Made by a program: the position numbers and the translations under genes. DNA of 64,000 nt from Cyrtodaria siliqua (taxonomy: Eukaryota > Mollusca > Bivalvia > Adapedonta > Hiatellidae), in NCBI GenBank assembly GCA_037043455.1, contig JAWPHD010003068.1, positions 166,026 through 230,025 of the forward strand, written 5' to 3'. Shown here piece after piece: positions 1-64,000 of this stretch (position 1 is the stretch's first letter; the number at the start of each line of letters is the position of its first letter). The notes under the pieces were generated by a model. It worked only from the letters and a program-made list of their open reading frames with translations, had not been told where the DNA came from and made no database searches.

Positions 1-929
1 CATGGATAAAATTACCCTGTTACACTAACATGATGGTCTATGTGAAAATATGGGTAGTCCAAGTCCACTTAGACTCCTTTTAATGTGATAAGAATCAACC
101 GACTGCTCGTTACTTAGCAGAGGGCTAGACGGGCGGTCAGATTAGCCCGATCTGATCAATCGGTGTGTCACGCTCGCTATACGGGATCCTAGCTTCTTGT
201 TTAATTCAAATCTCTCTCAACGCCTCTCGTTTAATATCTTGTTCCCTTTTATTTTATCCTGTTTAAACATAATGTGGAAAGGATCCTTTATTGCGGTGGC
301 GCTCGGGCTTATCATGTATTTCTGAACGCTATATGCAGGGGTGTCATTAAGAGGCGGGAGGCGGGAATTTCGCCCTGCTACTTTGACTGATCTACCCAGC
401 TACTATGAACACTTTTACTAGTATTTTATACAAGTATCGATAAAAATACGCGGTAATTCTGCTATGTGGGCCCTTTACTTATAAAGATAATGACACCCCT
501 GTATATGGCTATACTCATGCCTCTTTTAAACGGAACATAAGTGCGGCTCTTCGACCTTTTAGTTATGTCCGCTGGGTGGTATGATGTGTTAGTTTTATAT
601 GAGTATACTCTCCACGTATTCTTGGCATTTGTCTGTCGGATATCCACAGCAAATGTCCCCTTGTTGGACTCCGAGGTGGGTGGGAAGCGTGAAGAGTGAA
701 TACCAATTACCCATTATGGGACGAAAAAACGCACACACTACTAATAATCCATCAACTTAGTTTCTGGTTCTAAACGTTCCAGAAATGGACCAGGACCTCA
801 GCCAGACTCTGAGTCTGACTCGGACACTGGAATATCACAGCTGAATTGGCCTCGATTTCTTAATGTTATATCATTAGATGAATCCCGACCTATCAAAAAT
901 GTCTCTACTTTCCTATCTCTAAGGCTTTA

Positions 930-1748
930 CTCGGCATTGCCGGTGAGCCGAGAAGTGTTAAGAAACTTAAAAACCAAAAACCTCTTGTCGTGTGTGACCG
1001 TAAATCACACTCTGACAACCTTCTTAAAATCAGATATTTTGTCAATATCCCTGTTGAGGTGATACCTCATATCTCCCTCAACACCTCAAAAGGTGTGGTA
1101 CGCTCTAGGGAACTGGAGCACTGCACCGTTGAGGAAATGACGCTTAACCTCAAATCACAAGGTGTGACTGAAGTATTTCGTTTAAATACAAGGCGGAGTG
1201 GCATTCTTACTCCTACTAATACATTCGTGCTTACTTTCAGCACACCAAATCTTCCTAAAACGATTAAAACTGGATATATTATTCTACCAGTAGACCCTTT
1301 TATCCCAAACCCTCTCAGATGTTTCACTTGCCAAACTTTTGGGCATCATCGAGAAAGATGCAAGAGAATTGCCGTCTGCGCGCGCTGTGGCCAACAGGGT
1401 CACAGCGATTTCTCTAATTGCAAAAATCCCTCCTCTTGCGTTAAATGCAAGGGGGCCCAAGGGTCTTTCTCGAAAGACTGTCCGAAATGGAAACACGAGA
1501 GAGAAATTCAGAAAATAAAAATAGAAAAAAATATCTCCTTTCCTGAAGCTAGGAAACTTGTTGAGAGCCTTAATCCGCCCACTCCATCTGGCAAATCATA
1601 TGCCGATGCGAGTAGGGTTGTGAAACCGGCTACCAGGTCAATCGCGGCGCAGGCCAATAGGCTCCGACGGGTTTACTACTTTACCACACTCTGTTCAAAA
1701 TTCCTCTACAACCGCTTCAGCTTCACAAACTGTGGTCCTTTCAAATAA
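930..1748 (+). pseudogene. LINE ORF1 (gag-like, CCHC zinc knuckles), copy 1
   Basis: Nucleic-acid-binding ORF1 protein that would coat the LINE RNA in the retrotransposition particle. The open frame from 990 gives 252 residues. It contains three closely spaced knuckle-like motifs: CFTCQTFGHHRERC, then CARCGQQGHSDFSNC, then a less regular third starting CVKCKG. They are followed by a basic KIKIEKN stretch. In-frame coding similarity extends upstream of the ATG at 990 to about 930, where a one-base frameshift near the sequence ctatctctaagg separates it from an upstream frame. Copy 2 has the same shift. Past residue 220 the frame goes wrong relative to copy 2 because about 9 bp are missing after atcgcggcgcag. 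The Ser/Thr/Pro-rich tail continues in another frame at 1934-2125. The gene is broken. Confidence 0.75.
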
Positions 1749-2124
1749 GCCTCCTGTGACTCCCAAACCTCTTATGGCTTAAAACTTCTTTAACTATACC
1801 CTCAACAACTCCTACATCTACTGCATCTACTTCATCTATTTCGAAATCGACGGACTCTGGTGCCACCAAGAGTCCACCAAATCCGACGAACTTTCCCAAG
1901 TGTTCGTCACCAAGCAGAACTGCTGCCACGGACGTGACAGCAAGAAAAAAGAAAACTCCCGGGTTAGGGAAGCAGTCAAAAGGATCTGATGATCCGATTG
2001 AACTGCACAACAGATTTGGAGACTTGGAGATGGAGGTTGATCCAGCTCATCTGGAACTCCCAAAATCTCCAAAGTCACCAAGGTCTGTCAAACCCAAAGG
2101 CCGTATACCCGTACTTCCGCCTTA

Positions 2125-5100
2125 GTGACGACAAAATCAAATAAGGTCATTCAATGGAACTGCCGAGGTTTAAAACCTAATTACGATGAAATCAGCTTAC
2201 TTTTAAATAAACACAACCCTGTTGCATTTTGTCTTCAAGAAACTTTCTTGAAGACTACTGATAAGATATCTTTTAATAACTATTCATTGTATGACCATAT
2301 TTGTGATACAAGTGATAAAGCTTCTGGAGGAGTTTCGATTCTTGTGAATCGTAACATTCCTCACTGAACTGTTGCGTTGAAAACTGGTTTGCAAGCTGTT
2401 GCTGTCAGTGTTACGATGCACAGAGTTATAACAATATGCTCCTTATATTTACCGCCCAGTTTTTCACTAGAACTTAAAGATTTAAATCACCTAGTTGCAC
2501 AATTGCCAACACCATTTATACTCTTGGGTGATTTTAATGCACACAACTACATTTGGGGTTGTAAGGATATTAACGATAAAGGCAAGAAAGTTGAAGATTT
2601 ATTAGCCAAAAATAATTTGTGTCTTTTTAATGATAACAAATCAGATACTTATTTACATCCAGTTCTTTACATACCACTTCCCCATATTTCTTGAAAATAT
2701 CGGCCCTCCACTTCTCGAAAAAATGTAACGATGGAAACTTCGCAAAGCTGATTGGGATACGTTTCAATCTCTTTGTGAGGAGCAGTTAAAGCCTTCTGTT
2801 TTTGAGGATGTCGAAGACGCAACTGCTCTTTTTACCAAAACCCTTCATGATATAGCTGATCAAAATATTCCAAAAACCTCGGCAAATCCAAAACGCCCAA
2901 ATAAACCATGGTACGATGATGACTGCAAAAAGGCAGTCAGCGATCGTAAAGCTGCATTGAATGCTTTTAACTTGCGGCCATCTCAAAATAATTTAGATAC
3001 TTTTAGAGTTTTTCGTGCGAAAGCCCGTCGTACTATTAACTATAGCAAGAGGAAATCCTGGAGATCTTATGTCTCTAGGCTGAACTCTCGTTCATCTCTT
3101 AAGAAGACGTTGGACATGGTCCGGAAAATAAACGGTAAAGGTAATTCTAGTTATGTAAATCATCTTAAAACTGATAATGAGGATATTACTTCTGTCAAAG
3201 ATATTACGAACACTTTGGCAGAAACTTTTTCTAAAAACTCTTCTTCTGAAAATTTTCAACCAAATTTTCAAAAAAAAAAAAGAAACTAAAAGAACAGAAG
3301 AAGCTGAATTTCAAGTCTAAAAATTTGGAGAAATACAATAAACTGTTCACTCTCAAAGAACTTCGAGAATCTCTTAAAAAGGCTCATGATACATCAGCTG
3401 GTCCTGATGATATCCATTATCAATTATTAAAACATTTACCTGAAACCTGTCTCTCTACACTTCTTGATATATTTAATAAGGTTTTGGTGACTGGAAACTT
3501 CCCCGATTCTTGACGGGAAGCAATCGTTATTCCAGTCCCCAAACCTGGAAAGGATCATACGGACCCAATAAATTATCGCCCTATTGCTTTAACGAGTTGT
3601 TTATGTAAAACCATGGAACGAATGTTTAATGAGAGACTCGTTTGGTACCCGGAATCCAACAACCTGATAACAAAGTATCAAAGTGGATTCCGGCGCCAAC
3701 GAGGCACAACAGACAATCTCATTCGATTTGAATCATTTATTAGGGAAGCTTTCGTAAGAAAGAACATCTAGCCGCTGTATTTTTTGACTTGGAGAAAGCT
3801 TATGATACTGCATGGAAGTACGGTATTATGAATGATCTTCATGACCTTGGTCTTAGAGGCCGATTACCCATTTTTATAGAGAAATTCTTAGATGATAGAC
3901 AGTTTCGTGTCCGAATGGGTTCAACCCTCTCTGACATTCATGAACAGGAGATGGATGTGCCAAAGGGCAGCATACTCTCTGTCACCCTTTTTAATATAAA
4001 AATTAACAGTATAGTTAAATGCATCAATCCTGGTGTGAATTGCTCTCTATATGTTGACTACTTTGTAATATGTTATCGTGCAAAAAACATGAACACTATT
4101 GAGAGACAACTTCAACAATGTCTCAATAAACTTCAGTCCTGGTCTGATGAAAATGGTTTTAAATTTTCAAAATCTAAAACTAATTGTGTGCATTTTTGTC
4201 AACTACTTAAACATCATGAAGACCCTCATCTAACACTGGCTGGGTCACCAATACCAGTAGTGGATGAGACAAAATTCCTTGGTCTTATTTTTGACCGTAA
4301 ATTAACGTTTATACCACACCTTAAATACTTGAAGGCCAAGTGCCTTAAAGCTCTTAATTTACTTAAAGTTGTTGCAAACACTAACTGAGGAGCTGATCGT
4401 AAAGTCCTCTTGCGACTTTACAGATCTCTTATCAGATCCAAGCTGGACTACGGCTCGATAGTATATGGATCGACTCGCAAGTCGTACTTGCAGATGCACG
4501 ATCCTATACATAATCAAGGATTACGACTCGTCTTAGGTGTCTTTCGTACATCACCAGCTGAAAGTCTATATGTTGAAGCCAATGAACCGACACTGTCTCA
4601 TAGACAGGACAAATTAGCCCTTCAATACGCCATTAAATTAAAGTCTAACCCTTCAAACCCAACTTTCGATAATGTTTTTAACCCAAGTTATGAACCTCTT
4701 TTTGATCGAAAACCGAAGACCATTCGATCATTTGGTCGTATTAAACCAAAATTGAGAGACACTGAAATCGACCTAAATTTAATTGCCAATTACAAAGTAA
4801 CACAAATTCCACCGTGGACTTTGGAAATACCAACAATTATTTTCAACCTTTGTAATAGTAACAAATCCAGTCCCCACTGTCTTTCAAAGCAAATTTAATG
4901 AAATTAAATCGAAATACAGTAACTTTCAACATATATACACAGATGGTTCTAAAGATGGAGATAAGGTAGCTGCAGCAGCTGTTGTTCACAAACACAGCGT
5001 AAAGAGCCGCCTGCCTGACAAGGCCTCTATCTTTTCAGCTGAACTTAAGGCAATTGAACTTGCCTTAAATTATATTCAGGAATCTGATGATGACCATTTT

Positions 5101-5718
5101 GTGGTCTTTTCTGATTCCCTTTCATCTCTTCAAGCACTGGGTAATATGAAACATGATAACCCAGTTGTACTTCAACTTTTAGAAAAGTACAATTCTCTTA
5201 TAATTGCTAAGGCAGCATTAGGTCTACATATATCTAATACCAATTTACCTTATACTGATTTTAAAAGTTGTATTAACACATATATTCGTAACTCTTGGCA
5301 AACCGCTTGGGATTTGTCAGTTAACAATAAACTCCATTCAAGTAAACCGTTACTCGGAGAATGGCGTTCTTCTAGTAGACGCATTCGTCGAGAGGAAGTT
5401 GTCCTAGCCCGGTGCAGGATAGTGCATACACGTTATACTCATTCATATTTATTACAAGGTGAGCAATTACCAGAATGTGTACCCTGCTTTGCACCGTTAA
5501 CGGTCAAACACATATTACTGGAATGTGTAGACTTTGATCATATGCGTCACAGGTACTACAATGTTAATACTATGACCGAGTTATTTAATACTATAGATTT
5601 TAGTCTAGTTTTAGATTTCTTGAAGGAAGTCAGACTATATAAATATTATAATATGTACTTGTATACATTTACCTTTTTATATATCCGTTTTCGGGCATTT
5701 GTTGATTTACATATTTAG
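2125..5718 (+). pseudogene. LINE ORF2 (APE endonuclease - RT - RNase H), copy 1
   Basis: Polyprotein that would nick DNA and copy the LINE RNA at the target. Visible domains in order: APE endonuclease (VIQWNCRGL, LQET, ILLGDFNAHN), reverse transcriptase (GPDDIHYQLLK, INYRPIALTS, FFDLEKAYDT, then the catalytic box), RNase H (IYTDGSKDGD, FSAELKAIEL, FSDSLSSLQAL) and a C-terminal Cys/His motif (CVPCF...VKHILLEC). The endonuclease loses its SDH end through a deletion near 2665. Stops and shifts break the frame at 2726-2728, 3511-3513 (TGA where copy 2 has Trp), 3769-3771 and 4386-4388 (TGA for an expected Trp). The RT catalytic box reads YVDY where copy 2 reads YVDD, so one essential Asp is gone. 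It cannot be active. Confidence 0.85.
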
Positions 5719-5885
5719 TTTATATTACTACCATATCATCCCTTATTTTTTAATAGTTTTATCTTGATATTTTTACATTAATTTTTTAATTAATCCTTCA
5801 TTTCTTCATCTTTCGTCAGTTTTTGCGCACAATATGACCTATTGATGTGTCGACGTGCCGTAAAACACCATTCATTCATTCATTC

Positions 5886-6340
5886 CTCTTAATGCATATA
5901 GAACATGTTAAGAATCGCAGTTTGTTTATACAGAAGTTTTCTTAAATTATCTCCCTTACTAATAATTCGCCATTTACACCTTGTACAAAGTCATAGTTCA
6001 TGCATGTCGGTAAAACACTATTTAGGTACCGACCATTTTGATTTCTGGGGGTGGCCTGGGATTTTTTTTGAAAAAATATTCTGGCTCGATATTAAAGGGA
6101 GTACATCAGGCTTTTCAAAGGGGTCTAGGGGTCCGACTTAAAATTGACAAATAATGGTATTTTCTATTTTAAAGCGCCTAAACATAATGAATGATGCTAA
6201 AAGTGACCCCTTAGTTACAAGGAAATTAATTCTGTACAGTAATACGTGCTATCCTAGGTGACGCACCAGGGTTAATTTCAGCATTTTATGGCCAATTCCG
6301 TCCTAGCTATATGGTGTATTCAAAGTTTAAACCTTAGCAA
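5886..6340. other. Spacer after LINE copy 1, with a 60 bp terminal-repeat relic
   Basis: No gene is visible here. At 6009-6070 the sequence aacactatttaggtaccg and the following 45 bases match the left end of the element starting at 23863 almost perfectly, then diverge after attctggc. This is probably an orphan end of that repeat family. The short open frame at 5905-6141 crosses the relic and has no recognisable domain. Confidence 0.5.
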
Positions 6341-6763
6341 TACACTTCTCAAAACTGCTAACTACACCGCTCACGTTTTGGGTTATATATATCGATGGGT
6401 TGAATGTTTTTCAATAAAATAAAAAGGAAATACCAATTCAATCATTTTTACATCATTTCATTTAATTTTTTTCATGGGCAATGCTAGAACTAAACCACAA
6501 TAAGCAATTACAAACGACCCATGTAAACACTAAAGTCACACTTTTATGAACAAGAAATGAAAAGTGTGACTTTAGTGTTTACATGGGTCGTTTGTAATTG
6601 CTTATTGTGGTTTAGTTCTAGCATTGCCCATGAAAAAAATAAAATGAAATAATGTAAAAATGATTGAATTGGTATTTCCTTTTTATTTTATTGAAAAACA
6701 TTCAACCCATCGATATATATAACCCAAAACGTAGCGGTGTAGTTAGCAGTTTTGAGAAGTGTA
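6341..6763. repeat. 423 bp near-perfect palindrome (inverted repeat with short loop)
   Basis: Two arms of about 205 bp face each other around a short loop (atgaacaagaaatga) centred near 6550. The left arm starts tacacttctcaaaac and the right arm ends gttttgagaagtgta. I see only scattered differences, for example ctcacgtttt against aaaacgtagc near the outer ends and one small indel. Sequence homology stops exactly outside 6341 and 6763. It could be a foldback or MITE-type element, or an inverted duplication. No coding capacity is seen. Confidence 0.85.
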
Positions 6764-6819
6764 TGGTTCGAACATCATATTTGATGGATATAAGTGTTTT
6801 ATCATGAATTGGAACATTT

Positions 6820-7221
6820 TTATAATTTAAGATATTTGTAGAAAAATCCTGATCTACCCCCTTTAAGGGAATTAATGATAACTAGTGCTTCATTTAGTGT
6901 GGTATATTGGTCGCCTAAAATAGTACGACATGCTCTTCTCTGCAAACGTAATAACAGTTGTATGTTAGCTTTCTTTGTATTTCCCCATATTATATTACAG
7001 TAATCTAGATGAGGTTGAACATATGCCTTATAAAATATTATCCGGTAATTTAAAGGAATATATGATTTTATTCTTGACAGTAGCCAGATGTTGGTTGATA
7101 TTTTCTTACGAATATACATAATGTGATAATCCCACTTCAAGTGTTCATCTATATGCATTCCCAGAATTTTATCACCTGTTGTAAGTTGCAGTTCAATGTT
7201 ATTGTATGTTAATGACACCAA
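6820..7221 (-). pseudogene. LINE reverse transcriptase C-terminal fragment
   Basis: Open frame of 133 residues that matches the post-catalytic (thumb) part of CR1/L2/Jockey-type LINE reverse transcriptases. Recognisable stretches are ILGMHIDEHLKWDYHI, then RIKSYIPLNYRIIFYKAY, then HLDYCNIIWGN, then a Gln/Arg-rich LQRRACRTILG. The catalytic fingers and palm are missing, so this is a truncated scrap rather than a working enzyme. It lies just beyond the palindrome and before the satellite, and is on the opposite strand to the nearby full-length LINE. The exact clade cannot be settled from this piece. Confidence 0.7.
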
Positions 7222-7329
7222 CTGTTTTTAATCTATACTAATCGGTTATCAAATGAATTGATTAAGTCACCAATTTATTTTCACATTCACTGAAATAGTT
7301 CACTTATTCTATACATATGCAATCTTTTC

Positions 7330-8875
7330 ACTTATTTCACTATAGCACTATCTCTGTTTAAACTATTAAGAAATAATATTAACTTAGTCCACTATAGCAC
7401 TATCTATGTTAAAACTATTAAGAAATAATATTAACTTAGTCCACTATAGCACTATCTCTGTTTAAACTATTAAGAAATAATATTAACTTAGTCCACTATA
7501 GCACTATCTATGTTAAAACTATTAAGAAATAATATTAACTTAGTCCACTATAGCACTATCTATGTTTAAACTATTAAGAAATAATATTAACTTAGTCCAC
7601 TATAGCACTATCTATGTTTAAACTATTAAGAAATAATATTAACTTAGTCCACTATAGCACTATCTATGTTTAAACTATTAAGAAATAATATTAACTTAGT
7701 CCACTATAGCACTATTTCTGCTTAATCTTTTCACTTATTTCACTATAGCACTATCTCTGTTTAAACTATTAAGAAATAATATTAACTTAGTCCACTATAG
7801 CACTATCTATGTTTAAACTATTAAGAAATAATATTAACTTAGTCCACTATAGCACTATCTATGTTTAAACTATTAAGAAATAATATTAACTTAGTCCACT
7901 ATAGCACTATCTATGTTTAAACTATTAAGAAATAATATTAACTTAGTCCACTATAGCACTATTTCTGCTTAATCTCTTCACTTAGTTCACTATAGCACTA
8001 TCTATGTTTCTTAGTCCACTATAGCACTATCTCTGTTTAACCTCTTCACTTAGTTCACTATAGCACTATCTCTGTTTAATCTCTTCACTTAGTTCACTAT
8101 AGCACTATCTCTGTTTAATCTCTTCACTTAGTTCACTATAGCACTATTTCTGCTTAATCTCTTCACTTAGTTCACTATAGCACTATCTATGTTTCTTAGT
8201 CCACTATAGCACTATCTCTGTTTAACCTCTTCACTTAGTTCACTATAGCACTATCTCTGTTTAATCTCTTCACTTAGTTCACTATAGCACTATCTATGTT
8301 TCTTAGTCCACTATAGCACTATCTCTGTTTAACCTCTTCACTTAGTTCACTATAGCACTATCTCTGTTTCTTAGTCCACTATAGCACTATCTCTGCTTAA
8401 TCTCTTCACTTAGTTCACTATAGCACTATCTATGTTTCTTAGTCCACTATAGCACTATCTCTGTTTAACCTCTTCACTTAGTTCACTATAGCACTATCTC
8501 TGTTTAATCTCTTCACTTAGTTCACTATAGCACTCTCTCTGTTTAATCTCTTCACTTAGTTCACTATAGCACTATCTATGTTTCTTAGTCCAATATAGCA
8601 CTATCTCTGTTTAATCTCTTCACTTAGTCCACTATAGCACTATCTCTGTTTAATCTCTTCACTTAGTTCACTATAGCACTATCTCTGTTTAATCTCTTCA
8701 CTTAGTCCACTATAGCACTATCTCTGTTTAATCTCTTCACTTAGTCCACTATAGCACTATCTCTGTTTAATCTCTTCACTTAGTTCACTATAGCACTATC
8801 TATGTTTAATCTCTTCACTTAGTCCACTATAGCACTATCTATGTTTAATCTCTTCACTTAGTTCACTATTGCGCT
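7330..8875. repeat. Satellite with mixed 39 bp and 52 bp monomers
   Basis: About 35-40 tandem copies of a shared core, cactatagcactatct, joined by alternative linkers. The first part (about 7345-7940) uses a 52 bp monomer containing aagaaataatattaac. The second part uses a 39 bp monomer containing ttaatctcttcactt, mixed with a shorter monomer in which the core is joined by gtttcttagtc. Blocks of monomers recur in the same order, for example near 7990, 8190 and 8300. There are no genes. Confidence 0.9.
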
Positions 8876-9177
8876 ATTACCAATTGTGTATTCATGTCAC
8901 TTCTTGGTGTCCAATGATGCTAATATCAATAAATATATAACTCAGTATTGCTCTAGTATTGTCACTAAGCAATATCAATTACTATATATCTATAGCTCAG
9001 TATTGCGATAAGGCATATAATTCAGTCTGCAATTAACTAAGTAATTTCAATTACTATATATCTTTATATTGCTTAATCCATTTAATTCCGTCTTCATCAA
9101 CACAGTGCAATACCCAAATGCAACCATCTATTTTCACTTTCAATATCAAGTCTTTAATTCACCATTCAATAAGGATA
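8876..9177. other. AT-rich spacer between satellite and Naiad array
   Basis: No gene. It contains two or three degenerate copies of a stretch containing caattactatatatct (about 8978-9062), a short local duplication. The Naiad 3' end begins near 9178, judged from where other 3' UTR copies stop matching. Confidence 0.45.
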
Positions 9178-9648
9178 AAAAAATCGGACAGGGAAAGCAG
9201 CATTCAAGGAAGACAGTCAACCACAAAACACAAAAACAAACACGCAAACAGACAAACGAAAAGGTAAAAGTAATAAAAAATGCAAACGACATCACAAATA
9301 TAAAAAGGGTTGACAATAGGGCTACCGCCTTGGAACGGTCAGTGGCAAAGTAGGCCACTGGGGGTTTAAACCGGTTCTAGGGTGCACCAAACCTCACACT
9401 TACCCTACTGTCATCCCATTAAAACAGGACAGTGTAAATAAAGAAATCCCCACCATGATCTAAACTCTAACCAACAAGGCAGCATCAATAGGCAATATAA
9501 GTAAAACACAAATATGCTCGTGTAAATATAATACAAAAAAAACAATAGCCTAGAAAGCCACAATGAAGGTACTCAATGACTTGGCAGAAGCCAGAGCAGT
9601 AAGAGAATACACCATTAAGGGCACAACAAGAAAGAACATGGACAAACA

Positions 9649-9901
9649 TCAAACGCCACAATCCCAATGGGCTTTAGGTAGCCCCCACAGCTGTCCGGTC
9701 ATCGTACAATTAAAGAGGAAAGCATAGTGGCAAACTGTAAAAGGGTCCACCACCAAGCATGCAGTACGTTGCAAAATGATAGGATCATAACCTCTTTTGA
9801 TAAACTTTTTAACAAGTTTAACAAAGATAGTATGAAAGTGATCATGACCAAGAATCTTACGAAGTTTATAAATCACATCACCATAGAATTCAGGTTGTGA
9901 T
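9649..9901 (-). pseudogene. Naiad RT C-terminal piece, copy A
   Basis: Continues copy A after the LINE insertion with YGDVIYKLRKILGHDHF, then KFIKRGYDPIILQRTA. About 92 bp present in copy B (13917-14008) are missing at the junction, so the insertion was accompanied by a target deletion. The terminal codons differ from copies B and C because the stretch before the usual TAA stop is rearranged, and the frame ends at a TGA instead. The SECIS-like hairpin seen in B and C is degraded here. Confidence 0.75.
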
Positions 9902-11839
9902 TTTAATACTGTAGCCGAACCACTATTTAAGATAAATGTAATCATTAAGCCAGAGTGTACATTTAAAGAAACTGCATTTACCAAAGCAAAATGGTTTGAC
10001 AATGAATGTTTCGAAAAGAAGGTACATTATACAGAGGCTATAAAAGAGTTTAATGCGCATAGAAGTGATGCAAATCGTGTGGAATTTTGTGAAAAAAGAA
10101 AAGACTACAAGTTGCTAATTAAAAGGAAACGAAGGAGACATAATTTTATTGAGATGAAAAAAATTGAAAAACTGAAAGCAAAGCAACCTAAAGATTTTTG
10201 GAAATTGTTTACTAAAGCGAAAAGTAAAAAATGTGCTGATGTGAGCGTAAATGATTTTCTAGCATATTTTAAAAACTTAGCAACTGAGATAAATGTAGTG
10301 AAAAATGACGAGGATGAACAGTTTTGTGAATCGAATGATTTTGACAAAAACGACCCTATATTTCAAGAATTGGATATGGTCATAACGGAAGCGGAAGTGG
10401 AAGCTTGCATAAATTCACTCAAGCGTGGAAAGGCATATGCAGGGGACACTATTCTAAATGAATACTTTTTAGAAGCGGGCGATATATTGTTATCGCATTT
10501 AACGCAATTATTCAACATTATATTAGACAGTGGCTGTTTCCCGGAAAATTGGTCAGAGGGAATAATGATACCGTTATTTAAAAATGGAGATGAAAATGAC
10601 GTCAATAATTATCGGGGGATTACGTTGGTCAGTTGCATGTCGAAACTATTCACAGCAGTACTTAATAAGATAATAGCTGATTGGTGTGAAAAGCATAATG
10701 TACTATCCGATGCGCAATTCGGGTTTAGCAAGGGATTTTCTACGGTGGATGCAATCTTCACACTTCAAAGTTTAATTGAGCATACCTTAATAAATGGCAA
10801 ACGGTTATATTGTGCATTTGTTGACTTGAAGACAGCGTTTGATTCAGTGTATAGGAATGCATTATGGTTGAAACTTTACAGGCTTGGAATAAAATGTTAC
10901 GGATTATGAGAGCGATGTATGAAACAGTTAAATGTTGTGTTCGGCACTGTGAAAACTATTCGGACTTCTTCGAGGTGACGGTTGGTCTGAAGCAAGGGGA
11001 GACAATTTCGCCGATTCTCTTCTCACTCTTCATTGAAGATCTAGAACTATATTTGCAATCTAAACCCGACAGTGGACTTAATATTAAGGATGTCACCTTA
11101 ATGCTTTTGTATTTTGCGGATGATATGGCTATTTTGAGCGAGACACCCGAGGATCTGCAATGTAGTCTAAATAAGTTACATGATTACTGCTGCAAATGGG
11201 GTCTGGAAGTGAATACAGGCAAAACTAAGATCGTTGTTTTTAGACGGAGAGGTGGAATTTTAGTCAATGAGAAATGGACTTATTCGGGGGATCAGTTGAA
11301 AACTGTAAATGATTTTAATTATTTAGGCGTTGTATTTAACTATGCAGGATCCTTTATATTAAACCAACAAAACCTTTCTGGAAAAGGATTAAAAGCCATG
11401 GGAGTACTTTTGCATAATATAAAAAAGTATGACTTCACTCCTAAAACACTATGCCAACTGTTTGATTCCTTTGTAACATCAATTCTAAATTACGCATGTG
11501 AAGTATTGGGGAACACCAAATCAAAACAGTTGGAGAGAATACACTTAAAGTTTTGCAAAAAGGTGCTAAATGTGAAACTATCAACCAGCAACGCAGGTGT
11601 TTATGGCGAATTGGCTAGATACCCGTTATATATAAATATATTTTGTAGGATTATACAATATTGGTTTAAACTGTTATATACCAACAATTGTGTTTTAAAA
11701 ACTGCGTATGCCGTTTCACTAAGTGATTGTCTAACAAATAAAATAAATTGGACCGCTAATGTTAAGTCTTTGCTGTATAGTCACGGGTATGGATATGTAT
11801 GGGAGAATCCAGCGAGTGTTAACCCGAAATAATAAAAGT
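9902..11839 (+). mobile_element. 5'-truncated CR1/L2-like LINE inserted in Naiad copy A
   Basis: The boundaries are defined by comparison with Naiad copy B. Copy B sequence is continuous around 13916-14009, while copy A is interrupted after caggttgtgat (9901) and resumes at tttatggtaacgg (11840). The insert has no endonuclease region and no poly(A). It ends gaaataataaaag shortly after the ORF stop. There is no clear target duplication, and about 92 bp of target were lost. Confidence 0.8.
9950..11832 (+). pseudogene. LINE reverse transcriptase (FADD), one frameshift
   Basis: Reverse transcriptase of a non-LTR element of the CR1/L2-like group (the clade is an inference). The first frame (10079-10909, open further upstream) holds a Lys-rich region and the fingers: ITEAEVEACINSLKRGKA, NNYRGITLVSCMSKL and FVDLKTAFDSVYRNALW. 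The second frame (10864-11832) holds TVGLKQGETISPILFSLF, the catalytic box YFADDMAIL, VNTGKTKIVVF, the thumb (FNYLGVVFN) and a Cys-containing C-terminus. The frames join near 10890, where a few bases (not a multiple of three) are missing between YRLGI and the MLRIMRAMYE block. All catalytic Asp residues remain. The endonuclease is absent. Confidence 0.85.
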
Positions 11840-12611
11840 TTATGGTAACGGTAACCCTGATTGAGTAACTTTTTAGTTATACAAAGATTACGAATATTAA
11901 AGTCCTCAACTCGAGTACAAGCTCTAGAAAAACGAATGAGTTGAGACGGATACACCCAATAAGAAGTTGCTCGGGGAACATCCCCATCCAAATGGGGATA
12001 ATTAACAATGTCAAAATTAAAATCATCTCTCTTGTCATAGATTTTGCTAATTATTTTACCATTTTCAATCGAGAGATCTAAATCAAGAAAAGAAGCGTTA
12101 TTATCAGATATATTTTCTTTATTAAACCGAAGTTCTTTAGGATAAATATTATGAACCATAGTTTGAAAGAAAGGGTTGTCAATGTTCAGTATGTCATCCA
12201 GATACCGAGAGCTGTCATTAAAAGCGTCAGTAACATCTGCCTGGGTATCTTGTGAAAGACCCAACATGAAATCCCTTTCATAGCAAAATAAAAACAAATC
12301 TGCGACAAGTGACGCACAGTTCGTTCCCATAGGGATACCAACAATTTGTCTATAAACGGTGGTACCATACCTGACGAAAATATTATCTAATAGGAAGATG
12401 AGTGCTTCACAAACTTCATAGCAAGTCCACATAGTATCATTGTCTAAACTGCCGTTAGTGAAAAACGCTTTAATATTATTACATGCCAAAAATGTAGTAT
12501 TTTCTCTAGCGAATGTTTTTTGAATAAGAGAAATTAGCATGTCTTTAATAAGGTGATGTGGTAAGGTTGTATATAGTGTAGAGAAGTCATAAGTACTTAT
12601 TGATGAAACTA
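11840..12611 (-). pseudogene. Naiad reverse transcriptase palm domain, copy A
   Basis: Part of a Penelope-like reverse transcriptase, the RT family closest to telomerase. The intact catalytic core is visible: motif A (STYDFSTLYTTLP), motif B (GIPMGTNCASLVADLF), motif C (RYLDDIL) and downstream blocks FLDLDLSIENGKIISK and YDKRDDFNFDIVNYP. No stop occurs between the truncation at 12611 and the LINE junction. The N-terminal linker and endonuclease are missing, and upstream the frame runs into copy C UTR sequence, giving a chimeric start. The frame ends at the inserted LINE, so the C-terminus is separated at 9649-9901. Confidence 0.85.
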
Positions 12612-12922
12612 GACTCAATGACTTGGCAGAAGCCAGAGCAGTAAGAGAATAAACCATTAAGGGCACAACAAGAAAGATCATGGACAAACATCAAACGCCA
12701 CCGTCCTAATGGGCTTTAGATAGGCGTGATCATAGGGTCCACAGCCTGTCCGGTCGTCGTACAATTAAAGATGAAAGCATAGTGGCGAACTCTAAAAGGG
12801 TCCACCACCAAGCATGCAGTACGTCGCAAAATGATAGGGTCATAACCCCTTTTGATAAACTGTTTAACAAGTTTAACAAAGATAGTAGGAAAGTGATCAT
12901 GACCAAGAAGCTTACGAAGAAA
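12612..12922 (-). mobile_element. Naiad copy C, a short fragment (RT C-terminus plus partial 3' UTR)
   Basis: This piece carries the RT C-terminal coding end (GHDHFPTIFVKLVKQ, YDPIILRRTACLVVDP), a TAA stop at 12716-12718 and the start of the 3' UTR. It is cut at both sides: at 12922 it is fused to the 3' end of copy B, and at 12611 to the RT of copy A. This head-to-tail truncated arrangement is the kind of tandem structure reported for Penelope-like elements. Confidence 0.75.
12690..12733 (-). promoter_or_regulatory. SECIS-like hairpin, Naiad copy C
   Basis: Read on the minus strand, ATGA is followed by 12 bases, then AAAG, a small CCCATTAGG hairpin, a return strand GGTGGCGTT and TGAT. ACGCC pairs with GGCGT, and ATC pairs with GGT around one bulged T. 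The quartet-helix-AA-helix-GA order matches eukaryotic SECIS architecture (form II). The ORF stop TAA lies exactly at the AA bulge. Folding was judged by eye only. Confidence 0.4.
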
Positions 12923-12969
12923 TACAAAAAGATCGGAATGGGAAATTAGCATTCAAGGAGGACAGTCAA

Positions 12970-13219
12970 ATATATATGTATTTTGGGGTTTCTGTTGTAA
13001 TTTGTAAATTACCCAAATTCCTTTTATTTTGCTGTGGGGAAATTACTCCAAATAAAACTAGTATTGCTAAAAAGCAATTACTTAAGTAATATTAGCATTG
13101 CTTAAGAATTAGTTAGTATTGCTTAAGCAAATCTAAATATGAGTAATTTCCCCACAGCAAAATTAAAGGAATTTGGGTAATTTACAAATTACAACAGAAA
13201 CCCCAAAATACATATATAT
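12970..13219. mobile_element. 250 bp MITE with perfect terminal inverted repeats and a 5 bp TSD
   Basis: Both ends begin atatatatgtattttgggg when read inward, and the inverted repeats extend about 79 bp with a single mismatch. The element is flanked by GTCAA at 12965-12969 and 13220-13224. The uninterrupted sequence acagtcaaccacaaaac is present in copy A near 9209, so the empty site is visible in the same window. There is no coding capacity. The superfamily is unknown. Confidence 0.92.
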
Positions 13220-13249
13220 GTCAACCACAAAACACAGAAACAAACAGGC

Positions 13250-13675
13250 AAACAGACAAACAAGAAGGCAAAGGCAATATTAAACACAAAAGACAACACA
13301 AACACAAAATGGTTGACAATAGGGCTACCGCCTTGGAACGGTCGGTGGCAAAGTAGGCCACTGGGGGTTTAAACCGGTTCTAGGGTGCACCAAACCTCAC
13401 ACTTACCCTAATGTCATCCCATTAAAACAGGACAGTGTAAATAAAGAAATCCCCGCCATGATCTAATCTCTAACCAACAAGGCAGCATCAATAGGCAATA
13501 TAAGTAAAACACAAATATGCTCGTGTAAATATAATACAAAAAATCGATAGCATAGAAAGCCACAATGAAGGTACTCAATGATTTGGCAGAAGCCAGAGCA
13601 GTAAGAGAATAAATCATTTAGGGCACGACAAGAAAGATCATGGACAAACATCAAACGCCACCGTCCCAATGGGCT
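13250..13675 (-). other. Naiad 3' UTR, copy B
   Basis: Non-coding part of the element, conserved with copy A (9178-9648). It holds a long-range pairing (GACATTAGGG near 13420 with CCCTATTGTC near 13318, one mismatch), an internal hairpin (GTGGC...GCCAC) and T-rich segments. Short open frames on both strands here are not genes. Confidence 0.65.
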
Positions 13676-13693
13676 TTAGGTATGCGTCATCAT
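13650..13693 (-). promoter_or_regulatory. SECIS-like hairpin, Naiad copy B
   Basis: Minus-strand order is ATGA, 12 bases, AAAG, a CCCATTGGG mini-hairpin, GGTGGCGTT, TGAT. ACGC pairs with GCGT and ACC with GGT, with an A/T-G mismatch between. An overlapping second ATGA lies three bases further on. The structure straddles the TAA stop (13676-13678) of the RT frame, so it would sit at the very start of the 3' UTR. In eukaryotes a SECIS is needed for UGA to be read as selenocysteine, and the same element has three candidate UGA codons. Confidence 0.45.
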
Positions 13694-16019
13694 AGGGTCC
13701 ATAGCCTGTCCGGTCATCGTACAATTAAGAGGAAAGCATAGTGGCGCACTGTAAAAGGGTCCACCACCAAGCATGCAGTACGTTGCAAAATGATAGGGTC
13801 ATAACCTCTTTTGATAAACTTGTTAACAAGTTTAACAAAGATAGTATGAAAGTGATCATGACCAAGAATCTTACGAAGTTTATAAATCACATCACCATAT
13901 AAGTCAGGTTGTGATAGTCCTTGTCGCAGAAGAGTCCTTAAATAACTCTTATATTTAGAAAGAAGATCAGGATTACGATAATACAATTTTGCAAAGGTTT
14001 TACGAAGTTTATGGTAACGGTAACCCTGACTGAGTAACTTTTTAGTTATACAAAGATTACGAATATTAAAGTCCTCAACTCGAGTACAAGCTCTAGAAAA
14101 AACGAATAAGTTGAGACAGATACACCCCATAAGAAGTTGCTCGGGGAACATCCCCATCCAAGCGGGGATAATTAACAATGTCAAAATTGAAATCATCTCT
14201 CTTGTCATAGATTTTGCTAATTATTTTACCATATTCAATCGAGATATCTAAATCAAGAAAAGAAGCGTTATTATCAGATATATTTTCTTTATTATGCTGA
14301 AGTTCTTTAGGATAAATATTATGAACCATAGTTGGAAAGAAAAGGTTATCAATGTTCAGTATGTCATCCAGATACCGAGAGGTGTCATTAAAAGCTTCAA
14401 TAACATCTGCCTGGGTATCTGGTGAAAGACTCAACATGAAATCTCTTTCATAGCAAAATAAAAACAGATCTGCAACAAATGGTGCACAGTTCGTACCCAT
14501 AGGGATACCAACAATTTGTCTATAAACGGTGGTACCATACCTGACGAAAATATTATCTAATAGGAAGATGAGTGCTTCACAAACTTCATAGCAAGTCCAC
14601 ATAGTATAATTATCCAAACTGCCGTTAGTGAAAATAATTAATATTATTACATGCCAAAAATGTAGTATTTTCTCTAGCGAATGTTTTTTGAATAAGAGAA
14701 ATTAGCTTGTCTTTAATAAGTTGATGTGGTAAGGTTGTATATAGTGTCGAGAAGTCATAAGTACTTATTGATGACACTTGACCTTTATTGAAAATTTTAT
14801 CAAGAACGTCTCCTGAATTTTTTATAGACCAAAATAAATTAATACCAGAGTTTTCATAAGTTTTATCACAATATAGTTTAACGTGATCTTTAACGGCAGT
14901 AAGACAGGAAGTTAAAAGTTTTGAGATGTTTGTTGTGGTACAGGCACTAGAATTAGAAATAAAGCGAGCCTTATACGGATTTTTATGTAATTTAGGAATC
15001 CAGTAAATGGTAGGCAGTTTATTTTGCTTATCGTTTACACCAGTCTTGAAAGTAGTGCACCGAGTGATATGTGCGGAAACAACATCATCCTCAGTAGAAT
15101 TAACTCGAGTATACGAATAGGTGCTGCCGAGTTCCAGAAATAAAACATTGACGTAAGGTAGGCGTCAAACAATAATTACATTATTAGCTGCTTTATCTGC
15201 AGGAACTAAAACAAATTTATTATGAAATTCCTGAATTCCCGATTTTAGATTACGAAAGGAAAACCTAGGTCTCTGAGGTAGTAAAGAGGGATTAGCATTA
15301 TAAAAGTTAATACGTGTATCTATAATTTTAAGAATAGACTTTTTCCAAGTAGAAAGCGAGTTTGGGTCCGCATGTTCTCTACGACACCATTTTATACTAA
15401 AATCTTCAATGGAGTGGGCGATCTGGGCACGACAGGCATTAACATCAATAGCTGAAGGTAATCTATATTTAGGACCTTTCGAAAACAAATGCCGAATACG
15501 TTTATCAACAATATCAAAATTACCAGTGATGACATGACCTGCTGGAGCATAGCAAAATTTTGATGTGTTGCATTCACGTTCCTTAGGAGTATTATGTACT
15601 ATATCAAGGTCAGAAACTATTTTGTTGTAGTTGAAAATAATATTTCTAATAGGCTTTTTATACTTATAACAAATTACAGGACTTTCAGAATATTTGAAAT
15701 ATTTTTAGATAGAATCAATTACATGAGTATCCCGAAAAATACTGGGCATGTCAATGAAATCAATACCTTTATTAATATATAGTAGTTTTAGAAAATGCCT
15801 GACGTGATCAGACTGCTTGTAAATATGGGGTCGGAGAACATGTTGTGTGTAGCTTTGAACTATGGAAGCAGTGTTATACAAGGGATCTGTACGAATGAAA
15901 ATGTTGTCGGCTTCCTCGTCGATCAACTTTAGTGAAGACATCGACAAAAAGACAACGGCTGCCTCGTCAGGCACGTACGATATTTCCCTTACAAGTGCAG
16001 GTTCCCTTTGGTTGGACAT
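13676..16019 (-). pseudogene. Naiad linker and reverse transcriptase, copy B, with a candidate Sec codon
   Basis: Starts near the ATG at 16019 (MSNQREPALVREI). It has a linker with a Cys motif (ECNTSKFC, the first Cys of the usual CxC replaced by Arg), an N-terminal RT region (FSKGPKYRLPSAID, FVLVPADKAANNVIIV), an in-frame TGA at 15165-15167, IYWIPKLHKNPYKARFIS, motif A (TYDFSTLYTTLP), motif B (GIPMGTNCAPFVADLF), motif C (RYLDDIL) and the C-terminal GYDPIILQRTACLVVDP. In the relatives I know, the TGA position is a Cys, so it may encode selenocysteine. True damage is one TAA (15705-15707), a 2-base deletion near 14635, an extra A near 14096 and a lost A near 13728. The catalytic Asp residues are intact. 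Later mutations have inactivated this copy. Confidence 0.8.
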
Positions 16020-16021
16020 TT

Positions 16022-16885
16022 TGTGTGTATTTATGTTCATCCAACTTATTGTCAATACCGTTTATAAAGTTGTATAACTTTGATATATGAGTTACACTTT
16101 CAATTCAAAGTAAAATAAATTCCGTCTGACTTTCCAAGTAAGTCAGACAAGTACAAAACTATACTATAGTTCTTAGTGCCTTGCTTTCCACTTTGACAAT
16201 AATGAACTCAGGTTACCTGCACTTTGTATGGCCGAAAACGAAACATAAAATAGGGTTTTCTGTTGAAATAAGGAAAACGGATTTATGTTTTGACAGAGAG
16301 CCGGGGCGTTTGGTACTCTCAGTACTCTGACAAGGCTAAGCAGACGATTATGCACTCTTAATGTCTGTGAAGCTGGCCAATCACCAATTCGGGGACCAAT
16401 ATCCCTTGTCATGGATATCCCTCTAGGGAGGTATTGAAGACAGACGCCATTTTTCTGCGAGAGAGTCAGGTCTGTCAACCCTTTTTCCCTAACCTCCCCA
16501 CCATCCACCTTCATTGTGTGCGTCTGTCGTTGCTTGCAAAAGCGGACATATACGTGCCTTCTGATACCTCAACGCCCTGTTTCTCTGTCGGCAAACGTCC
16601 TTGAAATGTATATCATTTTTCTTACCTAGTCATTTAATTGTATCATGCTAGTCACGTGTGTGTATTTATGTTCATCCAACTTATTGTCAATACCGTTTAT
16701 AAAGTTGTATAACTTTGATATATGAGTTACACTTTCAATTCAAAGTAAAATAAATTCCGTCTGACTTTCCAAGTAAGTCAGACAAGTACAAAACTATACT
16801 ATAGTTCTTAGTGCCTTGCTTTCCACTTTGACAATAATGAACTCAGGTTACCTGCACTTTGTATGGCCGAAAACGAAACATAAAA
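16022..16885. mobile_element. Insertion flanked by identical 224-229 bp direct repeats (TRIM-like or pseudo-LTR)
   Basis: The repeat at 16022-16250 recurs at 16657-16885, with no difference that I can see. Between them lie about 406 bp of unique sequence with no meaningful ORF. Each repeat starts TGTGTGTATT and contains an end CGAAACA followed by taaaa, so a TG...CA LTR format is possible. I see no convincing primer-binding site or target duplication. It separates the endonuclease and RT frames of Naiad copy B. The alternative is a Penelope-type pseudo-LTR or a local duplication. Confidence 0.5.
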
Positions 16886-17794
16886 AATTACACGCGATTT
16901 ACGTTTGATGTTACCATTACGCCTAAGACCATGAGACCTAGATTTACGCTTTCGAATAGAAAATATAGAATACATGTCAATATTAGGATCTTTAGAAATA
17001 TTTCCTTCTTGATAAATATTGTCATTAAGGCCGCGTGGATAAGGTGTCTGTAAGTTTTTCATCCACTTAAGTTCTGCAATATGTCTAGTTTTTATTTTGA
17101 AGCTTTTAGTAGCATCATTATCAAAAAATAAATATTCAACCGGTTGAACAGTTACGTAATTAAAATTATGACCTGACTGACGAAAGTGTTGGTACAAGTA
17201 TTTTTTTAACTTTTTAAGATTACTTGCATTATATTTGTGTTCACGAAATCGAACTTTTAAGGATCGACTTGTTTGTCCAACATATTGTATACCGCAAAGT
17301 GGTGCATTTCAAGTCAGAACATAAATGACGTGAGTAGTACGTCAATCAACATTTGAAGCTAGAAATACATTAAACAATCTACCATTAACAGCTGATTTAA
17401 TGGTGGACTTGCACGATAAATAATTGCAACAACTGCACCTCTTAGCATTGCAATTATGAATAGAGGGAAACACCCTGCGTCTTGAATGAACTAAATGATT
17501 TCTGAAAGGAGACTTTATATGGTATTTCCTCAAAACAGGTGATCCTAGATGAGTTACGGAAACTTTTGAGCCATTATTAAAAACCCTAGTAATATTATTA
17601 GAAGGAACATGAAACGAGGTTGCCGAATGGAGATTTAAAGGTTTAAGGCGTACATATGGTTTGGTTCTAAGAAATGAAGAGTTATTTTGTGGAATTTGTA
17701 TAGATGACGCAGAGTGTAACCGAAGAGGTGAAATATTTATTTTTAAAGTTTTAGCTAAAAGACTCATAATTGTTTTTATGGAGAGTAATACCAT
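16883..17794 (-). CDS. Naiad N-terminal GIY-YIG endonuclease with two candidate selenocysteine codons
   Basis: GIY-YIG nuclease that would nick target DNA. Residues 1-115 from the ATG at 17794 are basic and Ser/Asn-rich. A Cys cluster follows (CNAKRCSCCNYL), then a TGA at 17342-17344, TTHVIYVLT, a second in-frame TGA at 17309-17311, NAPLCGIQYVGQTSRSL, KVRFREHKYN (catalytic Arg and His), HFRQSGHNF, and the end block ELKWMKNLQTPYPRGLND. The GIY-YIG strand pair reads VIY...QYVG. Both stops in this frame are TGA, and both fall where Penelope-type endonucleases carry Cys; the second is the first Cys of the CCHH motif. No other stop or shift occurs through 304 codons. A TAA lies upstream of the ATG. 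The frame then runs into the repeat-flanked insertion. Confidence 0.75.
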
Positions 17795-18815
17795 TCTGTG
17801 AAACGCGAAATAAAGGCCAATAAGTATTTATTAGAGATACGAAATAGAATCGTATCAAAGATCCATAAGAAATAATATTAGTAAACTTACGGACTGTTAA
17901 AAGAGGTCCAAAACTCACGTCAGTGTCTAATGCAAGATAATGAGGAAAGTTAAGGAAAATATCCCTCTACAACATTCCAAAACATAAACTTTAGAAGTTC
18001 TACCATCTCGACAACTTGACTTTTCAAACAGCTGTTCGCTATTGTCCAAAACTACTTACTCAAAGTCACGTGTTCATAACGGCGGTTAAACAGAGAACAC
18101 TCAACTCTAATACAAATCTGGTCAAAGGGAAACAACTCTTATAACATGGATAAAATTACCCTGTTACACTAACATGATGGTCTATGTGAAAATATGGGTG
18201 GTCCAAGTCCACTTAGACTCCTTTTAATGTGATAAGAATCAACCGACTGCTCGTGACTTAGCAGAGGGCTAGACGGGCGGTCAGATTAGCCCGATCTGAT
18301 CAATCGGTGTGTCACGCTCGCTATACGGGATCCTAGCTTCTTGTTTAATTCAAATCTCTCTCAACGCCTCTCGTTTAATATCTTGTTCCCTTTTATTTTA
18401 TCCTGTTTAAACATAATGTGGAAAGGATCCTTTATTGCGGTGGCGCTCGGGCTTATCATGTATTTCTGAACGCTATATGCAGGGGTGTCATTAAGAGGCG
18501 GGAGGCGGGAATTTCGCCCTGCTACTTTGACTGGTCTACCCAGCTACTATGAACACTTTTACTAGTATTTTATACAAGTATCGATAAAAATACGCGGTAA
18601 TTCTGCTATGTGGGCCGTTGACTTATAAAGATAATGACACCCCTGTATATGGCTATACTCATGCCTCTTTTAAACGGAACATAAGTGCGGCTCTTCGACC
18701 TTTTAGTTAAGGGGTTATGTCCGCTGGGTGGTATGATGTGTTAGTTTTATATGAGTATACTCTTCACGTATTCTAGGCATTTGTCTGTCGGATATCCACA
18801 GCAAATGTCCCCTTG

Positions 18816-20175
18816 TTGGACTCCGAGGTGGGTGGGAAGCGTAAACGTTCCAGAAATGGACCAGGACCTCAGTCAGACTCTGAGTCTGACTCGGACACTG
18901 GAATATCACAGCTGAATTGGCCTCGATTTCTTAATGTTATATCATTAGATGAATCCCGACCTATCACAAATGTCTCTACTTTTCTATCTCTAAGGCTTTA
19001 CTCGGCATTGCCGATGAGCCGAGAAGTGTTAAGAAACTTAAAAACCATAAACTTCTTGTCGTGTGTGACCGTAAATCACACTCTGACAACCTTCTTAAAA
19101 TCAGATCTTTTGTCAATATCCCTCAACACCTCAAAAGGTGTGGTACGCTCTAGGGAACTGGAGCACTGCACCGTTGAGGAAATCACAAGGTGTGACTGAA
19201 GTAGTTCCTTTAAATACAAGGCGGAGTGGCATTCTTACTCCTACTAATACATTCGTGCTTACTTTCAGCTCACCAACTCTTCCTAAAACGATTAAAACTG
19301 GATATATTATTATACCAGTAGATCCTTTTATCCCAAACCCTCTCAGATGTTTCACTTGCCAAACGTTTGGGCATCATCGAGAAAGATGCAAGAGAATTGC
19401 CGTTTGCGCGCGCTGTGGCCAACAGGGTCACAGCAATTTCTCTAATTGCAAAAATCCCGCCTCTTGCGTTAATTGCAAGGGGGCCCAGGGGTCTTTCTCG
19501 AAAGACTGTCCGAAATGGAAACACGCGAGAGAAATTCAGAAAATAAAAATAGAAAAAAATATCTCCTTTCCTGAAGCTAGGAAACTTGTTGAGAGCCTTA
19601 CTCCGCCCACTCCATCTGGCAAATCATATGCCGATGCGAGTAGGGTTGAGAAACCGGCTACCAGGTCAATCGCGGCGCAGACCGTGGTGACCTGGCCAAT
19701 AGGCTCCGACGGGTTTACTACTTTACCACTCTCTGTTCAGAATTCCTCTACAACCGCTTCAGCTTCACAAACTGTGGTCCTTTCAAATAAGCCTCCTGTG
19801 GCTCCCAAACCTCTTATGGTTTCCAAGCCTAAAACTTCTTCAACTATACCCTCAACAACTCCTACATCTACTGCATCTACTTCATCTATTTCGAAATCGA
19901 CGGACTCTGATGCCACCAAGAGTCCACCAAACCCGACGAACTCTTCCAAAGGTTCGTCACCAAGCAGAACTGCTGCCACGGACGTGACAGCAAGAAAAAA
20001 GAAAACTCCCGGGTTAGGGAAGCAGTCAAAAGGATCTGATGATCCGATTGAACTGCACAACAGATTTGGAGACTTGGAGATGGAGGTTGATCCAGCACAT
20101 CTGGAACTCCCAAAATCTCCAAAGTCACCAAGGTCTGTCAAACCCAAAGGCCGTATACCCGTACTTCCGCCTTAG
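18816..20175 (+). pseudogene. LINE ORF1 (gag-like), copy 2, frameshifted
   Basis: An N-terminal frame (18816-19199) reads LDSEVGGKRKRSRNGPG, then an acidic Ser/Asp run (SDSESDSD). A second frame (19138-20175) holds TRRSGILTPTNTFVL, the CCHC knuckles (CFTCQTFGHHRERC, CARCGQQGHSNFSNC, CVNCKG) and a long Ser/Thr/Pro/Lys-rich tail ending in KSPRSVKPKGRIPVLPP. The frames are split by a 17 bp deletion at about 19182 (copy 1 has gacgcttaacctc there) and by the frameshift shared with copy 1. Its TAG stop at 20173-20175 overlaps the start of the ORF2 frame by one base, so ORF2 may have been reached by reinitiation. Confidence 0.75.
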
Positions 20176-23100
20176 TGACGACAAAATCAAATAAGGTCAT
20201 TCAATGGAACTGCCGAGGTTTAAAACCTAATTACGATGAAATCAGCTTACTTTTAAATAAACACAACCCTGTTGCATTTTGTCTTCAAGAAACTTTCTTG
20301 AAGACTACTGATAAGATATCTTTTAAAAACTATTCATTGTATAACCATATTTGTGATACAAGTGATAAAGCTTCTGGAGGAGTTTCGATTCTTGTGTTAC
20401 AATGCACAGAGTTATAACAATATGCTCCTTATATTTACCGCCCAGTTTTTCACTAGAACTTAAAGATTTAAATCACCTAGTTGCACAATTTAGACACCAT
20501 TTATACTCTTGGGTGATTGTAATGCACACAACTACATTTGGGGTTGTAAGGATATTAACGATAAAGGCAAGAAAGTTGAAGATTTCTTAGCCAAAAATAA
20601 TTTGTGTCTTTTTAATAACAAATCACATACTTATTTACATCCAGTTACAGGCTCTCATTCTTCCATTGATTTAACAATATGCGATCCAACGCTCTTGATG
20701 GATTTTTCGTGGAGTGTTGGTGACGACCTATGTGGAAGTGACCACTTCCCCATATTTGCTGAAAATATCGGCCCTCCACTTCTCGAAAAAATGTAACGAT
20801 GGAAACTTCGCAAAGCTGATTGGGATTCGTTTCAATCTCTTTGTGAGGAGCAGTTAAAGCCTTCTGTTTTTGAGGATGTCGAAGACGCAACTGCTCTTTT
20901 TACCAAAACCCTTCATGATATAGCTGATCAAACTATTCCAAAAACCTCGGCAAATCCAAAACGCCCACATAAACCATGGTACGATGATGACTGCAAAAAG
21001 GCAGTCAGCGATCGTAAAGCTACATTGAATGCTTTTAACTTGAGGCCAACTCAAAATAATTTAGATACTTTTAGAGTTTTTCGTGCGAAAGCCCGTCGTA
21101 CTATTAACGATAGCAAGAGGAAATCCTGGATATCTTATGTCTCTAGGCTGAACTCTCGTTCATCTCTTAAGAAGACGTGGGACATGGTCCGGAAAATAAA
21201 CGGTAAAGGTAATTCTAGTTGTGTAAATCATCTTAAAACTGATAATGAGGATATTACTTCTGTCAAAGATATTACGAACACTTTGGCAGAAACTTTTTCT
21301 AAAAACTCTTTTTCTGAAAATTGTCAACCAAATTTTCAAAAAAAATAAGAAACTAAAAGAACAGAAGAAGCTGAATTTCAAGTCTAAAAATTTGGAGAAA
21401 TTCAATAAACTGTTCACTCTCAAAGAACTTCGAGAATCTCTTAAAAAGGCTCATGATACATCAGCTGGTCCTGATGATATCCATTATCAATTATTAAAAC
21501 ATTTACCTGAAACCTGTCTCTCTACACTTCTTGATATATTTAATAAGGTTTTGGTGACTGGAAACTTCCCCGATTCTTGGCGGGAAGCAATCGTTATTCC
21601 AGTCCCCAAACCTGGAAAGGATCATACGGACCCAATAAATTATCGCCCTATTGCTTTAACGAGTTGTTTATGTAAAACCATGGAACGAATGTTTAATGAG
21701 AGACTCGTTTGGTACCCGGAATCCAACAACCTGATAACAAAGTATCAAAGTGGATTTCGGCGCCAACGAGGCACAACAGACAATCTCATTCGATTTGAAT
21801 CATTTATTAGGGAAGCTTTCGTAAGAAAGAACATCTAGCCGCTGTATTTTTTGACTTGGAGAAAGCTTGTGATACTGCATGGAAGTACGGTATTATGAAT
21901 GATCTTCATGACCTTGGTCTTAGAGGCCGATTACCCATTTTTATAGAGATATTCTTAGATGATAGACAGTTTCGTGTCCGAATGGGTTCAACCCTCTCTG
22001 ACATTCATGAACAGGAGATGGATGTGCCACAGGGCAGCATACTCTCTGTCACCCTTTTTAATATAAAAATTAACAGTATAGTTAAATGCATCAATCCTGG
22101 TGTGGATTGCTCTCTATATGTTGACGACTTTGTAATATGTTATCGTGCAAAAAACATGAACACTATTGAGAGACAACTTCAACAATGTCTCAATAAACTT
22201 CAGTTCTGGTCTGATGAAAATGGTTTTAAATTTTCAAAATCTAAAACTAATTGTATGCATTTTTGTCAACTACTTAAACATCATGAAGACCCTCATCTAA
22301 CAATGGCTGGGTCACCAATACCAGTAGTGGATGAGACAAAATTCCTTGGTCTTATTTTTGACCGTAAATTAACGTTTATACCACACCTTAAATACTTGAA
22401 GGCCAAGTGCCTTAAAGCTCTTAATTTACTTAAAGTTGTTGCAAACACTAACTGAGGAGCTGATCGTAAAGTCCTCTTGCGACTTTACAGATCTCTTATC
22501 AGATCCAAGCTGGACTACGGCTCGATAGTATATGGATCGACTCGCAAGTCGTACTTGCAGATGCACGATCCTATACATAATCAAGGATTACGACTCGTCT
22601 TAGGTGTCTTTCGTACATCATCAGCTGAAAGTCTATATGTTGAAGCCAATGAACCGTCACTGTCTCATAGACAGGACAAATTAGCCCTTCAATACGCCAT
22701 TAAATTAAAGTCTAACCCTTCAAACCCAACTTTCGATAATGTTTTTAACCCAAGTTATGAACCTCTTTTTGATCGAAAACCGAAGACCATTCGATCATTT
22801 GGTCGTATTAAACCAAAATTGAGAGACACTGAAATCGACCTAAATTTAATTGCCAATTACAAAGTACCACAAATTCCACCGTGGACTTTGGAAACACCAA
22901 CAATTATTTTCAACCTTTGTAATAGTAACAATTCCAGTAAAGACCCCGCTGTCTTTCAAAGCAAATTTAATGAAATTAAATCGAAATACAGTAACAGTAT
23001 ACTTTCAACATATATACACAGATGGTTCTAAAGATGGAGATAAGGTAGCTGCAGCAGCTGTTGTTCACAAACACAGCGTAAAGAGCCGCCTGCCTGACAA

Positions 23101-23803
23101 GGCCTCTATCTTTTCAGCTGAACTTAAGGCAATTGAACTTGCCTTAAAATATATTCAGGAATCTGATGATGACCATTTTGTGGTCTTTTCTGATTCCCTT
23201 TAATCTCTTCAAGCACTGGGTAATATGAAACATGATAACCCAGTTGTGCTTCAACTTTTAGAAAAGTACAATTCTCTTATAATTGCTAAGGCAGCATTAG
23301 GTCTACATATACCTAATACCAATTTACCTTATACTGATTTTAAAAGTTGTATTAAATTTAACACATATATTCGTAACTCTTGGCAAACCGCTTGGGATTT
23401 GTCAGTTAACAATAAACTCCATTCAAGTAAACCGTTACTCGGAGAATGGCGTTCTTCTAGTAGACGCATTCGTCGAGAGGAAGTTGTCCTAGCCCGGTGC
23501 AGGATAGTGCATACACGTTATACTCATTCATATTTATTACAAGGTGAGCAATTACCAGAATGTGTACCCTGCTTTGCACCGTTAACGGTCAAACACATAT
23601 TACTGGAATGTGTAGACTTTGATCATATGCGTCAAAGGTACTACAATGTTAATACTATGACCGAGTTATTTAATACTATAGATTTTAGTCTAGTTTTAGA
23701 TTTCTTGAAGGAAGTCAGACTATATAAATATTATAATATGTACTTGTATATATTTACCTTTTTATATATCCGTTTTTGGGCATTTGTTGATTTACATATT
23801 TAG
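20175..23803 (+). pseudogene. LINE ORF2 (APE endonuclease - RT - RNase H), copy 2
   Basis: Order: endonuclease (VIQWNCRGL, LQET, GDCNAHN with the usual Phe changed to Cys, HSSIDLTICDP, GSDHFPI), RT (GPDDIHYQLLKHLPE, WREAIVIPVPKPGKDH, INYRPIALTSCLCK, FFDLEKACDTAW, VPQGSILSVTLF, LYVDDFVICY), RNase H (YIHRW/YTDGSKDGDK, AELKAIELAL, FSDSL) and the C-terminal Cys/His block. The RT catalytic YVDD is intact, unlike in copy 1. Breaks: about 90 bp missing at 20397, TAA at 20794-20796, a shift at TAG 21836-21838, TGA at 22453-22455, a shift in the RNase H start near 23003, and a TAA near 23201. Three of these are shared with copy 1. Confidence 0.85.
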
Positions 23804-24179
23804 TTTATATTACTACCATATCATCCCTTATTTTTTAATAGTTTTATCTTGATATTTTTACAAACACTATTTAGGTACCGACCATTTTGATTGCTGGGGG
23901 TGGCTTGGGATTTTTTTTGAAAAAATATTCTGGCCCTTGAATTGCTGAAAAAAAATATTCTGGCTCTGACTTGAAGGAAAAAAAATAAACAGTCCCTCAA
24001 ATTGTTGGAAAAAAATAATCTGGCTCTGAGTCCAATTAGAGGAAACAAATCTAGCTCCATCTTCAGTCAATAAGATAAATGCAGATCTACTTCATCAGCC
24101 ACTGGATTCAACATGGATATGTTAAACCACAATCTGGCTACATCCACAACTTCTGCTCAGTGAGTTGTAGAAGACAGTG

Positions 24180-25450
24180 ATAGTATTCATGGTTGTAATT
24201 AATGTGATGTGCATAGATCATGGTAGTAATACATGTGGTATACATTAGTCATGGCAGTTATAAATGTAGTATACACTGGCAATGGTGGCAGTAAATGTGT
24301 TGTATAAAGTGTTATAAAGTGATCATGGTAGTAATTTGGTATACATTGATCATGTTAGTAATGAACATGATATTCATCGTTATAATTAATGTGGTATACA
24401 TAAGTCATGGTTGTTATAAGGCCATTATTTTTTGATAATTTGTTTTACGAACCCTCCTACGACAAAACGAAATTAGTTGTTTTTGATTTTCCCTCCCTCC
24501 TACAGCTATTCTCTGTCCTCCTACAGCTATTCTCTGTCTTGATGGTTCTTAAAACTAATAGAAAATAATGGCTTAAATGTGATATACATTGGTCATGGTA
24601 GTATGTAAATATTGCAATCCTGCGAGGGTGACAGTGAACATTTGTCAACCTTCTAACGCTATTTATTTTATTATTCTGAAAAATATGTTTGAAAAAGATA
24701 TTTGGTTCTGCTAAATTTTCCTTTGAAATACATGGTCAATTCTCACTATTCTCAGCACCTAGAAAACATTTTTTGGCGGATGGTTCTTTATGTTCTTTCG
24801 GAATCTTCAGCTGTGAACTTACGAGTAAACTTCAAATCATCTTCAGAAAGTTGTGCAAACTGTATCAGCCATTTTAGTAAATGTTCACTGATTTTCATTT
24901 GTGTATGTAGACATACACTTTTCAGCATTGGACATCCCAATACATAATTATAAACCTGCTTTGACTTCACAATCATAAGACAGTATTATACTGGGGTGAC
25001 ATTGTAAAAACATGCTATCATTCAGTGACTCTCTCCACATTACAAGCGATATGCGATATTACAAAAATGGGAAAATAACAGTCTTTGAACATTGAACATG
25101 GATGTTTGACATGAGGTATATTATTAATAAATATGGTATCAAGTGGTCATGGTAGTAATAAATGTAGTATGCATAGCTCATGGTAGTAATACATGGGATA
25201 TTCAGTGGTCATGGTAATAATACATGGGGTATTCAGTGGTCATGGTAGTAATAAATGTGGTATTTAGTCTAAGTAGTCATGGTAGTACTAAATGTGATAT
25301 ACAGTGGTCATGATAGTAATACTTGCAATATGCAGTGGTCATGGTAGTAGAATATGAGGTAAAGAGTAGCCATGACAGTTATAGATATGATGCACTTTGG
25401 GCATGTTAGTAATCAATGTAGTATGCAGTGGTCATGATAGTATTACAATA
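24180..25450. repeat. Degenerate 30-35 bp minisatellite (catggtagtaata...)
   Basis: Diverged units of the form tcatggtagtaataaatg followed by tggtatacattgg occur at 24180-24440 and again at 25130-25445, with unrelated sequence (24440-25130) between. It lies within the element at 23863-27254. No gene is visible. Short open frames here have no domains. Confidence 0.6.
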
Positions 25451-27060
25451 AAAGGGTCCTGGTACCTTTACGATGGACTAAAGTTGTGAATATCATCAAC
25501 AAGTTAATGGACTTAAGAAACAGCTTAAGCCACATGCAATGCCAGGTTACAGACAAAACCATGGGCTATATGCCAGTGTTAATAAGAATGGTATGGAACA
25601 TGGTAGTCATTGCCCAGTACAAAACGATACCCTACCAAACAAAACATCCAATCAATTCATAATTTAGAAGAGCAAAAGGGGGCTCACATAGAAAGCGGAC
25701 AAGTACAAGCATAACTAAATATTAACACCAGCACATGATATGCATGAAGTTCTATCAACCAAATATGAAAGATCCATATTAAACAAAAGAGCTGTCGAAA
25801 GGACAGCATTCTCCACTATTCAAGGTCAATTTTAAACAAGGTCACTGACACTTCTGTCTCACCAGCCATGGTGCCAGTTCATTCACAAGGTCAAGTCTTA
25901 ATTGTGGAGGTTAATAGGTGGTGGTGACTGAGGTAGGGTGTAAGGGGTGCGGGGTGGGTGTGGTCAGTGAACATATATACCCAAATATCAAAGCAAGACC
26001 TTCAATACCCCAAAAAATAATATGAACTTGAAGAGGGTGAGGAGTGAAGTGAAGTGTTACTGAGTAGGGAAAAAAACACAGAAATAATTCAATATTGTCT
26101 TTGGAGATGGGGGTTGAGAGGAGGGTGTTGGGAAGGGGATGGAAGAGAACAGGATGGATGCAGACATGGTAACTTAATAATAGAATAAATATTTGTCTAT
26201 CTGGGGAAGGTGTGGGGTTTATGGGGCTAATGATATATACAGCTTGCCATTGTTATTGGATGTATACAGTGGTTTCATTGAAATATATGAGGCTGCTTAA
26301 CAAACTTTAATTGAGACTCTAGTTGAAAAAGAAAATATCATCTGGCTAAACTGAAAAGTTATGAAACATGATTGTGTCTGTAAGTGATGACACTTGTCCA
26401 GCTCCTTTGGCTGAGATATATGGCTAGTGGGTATTGAAATAAATTGTACTTGCCAACAAATAAAATAAAAGCAATTCTAAGTCGAAAATTATAGGCTACA
26501 CATTTTCTAAAATACAATACAGAAAATATTTATCCAGAAAAAGGGCCATAATTTTGCTAAAATGCAATACAGATTGTCTGCTAGCATTCACGCTTTACTG
26601 AAGTTGTATTAATAATTAACAATCACCTATTGAAATAAAGGACTTGCCTAAAAACTTTAACCAGCATTTAGAAGTCGAACAAAAAAACATAACTTTGCTT
26701 AAATGCAATACAGAGTTAATATGGAACATGTGTCTACTAGTGCCCTTGATATTCCAAGCTTTACTGATGTACGACTTTAAGTTGTTAAAATAAATGGACT
26801 TTGTCAAAAAAGAACTTTAACCAGAAATTCAAAGTAATAAATAAAAAACATGCTTTTGCTTAAATGCCAAACAGAGTTATGGAACCTGTGTCTACCAGTG
26901 TCCTTGATGGTACTGATGACATATTTCAAGTTTCACTGACCAGTGGTTGCTGAAATAACAGGACTTGGCTAACAACTGAAAACCAACCTGACGACGCAGA
27001 CGTTGAGTAGATCTACAACAGCTCTTCTTATTCTACGAATAGTAAAACTTAAAAACAAAA
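25450..27060. other. Interior of the 23863 element, no gene seen
   Basis: AT-rich, low-information sequence. The stretch 26480-26900 contains two or three diverged copies of a block with tgcaatacag and actttaaccagaa (an internal duplication). I recognise no protein domain on either strand. Confidence 0.4.
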
Positions 27061-27254
27061 ATAGTCTGGCTTTCAAGTTCACGAAAAAAAATAATCTGCC
27101 CGGTGTATTAGGCGAAAAAAAATCCCGGCTTTCAAGAAATGATTTTATTTTTATTCCGGCTCAAAGGAAAATCCCAACCCCGCCCCCCTCCCCACCTCCC
27201 ACTCCCACCACTCCCCCTCCCACACCCCAGATATCAAACTGGTCGGTCCCTTAC

Positions 27255-29190
27255 CATCAACAAATTGAATTGAATTGGGGTTTTAAGGCGCACCAACACA
27301 TGAAAAGGTTATATGGCGCCTAACAGGCATGAACATGCCAGGCTCATTTTCCATGTACATCGAGATAAAATGGGCCTAGAAACTTCTCACCCTGAACTGC
27401 AGAGTTGCTGCAAATTCTATCGTAGAAACTCCATTTACGCTGGAGCCACGTTATTGCTTTTCTGCCACTGCTCTTTTGATGCGAGCGAGATAGCACCTGA
27501 AACAATGCAGGGATCATGAGGAAGACCTTTAATGAACATGAACAAAAATGGTAAAATGAACATGAATTTTGGGGGATTTTATCCCTCTGCCTACCCCTCA
27601 AAAGGGATCTGCAGTGGCCCTATTCTTTCCCCCGTGACCAAACGGGGGCCCCCGGGAACCACACGGGCTTACCATTAACGAGGTATGTGACTTAACTTGC
27701 TATCTGACTTCTAACTTTTCCTAATCTTACGGTCGTAACACGCATTCAGTCTATGTGTTTCTAGCTCGGTCCTGGGTTCATGTCTCTCGCTCTGTTGTAG
27801 ACGGGCGAGGCCGAGGCCTTTAGAAAGGGGAATTTTAGCCTATATTTTTCATACAAAGAACCACATATACCTGTTTTAAAAAGGTATTATATGTCTATTG
27901 AAAAAGAGTTTTTAATATACTTATACGACTGTTTTTAAAAAAAAACCGGTATCAGTGCAAAGAAGAAGTTCTATTTAAGCAAAATCGCATAATGGTGGTC
28001 AGTAAGTAACTCTCGTTTCCTTTTGTAAAATAATAAGTATTTTCTGTAATTTATGGTGCCATTTTGGCCACATTGTTGATCCACAGACATTTGTTATTAT
28101 GTTACACTTGTGAGTGTATGGAGATGAGTGTATGAATACAGTATTTTGGCCTATCGGTGTTTATTTTTTAAAATGAGCATTCATTTATGAGACAAATTAT
28201 TTCTTTGAATATACATGACTTTGTTGTGGATTTTTTGGCAGCATATGTGCCATTTTTGATGAGAATTACGTCTTATTTTTAATTTTAAGGCTTCTTACAG
28301 TACTAGCTTTCATACGCGAGGACAAACAGGGAGGGTCTAACCACTCTCCGCCTTACCCAACGCCACGGAGATTGACGTATGGTACCCTGGTGACTGGATG
28401 TGTGTAGCCGTACACTGGATAGTCGGCAAATTGAGTTATTATTTACTTCGTCTGGTGCTGGTCTAATTGATGTAGTCATCCGGATGCCAGGCTAGCGGGG
28501 TAGGCTGTGGGATATAATGATATTGTATTAGTATTGTATTGTAACGTACCGTAGCTCTTATATGATATGCCTACCGTAGAGCTATGTTTCCGTAGCTTTT
28601 TAATATAATATGTAGGATATCAGGAACGTCTCCAGTTGACGAAACATTAAACATAACAGGTATTCATGCACAGAACTCCCAAAACTCCCAAAACTCACGC
28701 CGATCTAGTCATGTTTGTTTAGCTTGTGTATATTTCTTGAAAGGTTTCAATGTGTTCCTTTCGAAATATCCCACTCTCCTCTGAAAGCTTCAAAAGTTAA
28801 ATGTTTATTACGATGTCAACGATAAAGGTGATCAAGTTGTATATGTGTGACATTTAAAATAGAAAGTATTAGATGTACAGATGCATATATATACGATGAC
28901 ATTTATTCAAGTTTGGAGTAAATGTAAAACATAACCAAACAATAGCAAACAGCATTCTAAACGCTATCGTACAGTAACTATACCGTACCTTACCAAACAA
29001 TGGCAAACATTGTTCCAAACGGTATCGTACCGTAATTATACCGTACCTTATATTGTCATTATTAATTATATCACATGTATCATATATAAATATGTAAAAA
29101 TATTATATCAATAGTACACATAGGGGGTTACACTGTTAACCGTGTCCTTGATTTACGGTTAAACTGTCAGATACCGTACCTTCCGTTCAT
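27255..29190. other. Intergenic sequence with repeat scraps, no gene seen
   Basis: The start (27262-27335: ggggttttaaggcgcacc, then ggttatatggcgcc) resembles a dispersed repeat tail that I associate with bivalve genomes; this is from memory and unproven. A G/C-rich inverted motif (ccccgtgaccaaacgggg) lies at 27631-27648. A roughly 110 bp stretch at 28932-29050 is two diverged copies of one unit (accaaacaatagcaaac / accaaacaatggcaaac). The open frames at 27003-27519 show no domain. Confidence 0.4.
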
Positions 29191-29690
29191 CATTTAAAGG
29201 GTCCTCCAAATTGAAATAACTTCCCTTTGTATTACAAAGATAATGATTAGCAGTTTCTAAAAATACTTCGGTCAACATCGTAAACCTATTCGTTCATCGG
29301 TAAATCACGAATCCATACGGCACATTTGCCCCTAATACACACCTGTCACGGAAACGTAACTGAGGTTTCACGGAAACAGCCGAATGGAAAAACCCTGTTG
29401 ACGTCACGCATTACCCATGGTTCATTAGAAACGAAACTGGCGGACACAAACGAAGTAAACAATGCGAGCGAAGTGGAAAATGTTGAACACATTTTGTTTT
29501 CCCCATCCACTTTAATTTTGAGCGTATAATGCATAAATGTAAACAATAAACGTATAATACAAATAAACTGGTGGTATTGCATTCTGCAATGTCTTCATCC
29601 TGTGACTGTGTCTCCGTCTGTGGGTCTGCAAATCGGAGAATCGGGGAATTGCGTCAGGTTTCAGCATTGGTTTTAAGTTTTCGATACCTA

Positions 29691-31037
29691 CCGTATTTAC
29701 TCAATGAGTCCGGACACTCATAAATTCCAGACACCTAATTAATTGAAGGATATAATAAAACTAGTGTTCGGATATATAATTAATCTTATTTCAATAGTTT
29801 TGATGGTTTTATACATTCGGACAGCGGGAAAAGATAAACTATTCGCCGAAAATGACGAGTTAAAATTACGATCAACGACTTCTTCTAATTGCTGATTGCA
29901 TCTCGATAATTACCAACAGAGGCAGCAGAATATACTTCAATGAATTTAATTGTAACTTGTTTGATGCAATTAAATAAAAAAATTTGATTGTGATTTTTTA
30001 CTGTTATTAACGAGCCATTTTGAAACAGTTACATTATAACTGACCCATGCTATAAACATACATCCATATAAATTCTGTGTAATCGGTCAGGCGCGTGTTG
30101 AAACAATTGTTTAAACCAGGTAAAACCATTCCAATGTAGGTGTTACGGGTTGTTTTGTGTTGTCGCTGTAGTAGCTAGTGGGCCATTCCATTATCAGCAA
30201 AAAAAATACGGACTCGCTCACACAGGTAAAGTGCTGTGCGATTTGGTGTCTGTACAACTACTATTTTTTATTTCATACTATAAGCATGGCATGCTTTGTT
30301 TTTTAGCTTCGATTTGAGGAATAACATGATGGTGCAATTAAATGGACAAAGAACACGACTATTTTATGATTTTAATTTATTTTCTGCGATACCTTATATG
30401 TTTTTATTTTGTTATAAAATAATCAACATGTTTAAAAATTGCATTGTTTCATTATTCAATAAAGTTCATTGCTACATTTCAAACAAAATATAATAATTTA
30501 ATATAATAAACTAAATGTCATAATTGTTCATTAGTTCATTGTTTACATATTTTTTATTAGTTCACTGTTGTGGATTGAATCGCATATAGCACAGTATACT
30601 ATTACACAGTCCGCACAAGCCAGCATATACCTACACTTGTGACTAGAACGTGACAGTTCCACAGATCAAACGGTGTACCGCTCACTCACCGCATAACTAA
30701 CTCTACCCGCGTGTAAAGTGTGTCTCGGTGTACTGATTTCACAGGTTTTACAGTTTGCCCAAGTTGAGTACCGTAATTTTAGACAGTTTATAGAATAGCC
30801 GAATAATTACCAATAAGTGATAATTAATGGATGGATTTTCGTAATTACCGTAAACAACGAAGGTGAGATTGCCCCGAACATCACAATTAAAAATACTTAC
30901 TGTAGAATGTTAATTTACCGTTCCCTCTCAAAATATTCGGACATTGGCAAATATGAATTAATTTTGGAAAGTTATATTTCCGGACACCAATTTTTATTTT
31001 ATTTTATCCCGTCCAAACTGATAGAGTAAATACGGTA
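29691..31037. mobile_element. Nested element with diverged 27 bp inverted ends
   Basis: The left end TACCGTATTTACTCAATG and the right end, reverse complemented, TACCGTATTTACTCTATC share about 22 of 27 bases, including a later GGAC. The interior is AT-rich. No transposase is recognised and no clear target duplication is seen. Confidence 0.4.
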
Positions 31038-31049
31038 ATCTTTTTTCCG

Positions 31050-31259
31050 TTACATATCTTTCTCAATAAAATGGTCCGAACATACGCAAGAGTGCTCTGA
31101 AAAATTCCATTTCAAAGCGTTTTGCAAAACAAGAAGTTCAATCCATTTAGTTCGATGACGGCCACATGGAAATGTGTGGAGACTTACACTGCCTTCCTGT
31201 TTACTTTTTCTACAAAAGCTTAATGAGCACCTTTTCACCCATGATGAAGACACGAACAC
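31050..31259 (-). pseudogene. THAP zinc-finger fragment
   Basis: A 69-residue frame with the C2CH THAP pattern: CSLSFC at the start, VSLHTFPCGRHRTKW in the middle (the conserved Pro, Arg and Trp), then WNFSEHSCVCSDHF, where the final Cys and His complete the zinc site. THAP domains bind DNA and are found in P-element transposases and in host proteins derived from them. No further domain follows, because the frame ends at 31050 and upstream sequence does not continue it. It lies inside the TTAA-flanked element, so a decayed transposase is the simplest reading; a lone exon of a host THAP gene is the alternative. Confidence 0.65.
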
Positions 31260-31659
31260 ATCAATATTCCAGGGTTTAAAACACTTAGGCTATATGAGAA
31301 AAATGAACATCCAACAAGAGTAAGGGTTTGTTTACACATAGATACGCGCCATAATTGATTATGTAAATTAGGTAATTTGTACGGAAGATGTGATTGGTCA
31401 ACCCCTTATGACGTCATTTTCCGAAGATCGGCCGCGCACCAGTTTTTGTTATGTACAGATAAACTTCATACCTATAAAACTTGCTTTTATCAACGGTTTT
31501 TGAGAAAACGGACGATGACATTGACATTCTATTATAATAAGCTTTCATTTAAAATCACTTTATTTTTCAATTTGGAGGACCCTTTAACACTTACCATGGA
31601 AACGATGTAATCGACTGTACACATATACGGATACATGCCTAAGTACATATATTTCATCT

Positions 31660-31850
31660 CAGGACTTTGCGTATCGACGAACTGACTCGGGTCTGTCCGC
31701 AGTGGTAATGTAATTACCTTGTGTTTTAGACTAGCTATCTTCAGGTGTTTCTGATCAGGTCAATCTGTTCAATGACCTCTGTAACGTGTTTAAGGTCAAG
31801 TGTTTTCAGATGCTTCTGATTATTGAGATTGGTGAAACCTCTGAAGTTGA
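31660..31850 (-). pseudogene. LRR gene fragment, second copy, frameshifted
   Basis: Minus-strand translation gives NQKHLKTLDLKHVTEVIEQIDLIR, then a small deletion shifts the frame into HLKIASLKHKVITLP and DPSQFVDTQSPEM. This parallels the end of the larger LRR pseudogene at 32604-33438. The splice-donor sequence found in that copy is lost here (ATGAAATAT instead of ATGAGGTAAGG). It is a broken duplicate, separated from the first by a minisatellite. Confidence 0.65.
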
Positions 31851-32430
31851 GAATATACTTATCGTGTATCTTACATAGTGAAAATATACTTACCGTGTGT
31901 CTTACATATACATTATAGACTTACCCGTGTATTTTACATATAGATTATAGACCTCCGTTGTATCTTACATAGAGAGTATAGACATTCCGTGTATCTTACA
32001 TAGGGAGTATAGACGTGCCGTGTAATTTACATTGTGAATATAGACTTGCCAGGTATCGTACATAGAGAGTACAGACTTACCGTGTATCGTACATCAAATG
32101 TATTGACTTTCCGTTCATCTTACAGAGCAAATATATGCTTGTCGTGTATCTTACAAAGATAATTAACTTGCCGTGTATCTTACTTAAGCAGTTTCGACTT
32201 GTCGTGTACCTTAATGAGAGAGTAGTCTTGCCGTGTATCGTGCACAGAGGCGCCGTCTATCGTATAGAGAGAGTACAAACTTGACGAGTGTTGTGATGAA
32301 GAGAGTACATCGTAGAATGCATACATTTGCCGTGTATCTCATAGTGGGTATGTACTTAACATGTATCTTGCACAGACAGTATAGTCTTTCCGTGCATCTT
32401 ATATATGCATGTTCCGTTTCCTTGACACAC
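31850..32430. repeat. Degenerate ~36 bp minisatellite
   Basis: About 15 diverged tandem units built around cttgccgtgtatcttaca followed by tagagagtatagac. It lies between the two LRR fragments, that is, in what would have been an intron or intergenic part of the duplicated gene. The open frames over it are by-products of the repeat. Confidence 0.75.
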
Positions 32431-32603
32431 AATGGCATATATTGAACAAGAATAAAAAGTACAAATCAAACACAAGCGGTTATACCCTGTACCAATACAA
32501 CGCTGGTAGTTTCGCAATAAACTAGTGATACATCCACAAAACGTCATTAATAAACACTAAAAGTATGCTGCTTGGGTCACTCTAATAAGATAATGTTCCT
32601 TAC

Positions 32604-33438
32604 CTCATCTCAGGACGTTGTATAGCGACGAATTGACTCGGGTCTCTTTGCTGTGGTAATGTAATACTCCTGGTTGTTAGCCTAGCTATCTTCAAGTTTG
32701 TCACATCGACACATCTGATCAGGTTAATCTGTTCAATGACCCCTGTAAGGTTTTTGAGGTCAAGTATTTTCAGATGCTTGTGATTACAGAGATTATTGAG
32801 ACATTCCATGTTACAATTCTGCAAGTTAACCTCCTGAAGGCACTCTTGCTGCGGTAATATAATACTCCCCCTTATAGTAAGTCTTACTATCCTCAGGTGT
32901 TTCAGATAAATACATCCAATCAGATTAATCTGTCCAATGACCCCTATAACGCAGTCAATTGTAAGTGTATTCAGATGCTTCTGATTACTGAGATTATTGA
33001 GACACTTGATGTTACATGCATGCAAGATAACCTTATGAAAACACACTTGCTGCGGTAAGTGTATAACGTCTGCAGTAATCTCGATTAGCTTGAGTGACTT
33101 GAGATTCACGATATGGGACAGATCAATAGATAAATATCGTGATTGAACGGGGAATACAGCACGTATCAACGGAGTTAGGTGAGATGCTTGAGCGTGGGAA
33201 ATAAATGAACGTATCAGCAGCAGATCTAGTTGAGATGCTTCTTCAAACATGAACGCAGTGTATCGGGGTCAACGTTATCTGCTACGAGTGATATAGACTT
33301 ATGTCTACTTTGTTGATGTATGTATTGTATTGTCTCAGAATTCACATCAGTATAGTAATAACTTTCCCTATTAAGTAATACGTATTTAATGTAAATATGA
33401 CTGACACCAGAGGACACTTCCCGTATTTGTTCAGTCAT
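32604..33438 (-). pseudogene. Leucine-rich-repeat exon, NLR-like, with one frameshift
   Basis: Two overlapping minus-strand frames form one LRR region. The first (33438-33226) reads YIHQQSRHKSISLVADN, then VDPDTLRSC. A missing base near 33250 shifts to MFEEASQLDLLLIRSF, YLSIDLSHIVNLKSLKL, then LRR-like units of about 55 residues with QQECLQEVNLQNCNMECL, NHKHLKILDLKNLTGVI and LPQQRDPSQFVAIQRPEM. The exon ends in a good donor (GAG|GTAAGG at 32604). The composition resembles the C-terminal LRRs of mollusc NACHT/NLR-like proteins, from memory only. Its 5' side is cut by a palindromic repeat. There is no NACHT domain here, so the function is unknown. Confidence 0.6.
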
Positions 33439-33450
33439 TAATTAAGAAAC

Positions 33451-33608
33451 AGAACATCGTTTACTGTGAATTATCGTTTAATATATCACGGTTTGGAGTT
33501 CAATTGTAAACAATAATTTCACGAGCCCGAAGTGCGAGTGAAATTATTGTTTACAACTGAACGACAAACCGTGATATATTATAGATAATTCACCGTAAAC
33601 GATGTTCT
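33451..33608. repeat. 158 bp palindromic repeat
   Basis: The arms agaacatcgtttac...caataatttcac and their inverse copy gtgaaattattg...gtaaacgatgttct face a central gagcccgaagtgc segment. There are a few mismatches and small indels. It is probably a foldback or MITE-type insertion truncating the LRR exon. Confidence 0.8.
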
Positions 33609-33742
33609 ATTTCTATTCTAATACCCCTAAAATGTGAAAATAACGCAAATATCTGAAATCTTTCGCATTGCTTTTCTTGCTCTCCTAACGTTGCATACGT
33701 TACAATTCGGAATGCGGAATGCGTAATGCTTATTCTCCTAAC

Positions 33743-34250
33743 GTTTTTAGCTTCTGTAGTCAATTTAGTCATAGGACTGTGTTTCATTGTATCATTTGTA
33801 GGCATGTTGCGAGACCGTTCTTTTGTAATACGAGTATATCTTGTGTGTCTTTAAATGATCCAGAACTGATAATATGGTATGTGTGTTTTAATATTTTTTT
33901 TGGTTTTTAACTTCTGTACTCAATTTAGTTATCGGACTGTGTTTATAAGACATTCTGTTAATTGTATCATTGATAGGCATGTTGCGAGACTGTTCGTTTT
34001 GTAATACGGGTCTCTCTTGTGTGTCTTTAAAATGATCCAGAACTGATAACATTGTATTTGTGTTTTACTCTTTTTTTTTAGTTTTTAACTTCTGTACTAA
34101 TTTAGTTATATGACCGTGTTTATAATACATTCTGTTCATTGTATCACTGATAGGCATGTTGCGAAACTGTTCATTTTGTAATACGGGTCTCTCTTGTGTG
34201 TCTTTAAAATGATCCAGAACTGATAACAGTATATATTTTTTTAGTTTTTA
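33743..34250. repeat. Three tandem units of about 165-175 bp
   Basis: Each unit runs from gtttttagcttctgta / gtttttaacttctgta through ggcatgttgcgag and cttgtgtgtctttaaa to gatccagaactgataa, then a T-rich end. Units start near 33743, 33903 and 34080. There are no genes, and the open frame inside is incidental. Confidence 0.85.
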
Positions 34251-34649
34251 GCTTGACTATTTGAAGAATAAGAAATCTAATGTACTCGCCTCGTTTGATT
34301 TAAACTTTGGTTACATTGTTGCATAACTTGATGTTGTGATGGATGTTTATAAAAGAAGGGGTATTCCTACGCCAGTCCAGCTTTGAATCTAGAAATGGGA
34401 TTTCCGTCGATGATTCAAGGCACGGAGTTGGAAAGAACAAATTACACCAGCATGCTTGTATAAACAACTATTGCGATTGACTGTGTTTATGGTGAGCTTG
34501 TGTGTGTATGTATGTGGATTAGTTTAAACCTCCTAGTTTTTACCTCAATGTAAATGGAGAATAACACACTTTTTGAGTATCTAAGTAAAATAACACATTT
34601 GAATATCTATAGCAAAATCAGCGTTTTTTAGTTTGTTATTATGCCCTAG

Positions 34650-34945
34650 AAGGGCGGCATATAGTAGTCGCACCATCCGTCCGTCAGTCAGTCAGTCCGT
34701 CAGTCCATACAACCGTGTCCAGTCAATAACTCTGGCATTCCTGGACGGATTTTCAAATAACTAGGGACAAGTGCTCACCACAACAATACGACATGTCACG
34801 CACAAAATCCAGGTCCGTGGCTCCAAGATCAATGTCACACTTAGAGGTCAAATGTCAAAAAGAAGTGCTTTCTTGTCCGGTTAATAACTCCGACATTCAT
34901 GGACGAATTTTCAAATAACTTGGCACAAGCGCTCACAATTCAATT
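34650..34945. repeat. Dispersed repeat (gtccgtcagtc... family), two half-units
   Basis: Begins gggcggcatatagtagtcg with short gtcagtcagtcc runs. The sequence tcaataactctggcattc and its relative ttaataactccgacattc each precede tggacg(g/a)attttcaaataact, so two diverged half-units are in tandem. I associate this family with bivalve genomes, but that is from memory. Confidence 0.5.
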
Positions 34946-35039
34946 GTCAAAAGCATTGATTAAAATAAGACAAATGTAAAATATAATTACTAGTCTCTCA
35001 CATAGTAAGAAATGCAAATATTCTTCAGGTTCTGAAACG

Positions 35040-35041
35040 AA

Positions 35042-35088
<47 letters not shown>

Positions 35089-35089
35089 G

Positions 35090-35124
<35 letters not shown>
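35040..35124. repeat. (GA)n microsatellite
   Basis: About 85 bp of nearly pure GA dinucleotides with a few gc interruptions. The Leu/Ser-rich minus frame over it is an artefact. Confidence 0.95.
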
Positions 35125-35127
<3 letters not shown>

Positions 35128-35493
35128 ATATATGTCGAGAATAAAGCAACCATTGGCAGTTTTCATACTTCGGATACATTTTGTTTTTGTTCTCCCGAAG
35201 GATTTCCTTTTTTTTTATTCCAAATAATATATGTTCCTCCATATAACATATATCATATACTGATAATGATAAGATGATCAAATCGGAGTCGATATCTGGA
35301 GAGCCACATGTTCGCGCCTCGTAAGAATAGAAATCTGGTACATTGTGCCGCATTTTTGTGGGGCGAGTATCTGTACAGGTAATGTTAATGGGGTGATATA
35401 CACGACCGCTTTATCACCAGACAGTAATTGAAGACCGATACTTAGCTTCGAGGGAGTGCATTGCGTTTTACTGTATATATGGCTTCTAGTTTA

Positions 35494-35705
35494 CCGGTTC
35501 AAACCCCAAGTGGCCTACTTTGCCACTGACCGTTCCAAGGCGGTAGCCCTATTGTCAACACTTTTGTGTTTGTGATGTCGTTTGCATTTATTATTACTTT
35601 TGCCTTCTTGTTTGTCTGTTTGCGTGATTGTTTCTGTGTTTTGTGGTTGAATGTCCTCCTTGAATGCTACTTTCCCTGTCCGATCTTTTTATATTTCTTC
35701 AATAT
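35494..35705 (+). mobile_element. Naiad 3' UTR fragment, plus orientation
   Basis: From ggttcaaaccccaagtgg to ccctgtccgatcttttta the sequence matches the minus strand of Naiad copies A and B (9178-9370; 13230-13380), including ttccaaggcggtagcccta and gtgttttgtggttga. Upstream UTR and coding parts are absent, so this is a strongly 5'-truncated insertion. Confidence 0.8.
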
Positions 35706-36370
35706 AAAACCTTGATGTTCTAAAACTTAACCAGATAACTCCAGACATCATGTGCAGCCCCAGGATAACTATATTAAAGGGGAATGGCCATCCGTTTCGT
35801 AGTATTATCAATTAACAAATTTAACTCTTAAACATCATATGATCATTTCTTTATAGTCCCGGAGAGAAACATATATTAAAACCGCTACTACGTTGCGTAA
35901 AAATAAGTATTATTTGCCTGACGTAGATACTACTTTTACCACTCACTATTAGACTTCACGGGCAAATGAGGTAAATCTGAATTGTTTAGCTGCGCAACTA
36001 TTGCCAGATAATTGATAAATACATTTACCTGTGGATTAATTTACCTGTTCAATTTTTTCTACGTCATCAAATAAATTCTTATTCTCGCTTTTCACAGATA
36101 TTGCAATGCGTGAATTGTAAATATCTATTGTTGTGTATTGATTTCGATATAAATAAACATAAACATGTTCATGAAACAAAACATGACCGGAGAGCTTTAA
36201 GATATGGGGCATTACAAAGACATCAAAATGTTTGAATACACTGTTACCACCCCACAACTGTGTTATACTAATGCTGACAAGGGCGCATAAAGCGGACGCT
36301 TATAGTATTAACTGGTTTATGTTTTTGCTTTTCCGAAATTTATGTTTTTGTTTTTGTAACTGTGAGTATA
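35706..36370. other. Intergenic, no gene seen
   Basis: AT-rich. The open frame at 36036-36257 (minus strand) has no recognisable domain and no splice context that I can support. Confidence 0.4.
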
Positions 36371-36412
36371 TATCCTGAAGAAGGCGATAAAAGCCGAAAG
36401 CGCTCGATATTT
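36370..36412 (+). ncRNA. Hammerhead-ribozyme-like motif 1
   Basis: ATATC, then CTGAAGA, then a small hairpin GGC-gataaaa-GCC, then GAAA, GCGC, TC and GATAT. The conserved CUGANGA and GAAA boxes are complete. Stem I is ATATC with GATAT. Stem III is minimal, and the UC before GATAT fits the UH cleavage rule. An extra A after CUGAAGA is a deviation also present in motif 2. Type I hammerheads with a short stem III are known from canonical Penelope-like elements and retrozymes. Activity is unproven. Confidence 0.45.
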
Positions 36413-36461
36413 GTTTGTTTAAGCACTAATTTTCTAACATTTATATATACGAGTATATACG

Positions 36462-36795
36462 GATTTGATACGCATGTGTTCCTTTCTCTGCAGTACGTAT
36501 AGGCGTGTTCTACTTTCTTTTCAGTACAAATATGCATGTGCTCATTTTTCTGCAGTATGTATACCCATGTGTTCCTTTCTATGCACTACGTATACGCATG
36601 TCTTCATTTCTCTGCTGTACATATACGCATGTGTTTCTTTCTCTGCACTACGTATACGCATGTGTTTATTTCTCTGCTGTACATATACGCATGTGTTTCT
36701 TTCTCTGCACTACATATACGCACGTGTTCTTTTCTCAACAGTACGTATACGCATGTGTTCCTTTCTCAGCAGTACGTATACGCATGTGTTCCCAT
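36462..36795. repeat. 31 bp minisatellite
   Basis: About ten units of the form tacgcatgtgtttctttctc followed by tgcactacgta. Because 31 is not a multiple of three, all three plus frames are open over it, giving Cys/Phe/Tyr-rich frames that are not genes. Confidence 0.85.
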
Positions 36796-36799
36796 TCAC

Positions 36800-37340
36800 A
36801 GTTGTTCTCATCTGTACTACTATGACATATACAGATTGTTGCAGACAAAGATCATTACGATCTGCGACTGCCATGCCACACTCAGTACTTCATCAGCATC
36901 TTACCAGTGAATCGGCATGTGTAGTGTGCGATGCCCAGGTCATTTGAATGATGGCTCCGATTACGTACACGTTAACAGTCTATGTGCACATATGTTTTTG
37001 AGATTGCATGAACGACATGTCACAAATTCCTTCATTTGAAAGGCGTTCCGCTGGTGTGATCATGCACATAGCAAGGTGATCAGATTTGTTGTTTTGTTGT
37101 TTTTGCTTTTGTGAGTTTGTGTATTTTGAAATCTTATGTATGAGCAGGCGTGTGGACAGGAGCTGAATGGCAGGTGGCTGCGTACAATGGTGTGTGAGGC
37201 TGACTGCTGATATCATATTCTCTCATTCATTAGGTTTAACCAATTTTCCAATAAGTATTATAAATGTGTAAATAATAGAGGACCACATGGAAGATTAGTT
37301 TTGTAACTAAATGTGTATTACCCACTGTAAATAAAGTATG
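36800..37340. other. Intergenic, no gene seen
   Basis: No domain, RNA or repeat that I can support. It ends at a trinucleotide run. Confidence 0.4.
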
Positions 37341-37342
37341 TT

Positions 37343-37343
<1 letters not shown>

Positions 37344-37379
<36 letters not shown>
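37344..37379. repeat. (ATT)n microsatellite
   Basis: About 12 ATT triplets in a row, directly before the 50 bp satellite. Confidence 0.95.
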
Positions 37380-37382
<3 letters not shown>

Positions 37383-37389
37383 CAAGCTA

Positions 37390-38830
37390 AAGAGTTATTA
37401 TATAAAGTGAGTGAGTGTATTGTACCCAACTGTAACCGCAAGCTATAGCGTTCATATATAAAGTGAATGATTGTACTGTACTTCACCGCAAGCTACAGCG
37501 TTCATATATAAAGTGATTGATTGTACTGTACTTCACCGCAAGCTACAACGTTCATATATAAAGTGAATGGTTGTACTGTACTTCACCACAAGCTACAACG
37601 TTCATATATAAAGTGAATGAGATACATCACCGTAAACTCAAGATACAACGTTCATATATAAAGTGAATGAGATACCTCACCGTAAACGCAAGATACACCG
37701 TTCATATATAAAGTGAATGAGATACCTCACCGCAAACTCAAGATACAACGTTTTATATATAAAATGAATGAGATACCTCACCGCAAACTCAAGATACAAC
37801 ATTCATATATAAAGTGAATGGTTGTACTGTACTTCACCACAAGCTACAACGTTCATATATAAAGTGAATGAGATACATCACCGTAAACTCAAGATACAAC
37901 GTTCATATATAAAGTGAATGAGATACCTCACCGTAAACTCAAGATACACCGTTCAAATATAAAGTGAATGAGATACCTTACCGCAAACTCAAGATGCAAC
38001 GTTCATATATAAAGTGAATGAGATACCTCACCGCAAACTCAAGATACAACGTTCATATATAAAGTGAATGGTTGTACTGTACTTCACCACAAGCTACAAC
38101 GTTCATATATAAAGTGAATGAGATACATCACCGTAAACTCAAGATACAACGTTCATATATAAAGTGAATGAGATACCTCACCGTAAAGTCAAGATACACC
38201 GTTCATATATAAAGTGAATGAGATACCTCACCGCAAACTCAAGATACAACGTACATATATAAAGTGAATGAGATACCTTACCGCAAACTCAAGATACAAC
38301 GTTCATATATAAAGTGAATGAGAAACCTCACCGCAAACTCAAGATACAACGTTCATATATAAAGTGAATGGTTGTACTGTACTTCACCACAAGCTACAAC
38401 GTTCATATATAAAGTGAATGAGATACATCACCGTAAACTCAAGATACAACGTTCATATCTAAAGTGAATGAGATACCTCACCGTAAACTCAAGATACACC
38501 GTTCAAATATAAAGTGAATGAGATACCTCACCGTAAACTCAAGATACACCGTTCATATATAAAATGAATGAGAAACCTCACCGCAAACTCAAGATACAAC
38601 GTACATATATAAAGTGAATGAGATACCTTACCTCAAACTCAAGATACAACGTTCATATATAAAGTGAATGAGATACCTCACCGCAAACTCAAGATACAAC
38701 GTTCATATATAAAGTGAATGAGATACCTCACCGCAAACTCAAGATACAACGTTCATATATAAAATGAATGAGATACCTCACCGTAAACTCAAGATACACC
38801 GTTTGTATATAAAGTTAATGATTGTGCTGT
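37390..38830. repeat. 50 bp satellite with two monomer types and a 5-6 monomer higher-order period
   Basis: The monomer begins gttcatatataaagtgaatg and continues either agatacctcaccgcaaactc or gttgtactgtacttcaccac, each ending in aagatacaac or aagctacaac. About 28 copies are present. The gttgtactgt type recurs near 37570, 37821, 38071 and 38371, that is, every 250-300 bp. Confidence 0.92.
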
Positions 38831-38939
38831 AACTCAGGTCGCGTTGTCTCTCTGGCAAAAGTTATACATTCATTTTTCGTAAAAAATGCCTTCCAGTGTG
38901 GAATATTCTGAGAGCCAAATAATCTTAAATCAAGTAGAA

Positions 38940-39445
38940 TGTGTTTAATACGGACGATATACCGGTTATATACTTACGGTATTCCGATATGATGGGTATA
39001 TCGGTATGATACTTAGCATTCCGGTTTGATACTGATCTTATATTGGTATTATATTTACGATATACCGGTATGATATTAACGGTATACCATTTTGATACTG
39101 ATAGTATTTTGTAATGATGCTGAGAGTATATATGTTAGATACTGAGGATATACCGGTTATATACTGACAATATATCGGTATGATACTTCCGATATACCGG
39201 TATGATCTTGACAATATACCGGTATGGTACTGTTGGTATATCAAACTGATACTGACGGTATAAATGTTAGATAATGACGGTATACCGCTATGATACGGAC
39301 CGTACTTCGGTATGATACATCAGATATACAGGTATGATATTAACGGTATACTAGTATATAATGATGGTATGCCGGTATGATAATGACCGTATGCCGGTAT
39401 GATAATGACCGTATGACGGTATGATAATGACGGTATCCCGGCGTT
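38940..39445. repeat. Highly degenerate short repeat (cggtatgat / gatataccgg)
   Basis: Many diverged copies of ggtatgatactgac and gatataccggtatgat, roughly 18-28 bp apart, with no exact period. The 68-residue minus frame over it is incidental. Confidence 0.65.
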
Positions 39446-39604
39446 ACATGTGCCTCAATATAAGGGTATATGATAAAGTCATGTAGTATTTGCATTGCGG
39501 TTTTCTATGCTCTTTTTTGTATTAATATAAATGATACATCTACACGATAATCTATGATTTATATTTCCTATTCATTTTGCCTTGTTGTTACAGAATATAA
39601 CCTG

Positions 39605-39635
39605 CGGGGGGGGGGGGGGGGGGGAATGGGGGGGG
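39605..39635. repeat. Poly-G tract
   Basis: About 20 consecutive G, then aat and a further run of 8 G. A G-quadruplex is likely. It immediately precedes a Naiad-like UTR relic. Confidence 0.9.
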
Positions 39636-39865
39636 TGCAGGACGGTGATGATTTCTGTAATTCCACTGTCCCGTTTTATGGGAATGACACTAGGTTTAAA
39701 CCCCCATCGGAATTTGTGGCCATTTTGTCAGCCCGTTTGTGTTTGTGATGTCACATGCCTTGTTTCTTTTTAAAATTGTAATTGGTGTTTGTGTTAAAGT
39801 GAGGTTTTGGTTGACTGTGTTCTGTGAAAGCTACATTTCCTGTTCGACTTGTAAACCGAATATTA
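39636..39865 (+). mobile_element. Diverged Naiad-type 3' UTR relic
   Basis: Ordered matches to the Naiad UTR: gttttatgggaatgacac, taggtttaaacccccatcgg, gtgtttgtgatgtcac, ttggttgactgtg and ctacatttcctgttcgact. It is more diverged than the 35494 and 44993 copies, so it is probably an older insertion or a different subfamily. Confidence 0.6.
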
Positions 39866-39914
39866 TTACGGTATATCACTGAAGTTGTGTAAAATCAAAT
39901 CTAGTGTTTCAAAT

Positions 39915-40605
39915 AGGTTGAGCTATGAGCACTCATCCAGTGTGTCTATGACTATGAGCACTCATCAGTGTGCCTATGAACTATTAGCACTCATCCAGTG
40001 TGCCTATGAACTATGAACGCTGTGCCTATGAACTATGAGCACTCATCCAGTGTGCCTATGAACTATGAGCGCTCATCTAATGTGCCTATGAACTATGAGC
40101 GCTGTGCCTATGAACAATGAGCGCTCATCAAGTGTGCCTATGAACTATGAGCACTCATCCAGTCAGTGTGTTTATGAACTATGAGCGCTCATCCAGTGTG
40201 CCTTTGAACTATGAGCGCTCATCCAGTATGTTTATGAACTATGAGCGCTCATCCAGTGTGCCTATGAATTATAAGCGCTCATCCAGTGTGCGTATGAACT
40301 ATGAGCGCTCATCCAGTGTGCCTATGAACTATGGGCACTCATCCAGTGTGCCTATGAACTATGAGGGCTCATCCAGTGTGCCTATGAACTATAAGCGCTC
40401 ATCCAGTATGTCTATGAACTATGAGCACTCATCCAGTGTGTCTATGAACTATGAGCACTCATCCAGAGTGCCTATGAACTATAAGCGCTCATCCAGTGTG
40501 TGTATGAATTATGAGCGCTCATCCAGTGGGCCTATGAACTATGAGCGCTCATCCAGTGTGCCTATGAACTATGAGCACTCACCCAGTGTGCCTCAACATA
40601 CAATG
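39915..40605. repeat. 30 bp minisatellite, open in frame
   Basis: About 22 units of tgtgcctatgaactatgagc plus gctcatccag. As 30 is divisible by three, a 160-residue plus frame of ten-residue repeats (MNYERSSSVP type) stays open. No start context, flanking exon or conservation supports translation, so I treat it as a repeat. Confidence 0.9.
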
Positions 40606-40819
40606 GCATTTCCACCGACAATACACTGACAGTACTTGTCTTTCTTGCCGTTCTTATTATTTTCGTCTCACAAAGCACGGTATTGTTGGTACTAAATTAA
40701 TGTAAATATGAACATTGCTTTGCTTTATTTTGTTGCGATGACGCGGTTTTTAAATCAACCTTCTGGTGCCAAAGTAGTCCTTTGTTGAAGGGTGCTAATC
40801 CGTTTACTTAAACAAAAAC

Positions 40820-41225
40820 ATGTTATAGTGCAGTTTTCTTTTATGTTTTGGATGTAACTGTATTCTGGACATGTTATAGTGCAGTTTTCTTTTATGTTTT
40901 GGATGTAACTGTATTCTGGACATGTTAGAGTGCAGTTTTCTGTTATGTTTGGGATGTAACTGTATTCTGGACATTTTATAGTGCAATTTTCTGTTATGCT
41001 TGGGATGTAACTGTATTCTGGACATGTTATAGTGCAGTTTTCTGTTATGTTTGGGATGTAACTGTATTCTGGACATGTTATAGTGCAGTTTTCTGTTATG
41101 TTTGGGATGTAACTGTATTCTGGACATGTTATAGTGCAGTTTTCTGTTATGTTTGGGATGTAACTGTATTCTGGACATGTTATAGTGCAGTTTTCTGTTA
41201 TGTTTGGGATGTAACTGCATTCTGT
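40820..41225. repeat. 51 bp minisatellite, 8 copies
   Basis: Unit catgttatagtgcagttttc, tgttatgtttgggatgtaac, tgtattctgga. 51 is divisible by three, so a 138-residue minus frame with 17-residue repeats (MSRIQLHPKHNRKLHYN) is open, most likely incidental. Confidence 0.92.
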
Positions 41226-41394
41226 TATTGACTTTTGAAAATGAAGCTCATTATGCTATTGACAGATTTAGATATCAATTACAAAAGTGAAATTAGGAAG
41301 GGTTTACCATTGCAAAGAGTCGAACAATGTTGATCTTTGTCCCAGTGTTAGTATACAACTGAATATATCTTTCTTAGAAAATATTTAACCCTCT

Positions 41395-41440
41395 ACCCGC
41401 CCCCCCCCCACACACACACACCCCGCCCCCACACCCTACT
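41395..41440. repeat. C-rich / CA low-complexity tract
   Basis: A run of cccgccccccccccacacacacac type. Confidence 0.85.
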
Positions 41441-41852
41441 TGAGTTGTTTACAGGTTGTTAGCATTCTCAATTTACCATGGAAGGACATTGAGAATCATT
41501 TAGGCTATTATAACCTATAAGGTTAAATAATGCATGTTTCATAATTTCATCAACATCGTTTATTCAGCCTTTATTTTGTTTGAAAAAGTAAGTTAAACTT
41601 ACAAAAATAAAAACGATTCATTTTCTGAATGCTATTACAGTGTTATTGCAACTTTTCCGAAAATTTCATATTAATTTTCTGATATGTTTTTTTTTTCATT
41701 TTTATGTTTTTTTTTACATATGGCAAAATGTATTATATCATACTCAATAAGAACACAATAAAGCAAGCAACGTTTATTTGATGAATACATATTGAACGGT
41801 TATTAAAGGGATATTGCATATTTCTTCTATGTTTCTCATGACATAGAAGAAA

Positions 41853-42118
41853 TGATGTCTGTACACCTCAGTGTACCTGGGCGTGTCTCCTGATGTCTGT
41901 AAACCTCAGTGAACCTGGGCGTGTCTCCTGATGTCTGTACACCCCAGTGTACCTGGGCGTGTCTCCTGATGTCTGTACACCTCAGTGTACATGGGCGTGT
42001 CTCCTGATGTCTGTACACCTCAGTGTACCTGGGCGTGTCTCCTGATGTCTGTAAACCTCAGTGTACCTGGGCGTATCTCCTGATGTCTGTACACCTCAGT
42101 GTGCCAGGGCGTGTCTGA
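41853..42118. repeat. 38 bp minisatellite, 7 copies
   Basis: Unit tgatgtctgtacacctcagt, gtacctgggcgtgtctcc, with few substitutions. The last unit is followed by unrelated sequence at 42119. Confidence 0.92.
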
Positions 42119-42580
42119 AGGTATCATGCATGATGGGCGAATAACACTATACATGTTTCGAGCAATGGTGGTGTAATTATGAATTATGGACAGGTTAAAT
42201 AAAACGAAGTCTTCGATGGTATCTTGTATATTGGGTTTGTATATTTCTACGGGGAGTTGGAACATATTATTTAAGGCAAACGATACGCATTTATATCTAT
42301 AACAAAACACCAAGAAACAAGAACACCGTTTTTAAACCAGGTATTGTTTTTAGAAGAATGGTGACACACAATTATATATAACCATCGAATGTATCTTGCG
42401 GGAAGAGAGAAATAATCTTCTGTTTTGCTCAAATAGGTCAGTAAAACAAATTATAATATATTGGAAAAAGGAAATATAGGATAACAAATATGTCTATAAT
42501 TAGAAATCAGAATGATGAACCGCTTGTAATTATGTCCCAAATAACGGAAATAAGACGTGAAATTGCCGAAATATTTTCAA
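42119..42580. other. Intergenic, downstream of the EF-hand gene
   Basis: No gene recognised. The open frames here (42020-42313 minus, 42490-42750 plus) carry no domain. The second is antisense to the EF-hand 3' end. Confidence 0.4.
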
Positions 42581-42584
42581 ACTG

Positions 42585-42590
42585 TTTATT
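42585..42590 (-). terminator. Poly(A) signal AATAAA of the EF-hand gene
   Basis: The plus strand reads tttatt, so the minus strand gives AATAAA, 73 bases past the stop codon. The spacing is reasonable for a short 3' UTR. Confidence 0.5.
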
Positions 42591-42662
42591 TTTTTGTTGT
42601 TTCAATGCAAGTATAGTAAGACGATTGAAAGAAAATGATTGGACCGATTTAGTTTCTCATTC

Positions 42663-43080
42663 CTATCCGGTTTCGCTGCTATCTTTTGATTCATCATCTT
42701 CTGTCATGAAATTGACCCACGATTCGATTATTGTGCTCAGTGGCATGTGATCCTGCTTGTACGACTGGAATAATTTCTTTATTAACGCAACATCTCCTTG
42801 ACCGAAGGTCTGGTAGGCGAAAATGAATTCCTGCTCAGAGATTGACTCGTCCTTGTTTGTATCAAAGATGTCCCAGATTATTTTCTGATATCTGGCCATC
42901 CAGTTATGAAATTTATGTTCATTTCTTGAAAATTTGACATTTAAGCCATTGACATATTGTGATTCGGTCATGTTGTCGGTATCTATTTCGAAAATGAAGT
43001 CCGTCCACCATTTGTCTAATTTTGCTTGAACGTTCTTTGTTTCATCAGCGTCAAAATTGTGTAACTTGGGAAACGTGCCA
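42663..43080 (-). CDS. Secreted sarcoplasmic-type EF-hand protein, exon 3 (residues 57-195)
   Basis: The last exon carries most of the calcium-binding core. It starts after the acceptor ctttcag at 43081-43087, and one base completes the Ser codon begun in exon 2. It contains a degenerate second EF-hand (FIFEIDTDNMTES, about residues 85-97), a canonical third EF-hand loop (DTNKDESISEQE, residues 130-141, with ligands at 1, 3, 5 and 12) and a degenerate fourth (LFQSYKQDHMPLS). WWTDF and YQKIIWDIF are typical helix segments of invertebrate sarcoplasmic calcium-binding proteins. The protein ends with an acidic Ser-rich tail (EDDESKDSSETG). The spliced total of 195 residues matches the family size of about 180-195. 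It would bind calcium; the partner is unknown. Confidence 0.85.
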
Positions 43081-43167
43081 CTGAAAGAACAAGAAAATGA
43101 ATAAATACAATCATTATAATTCCCTATGCAACACATATTAACTCCTTATTTCTTACTCAACTCATGT

Positions 43168-43182
43168 ACATGTACGTATGTG

Positions 43183-43214
<32 letters not shown>

Positions 43215-43230
43215 TGCGTGTGTGTGTGTT
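43168..43230. repeat. (TG)n / (CGTG)n microsatellite
   Basis: tgtgtgtgtg followed by cgtgcgtgcgtg and again tgtgtgtg. Confidence 0.95.
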
Positions 43231-44009
43231 TGTGATTTACCTAGCTATACTTATACTTATATTAAAATACTATATGTGGTACATGTAGATGGTCCCAATA
43301 CTTTGAAAGCGATCATAGGTGGGGCGATCATGTCTAGATAATATATTGTTGAAATTTTGCATTACTTTTTAAAGTGTATGTCTGTTAGCAGTTGTAATTT
43401 TGGGCTTTGTCATATCCGCAGGTTTTTTTAAAAATAAAATCGGATATATTGTTTTCGTAGTGGTAGTCACGTAATCGTGGACGGGACTCCTCTGTGACCG
43501 GTCAAGATATTTAAAATCCGTCTTCGCGGAAATGTTGATGAGCTAAAAGGGTTTCATTAATGATTATAAACATGACCTTGACATAATGACCTTGACCTGA
43601 AGTAACGGTTAGGACTATTTCATTCGCTAAAACTGATTTTTAAAGCGTTGTGAAAAGCTTGTTGAGGATGAAGGTCAAGGTTATGAATTAGCTTTTTGCG
43701 TGAACATAGCTTGTGGACAAAACTCCTTCCAGTCCAGACCGTTCGAGGTAAGAATATGAAACTTGTTAGGAAGCTTGTTGGGAAGGAGAGGATGTCAATA
43801 CATATCTGAAATTTAACCTTCACCTTTAGGTCAAGATCTTGACTTAGTTTTGAATTGAAAACAAACATTTGACGCTCTGTTGCGTGTACGACATGTGTAT
43901 CTAATTTATATGATATTTGCAAAGTCCGCATTTGTTTAACGGTAGACTAACTGTTTTTTTAAAGAGTTGGCATCACGTCCGTATTTGATAATTTCTCGTC
44001 TTTATTTGT

Positions 44010-44200
44010 ATAGTGCATGTGTGCTACATGTTACTATATCACACCAATGTTGTATTACATGTCTGTGTTTGCATAGTGCATGTGTGCTACATGTTACTAT
44101 ATCACACCAATGTTTTATTACATGTCTGTGTTTGTACAGTGCATGTGTGCTACATGTAACTATATCACACCAATGTTTTATTACATATCTGTGTTTGAAG
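44010..44200. repeat. 63 bp tandem repeat, 3 copies
   Basis: Unit with gtgcatgtgtgctacatgtt, then atatcacaccaatgtt, then tattacatgtctgtgttt. Open on both strands because 63 is divisible by three. Not a gene. Confidence 0.88.
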
Positions 44201-44992
44201 CTGATATCCAAATACAAAAACGAAAACATTGAAAGCTGCATATTTAGAACATGTTTGAAGTATGTATATGTCACCAATTAACCGTGACGTTCACATATCA
44301 TCGATGCAATACATTTAGTTTGTTTAATTAGATAACTCGGACAATGATTTATTAATTGTTTATAATTAAATCCGTCAGACCTATGTTTCTTACTCCATGC
44401 GCTTGTTCACGCAGTACTGCAGATATACATCCTAATATTCAAACAGTATATTATTAACTACTAAGTTCACACTGTATTTCACAATTTTCTTGTTACTCCT
44501 TCCCTAGATCTCATTTGCCGTATTTGGGTACAAGGCTCACATCTTACCAAATTACGGAAGCTAATAAAGGACGGGGTTTGAAACATTCGGGAAAATGTAT
44601 ATGTGCACCTTATTCATGCATTATCTCGGGATAAAGATAGAAACATTTTTTAAGTGCGACCAATGCGTGGGATTTTGTGATGGCGTGTTGGTTGTAGTTG
44701 TTATTCATTTGCTTACATTGACGAATTAAAGAATAAGCCAAGAACAAAAGTTAAATACTAAATGTGACATATTCGTTATCCTCAAAATCATTATATACTA
44801 CTCAAAGAGTGCTAAGCACCAAAACATTTTCGCCTTTGACCCGAAATACCGCACGAAACTGTATTTGTAGGGTGAGGTACAAACTACACAATACAAATGT
44901 TTCCTAATCTTTTTTAGGCAATACACTAATGAATTTTACATGAATTAGTCGTAAAACAAAATCAATTGTTGAGTATTCACAAGGAGGCAAAA

Positions 44993-45445
44993 GGACGGTG
45001 ACGTTTGATGTTTGTCTGAAATATTGTCTTGTCGTGCCCTCAATGGTTTATTCTCTTGTTGCACTGGCTTCTGCCAAGTCACTGAGTAATTTCTCTGTGT
45101 CTTTCTAGGCTATTTCCTTTTTTATTTATATATACACGAGCATCTTTGGTTAGAGAATAGTTCATGGCGGGGATTTCTTTATTTACTCTCGTTTTATTGG
45201 GATGACAGTAGGGTAAGTGTGAGGTTTGGTTCACACTAGAACCTGGTTTAAACACCCATCGGTCGTTTTTGCCACTGACCGTTCCAAGACGGTAGCCCTA
45301 CTGTCAACCCTGTTTGTGTTTGTGACGTCATATGTCTTTATTTCTTATTAAAATTGCCCTTCATGTTTGTCGTTTTGCGTGTTTTTGGGTTTACTGCGTG
45401 GAAGCTGCATTTTCTGTTCGACTTTTATACTTATTTTTATGTTGT
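44993..45445 (+). mobile_element. Naiad 3' UTR fragment, plus orientation, in an intron
   Basis: Starts within the SECIS-like hairpin (aggacggtgacgtttgatg) and follows the complete UTR of copy A: gccctcaatggtttattctc, tggcttctgccaagtcac, ggcggggatttctttattta, gatgacagtagggtaagtgt, ggtagccctactgtcaaccc and ttttctgttcgactttta. It has no coding part, so it is 5'-truncated. It lies in antisense orientation to the EF-hand gene. Confidence 0.82.
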
Positions 45446-46036
45446 TGGTAAAACAAGCCACCGTCAATTGTCGAAGTGAAGTATTGGTTCTTAGCAAACG
45501 TTGAGTAGTACACATTTAAAAGCGTTGTCAACAAGAAAAAGGTCCAGTTTCTTTCAGAAGTCGTCCCGTTTTATTAGTACAAATTTAACACCATTCTTTC
45601 AAAAGCGTTGTTAGCAAGAATAAGGTTTAGTTATTTTCGGAAGTCGTGCCGTTTTGCTATTGTCCGACAACTAGTAGCCCTCTGTCCTTTGATTGGCAAC
45701 GTTTTCATATACGACAAACGAAATTTCGCGAGACAATTAAAAGAAAACACGGTAAAAAGTCAGAGTTTAATCACTAGTTAATTTTAAAACAAACACGCGG
45801 TCGGAGTAGTAACTCTGAAGGCATGAACACAAACAAGAGCTACATGTACATGTTATGTATGCATGTGGGCAATTTCCCTCTCAGTGCTCATTGTATTTTA
45901 GGATTTGTGTATGTGCAAACTATTCAAAGTCCATCGTAGCATGGGCTATATTAATATTTTCAATACTTAGAGTAGGGCATATTTTCTGGATTCCTATGTA
46001 ACCTTTCAGCTCTAAATAACTTCAGATAGCATATAC

Positions 46037-46144
46037 CTTGTCTTCTCTTTATCAGCTAATGATACTATTTCATCGTGGTTCACGTCATTCATCTGGAAAG
46101 AGGTCTTCCATTTTGATATCAGATATTCACTCGCCATGTTGCTG
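46037..46144 (-). CDS. Secreted EF-hand protein, exon 2 (residues 21-56)
   Basis: A 108-base exon flanked by acceptor TTTTAG and donor AG|GTATAT, in phase 2 at both sides. It encodes SNMASEYLISKWKTSFQMND followed by VNHDEIVSLADKEKT. The first EF-hand loop is DVNHDEIVSLAD (residues 41-52), with ligands at positions 1, 3, 5 and Asp at 12; Gly at 6 is replaced by Glu. The internal Met (MASEYL) is where a cytosolic family member would start, so the upstream signal-peptide exon looks like an addition. The acceptor is a TAGCAG tandem site: use of the second AG drops one Ser and keeps the frame. The exon is too short to stand out as an ORF; frame continuity with both neighbours supports it. Confidence 0.82.
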
Positions 46145-46460
46145 CTAAAATACAAATAAAGTTAGATTGAATGATAAAGGAATTCGATAAAGCAACAGAC
46201 AATTTACACAAAAGTGTATCATGAGACACGTGCACAAGCGACTATCTAATATACCGTAGAAAACACATATTTGCTCCTCGGACAGTTGTACTCAGACTAT
46301 TGTACTCAGACTATTGTCGTAGCAAGAAGGAATAATATTGGCAAAGACTTGCGTCCGTTAAAATTCATGTTACGTTTATATGTGGTTCACAGTTGATTTG
46401 TTTTAAAATGAAATGTCAAGTATATGTATATATGGTATGGAAAATTATTGTTCATCAGTG

Positions 46461-46522
46461 CTTTATAACTTAATACTCTAAACCGGTTTTCGCCTTTACG
46501 GCTTCGTCAGAGAGTTATAAAA
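46461..46522 (-). ncRNA. Hammerhead-ribozyme-like motif 2
   Basis: On the minus strand: TTATAACTCT, CTGACGA, A, GCC-gtaaa-GGC, GAAA, ACCGGT, TT, AGAGTATTAAGTTATAA. CUGANGA and GAAA are complete, stem II has three G/C pairs, and stem I pairs ATAACT with AGTTAT and CTCT with AGAG around a bulge. U-U before stem I satisfies UH. It lies in intron 1 of the EF-hand gene, in sense orientation. Activity is unproven. Confidence 0.4.
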
Positions 46523-46740
46523 CATAAACGTACAGCAATACACTTGTGAATGAAATATACACGACCAAAATGTATTGAACTATTAGTGCATCTCTAAAGG
46601 CGCCCATCAAACGAAGTTTATAAAATACTACAAAACTGCGTCTTGTAAATATATAATGTACATTATATTTGTGCTTATTTTATGAAGGGACTGTCATCCA
46701 AATGTTTCTCCGTGGAATGTTTACATCTAATTAAAATACC

Positions 46741-47475
46741 ACATTTCTTCTTCTTCTTCTTCTTCTTCTTCTTCTTCTTCTTCTTCTTCTTCTTCTTCTT
46801 CTTCTTCTTCTTCTTCTTCTTCTTCTTTTTCATTGACTAGTCTTCTTCTCCTTCGCCTATGTTTCTACTTTTTCTTCATTGACTAGTCTTCTTCTTCTTC
46901 TTCTTCTTTTTCTTCTTCTTCTTCTTATTCTTCTTCTTCTTCTCCTTCTTCTTTCATTGTCTAGTCTTCTTCTCCTCCCCCCTTTGTTTCTACTTTTTCT
47001 TCATTGACTAGGCTGCTTCTTCTTCTTCTTCTTCTTTTTCCTTCTTTTTCTTCTTCTTCTTCTTCTTCTGCTTCTTCTTCTTCTTCTTTTTCATTGACTA
47101 GTCTTTTTCACCTACCCTTTTTCTACCTTTTCTTCATTGACTAGTCTGCTTCTTCCTCTTTTTCTTCTTCTTCATCTTCTTCTGCTTCTTCTTCTTCTTC
47201 TTTTTCATTGACTAGTCTTTTTCCCCTTCCCTTTTTCTACCTTTTCTCCATTGACTAGTCTGCTTCTTCCTCTTCTTCCTCTTCCTCTTCTTCTTCTTCT
47301 TCTTCTTCTTCTTCTTCTTCTTCTTCTTCTTCTTCTTCTTCTTCTTCTTCTTCTTCTTCTTCTTCTTCTTCTTCTTCTTCTTCTTCTTCTTCTTCTTCTT
47401 CTTCTCTTCTTCATTGTCTAGTATTCTTCTCCTCCCCCTTTGTTTCTACTTTTTCTTCATTGACTAGTCTGCTGC

Positions 47476-47507
<32 letters not shown>

Positions 47508-47655
47508 CTTCTTCTTCTTCTTCTTCTTCTTCTTCTTCTTCTTCTTCTTCTTCTTCTTCTTCTTCTTCTTCTTCTTCTTCTTCTTCTTCTTCTTCTTCTT
47601 CTTCTTCTTCTTCTTCTTCTCTTCTTCTTCTTCTTCTTTTCTTCTTCTTCTTCTC
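46741..47655. repeat. Long (TTC/GAA)n triplet array with repeated interruptions
   Basis: About 915 bp. Nearly pure cttcttctt runs (largest about 47285-47405 and 47478-47620) are separated by a recurring interruption, tttttcattgactagtctt, with a tttctactttttcttcattg block. The interruption recurs about every 100-130 bp, so the array grew by duplicating larger segments as well as by slippage. The minus strand, which is the sense strand of the EF-hand gene, reads GAA/AGA. Arg- and Leu-rich frames over it are artefacts. Confidence 0.95.
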
Positions 47656-47659
47656 GACT

Positions 47660-48985
47660 AGGATCTGTTGATAAGCCTTAGTGCAACAATGGGTTGTTAT
47701 TTAGCTTTAATACACTATACTGTATTACATTAATTTGAAATGCCATAAATGTTTATCAAATGTTTATTTACGACGATAATATTTAAGTGTTGAATCATTT
47801 AGGTATGGCACTGTCATAAGTTACATTTACATACGGCCGAACATTAGTTTCCCAGACGGTCTGTGTTATTACTCTGTGAACCCTTTTGAAAAATGAAATG
47901 AAAATGACAGGCGTTCTGGACAATTAAAATATATGTTTATACCTTATCTTTAAACATATAATTATAACATGCAGGCGTCATTAGTAGCAGTGGAATAAAA
48001 CGTGATTCTTCCTTTGTTAATCTAACCCGTTTATATGTGTTTCATATAAACAACAGATCAAAGATTAAAATTAATATACATTGGAAGGAATGTAGCCGTT
48101 TATTTGTTTGATTGAGAGTTCAATAGAAGACAATGTTTTATTGAGAGTTCAATAGAAGACAAGGAAAGGATGCTTTTTAATATGTATCATACATATATTT
48201 GTAAATCGTCTCTTGCTCCCATATATAAACTCATCACACAACTATGAAGTCAGATCTCTTCATTTTTATTTTTATCTCAGGAAATTATACACCACTAAAC
48301 CAGGATTCAGGCCGCAGTAATACCTAGGCTTGACCTTTACAACTAATTATATAAGAGCCGAAATACTGTTTTGATAAAAGTAGATATAAATGTCAAACAT
48401 GACCACAGTCAACCAAATACACGTACAGAATAAGCAATGATTACAGAGAAGAATAAACGGCAAGATATGATCACAATGCCGCATTGGAACACCATCTTGT
48501 CGCTAGTATGCACTCCTAATGTTTTACATAGAGAATGTATTTAGTGTCACATTAAAAATACAACTTTAAAGGTGTCTTAATAATTCATGTAGTTCTTAAA
48601 ACACTTTAAACCATACTTTGGATAAACATTCTTGTTTATCTTTCGTTGTTGACGGCGTTCTTGCTTATTGTAAATGTATCATTAAAAACATTTTTTTCCA
48701 GAAATAACATCTTTGTTTCTTTGCCGATTTTTAAAAGTACGGTTTCTTGTTTACCATTTTAAAATTCCATTTCCCAGATATATAACTGACTTAGACACTA
48801 TACCAATAGTGTAAATGCCGAACTTTTTCTTTCTCAAACAATAATCTTCAACTATTGCTTCGAGTAATACGTCAACACTTCCAAAATGACCAACGTTTTA
48901 CGAAAATAAACGAACCGAAACTTTATTAAATGTTATATACATGTAGCATCAAACATGTCAAATATCAAAGTAAGACTGTATTTAC
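47660..48985 (-). other. 5' part of intron 1 of the EF-hand gene
   Basis: AT-rich sequence with no recognised element apart from a short direct duplication (attgagagttcaatagaaga near 48111 and 48139). Intron 1 as a whole runs 46145-48985, with donor AG|GTAAAT and a phase 2 junction. Confidence 0.6.
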
Positions 48986-49047
48986 CTACTTCCTCCATTG
49001 CAAACAGATGCAAGTGCGACAGTCAGGATAACGATTGACAACTTCAT
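48986..49047 (-). CDS. Secreted EF-hand protein, exon 1 (signal peptide)
   Basis: The first coding exon, from the ATG at 49047 to the donor AG|GTAAAT at 48986/48985. It encodes MKLSIVILTVALASVCNGGS plus two bases of the next codon. This is a textbook signal peptide: a Lys at position 2, a hydrophobic core (LSIVILTVALA) and a small-residue end around Cys-Asn-Gly. It joins exon 2 in phase, and the 62-base length gives phase 2, which is exactly what exon 2 needs. The product is therefore predicted to be secreted, unlike standard sarcoplasmic calcium-binding proteins. No TATA box is certain. An E-box-like CACGTG lies about 115 bp upstream. Confidence 0.78.
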
Positions 49048-49059
49048 GATTGCAGCTGA

Positions 49060-50370
49060 TCAAATGAGACTAACCAAACACATACATTGCAAGTTTTACA
49101 TATCCATATGTCAATGTCACGAGATAACATAGTATCAGATTGATTGTGAGACGATTGTCACGTGACAAATGAACTGCACTAGGGAAAGGGAAATATATAT
49201 ATATTTAGATATATATATGTAGAACTCGGAATAAATTCCTAATTGTTCAATAACGTGTTTGAAACACATCAAATTTAGTCATGTTCACTTTGTCCATATT
49301 TTAGATATGAAAGCACTAATTATTTTCCCCATAGACACCAATGTTAAAGTGTCACATATTAATGATTTGCTGCAAATTCAACTCAAGTATGGATAATGCA
49401 GCAGTGTAATGTTCGTATAGAAAACTATTTTTCCACTTGAAAAATCACCAGAAAACGTGGGGTCACAAGACATGTAAGAAAGTTCTTGTTTGTTTTCTAA
49501 ACAGGTCAAGGGTACAGCTGTTGTTAGTGATCGAATGTTTTCATTGCTCACACAGTGTAAGCATAGAGTTGAAATTTCGAAAATGTTCATCAGTGATCCA
49601 GTAAAACCTATTAATACGCTTCTTATACATAAAACCACAAAACCGAATAGAAATGGGCAGTTTTCCCCTACTTATAACGCCAATTTCCATCAAAAAAGGA
49701 GGGATTACTTTTTATTATAGGAACTACATTCGACTACACCTCGGAGGTTTACATGTAATTAGTGATGGTAAACCTTATAGTTTCGTGTTGTTGGAGATTT
49801 TAAAGCCTATATATTGCTGAAAACAATTTAATAAGAAAGCAAGTATAGCATCAATCTTGGATTTTCAAAATGGTCTCATGTACATGTAAAGCCTTATTAA
49901 ACAATATCTCAGCAATCATCTTTAATATCTAAAGAGGAAAGTAATATTCGTCCAGAACAGCCGATTTATAATATGGACACATGCCTGCTCAACTGCTTTA
50001 ATATGGTTGTTGGGTACATATAACCATGTAGCTGTACGAGAAATACATTGATCAAACACACATGTTTACATTACGTATTCACACTTAAATATTTAAACAA
50101 TACTATGCATTATCAAAAGAAAGTATTTCGCATTTAATCCCCAGATGATGAAGGTATACAAAGAGTGCGCGGCAGAATAGATAATGGCAGGGCGGCCACA
50201 GAGGCTGAACAACAGGGAAATGGCAGGAAGAAATTATGGAATTTGTAAAACATACAAAAATCAGGGGAAATCGCAGAATGTCATTACTCCACTACCTAAC
50301 ACACCGCAACAAGTAATGTTGCACTTGTAAAGGCACTCTTCGGGCAGAATAAAAAAGATAAAGTCACATA
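49060..50370. other. Upstream region of the EF-hand gene, no other gene seen
   Basis: Includes a (TA)-rich stretch at 49195-49220 and AT-rich DNA. The open frames at 49378-49720 have no domain. Confidence 0.4.
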
Positions 50371-50379
50371 TATAAAACC

Positions 50380-51620
50380 ATGATAATGAATCTCGGAGTG
50401 GCATGTTGACTGATGATATGCACAGATCTCGGACTGTGCATCATGATGAATCTCGAAGTGGCATGTTGACTGATGACATTGCACAGATCGCGGCCAGTGT
50501 CAGCATGATAATGAATCTCGTAGTGGCATGTTGACTGATGACACTGCACAGATCGCGGCCAGTGTCAGCATGATGATGAATCTCAAAGTGGCATGTTGAC
50601 TGATCCACAGATCTCGGCCAGTGTCAGCATGATGATGAATTTCGGAGTGGAATGTTGACTGATGACAAGAACAGATATCGGCCAGTGCCAGGATTACGAT
50701 GAATCTCGGAGTGGAATGTTGACTGATGACATGCACAGATCTCTGCCAATGCCAGCATGAAGATAAATATCTGGAAGTAGAATGTTGACTGATGAAATGC
50801 ACAGATCTCGATCAAAGCCAGCATGATGATGAATCTCGAAGTGGCATGTTGACTGATGACATGAACAGATCTCGGTCAGTGCCAACATCTTGATGAATCA
50901 CACGTGGCATGTTGACTGATGACTTTCACAGATCGCCAGTGCCAGCGTGATGATGAATCTCAAGGTGGCATGGTCACAGATGACCTCCACAGATCTCGGC
51001 CAGTGCCAGCCTGATGAAGTATCACGAAGTGGCATGTTGATTGATGACATGCACATATCTCGGTCAATGCCATCATGATGATGAATATCGGAGTGGCATG
51101 TTGACTGATGACATGCACAGATATCGGCCAGTGTCAGCATGATGATGAATTTCGGAATGGACTGTTGACTGGCGACATGCACAGATATCGGTCAGTACCA
51201 GCATGTTGATTAATCTCGAAGTGACATATTGGCTGATGATATGCACAGATCTCGTTCTGTACCAGCATGATGATGAATCACGAATTGTAATGTTGGCTGA
51301 TGACATGCACAGATCTCGGTCAGTGCCAACATGATGATGAATCTTGGAGAGGCATGTTAAACGATGACATTCACATATCTCGTCCAGTGCCAGCACCTTG
51401 ATGAATCTCGGAGAGGCATTTTGACTGATAACATGAACATATCTCGACCAGTGCCCGCATTTTGATGAATCTTGAAGTGGAAAGTTTTGACTGATTACAT
51501 GCACAGATCTAGGCCAGTGCCAGCATGATGATGAATCTCGAAGAGCCAGGTTGACTGAAGACATGCACCGATCTCGGCCAGTGTCATCATCATGTCAAAG
51601 TGACATGTTAACTGATGATG
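50380..51620. repeat. Diverged 64-67 bp tandem repeat, about 18 copies
   Basis: Unit atgatgaatctcggagtggc, atgttgactgatgacatgca, cagatctcggccagtgtcagc. Units differ by 10-25 percent. Open minus frames with a repeated CHQSTCHSEIHHHA-like pattern are a by-product. Confidence 0.9.
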
Positions 51621-51704
51621 ATATGTAAATATATTTAACCAACGACTAAGGCTCTGTAAATGCTTAATATTAAACTTTAACCCTTGAAACTAGAATATTG
51701 CAGA

Positions 51705-51850
51705 ACTAGGTTGCCTAAATAAACATCTAAAGAAGCAAAACTTTATTTTCATGTCACCTTCTTGACGCTAAATCACTTTACTTAATTTAGAAGTATGCAG
51801 GTTGCCTCAATAAACATCTAAAGTAGTACAACTTTGTTTTCGTGTCATCA
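51705..51850. repeat. Diverged tandem duplication of about 90 bp
   Basis: ggttgcctaaataaacatct and ggttgcctcaataaacatct, each followed by aaag(a/t)ag(c/t)a(a/c)aactttgtttt-like sequence and a tgtca block. Confidence 0.7.
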
Positions 51851-52142
51851 TCCTTAATTGTAACTAAATATCAATAATAGGTATGTTTAACTAGTTGGCT
51901 AGTTCTTTAATCATGTGTGGATTATTGTAATTGTACAGGATTGCTGACCCCTGCTTTGGGTTTAACCACTGACATAACGTGGATATATAGCTTTAAAGCC
52001 GAGCTGCAACAAAGAACAGTTTATACATGTCAAACATTTAGAAAATCCTAAATGGCCACCATTAATTCATCATGTTCATCGGGGAATAAGTTAGTTTTTG
52101 TATTTTGTATAATTTCATTTTAACGTATCCAAAAGTAGGTAT

Positions 52143-52302
52143 AGATTATAAGAATCGTTCTTGGGTATCTGGTGAAGATAGAGAATTCCAACCCGAAGTA
52201 TAAGTGTCTACATCGGAACCTCGGTTCCGATAAAAAACACTTATATCTCGGGTTGGAATTCCCTATCTTCACCGGATACCCATGAAAGATTCTTATAATC
52301 TA
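52143..52302. repeat. 160 bp palindromic repeat
   Basis: tagattataagaatc...gggtatctggtgaagata...aattccaacccg on the left is mirrored by cgggttggaatt...tatcttcaccggataccc...gattcttataatcta on the right. A second small palindrome, cggaacctcggttccg, sits near the centre. It is a foldback or MITE-type sequence. Confidence 0.85.
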
Positions 52303-52309
52303 GTCGCGG

Positions 52310-52985
52310 TAAAATGACGGATATCCTTGTCCGGTATGCAAGACTTGCTAATATCTACTAAACCTTAACGAAATAACACAAGGAACTGGAAAATCTACAA
52401 AAAGCGTTGGTTCAGCAGTTTATTTGCAATATTTCTTGCAAATCTGTCAAACAACAAACACGTCAGCTGCACCTGGATGAATGTTGGTTGATGCTACTAC
52501 TACTACTAAGAAACTTAATAATAATAACATTTGCATATTTCAATTATTTTGATAAACGTAATAATACCGAAAAGATATGTAAATATAATTAAAGTAAAAT
52601 CGTTCAATAGTGTAGAACACCTGCTACTTTTCAACGTACCAACAAAGCAATCATTTCGACCGGCCGTCTGTCGATAAATTACCAATTTATGGTATCGCTA
52701 GTAATGATATTTGAATATTTGAATGAATGATGTTTAATAAATAACGGTCATAACTATACAGATGGTAGAATATAATGAGTTTTCTAATTAATATAAAAGC
52801 TTGTTGCATCATAAATATACACTAATTACATATTAGGCGCAGAAACGTGGACTAGAAAGGTCATGGAGATATAAGAGACAGAGGAACACTGGAGAAATGT
52901 GACAACGCCACCCACTGGCCATCTACAAACTGCACAGTTTCGGACCTAGAACATACATGGGTTTGTGGGATGTGTACAAAAGTAG
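52310..52985. other. Intergenic, no gene seen
   Basis: AT-rich, with a small open frame (52407-52592) without a domain. Confidence 0.4.
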
Positions 52986-52989
52986 ATGA

Positions 52990-53235
52990 AAATATCGAAC
53001 ATACAGTAAACATAGCACAGCAGCTTAAACAACAAATACATGGATCATATACAAACATCGAACAGTGTACATAACGCAGCCATAAACACGCAGTACAAAC
53101 AACAAATACAAACATCGAACATTCTGTGTTCGTAAAGCAGCCATAAACAAGCAGTTCAAACAACCAATACATGAATCATATACAAAGATTGAAAAGGCAG
53201 TGTACATGACGCAGCCATAAATATGCAGTTCAAAT
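52990..53235. repeat. Diverged tandem repeat of about 60-75 bp
   Basis: Recurring blocks cagccataaac(a/g)(c/a)gcag, acaaacaa(c/t)aaatac, acatcgaaca; about 3-4 copies. Minus frames over it (Cys/Val/Tyr-rich) are incidental. Confidence 0.7.
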
Positions 53236-53494
53236 AACGGTCTTGGATGACAAAGTCAATAACATGTCAACATCATAATTCAATACAAATTCAAAGTTAA
53301 CTCCGGTCAACCTTAAAGAAATAATATAGAATCGAGAGTATATTAGGGATTGTAAAAATAAGGATTCGAATATCAATGAAAATTGATCCTAGTGATCCTT
53401 AGTTACAGCCCTTCCATATGTGTGAATTGCCAATTGCAAGATACGGCTCAATCAAATGTATGACTGTGCATATTGCATATGAAACTGACGGACA

Positions 53495-56400
53495 TAAGGG
53501 TAGTACATGTAACTTGTCCTCAGGTGGTCTGTGTACATCAATAAGGGTAGTACATGTGACTTATCCTCAGGTGGTCTGTGTATATCAATAAGGGTAGTAA
53601 ATGTGACTTGTCCTCAGGTGGTCTGTGTATATTAATAAGGGTAGTGCATGTGACTTGTCCTCAGGTGGTCTGTGTATATTAATAAGGGTAGTAAATGTAA
53701 CTAGTCCTCAGGTGGTTTGTGTATATCAATAAGGGTAGTACATGTAACTAGTCCTCAGGTGGTCTGTGTATTTCAATAAGGGTAGTACATGTAACTAGTC
53801 CTCAGGTGGTCTGTGTATATCAATAAGGGTAGTACATGTGACTTGTCCTCAGGTGGTCTGTGTATATCAATAAGGGTAGTACATGTAACTTGTCCTCAGG
53901 TGGTCTGTGTATATCAATAAAGGTAGTAAACGTGACTTGTCCTCAGGTGGTCTGTGTATATCAATAAGGGTAGTACATGTGACTAGTCCTCAGGTGGTCT
54001 GTGTATATCAATAAGGGTAGTACATGTAACGTGTCCTCAGGTGGTCTGTGTATATCAATAAGGGTAGTACATGTAACTAGTCCTCAGGTGGTCTGTGTAT
54101 ATCAATAACGGTAGTAAATGTGACTTGTCCTCAGGTGGTCTGTGTATATCAATAAGGGTAATACATGTGACTTTTCCTCAGGTGGTCTGTGTATATCAAT
54201 AAGGGTAGTACATGTGACTTGTCTTCAGGTGGTCTGTGTATATCAATAAGGGTAGTACATGTGACTTGTCCTCAGATGGTATGTGTATATCATTAAGGGT
54301 AGTATATGTGACTTGTCCTCAGGTGGTCTGTGTATATCAATAAGGGTAGTACATGTAACTTGTCCGCAGGTGGTCTGTGTATATCAATAAGGATAGTAAA
54401 TGTGATTTGTCCTCAGGTGGTCTGTGTATATCAATAAGGGTAGTACATGTGACTTGTCCTCAGGTGGTCTGTGTATATCAATAAGGGTAGTACATGTAAC
54501 TAGTCCTCAGGTGGTCTGTGTATATCAATAAGGGTAGTACATGTAACTAGTCCTCAGGTGGTCTGTGTATATCAATAAGGGTAGTAAATGTGATTTGTCC
54601 TCAGGTGCTCTGTGTATATCAATAAGGGTAGTACATGTGATTTGTCCTCAGGTGGTCTGTGTATATTAATAAGGGTAGTACATGTGACTTGTCCTCAGGT
54701 GGTCTGTGTATATTAATAAGGGTATTACATGTGACTTGTCCTCAGGTGGTCTGTGTACATCAATAAGGGTAGTACATGTAACTAGTCCTCAGGTGGTCTG
54801 TGTATATCAATAAGGGTAGTACATGTGACTTGTCCTCAGGTGGTCTGTGTATATCAATATGGGTAGTACATGTAACTTGTCCTCAGGTGGTCTGTGTATA
54901 TCAATACAGGTAGTACATGTAACTAGTCCTCAGGTGGTCTGTGTATATCAATAACGGTAGTAAATGTGACTTGTCCTCAGGTGGTCTGTGTATATCAATA
55001 GGGGTAATACATGTGACTTGTCCTCAGGTGGTCTGTGTATATCAATAAGGGTAGTACATGTGACTTGTCCTCAGGTGGTCTGTGTATATCAATAAGGGTA
55101 GTACATGTGACATGTCCTCAGATGGTCTGTGTATATCATTAAGGGTAGTATATGTGACTTGTCCTCAGGAGGTCTGTGTATATCAATAAGGGTAGTACAT
55201 GTGACTTGTCCGCAGGTGGTCTGTGTATATCAATAAGGATAGTAAATGTGATTTGTCCTCAGGTGGTCTGTGTATATCAATAAGGGTAGTACATGTGACT
55301 TGTCCTCAGGTGGTCAGTGTGTATCAATAATGGTAGTACATGTAACTAGTCCTCAGGTGGTCTGTGTATATCAATAAGGGTAGTACATGTAACTAGTCCT
55401 CAGGAGGTCTGTGTATATCAATAAGGGGAGTAAATGTGATTTGTCCTCAGGTGGTCTGTGTATATCAATAAGGGTAGTACATGTGATTTGTCCTCAGGTG
55501 GTCTGTGTATATTAATAAGGGTAGTACATGTGACTTGTCCTCAGGTGGTCTGTGTATATCAATAAGGGTAGTACATGTGACTTGTCCTCAGGTGGTCTGT
55601 GTATATCAATAAGGGTAGTACGTGTAACTAGTCCTCAGGTGGTCTGTGTATATCAATAAGGGTAGTACATGTAACTAGTCCTCAGGTGGTCTGTGTATAT
55701 CAATAAGGGTAGTACATGTGACTTGTCCTCAGGTGGTCTATGTATATCAATAAGTGTAGTACGTGTAACTAGTCCTCAGGTGGTCTGTGTATATCAATAA
55801 GGGTGGTACATGTAACTAGTCCTCAGGTGGTCTGTGTACATCAATAAGGGTGGTACATGTAACTAGTCCTCAGGTGGTCTGTGTATATCAATAAGGGTAG
55901 TTCATGTAACTTGTCCTCAGGTGGTCTGAGTATATCAATAAGGGTAGTACATGTAACTAGTCATGAGGTGGTCTGTGTATATCAATAAGGGTAGTACATG
56001 TGACTTGTCCTGAGGTGGTCTGTGTATATCAATAAGGGTAGTACATGTAACTAGTCCTGAGGTGGTCTGTGTATATCAATAAGGGTAGTACATGTGACTA
56101 GTCCTCAGGTGGTCTGTGTATATGAATAAGGGTAGTACATGTGACTTGTCCTCAGGTGGTCTGTGTATATCAATAAGGGTAGTACATGTAACTAGTCCTC
56201 AGGTGGTCTGTGTATATCAATAAGGGTAGTACATGTAACTAGTCCTGAGGTGGTCTGTGTACATCAATAAGGGTAGTACATGTAACTAGTCCTCAGGTGG
56301 TCTGTGTATATCAATAAGGGTAGTACATGTGACTTGTCCTCAGGTGGTCTGTGTATATCTATAAGGATAGTCCATGTAACTTGTCCTCAGGTGGTCTGTG

Positions 56401-59400
56401 TATATCAATAAGGGTAGTAAATGTGACTTGTCCGCAGGTGGTCTGTGTATATCAATAAGGGTAGTCAAGTAACTAGTCCTCAGGTGGTCTGTGTATATCA
56501 ATAAGGGTAGTACATGTGACTTGTTCTCAGGTGGTCTGTGTATATCAATAAGGGTAGTACATGTGACTTGTCCTCAGGTGGTCTATGTATATCAATAAGT
56601 GTAGTACGTGTAACTAGTCCTCAGGTGGTCTGTGTATATCAATAAGGGTAGCAAATGTGACTTGTCCTCAGGTGGTCTGTGTATATCAATAAGGGTAGTA
56701 CATGTAACTAGTCCTCAGGTAGTCTGTGTATATCAATAAGGGTAGTAAATGTGATTTGTCTTCAGTTGGTCTGTGTATATCAATAAAGGTAGTAAATGTG
56801 ACTTGTCCTCAGGCGGTCTGTGTATATCAATAAGGGTAGTACATGTATCTAGTCCTCAGGTGGTCTGTGTATATCAATAAGGGTAGTACATGTGACTTGT
56901 CCTCTGGTGGTCTGTATATATCAATAAGGGTAGTACATGTGACTTGTCCTCAGGTGGTCTGTGTATATCAATAAGGATAGTAAATGTGATTTGTCTTCAG
57001 TTGGTCTGTGTATATCAATAATGGTAGTAAATGTGACTTGTCCTCAGGTGGTCTGTGTATATCAATAAGGGTAGTAAATGTGACTTGTCCTAAGGTGGTC
57101 TGTGTATATCAATAAGGGTAGTACACATATCTAGTCCTCAGGTGGTCTGTGTATATCAATAAGGGTAGTACATGTGACTTGTCCTCCGATGGTCTATATA
57201 TATCAATAAGGGTAGTACATGTGACTTGTCCTCAGGTGGTCTGTGTATATCAAAAAGGGTAGTACATGCGACTTGTCCTCAGGTGGTCTGTGTATATCAA
57301 TAAGGGTAGTAAATGTGACTTATCCTCAGGTGGTCTGTGTATATCAATAAGGGTAGTACATGTAACTAGTCCTCAGGTGGTCTGTGTATATCAATAAGGG
57401 TAGTACATGTAACTAGTCCTCAGGTGGTCTGTGTATATCAATAAGGGTAGTACATGTGACTTGTCCTCAGGTGGTCTGTGTATATCAATAAGGGTAGTAC
57501 ATGTAACTAGTCCTCAGGTGGTCTGTGTATATCAAAAAGGGTAGTACATGTGACTTGTCCTCAGGTGGTCTGTATATATCAATAAGGGTAGTACATGTGA
57601 CTTGTCCTCAGGTGGTCTGTGTATATCAATAAGGGTAGTACATGTAACTAGTCCTCAGGTGGTCTGTGTATATCAATAAGGGTAGTACATGTAACTAGTC
57701 CTCAGGTGGTCTGTGTATATCAATAAGGGTAGTACATGTGACTTGTCCTCAGGTGGTCTGTATATATCAATAAGGGTAGTACATGAAACTTGTCCTCAGG
57801 TGGTCTGTGTATATCAATAAGGGTAGTCAAGTAACTAGTCCTCAGGTAGTCTGTGTATATCAATAAGGATAGTAAATGTGATTTGTCTTCAGTTGGTCTG
57901 TGTATATCAATGATGGTAGTAAATGTGACTTGTCCTCAGGTGGTCTGTGTATATCAATAAGGGTAGTAAATGTGACTTGTCCTAAGGTTGTCTGTGTATA
58001 TCAATAAGGGTAGTACACGTATCTAGTCCTCAGGTGGTCTGTGTATATCAATAAGGGTAGTACATGTGACGTCCTCCGATGGTCTGTATATATCAATAAG
58101 GGTAGTACATGTGACTTGTCCTCAGGTGGTCTGTGTATATCAAAAAGGGTAGTACATGTGACTTGTCCTCAGGTGGTCTGTGTACATCAATAAGGGTAGT
58201 ACATGTAACTAGTCCTCAGGTGGTCTGTGTATATCAATAAGGGCAGTACATGTGACTTGTCCTCAGGTGGTCTGTGTATATCAATAAGGGTAGTACATGT
58301 AACTAGTCATCAGGTGGTCTGTGTATATCAATAAGGGTAGTACATGTGACTTGTCCTCAGGTGGTCTGTGTATATCAATAAGGGTAGTACATGTGACTAG
58401 TCCTCAGGTGGTCTGTGTATATCAATAAGGGTAGTAAATGTGACTTGTCCTCAGGTGGTCTGTGTATATCAATAAGGGTAGTACATGTGACTTGTCCTCA
58501 GGTGGTCTGTGTATATCAATAAGGGTAGTACATGTGACTTGTCCTGAGGTGGTCTGTGTATATCAATAAGGGTAATACATGTGACTTGTCCTCAGGTTGT
58601 CTGTGTATATCAATTAGGGTAGTACATGTAACTTGTCCTCAGGTGGTCTGTGTATATCAATCAGGGTAGTACATGTAACTAGTCCTCAGGTGGTCTGTGT
58701 ATATCAATAACAGTAGTAAATGTGACTTGTCGTCAGGTGGTCTGTGTATATCAATAAGGTTAATACATGTGACTTGTCCTCAGGTGGTCTGTGTATATCA
58801 ATAAGGGTAGTACATGTGACTTGTCCTCAGGTTGTCTGTGTATATCAATAAGGGTAGTACATGTGACTTGTCCTCAGGTGGTCTGTGTATATCAATAAGG
58901 GTAGTATATGTGACTTGTCCTCAGGTGGTCTGTGTATATCAATAAGGGTAGTACATGTGACTTGTCCGCAGGTGGTCTGTGTATATCAATAAGGGTAGTA
59001 AATGTGATTTGTCCTCAGGTGGTCTGTGTATATCAATAAGGGTAGTTACATGTGACTTGTCCTCATGTGGTCTGTGTATATCAATAAGGGTATTGCATGT
59101 AACTAGTCCTCAGGTGGTCTGTGTATATCAATAAGGGTAGTACATGTAACTTGTCCTCAGGTGGTCTGTGTATATCAATAAGGGTAGTAAATGTGATTTG
59201 TCCTCAGGTGGTCTGTGTATATCAATAAGGGTAGTACATGTGATTTGTCCTCAGGTGGTCTGTGTATATTAATAAAGGTAGTACATGTGACTTGTCCTCA
59301 GGTGGTCTGTGTACATCAATAAGGGTAGTACATGTAAATAGTCCTCAGGTAGTCTGTGTATATCAATAAGGGTAGTACATGTGACTTGTCCTCAGGTGGT

Positions 59401-62400
59401 CTGTGTATATCAATAAGGGTAGTACATGTAACTAGTCCTCAGGTGGTCTGTGTATATCAATAAGGGTAGTACATGTGACTTGTCTTCAGGTTGTCTGTGT
59501 ATATCAATAAGAGTAGTGCATGTAACTTGTCCTCAGGTGGTCTGTGTATATCAATAAGGGTAGTAAATGTGACTTGTCCGCAGGTGGTCTGTGTATATCA
59601 ATAAGGGTAGTACATGTAACTAGTCCTCAGGTGGTCTGTGTATATCAATAAGGGTAGTACATGTGACTTGTCCTCAGGTGGTCTGTGTATATCAATAAGG
59701 GTAGTACATGTGACTTGTCCTCAGGTGGTATGTGTATATCAATAAGGGTAGTACGTGTAACTAGTCCTCAGGTGGTCTGTGTATATCAATAAGGGTAGCA
59801 AATATGACTTGTCCTCAGGTGGTCTGTGTATATCAATAAGGGTAGTACATGTAACTAGTCCTCAGGTGGTCTGTGTATATCAATAAGGGTAGTAAATGTG
59901 ACTTGTCCTCAGGTGGTCTGTGTATATCAATAAGGGTAGTAAATGTGACTTGTCCTAAGGTGGTCTGTGTATATCAATAAGGGTAGTACATGTATCTAGT
60001 CCTCAGGTGGTCTGTGTATATCAATAAGGGTAGTACATGTGACTTGTCCTCAGGTGGTATGTATATATCAATAAGGGTAGTACATGTGACTTGTCCTCAG
60101 GTGGTCTGTGTATATCAAAAAGGGTAGTACATGCGACTTGTCCTCAGGTGGTCTGTGAATATCAATAAGGGTAGTAAATGTGACTTGTCCTCATGTGGTC
60201 TGTGTATATCAATAAGGGTAGTACATGTAAATGGTCCTCAGGTGGTCTGTGTATATCAATAAGGGTAGTACATGTGACTTGTCCTCAGGTGGTCTGTGTA
60301 TATCAATAAGGGTAGTACATGTGACTTGTCCTCAGGTGGTCTGTGTATATCAATAAGGGTAGTAAATGTGACTTGTCCTCAGGTGGTCTGTGTATATCAA
60401 TAAGTGTAGTACATGTGACTAGTCCTCAGGTGGTCTGTGTATATCAATAAGGGTAGTAAATGTGACTTGTCCTCAGGTGGTCTGTGTATATCAATAAGGG
60501 TAGTACATGTAACTAGTCCTCATGTGGTCTGTGTATATCAATAAGGGTAGTACATGATACTTGTCCTCAGGTGGTCTGTATATATCAATAAGGGTAGTAC
60601 ATGTGACTTGTCCTCAGGTGGTCTGTGTATATCAATAAGGGTAGTACATGTAACTAGTCCTCAGGTGGTCTGTGTATATCAATAAGGATAGTACATGTGA
60701 CTTGTCCTCAGGTGGTCTGTGTATATCATTAAGGGTAGTACATGTGACTTGTCCTCAGGTGGTCTGTGTATATCAATAAGGGTAGTACATGTCACTAGTC
60801 CTCAGGTGGTCTGTGTATATCAATTAGGGTAGTACATGTAAATTGTCCTCAGGTGGTCTGTGTATATTAATCAGGGTAGTACATGTGACTTGTCCTCAGG
60901 TTGTCTGTGTATATCAATAAGGGTAGTACATGTGACTTGTCCTCAGGTTGTCTGTGTATATCAATAAGGGTAGTACATGTGACTTGTCCTCAGGTGGTCT
61001 GTGTATATCAATAAGGGTAGTATATGTGACTTGTCCTCAGGTGGTATGTATATATCAATAAGGGTAGTACATGTGACTTGTCCTCAGGTGGTCTGTGTAT
61101 ATCAAAAAGGGTAGTACATGTGACTTGTCCTCAGGTGGTCTGTGTATATCAATAAGGGTAGTACATGTGACTTGTCCTCAGGTGGTCTGTGTATATCAAT
61201 AAGGGTAGTAAATGTGACTTGTCCGCAGGTGGTCTGTGTATATCAATAAGGGTAGTACATGTAACTAGTCCTCAGGTGGTCTGTGTATATCAATAAGGGT
61301 AGTACATGTGACTTGTCCTCAGGTGGTCTGTGTATATCAATAAGGGTAGTACATGTGACTTGTCCTCAGGTGGTATGTGTATATCAATAAGGGTAGTACG
61401 TGTAACTAGTCCTCAGGTGGTCTGTGTATATCAATAAGGGTAGTACATGTAACTAGTCCTCAGGTGGTCTGTGTATATCAATAAGGGTAGTACATGTGAC
61501 TTGTCTTCAGGTTGTCTGTGTATATCAATAAGAGTAGTGCATGTAACTTGTCCTCAGGTGGTCTGTGTATATCAATAAGGGTAGTAAATGTGACTTGTCC
61601 GCAGGTGGTCTGTGTATATCAATAAGGGTAGTACATGTAACTAGTCCTCAGGTGGTCTGTGTATATCAATAAGGGTAGTACATGTGACTTGTCCTCAGGT
61701 GGTCTGTGTATATCAATAAGGGTAGTACATGTGACTTGTCCTCAGGTGGTATGTGTATATCAATAAGGGTAGTACGTGTAACTAGTCCTCAGGTGGTCTG
61801 TGTATATCAATAAGGGTAGCAAATATGACTTGTCCTCAGGTGGTCTGTGTATATCAATAAGGGTAGTACATGTAACTAGTCCTCAGGTGGTCTGTGTATA
61901 TCAATAAGGGTAGTAAATGTGACTTGTCCTCAGGTGGTCTGTGTATATCAATAAGGGTAGTAAATGTGACTTGTCCTAAGGTGGTCTGTGTATATCAATA
62001 AGGGTAGTACATGTATCTAGTCCTCAGGTGGTCTGTGTATATCAATAAGGGTAGTACATGTGACTTGTCCTCAGGTGGTATGTATATATCAATAAGGGTA
62101 GTACATGTGACTTGTCCTCAGGTGGTCTGTGTATATCAAAAAGGGTAGTACATGCGACTTGTCCTCAGGTGGTCTGTGAATATCAATAAGGGTAGTAAAT
62201 GTGACTTGTCCTCATGTGGTCTGTGTATATCAATAAGGGTAGTACATGTAAATGGTCCTCAGGTGGTCTGTGTATATCAATAAGGGTAGTACATGTGACT
62301 TGTCCTCAGGTGGTCTGTGTATATCAATAAGGGTAGTACATGTGACTTGTCCTCAGGTGGTCTGTGTATATCAATAAGGGTAGTAAATGTGACTTGTCCT

Positions 62401-64000
62401 CAGGTGGTCTGTGTATATCAATAAGTGTAGTACATGTGACTAGTCCTCAGGTGGTCTGTGTATATCAATAAGGGTAGTAAATGTGACTTGTCCTCAGGTG
62501 GTCTGTGTATATCAATAAGGGTAGTACATGTAACTAGTCCTCATGTGGTCTGTGTATATCAATAAGGGTAGTACATGATACTTGTCCTCAGGTGGTCTGT
62601 ATATATCAATAAGGGTAGTACATGTGACTTGTCCTCAGGTGGTCTGTGTATATCAATAAGGGTAGTACATGTAACTAGTCCTCAGGTGGTCTGTGTATAT
62701 CAATAAGGATAGTACATGTGACTTGTCCTCAGGTGGTCTGTGTATATCATTAAGGGTAGTACATGTGACTTGTCCTCAGGTGGTCTGTGTATATCAATAA
62801 GGGTAGTACATGTCACTAGTCCTCAGGTGGTCTGTGTATATCAATTAGGGTAGTACATGTAAATTGTCCTCAGGTGGTCTGTGTATATTAATCAGGGTAG
62901 TACATGTGACTTGTCCTCAGGTTGTCTGTGTATATCAATAAGGGTAGTACATGTGACTTGTCCTCAGGTTGTCTGTGTATATCAATAAGGGTAGTACATG
63001 TGACTTGTCCTCAGGTGGTCTGTGTATATCAATAAGGGTAGTATATGTGACTTGTCCTCAGGTGGTATGTATATATCAATAAGGGTAGTACATGTGACTT
63101 GTCCTCAGGTGGTCTGTGTATATCAAAAAGGGTAGTACATGCGACTTGTCCTCAGGTGGTCTGTGAATATCAATAAGGGTAGTAAATGTGACTTGTCCTC
63201 ATGTGGTCTGTGTATATCAATAAGGGTAGTACATGTAAATGGTCCTCAGGTGGTCTGTGTATATCAATAAGGGTAGTACATGTGACTTGTCCTCAGGTGG
63301 TCTGTGTATATCAATAAGGGTAGTACATGTGACTTGTCCTCAGGTGGTCTGTGTATATCAATAAGGGTAGTACATGTGACTTGTCCTCAGGTGGTCTGTG
63401 TATATCAATAAGTGTAGTACATGTGACTAGTCCTCAGGTGGTCTGTGTATATCAATAAGGGTAGTAAATGTGACTTGTCCTCAGGTGGTCTGTGTATATC
63501 AATAAGGGTAGTACATGTAACTAGTCCTCATGTGGTCTGTGTATATCAATAAGGGTAGTACATGATACTTGTCCTCAGGTGGTCTGTATATATCAATAAG
63601 GGTAGTACATGTGACTTGTCCTCAGGTGGTCTGTGTATATCAATAAGGGTAGTACATGTAACTAGTCCTCAGGTGGTCTGTGTATATCAATAAGGATAGT
63701 ACATGTGACTTGTCCTCAGGTGGTCTGTGTATATCACTAAGGGTAGTACATGTGACTTGTCCTCAGGTGGTCTGTGTATATCAATAAGGGTAGTACATGT
63801 GACTAGTCCTCAGGTGGTCTGTGTATATCAATTAGGGTAGTACATGTAAATTGTCCTCAGGTGGTCTGTGTATATTAATCAGGGTAGTACATGTGACTTG
63901 TCCTCAGGTGGTCTGTGTATATCAATCAGGGTAGTACATGTAACTAGTCCTCAGGTGGTCTGTGTATATCAATAAGGTTAGTACATGTTACTTGTCCTCA
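53495..64000. repeat. 47 bp satellite array, >10.5 kb, with nested higher-order repeats
   Basis: Monomer aataagggtagtacatgtga, cttgtcctcaggtggtctgt, gtatatc, about 223 copies in one orientation, running off the end of the window. Two common variants differ together: gtgacttgtcc and gtaactagtcc. Rare variants recur at fixed distances: 846 bp (18 monomers), 2021 bp (43 monomers) and 987 bp (21 monomers). There are no genes. Each monomer carries a CAGGTG E-box-like hexamer. Confidence 0.97.

Follow-up and report, generated by a model that had tools for sequence, protein, structure and literature searches.

The window, the whole 64,000-nucleotide stretch of Cyrtodaria siliqua DNA that was analysed, contains three pieces of a retroelement of the Naiad type. 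Naiads are permuted Penelope-like elements with an N-terminal GIY-YIG endonuclease and a C-terminal reverse transcriptase (RT), CCHH and CxC motifs, an insertion-in-fingers domain and pseudo-LTR ends, and they lack a hammerhead ribozyme. The features of the piece designated copy B and of the two further pieces are as follows, with the basis for each in brackets.

17342..17344, minus strand: TGA, candidate selenocysteine (Sec) site 1, residue 150 counted from V17791 (copy counts, Cys in relative L009)
17309..17311, minus strand: TGA, candidate Sec site 2, residue 161 (copy counts, Cys in L009)
15165..15167, minus strand: TGA, candidate Sec site 3, family-frame residue 587, which follows PADKAANNVIIV in the RT (copy counts, Cys in L009)
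16886..17794, minus strand: N-terminal part of the Naiad ORF, GIY-YIG endonuclease, copy B (frame reading and relatives)
16022..16885, no strand assigned: LTR-like non-autonomous insert in copy B (229-nt terminal direct repeats, 16022-16250 and 16657-16885)
13714..16021, minus strand: RT part of copy B in three frame pieces (frame reading; YLDD motif present)
13641..13701, minus strand: SECIS (Rfam SECIS_1) at the RT end of copy B (32.5 bits, under the cut-off of 35)
11836..12919, minus strand: second, partial Naiad copy (sequence comparison in the window)
12681..12741, minus strand: SECIS-like element of the second copy (26.8 bits, under the cut-off; lowest-energy fold not SECIS-like)
9216..9901, minus strand: third Naiad fragment, 3' part only (sequence comparison in the window)

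Apart from the TGAs, no stop interrupts the nuclease frame of copy B between an ATG at 17794 and about 16886, and comparison with relatives places the likely start methionine at 17767-17765. The match of this part to the Pfam GIY-YIG family (PF01541) has E=0.0025 and 18.5 bits, under the cut-off of 22.6, and no Pfam family was matched by the RT pieces. The 0.86-kb insert splits copy B and cuts the nuclease part off at 16885; a duplicate of copy B, in L027, lacks the insert. The initial annotation had reported three TGA codons, and all three are real and lie where it put them: on the minus strand, two of them (17344-17342 and 17311-17309) share one frame and the third (15167-15165) is in the RT frame. 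It had also described a TAA at a non-Cys site as the only other nonsense codon in copy B. This codon, at 15707-15705, is indeed at a non-Cys site, but the frame changes near 14640 and 14100 and a 1-nt deletion near 13728 had gone unlisted. Because of these frame changes and the deletion, copy B is not intact; it is itself a dead, decayed Naiad copy. In the third fragment, the SECIS region (9639-9690) has lost the AUGA core along with 9 nt from the 5' arm. At gathering score there was no Rfam match in the window, and the seven matches to Rfam families that 8500-18300 gives at E values up to 10 include no hammerhead ribozyme.

The order of endonuclease and then RT is present in the window. Open frames of 598 and 922 residues fit a single ORF, and in P0012, whose RT part is 97% identical, one frame runs from the endonuclease into the RT. 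The CxC motif between the two domains reads CEC in P0012, CDC in P0014, CSC in P0039 and CKC in L009, and REC in copy B. The CCHH residues of the endonuclease are found at position 161 (Cys or Sec), C166, H185, H202 and H208; all three histidines belong to the columns whose conservation across 53 rows is 90% or more. Residue 161 (the 17311 site) is, as the initial annotation stated, the first Cys position of this C..C..H..H set beside GIY-YIG. Residue 150 lies just upstream, and its role in the zinc site, where the initial annotation had put two of the Sec residues, is conjectural. Site 3 falls in what we take to be the fingers region of the RT. An AlphaFold2 model of the nuclease built from the 53 rows has a mean pLDDT of 57.1, with core blocks mostly at 70-91, and a Foldseek search of it against the PDB returned nothing at E <= 0.001; given the low confidence of the model and the empty search, the statements about the metal site are not based on it.

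Among copies read base by base, the codon is TGA in 57 of 60 at 17344 and likewise in 57 of 60 at 17311 (39/40, then 18/20 more, at each site), and in 40 of 41 at 15167; these copies are the best-scoring ones and most differ from copy B by no more than about 7%, and their agreement is therefore in large part inherited from few source copies. The exceptions include TGC or TGT at 17344 (2/60), TGG at 17311 (1/60) and AGA at 15167 (1/41). In a set of 13 stretches read at site 3, 12 had TGA, the thirteenth being the same AGA copy. Genome-wide, at least two TGAs occur in 128 of 131 scored nuclease matches and at least one in 113 of 114 scored RT matches. Other codons carry a stop at a rate near 0.001 per codon and copy. 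In 28 of the 131 endonuclease matches the open frame is exactly 598 residues long and its position puts its end at site 3; two TGAs and no further stop are present in 20 of them, and the 11 read at site 3 all have TGA there, which rules out a shared frameshift as the source of the recurring frame. The 922-residue open frame, found in 9 of the 114 RT matches, is as long as the interval between site 2 and the UAA, and we assign it to that interval. Visual inspection of eight copies, read piecewise, showed no extra conserved TGA beyond site 3.

The three TGAs are thus a fixed trait of the family. The copy counts exclude chance or the decay of copy B alone, and in the copies read a consensus Trp or Arg codon is ruled out by the single TGG (17311) and the single AGA (15167). 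The pattern that the initial annotation had looked for in a selenoprotein family, TGA and rarely TGC or TGT in nearly all copies with other stops rare, is the one the genome holds, and the random mix of stops or the TGG or CGA consensus that it had set against this reading was not encountered there.

The relative L009, a Naiad-like element (QIJL01000205.1, a contig from a metagenome-assembled genome), shares the endonuclease-RT order and the CxC and CCHH residues, and its open frame of 1013 codons encodes Cys at each of the three corresponding sites. Unlike the present family, it contains no in-frame TGA, its 4.6-kb contig gave no SECIS match, and its ORF ends before the stretch that would hold the SECIS. 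With 31 Cys among those 1013 residues, three fixed stops would all fall on Cys with a probability of about 3e-5, and would do so with all three being TGA at about 1e-6; these odds are rough, as codons and stop types are taken as equally likely. No relative was confirmed in a viral contig.

The SECIS of copy B scores under the cut-off, and sister copies reach 39.5 bits in contig loci and 40.1 bits in fetched 3' ends. Across 9 of the 17 contig loci, 86 kb in all, SECIS_1 exceeds the Rfam cut-off at five places, all of them Naiad 3' ends. Of 20 fetched 3' ends it matches 15, 9 of these above the cut-off. The genome also contains seven tRNA-Sec matches above the cut-off, with anticodon TCA in all three that were checked.

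The family to which copy B belongs, as a decayed member, is very probably one of Naiad-type Penelope-like retroelements that encode a selenoprotein. The near-fixed TGAs, the SECIS at the RT end, the tRNA-Sec, the Cys residues of the SECIS-less L009 and the synonymous excess in widely common variants all support this reading, which the initial annotation had proposed. Of the alternatives, the one that survives best, though very unlikely, is that the TGAs are true stops that became fixed through common descent in a non-autonomous lineage, which other elements copy in trans. The copies in the first endonuclease search are 96-100% alike, so that few sources could explain their agreement, and there is further damage in copy B and in some other copies. 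Against this, all three stops are TGA and fall at Cys columns of L009, the same elements carry a SECIS, and variants present in at least four copies are mostly synonymous: 7 nonsynonymous to 10 synonymous, compared with 217 to 62 for singletons (p = 0.0018), and 3 to 7 downstream of the TGAs (p = 0.0013). Variants in two or three copies are nearer to neutral, as true stops would allow, and only weakly unlike singletons (32 to 15, p = 0.11; downstream 19 to 6, p = 0.37); with these pooled in, p = 0.005 overall and 0.024 downstream. Although the numbers are small, selective constraint on the coding sequence, including that past the TGAs, is supported at the level of sequence variation. In addition, 24 of 175 matched relatives stop exactly one residue before site 3, ending at the same RT codon at identities of 50-97%, most of them 50-71%, which also argues against true stops.

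Readthrough of UGA as Trp, Arg or Cys by a near-cognate tRNA without Sec is a reading to which we give still less weight. Trp is indeed listed at site 1 in 21 of 24 aligned relatives (with 1 Cys, 1 Ile and 1 gap), at site 2 in 18 of 24 (5 Cys, 1 Pro) and at site 3 in 38 of the 114 that cover it (6 other, 3 gaps). However, Cys occupies site 3 in 67 of those 114 and all three sites in L009, and the family has SECIS elements above the Rfam cut-off in a host with tRNA-Sec. We read the listed Trp as TGA translated under a code in which TGA is Trp, while true Trp (TGG) is possible. The initial annotation gave relatives Cys at these positions; L009 has it at all three and the majority of covering relatives have it at the RT site, and at the endonuclease sites Trp is mostly listed.

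Equally improbable is that the hairpin is a structure by which the RT recognises its own RNA and resembles a SECIS by chance. It sits at the 3' side of the element, also in 5'-truncated fragments, and folds only moderately better than shuffled sequence in copy B (z -1.73) and not better in the second copy (z -0.28). Its AUGA and UGAU cores, apical AAA and spacing, however, fit SECIS_1 at up to 40.1 bits, and the Cys-only L009 is without a match. In the alignment, 93.1% of the SECIS cells are paired, as against 32-48% in shifted versions. Compared with column shuffles the signal is modest for cells paired (7/500) and covariation (8/500), with 77/500 for pairs changed on both sides and 225/500 for pair types.

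If the family does encode a selenoprotein, a single ORF of about 1,075 codons, endonuclease and then RT, would be translated through three UGAs, read as Sec by the host tRNA-Sec with SBP2 and eEFSec, and the decoding of all three would be directed by a single SECIS hairpin located where the ORF ends. The GIY-YIG nuclease would contain two Sec residues, the second of which would occupy the first Cys position of the metal site and may take part in metal binding there; the third Sec would be in the RT. Without Sec insertion, the product would end after about 141 residues, ahead of the nuclease core, and mobility would therefore depend on selenium.

An unexpected feature of this arrangement is that, of 16 fetched 3' ends, 15 have an ORF that enters the SECIS and stops at a UAA in the SECIS loop. 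In most of the 3' ends read, the last seven codons double as the 5' arm, with the UAA stop falling within the apical motif; the UAA of the apical loop in copy B is at 13678-13676. The same C-terminus in relatives of about 50% identity suggests that the arrangement of ORF and SECIS is old. We lean slightly towards a dual-purpose 3' end, in which the three-Sec ORF terminates inside its own SECIS, so that Sec decoding and termination would compete for one RNA and tie transposition to selenium.

To our knowledge, mobile elements seldom encode selenoproteins. The present family provides strong sequence evidence for the translation of three UGAs in one transposon ORF, and raises the questions of whether selenium supply limits transposon activity and of how a SECIS can function if translation ends within it. 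A mobile-element selenoprotein of this kind is already reported: Naiad Penelope-like elements with multiple selenocysteines reportedly occur in clams and spiders, and are said to share the N-terminal GIY-YIG, the C-terminal RT and several in-frame UGAs at Cys positions. Documented here for the present family is the overlap of the ORF end with the SECIS. A SECIS inside an ORF is also found in the GPX4-like selenoprotein of fowlpox virus, where, as described in PMC6769590 and PMC8310308, it lies in translated sequence 3' of the Sec codon. The fowlpox gene encodes a single-Sec viral enzyme, whereas the present family is a retroelement with three UGAs and a stop codon in the SECIS loop.

Copy B is a decayed Naiad, a permuted Penelope-like element whose GIY-YIG nuclease precedes the reverse transcriptase (RT). 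The initial annotation had proposed that three in-frame TGA codons in it, at positions where relatives have Cys, encode selenocysteine (Sec). Frame reading confirmed these codons and identified the other RT-frame stop as a TAA.

Features of the window
17794 (ATG) to about 16886, minus strand: copy B nuclease frame, its only stops TGA 17344-17342 (site 1) and TGA 17311-17309 (site 2)
16022-16885: 0.86-kb insert between nuclease and RT in copy B, with 229-nt identical terminal direct repeats
15707-15705 (TAA) and 15167-15165 (TGA, site 3), minus strand: stops in the copy B RT frame, from frame reading
13701-13641, minus strand: SECIS_1 match in copy B, 32.5 bits, below the cut-off of 35, E = 0.0023 over all families
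12741-12681, minus strand: SECIS_1 match in a second, partial copy, 26.8 bits, below the cut-off of 35
3789-4385, 10079-11829 and 21245-21835, plus strand: RVT_1 (reverse transcriptase) ORFs of other retroelements

In copy B the RT also changes frame near 14640 and 14100 and has lost 1 nt near 13728; with the insert, this damage renders the copy nonfunctional ("dead"), and the question therefore concerns the family. By eye, the insert begins near TG, ends with CA and resembles a small non-autonomous LTR element. The window is the end of a 230-kb contig in a 2.88-Gb assembly. Just before it lies a near-complete Naiad (L027) with TGA at all three sites, which is not independent of copy B because it is part of a duplication of about 18 kb. 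This duplication is tandem (window 1-6000 and 18145-23700, with L027; blocks 96-100% alike), and the two Naiads are the two versions of the duplicated copy, the LTR-like insert being only in copy B. The window also contains long near-perfect inverted repeats of 79 nt and 173 nt (99%), at 12970-13048/13141-13219 (with a miRNA-family match below cut-off) and 6373-6732 respectively, and tandem arrays at 7217-8924 with spacings of 52, 39 and 29 nt.

A DNA search of the genome, with the nuclease as query, yielded 41 matches (40 scored, from 3394 candidates); with one short match excluded, 38 fetched copies, copy B and L027 made a set of 40. Site 1 is TGA in 39 and TGC in one, and site 2 is TGA in 39 and TAA in one, while the remaining 277 codons hold nine stops across the 40 copies (eight TAA, one TGA, no TAG). 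Site 3 is TGA in 40 of 41 RT copies and AGA in the other, with seven stops in the other 132 codons; 13 stretches fetched later gave TGA in 12, the thirteenth being the same AGA copy. Protein searches, whose copies are the best-scoring and hence biased towards well-preserved, recent ones, found at least two TGA in 128 of 131 scored nuclease matches (11041 candidates; 272 TGA, 42 TAA and 7 TAG in total) and at least one in 113 of 114 scored RT matches (41738 candidates), the AGA copy being the sole exception. Twenty further nuclease copies were inspected, namely the three exceptions plus the 17 with the lowest scores among the others: each site is TGA in 18, and the two remaining codons are TTA and TGT for site 1, TGG and TAA for site 2. 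The comparison of genomic copies thus places TGA at all three sites in nearly all, with few other stops; the copies read show no random mix of stops, and TGG (site 2) and AGA (site 3) occur once each.

In 28 of 131 nuclease matches the open frame has a length of exactly 598 aa, ending by position at site 3. Of these 28, 20 have two TGA without any further stop, and the 11 whose site 3 was read all have TGA there. In 9 of 114 RT matches the open frame measures 922 aa, which equals the distance between site 2 and the final UAA. Counted from the probable start Met, the ORF thus comes by arithmetic to about 1,075 codons, and its UGAs fall at about codons 142, 153 and 579.

As had been claimed, Cys occurs at the TGA sites in relatives: a Naiad-like element from a MAG contig (L009, QIJL01000205.1) has a 1013-codon open frame without TGA and Cys at all three sites, and another relative, L010, shares the Cys of the RT site. 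The protein comparison took in the 94 relatives listed for the nuclease and, for the RT, the 120 best of 2124. The RT piece matched 175 proteins; site 3 is covered by 114 of them (67 Cys, 38 Trp, 6 other, 3 gap), and 24 end exactly one residue before it. In 24 aligned relatives, site 1 is Trp in 21, with one Cys, one Ile and one gap, and site 2 is Trp in 18, Cys in five and Pro in one. A large share of the Trp rows at the nuclease sites resemble a single family. Single relatives (P0008, P0041) have Trp at other Cys columns too, a pattern at the protein level that would fit gene callers having translated TGA as Trp.

In alignments of the copies, singleton variants appear neutral, with 217 nonsynonymous and 62 synonymous changes (about 3.5:1 expected if neutral). 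Variants common to at least four copies, a cut-off of our choosing, split into 7 nonsynonymous and 10 synonymous (Fisher p = 0.0018), and into 3 and 7 downstream of the TGAs (p = 0.0013). For variants found in two or three copies the split is 32 and 15 (compared with singletons, p = 0.11) and, downstream, 19 and 6 (p = 0.37); with both classes pooled, p is 0.005 for the whole and 0.024 for the downstream part. On small numbers with shared descent, this favours a reading in which sequence beyond the TGAs has been under constraint.

No Rfam match within the window reaches the cut-off. Folded alone, the copy B hairpin takes a SECIS shape (z -1.73); that of the second copy does not (z -0.28). Nine of 17 contig loci (86 kb), most picked for Naiad matches and containing 13 aligned copies, were searched, and sister copies there exceed the cut-off at 39.5, 39.4, 38, 38 and 35.6 bits, and no further RNA match there reaches gathering level. 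Twenty 3' ends were fetched; 16 have the region and 15 a SECIS_1 match, nine over the cut-off (best 40.1 bits). When 16 copies (14 distinct) are aligned, 93.1% of SECIS cells are paired versus 32-48% with shifted partners, and three pairs are changed on both sides. The signal is modest when compared with column shuffles: values as high arose in 7/500 for cells paired, 8/500 for covariation, 77/500 for pairs changed on both sides and 225/500 for pair types. AUGA/UGAU forms the core; several fetched 3' ends (among L105-L124) have GUGA in place of AUGA, which may mark a subfamily of its own. The host genome has predicted tRNA-Sec genes, with seven matches over the Rfam cut-off, five above 75 bits, and anticodon TCA in all three checked; only matches above cut-off were counted, because control genomes also give matches below it. 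The seven (L158, L159, L160 and four others) may be haplotigs or a true amplification.

Craig et al. 2021 reportedly found that Naiads evolved selenoproteins with several Sec residues in spiders and clams, so that a multi-Sec Naiad is of a kind already described. Among the papers that our literature search covered, none links Penelope-like elements with selenocysteine or selenoproteins.

In most of the 3' ends examined, the ORF ends inside the SECIS. The 1-nt deletion ends the copy B RT early, and one fetched copy (L107) has the identical change; in the remaining 15 of 16 3' ends with the region, the frame continues to ..MMTPT or a close variant, with its UAA stop at the SECIS apical loop. In 14 of the 15 where the ORF enters the SECIS there is a SECIS_1 match, and the codons AUG AUG A make up the AUGA core. 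The C-terminal piece matched 17 relatives; ten of them, at 49-52% identity, terminate at this same residue with ..MMxxT, suggesting an old origin for the overlap. The ORF of L009 stops short of the stretch that holds the SECIS in this family, and L009 has no SECIS match. The GPX4 of fowlpox virus has a functional SECIS within its ORF (PMC6769590, PMC8310308).
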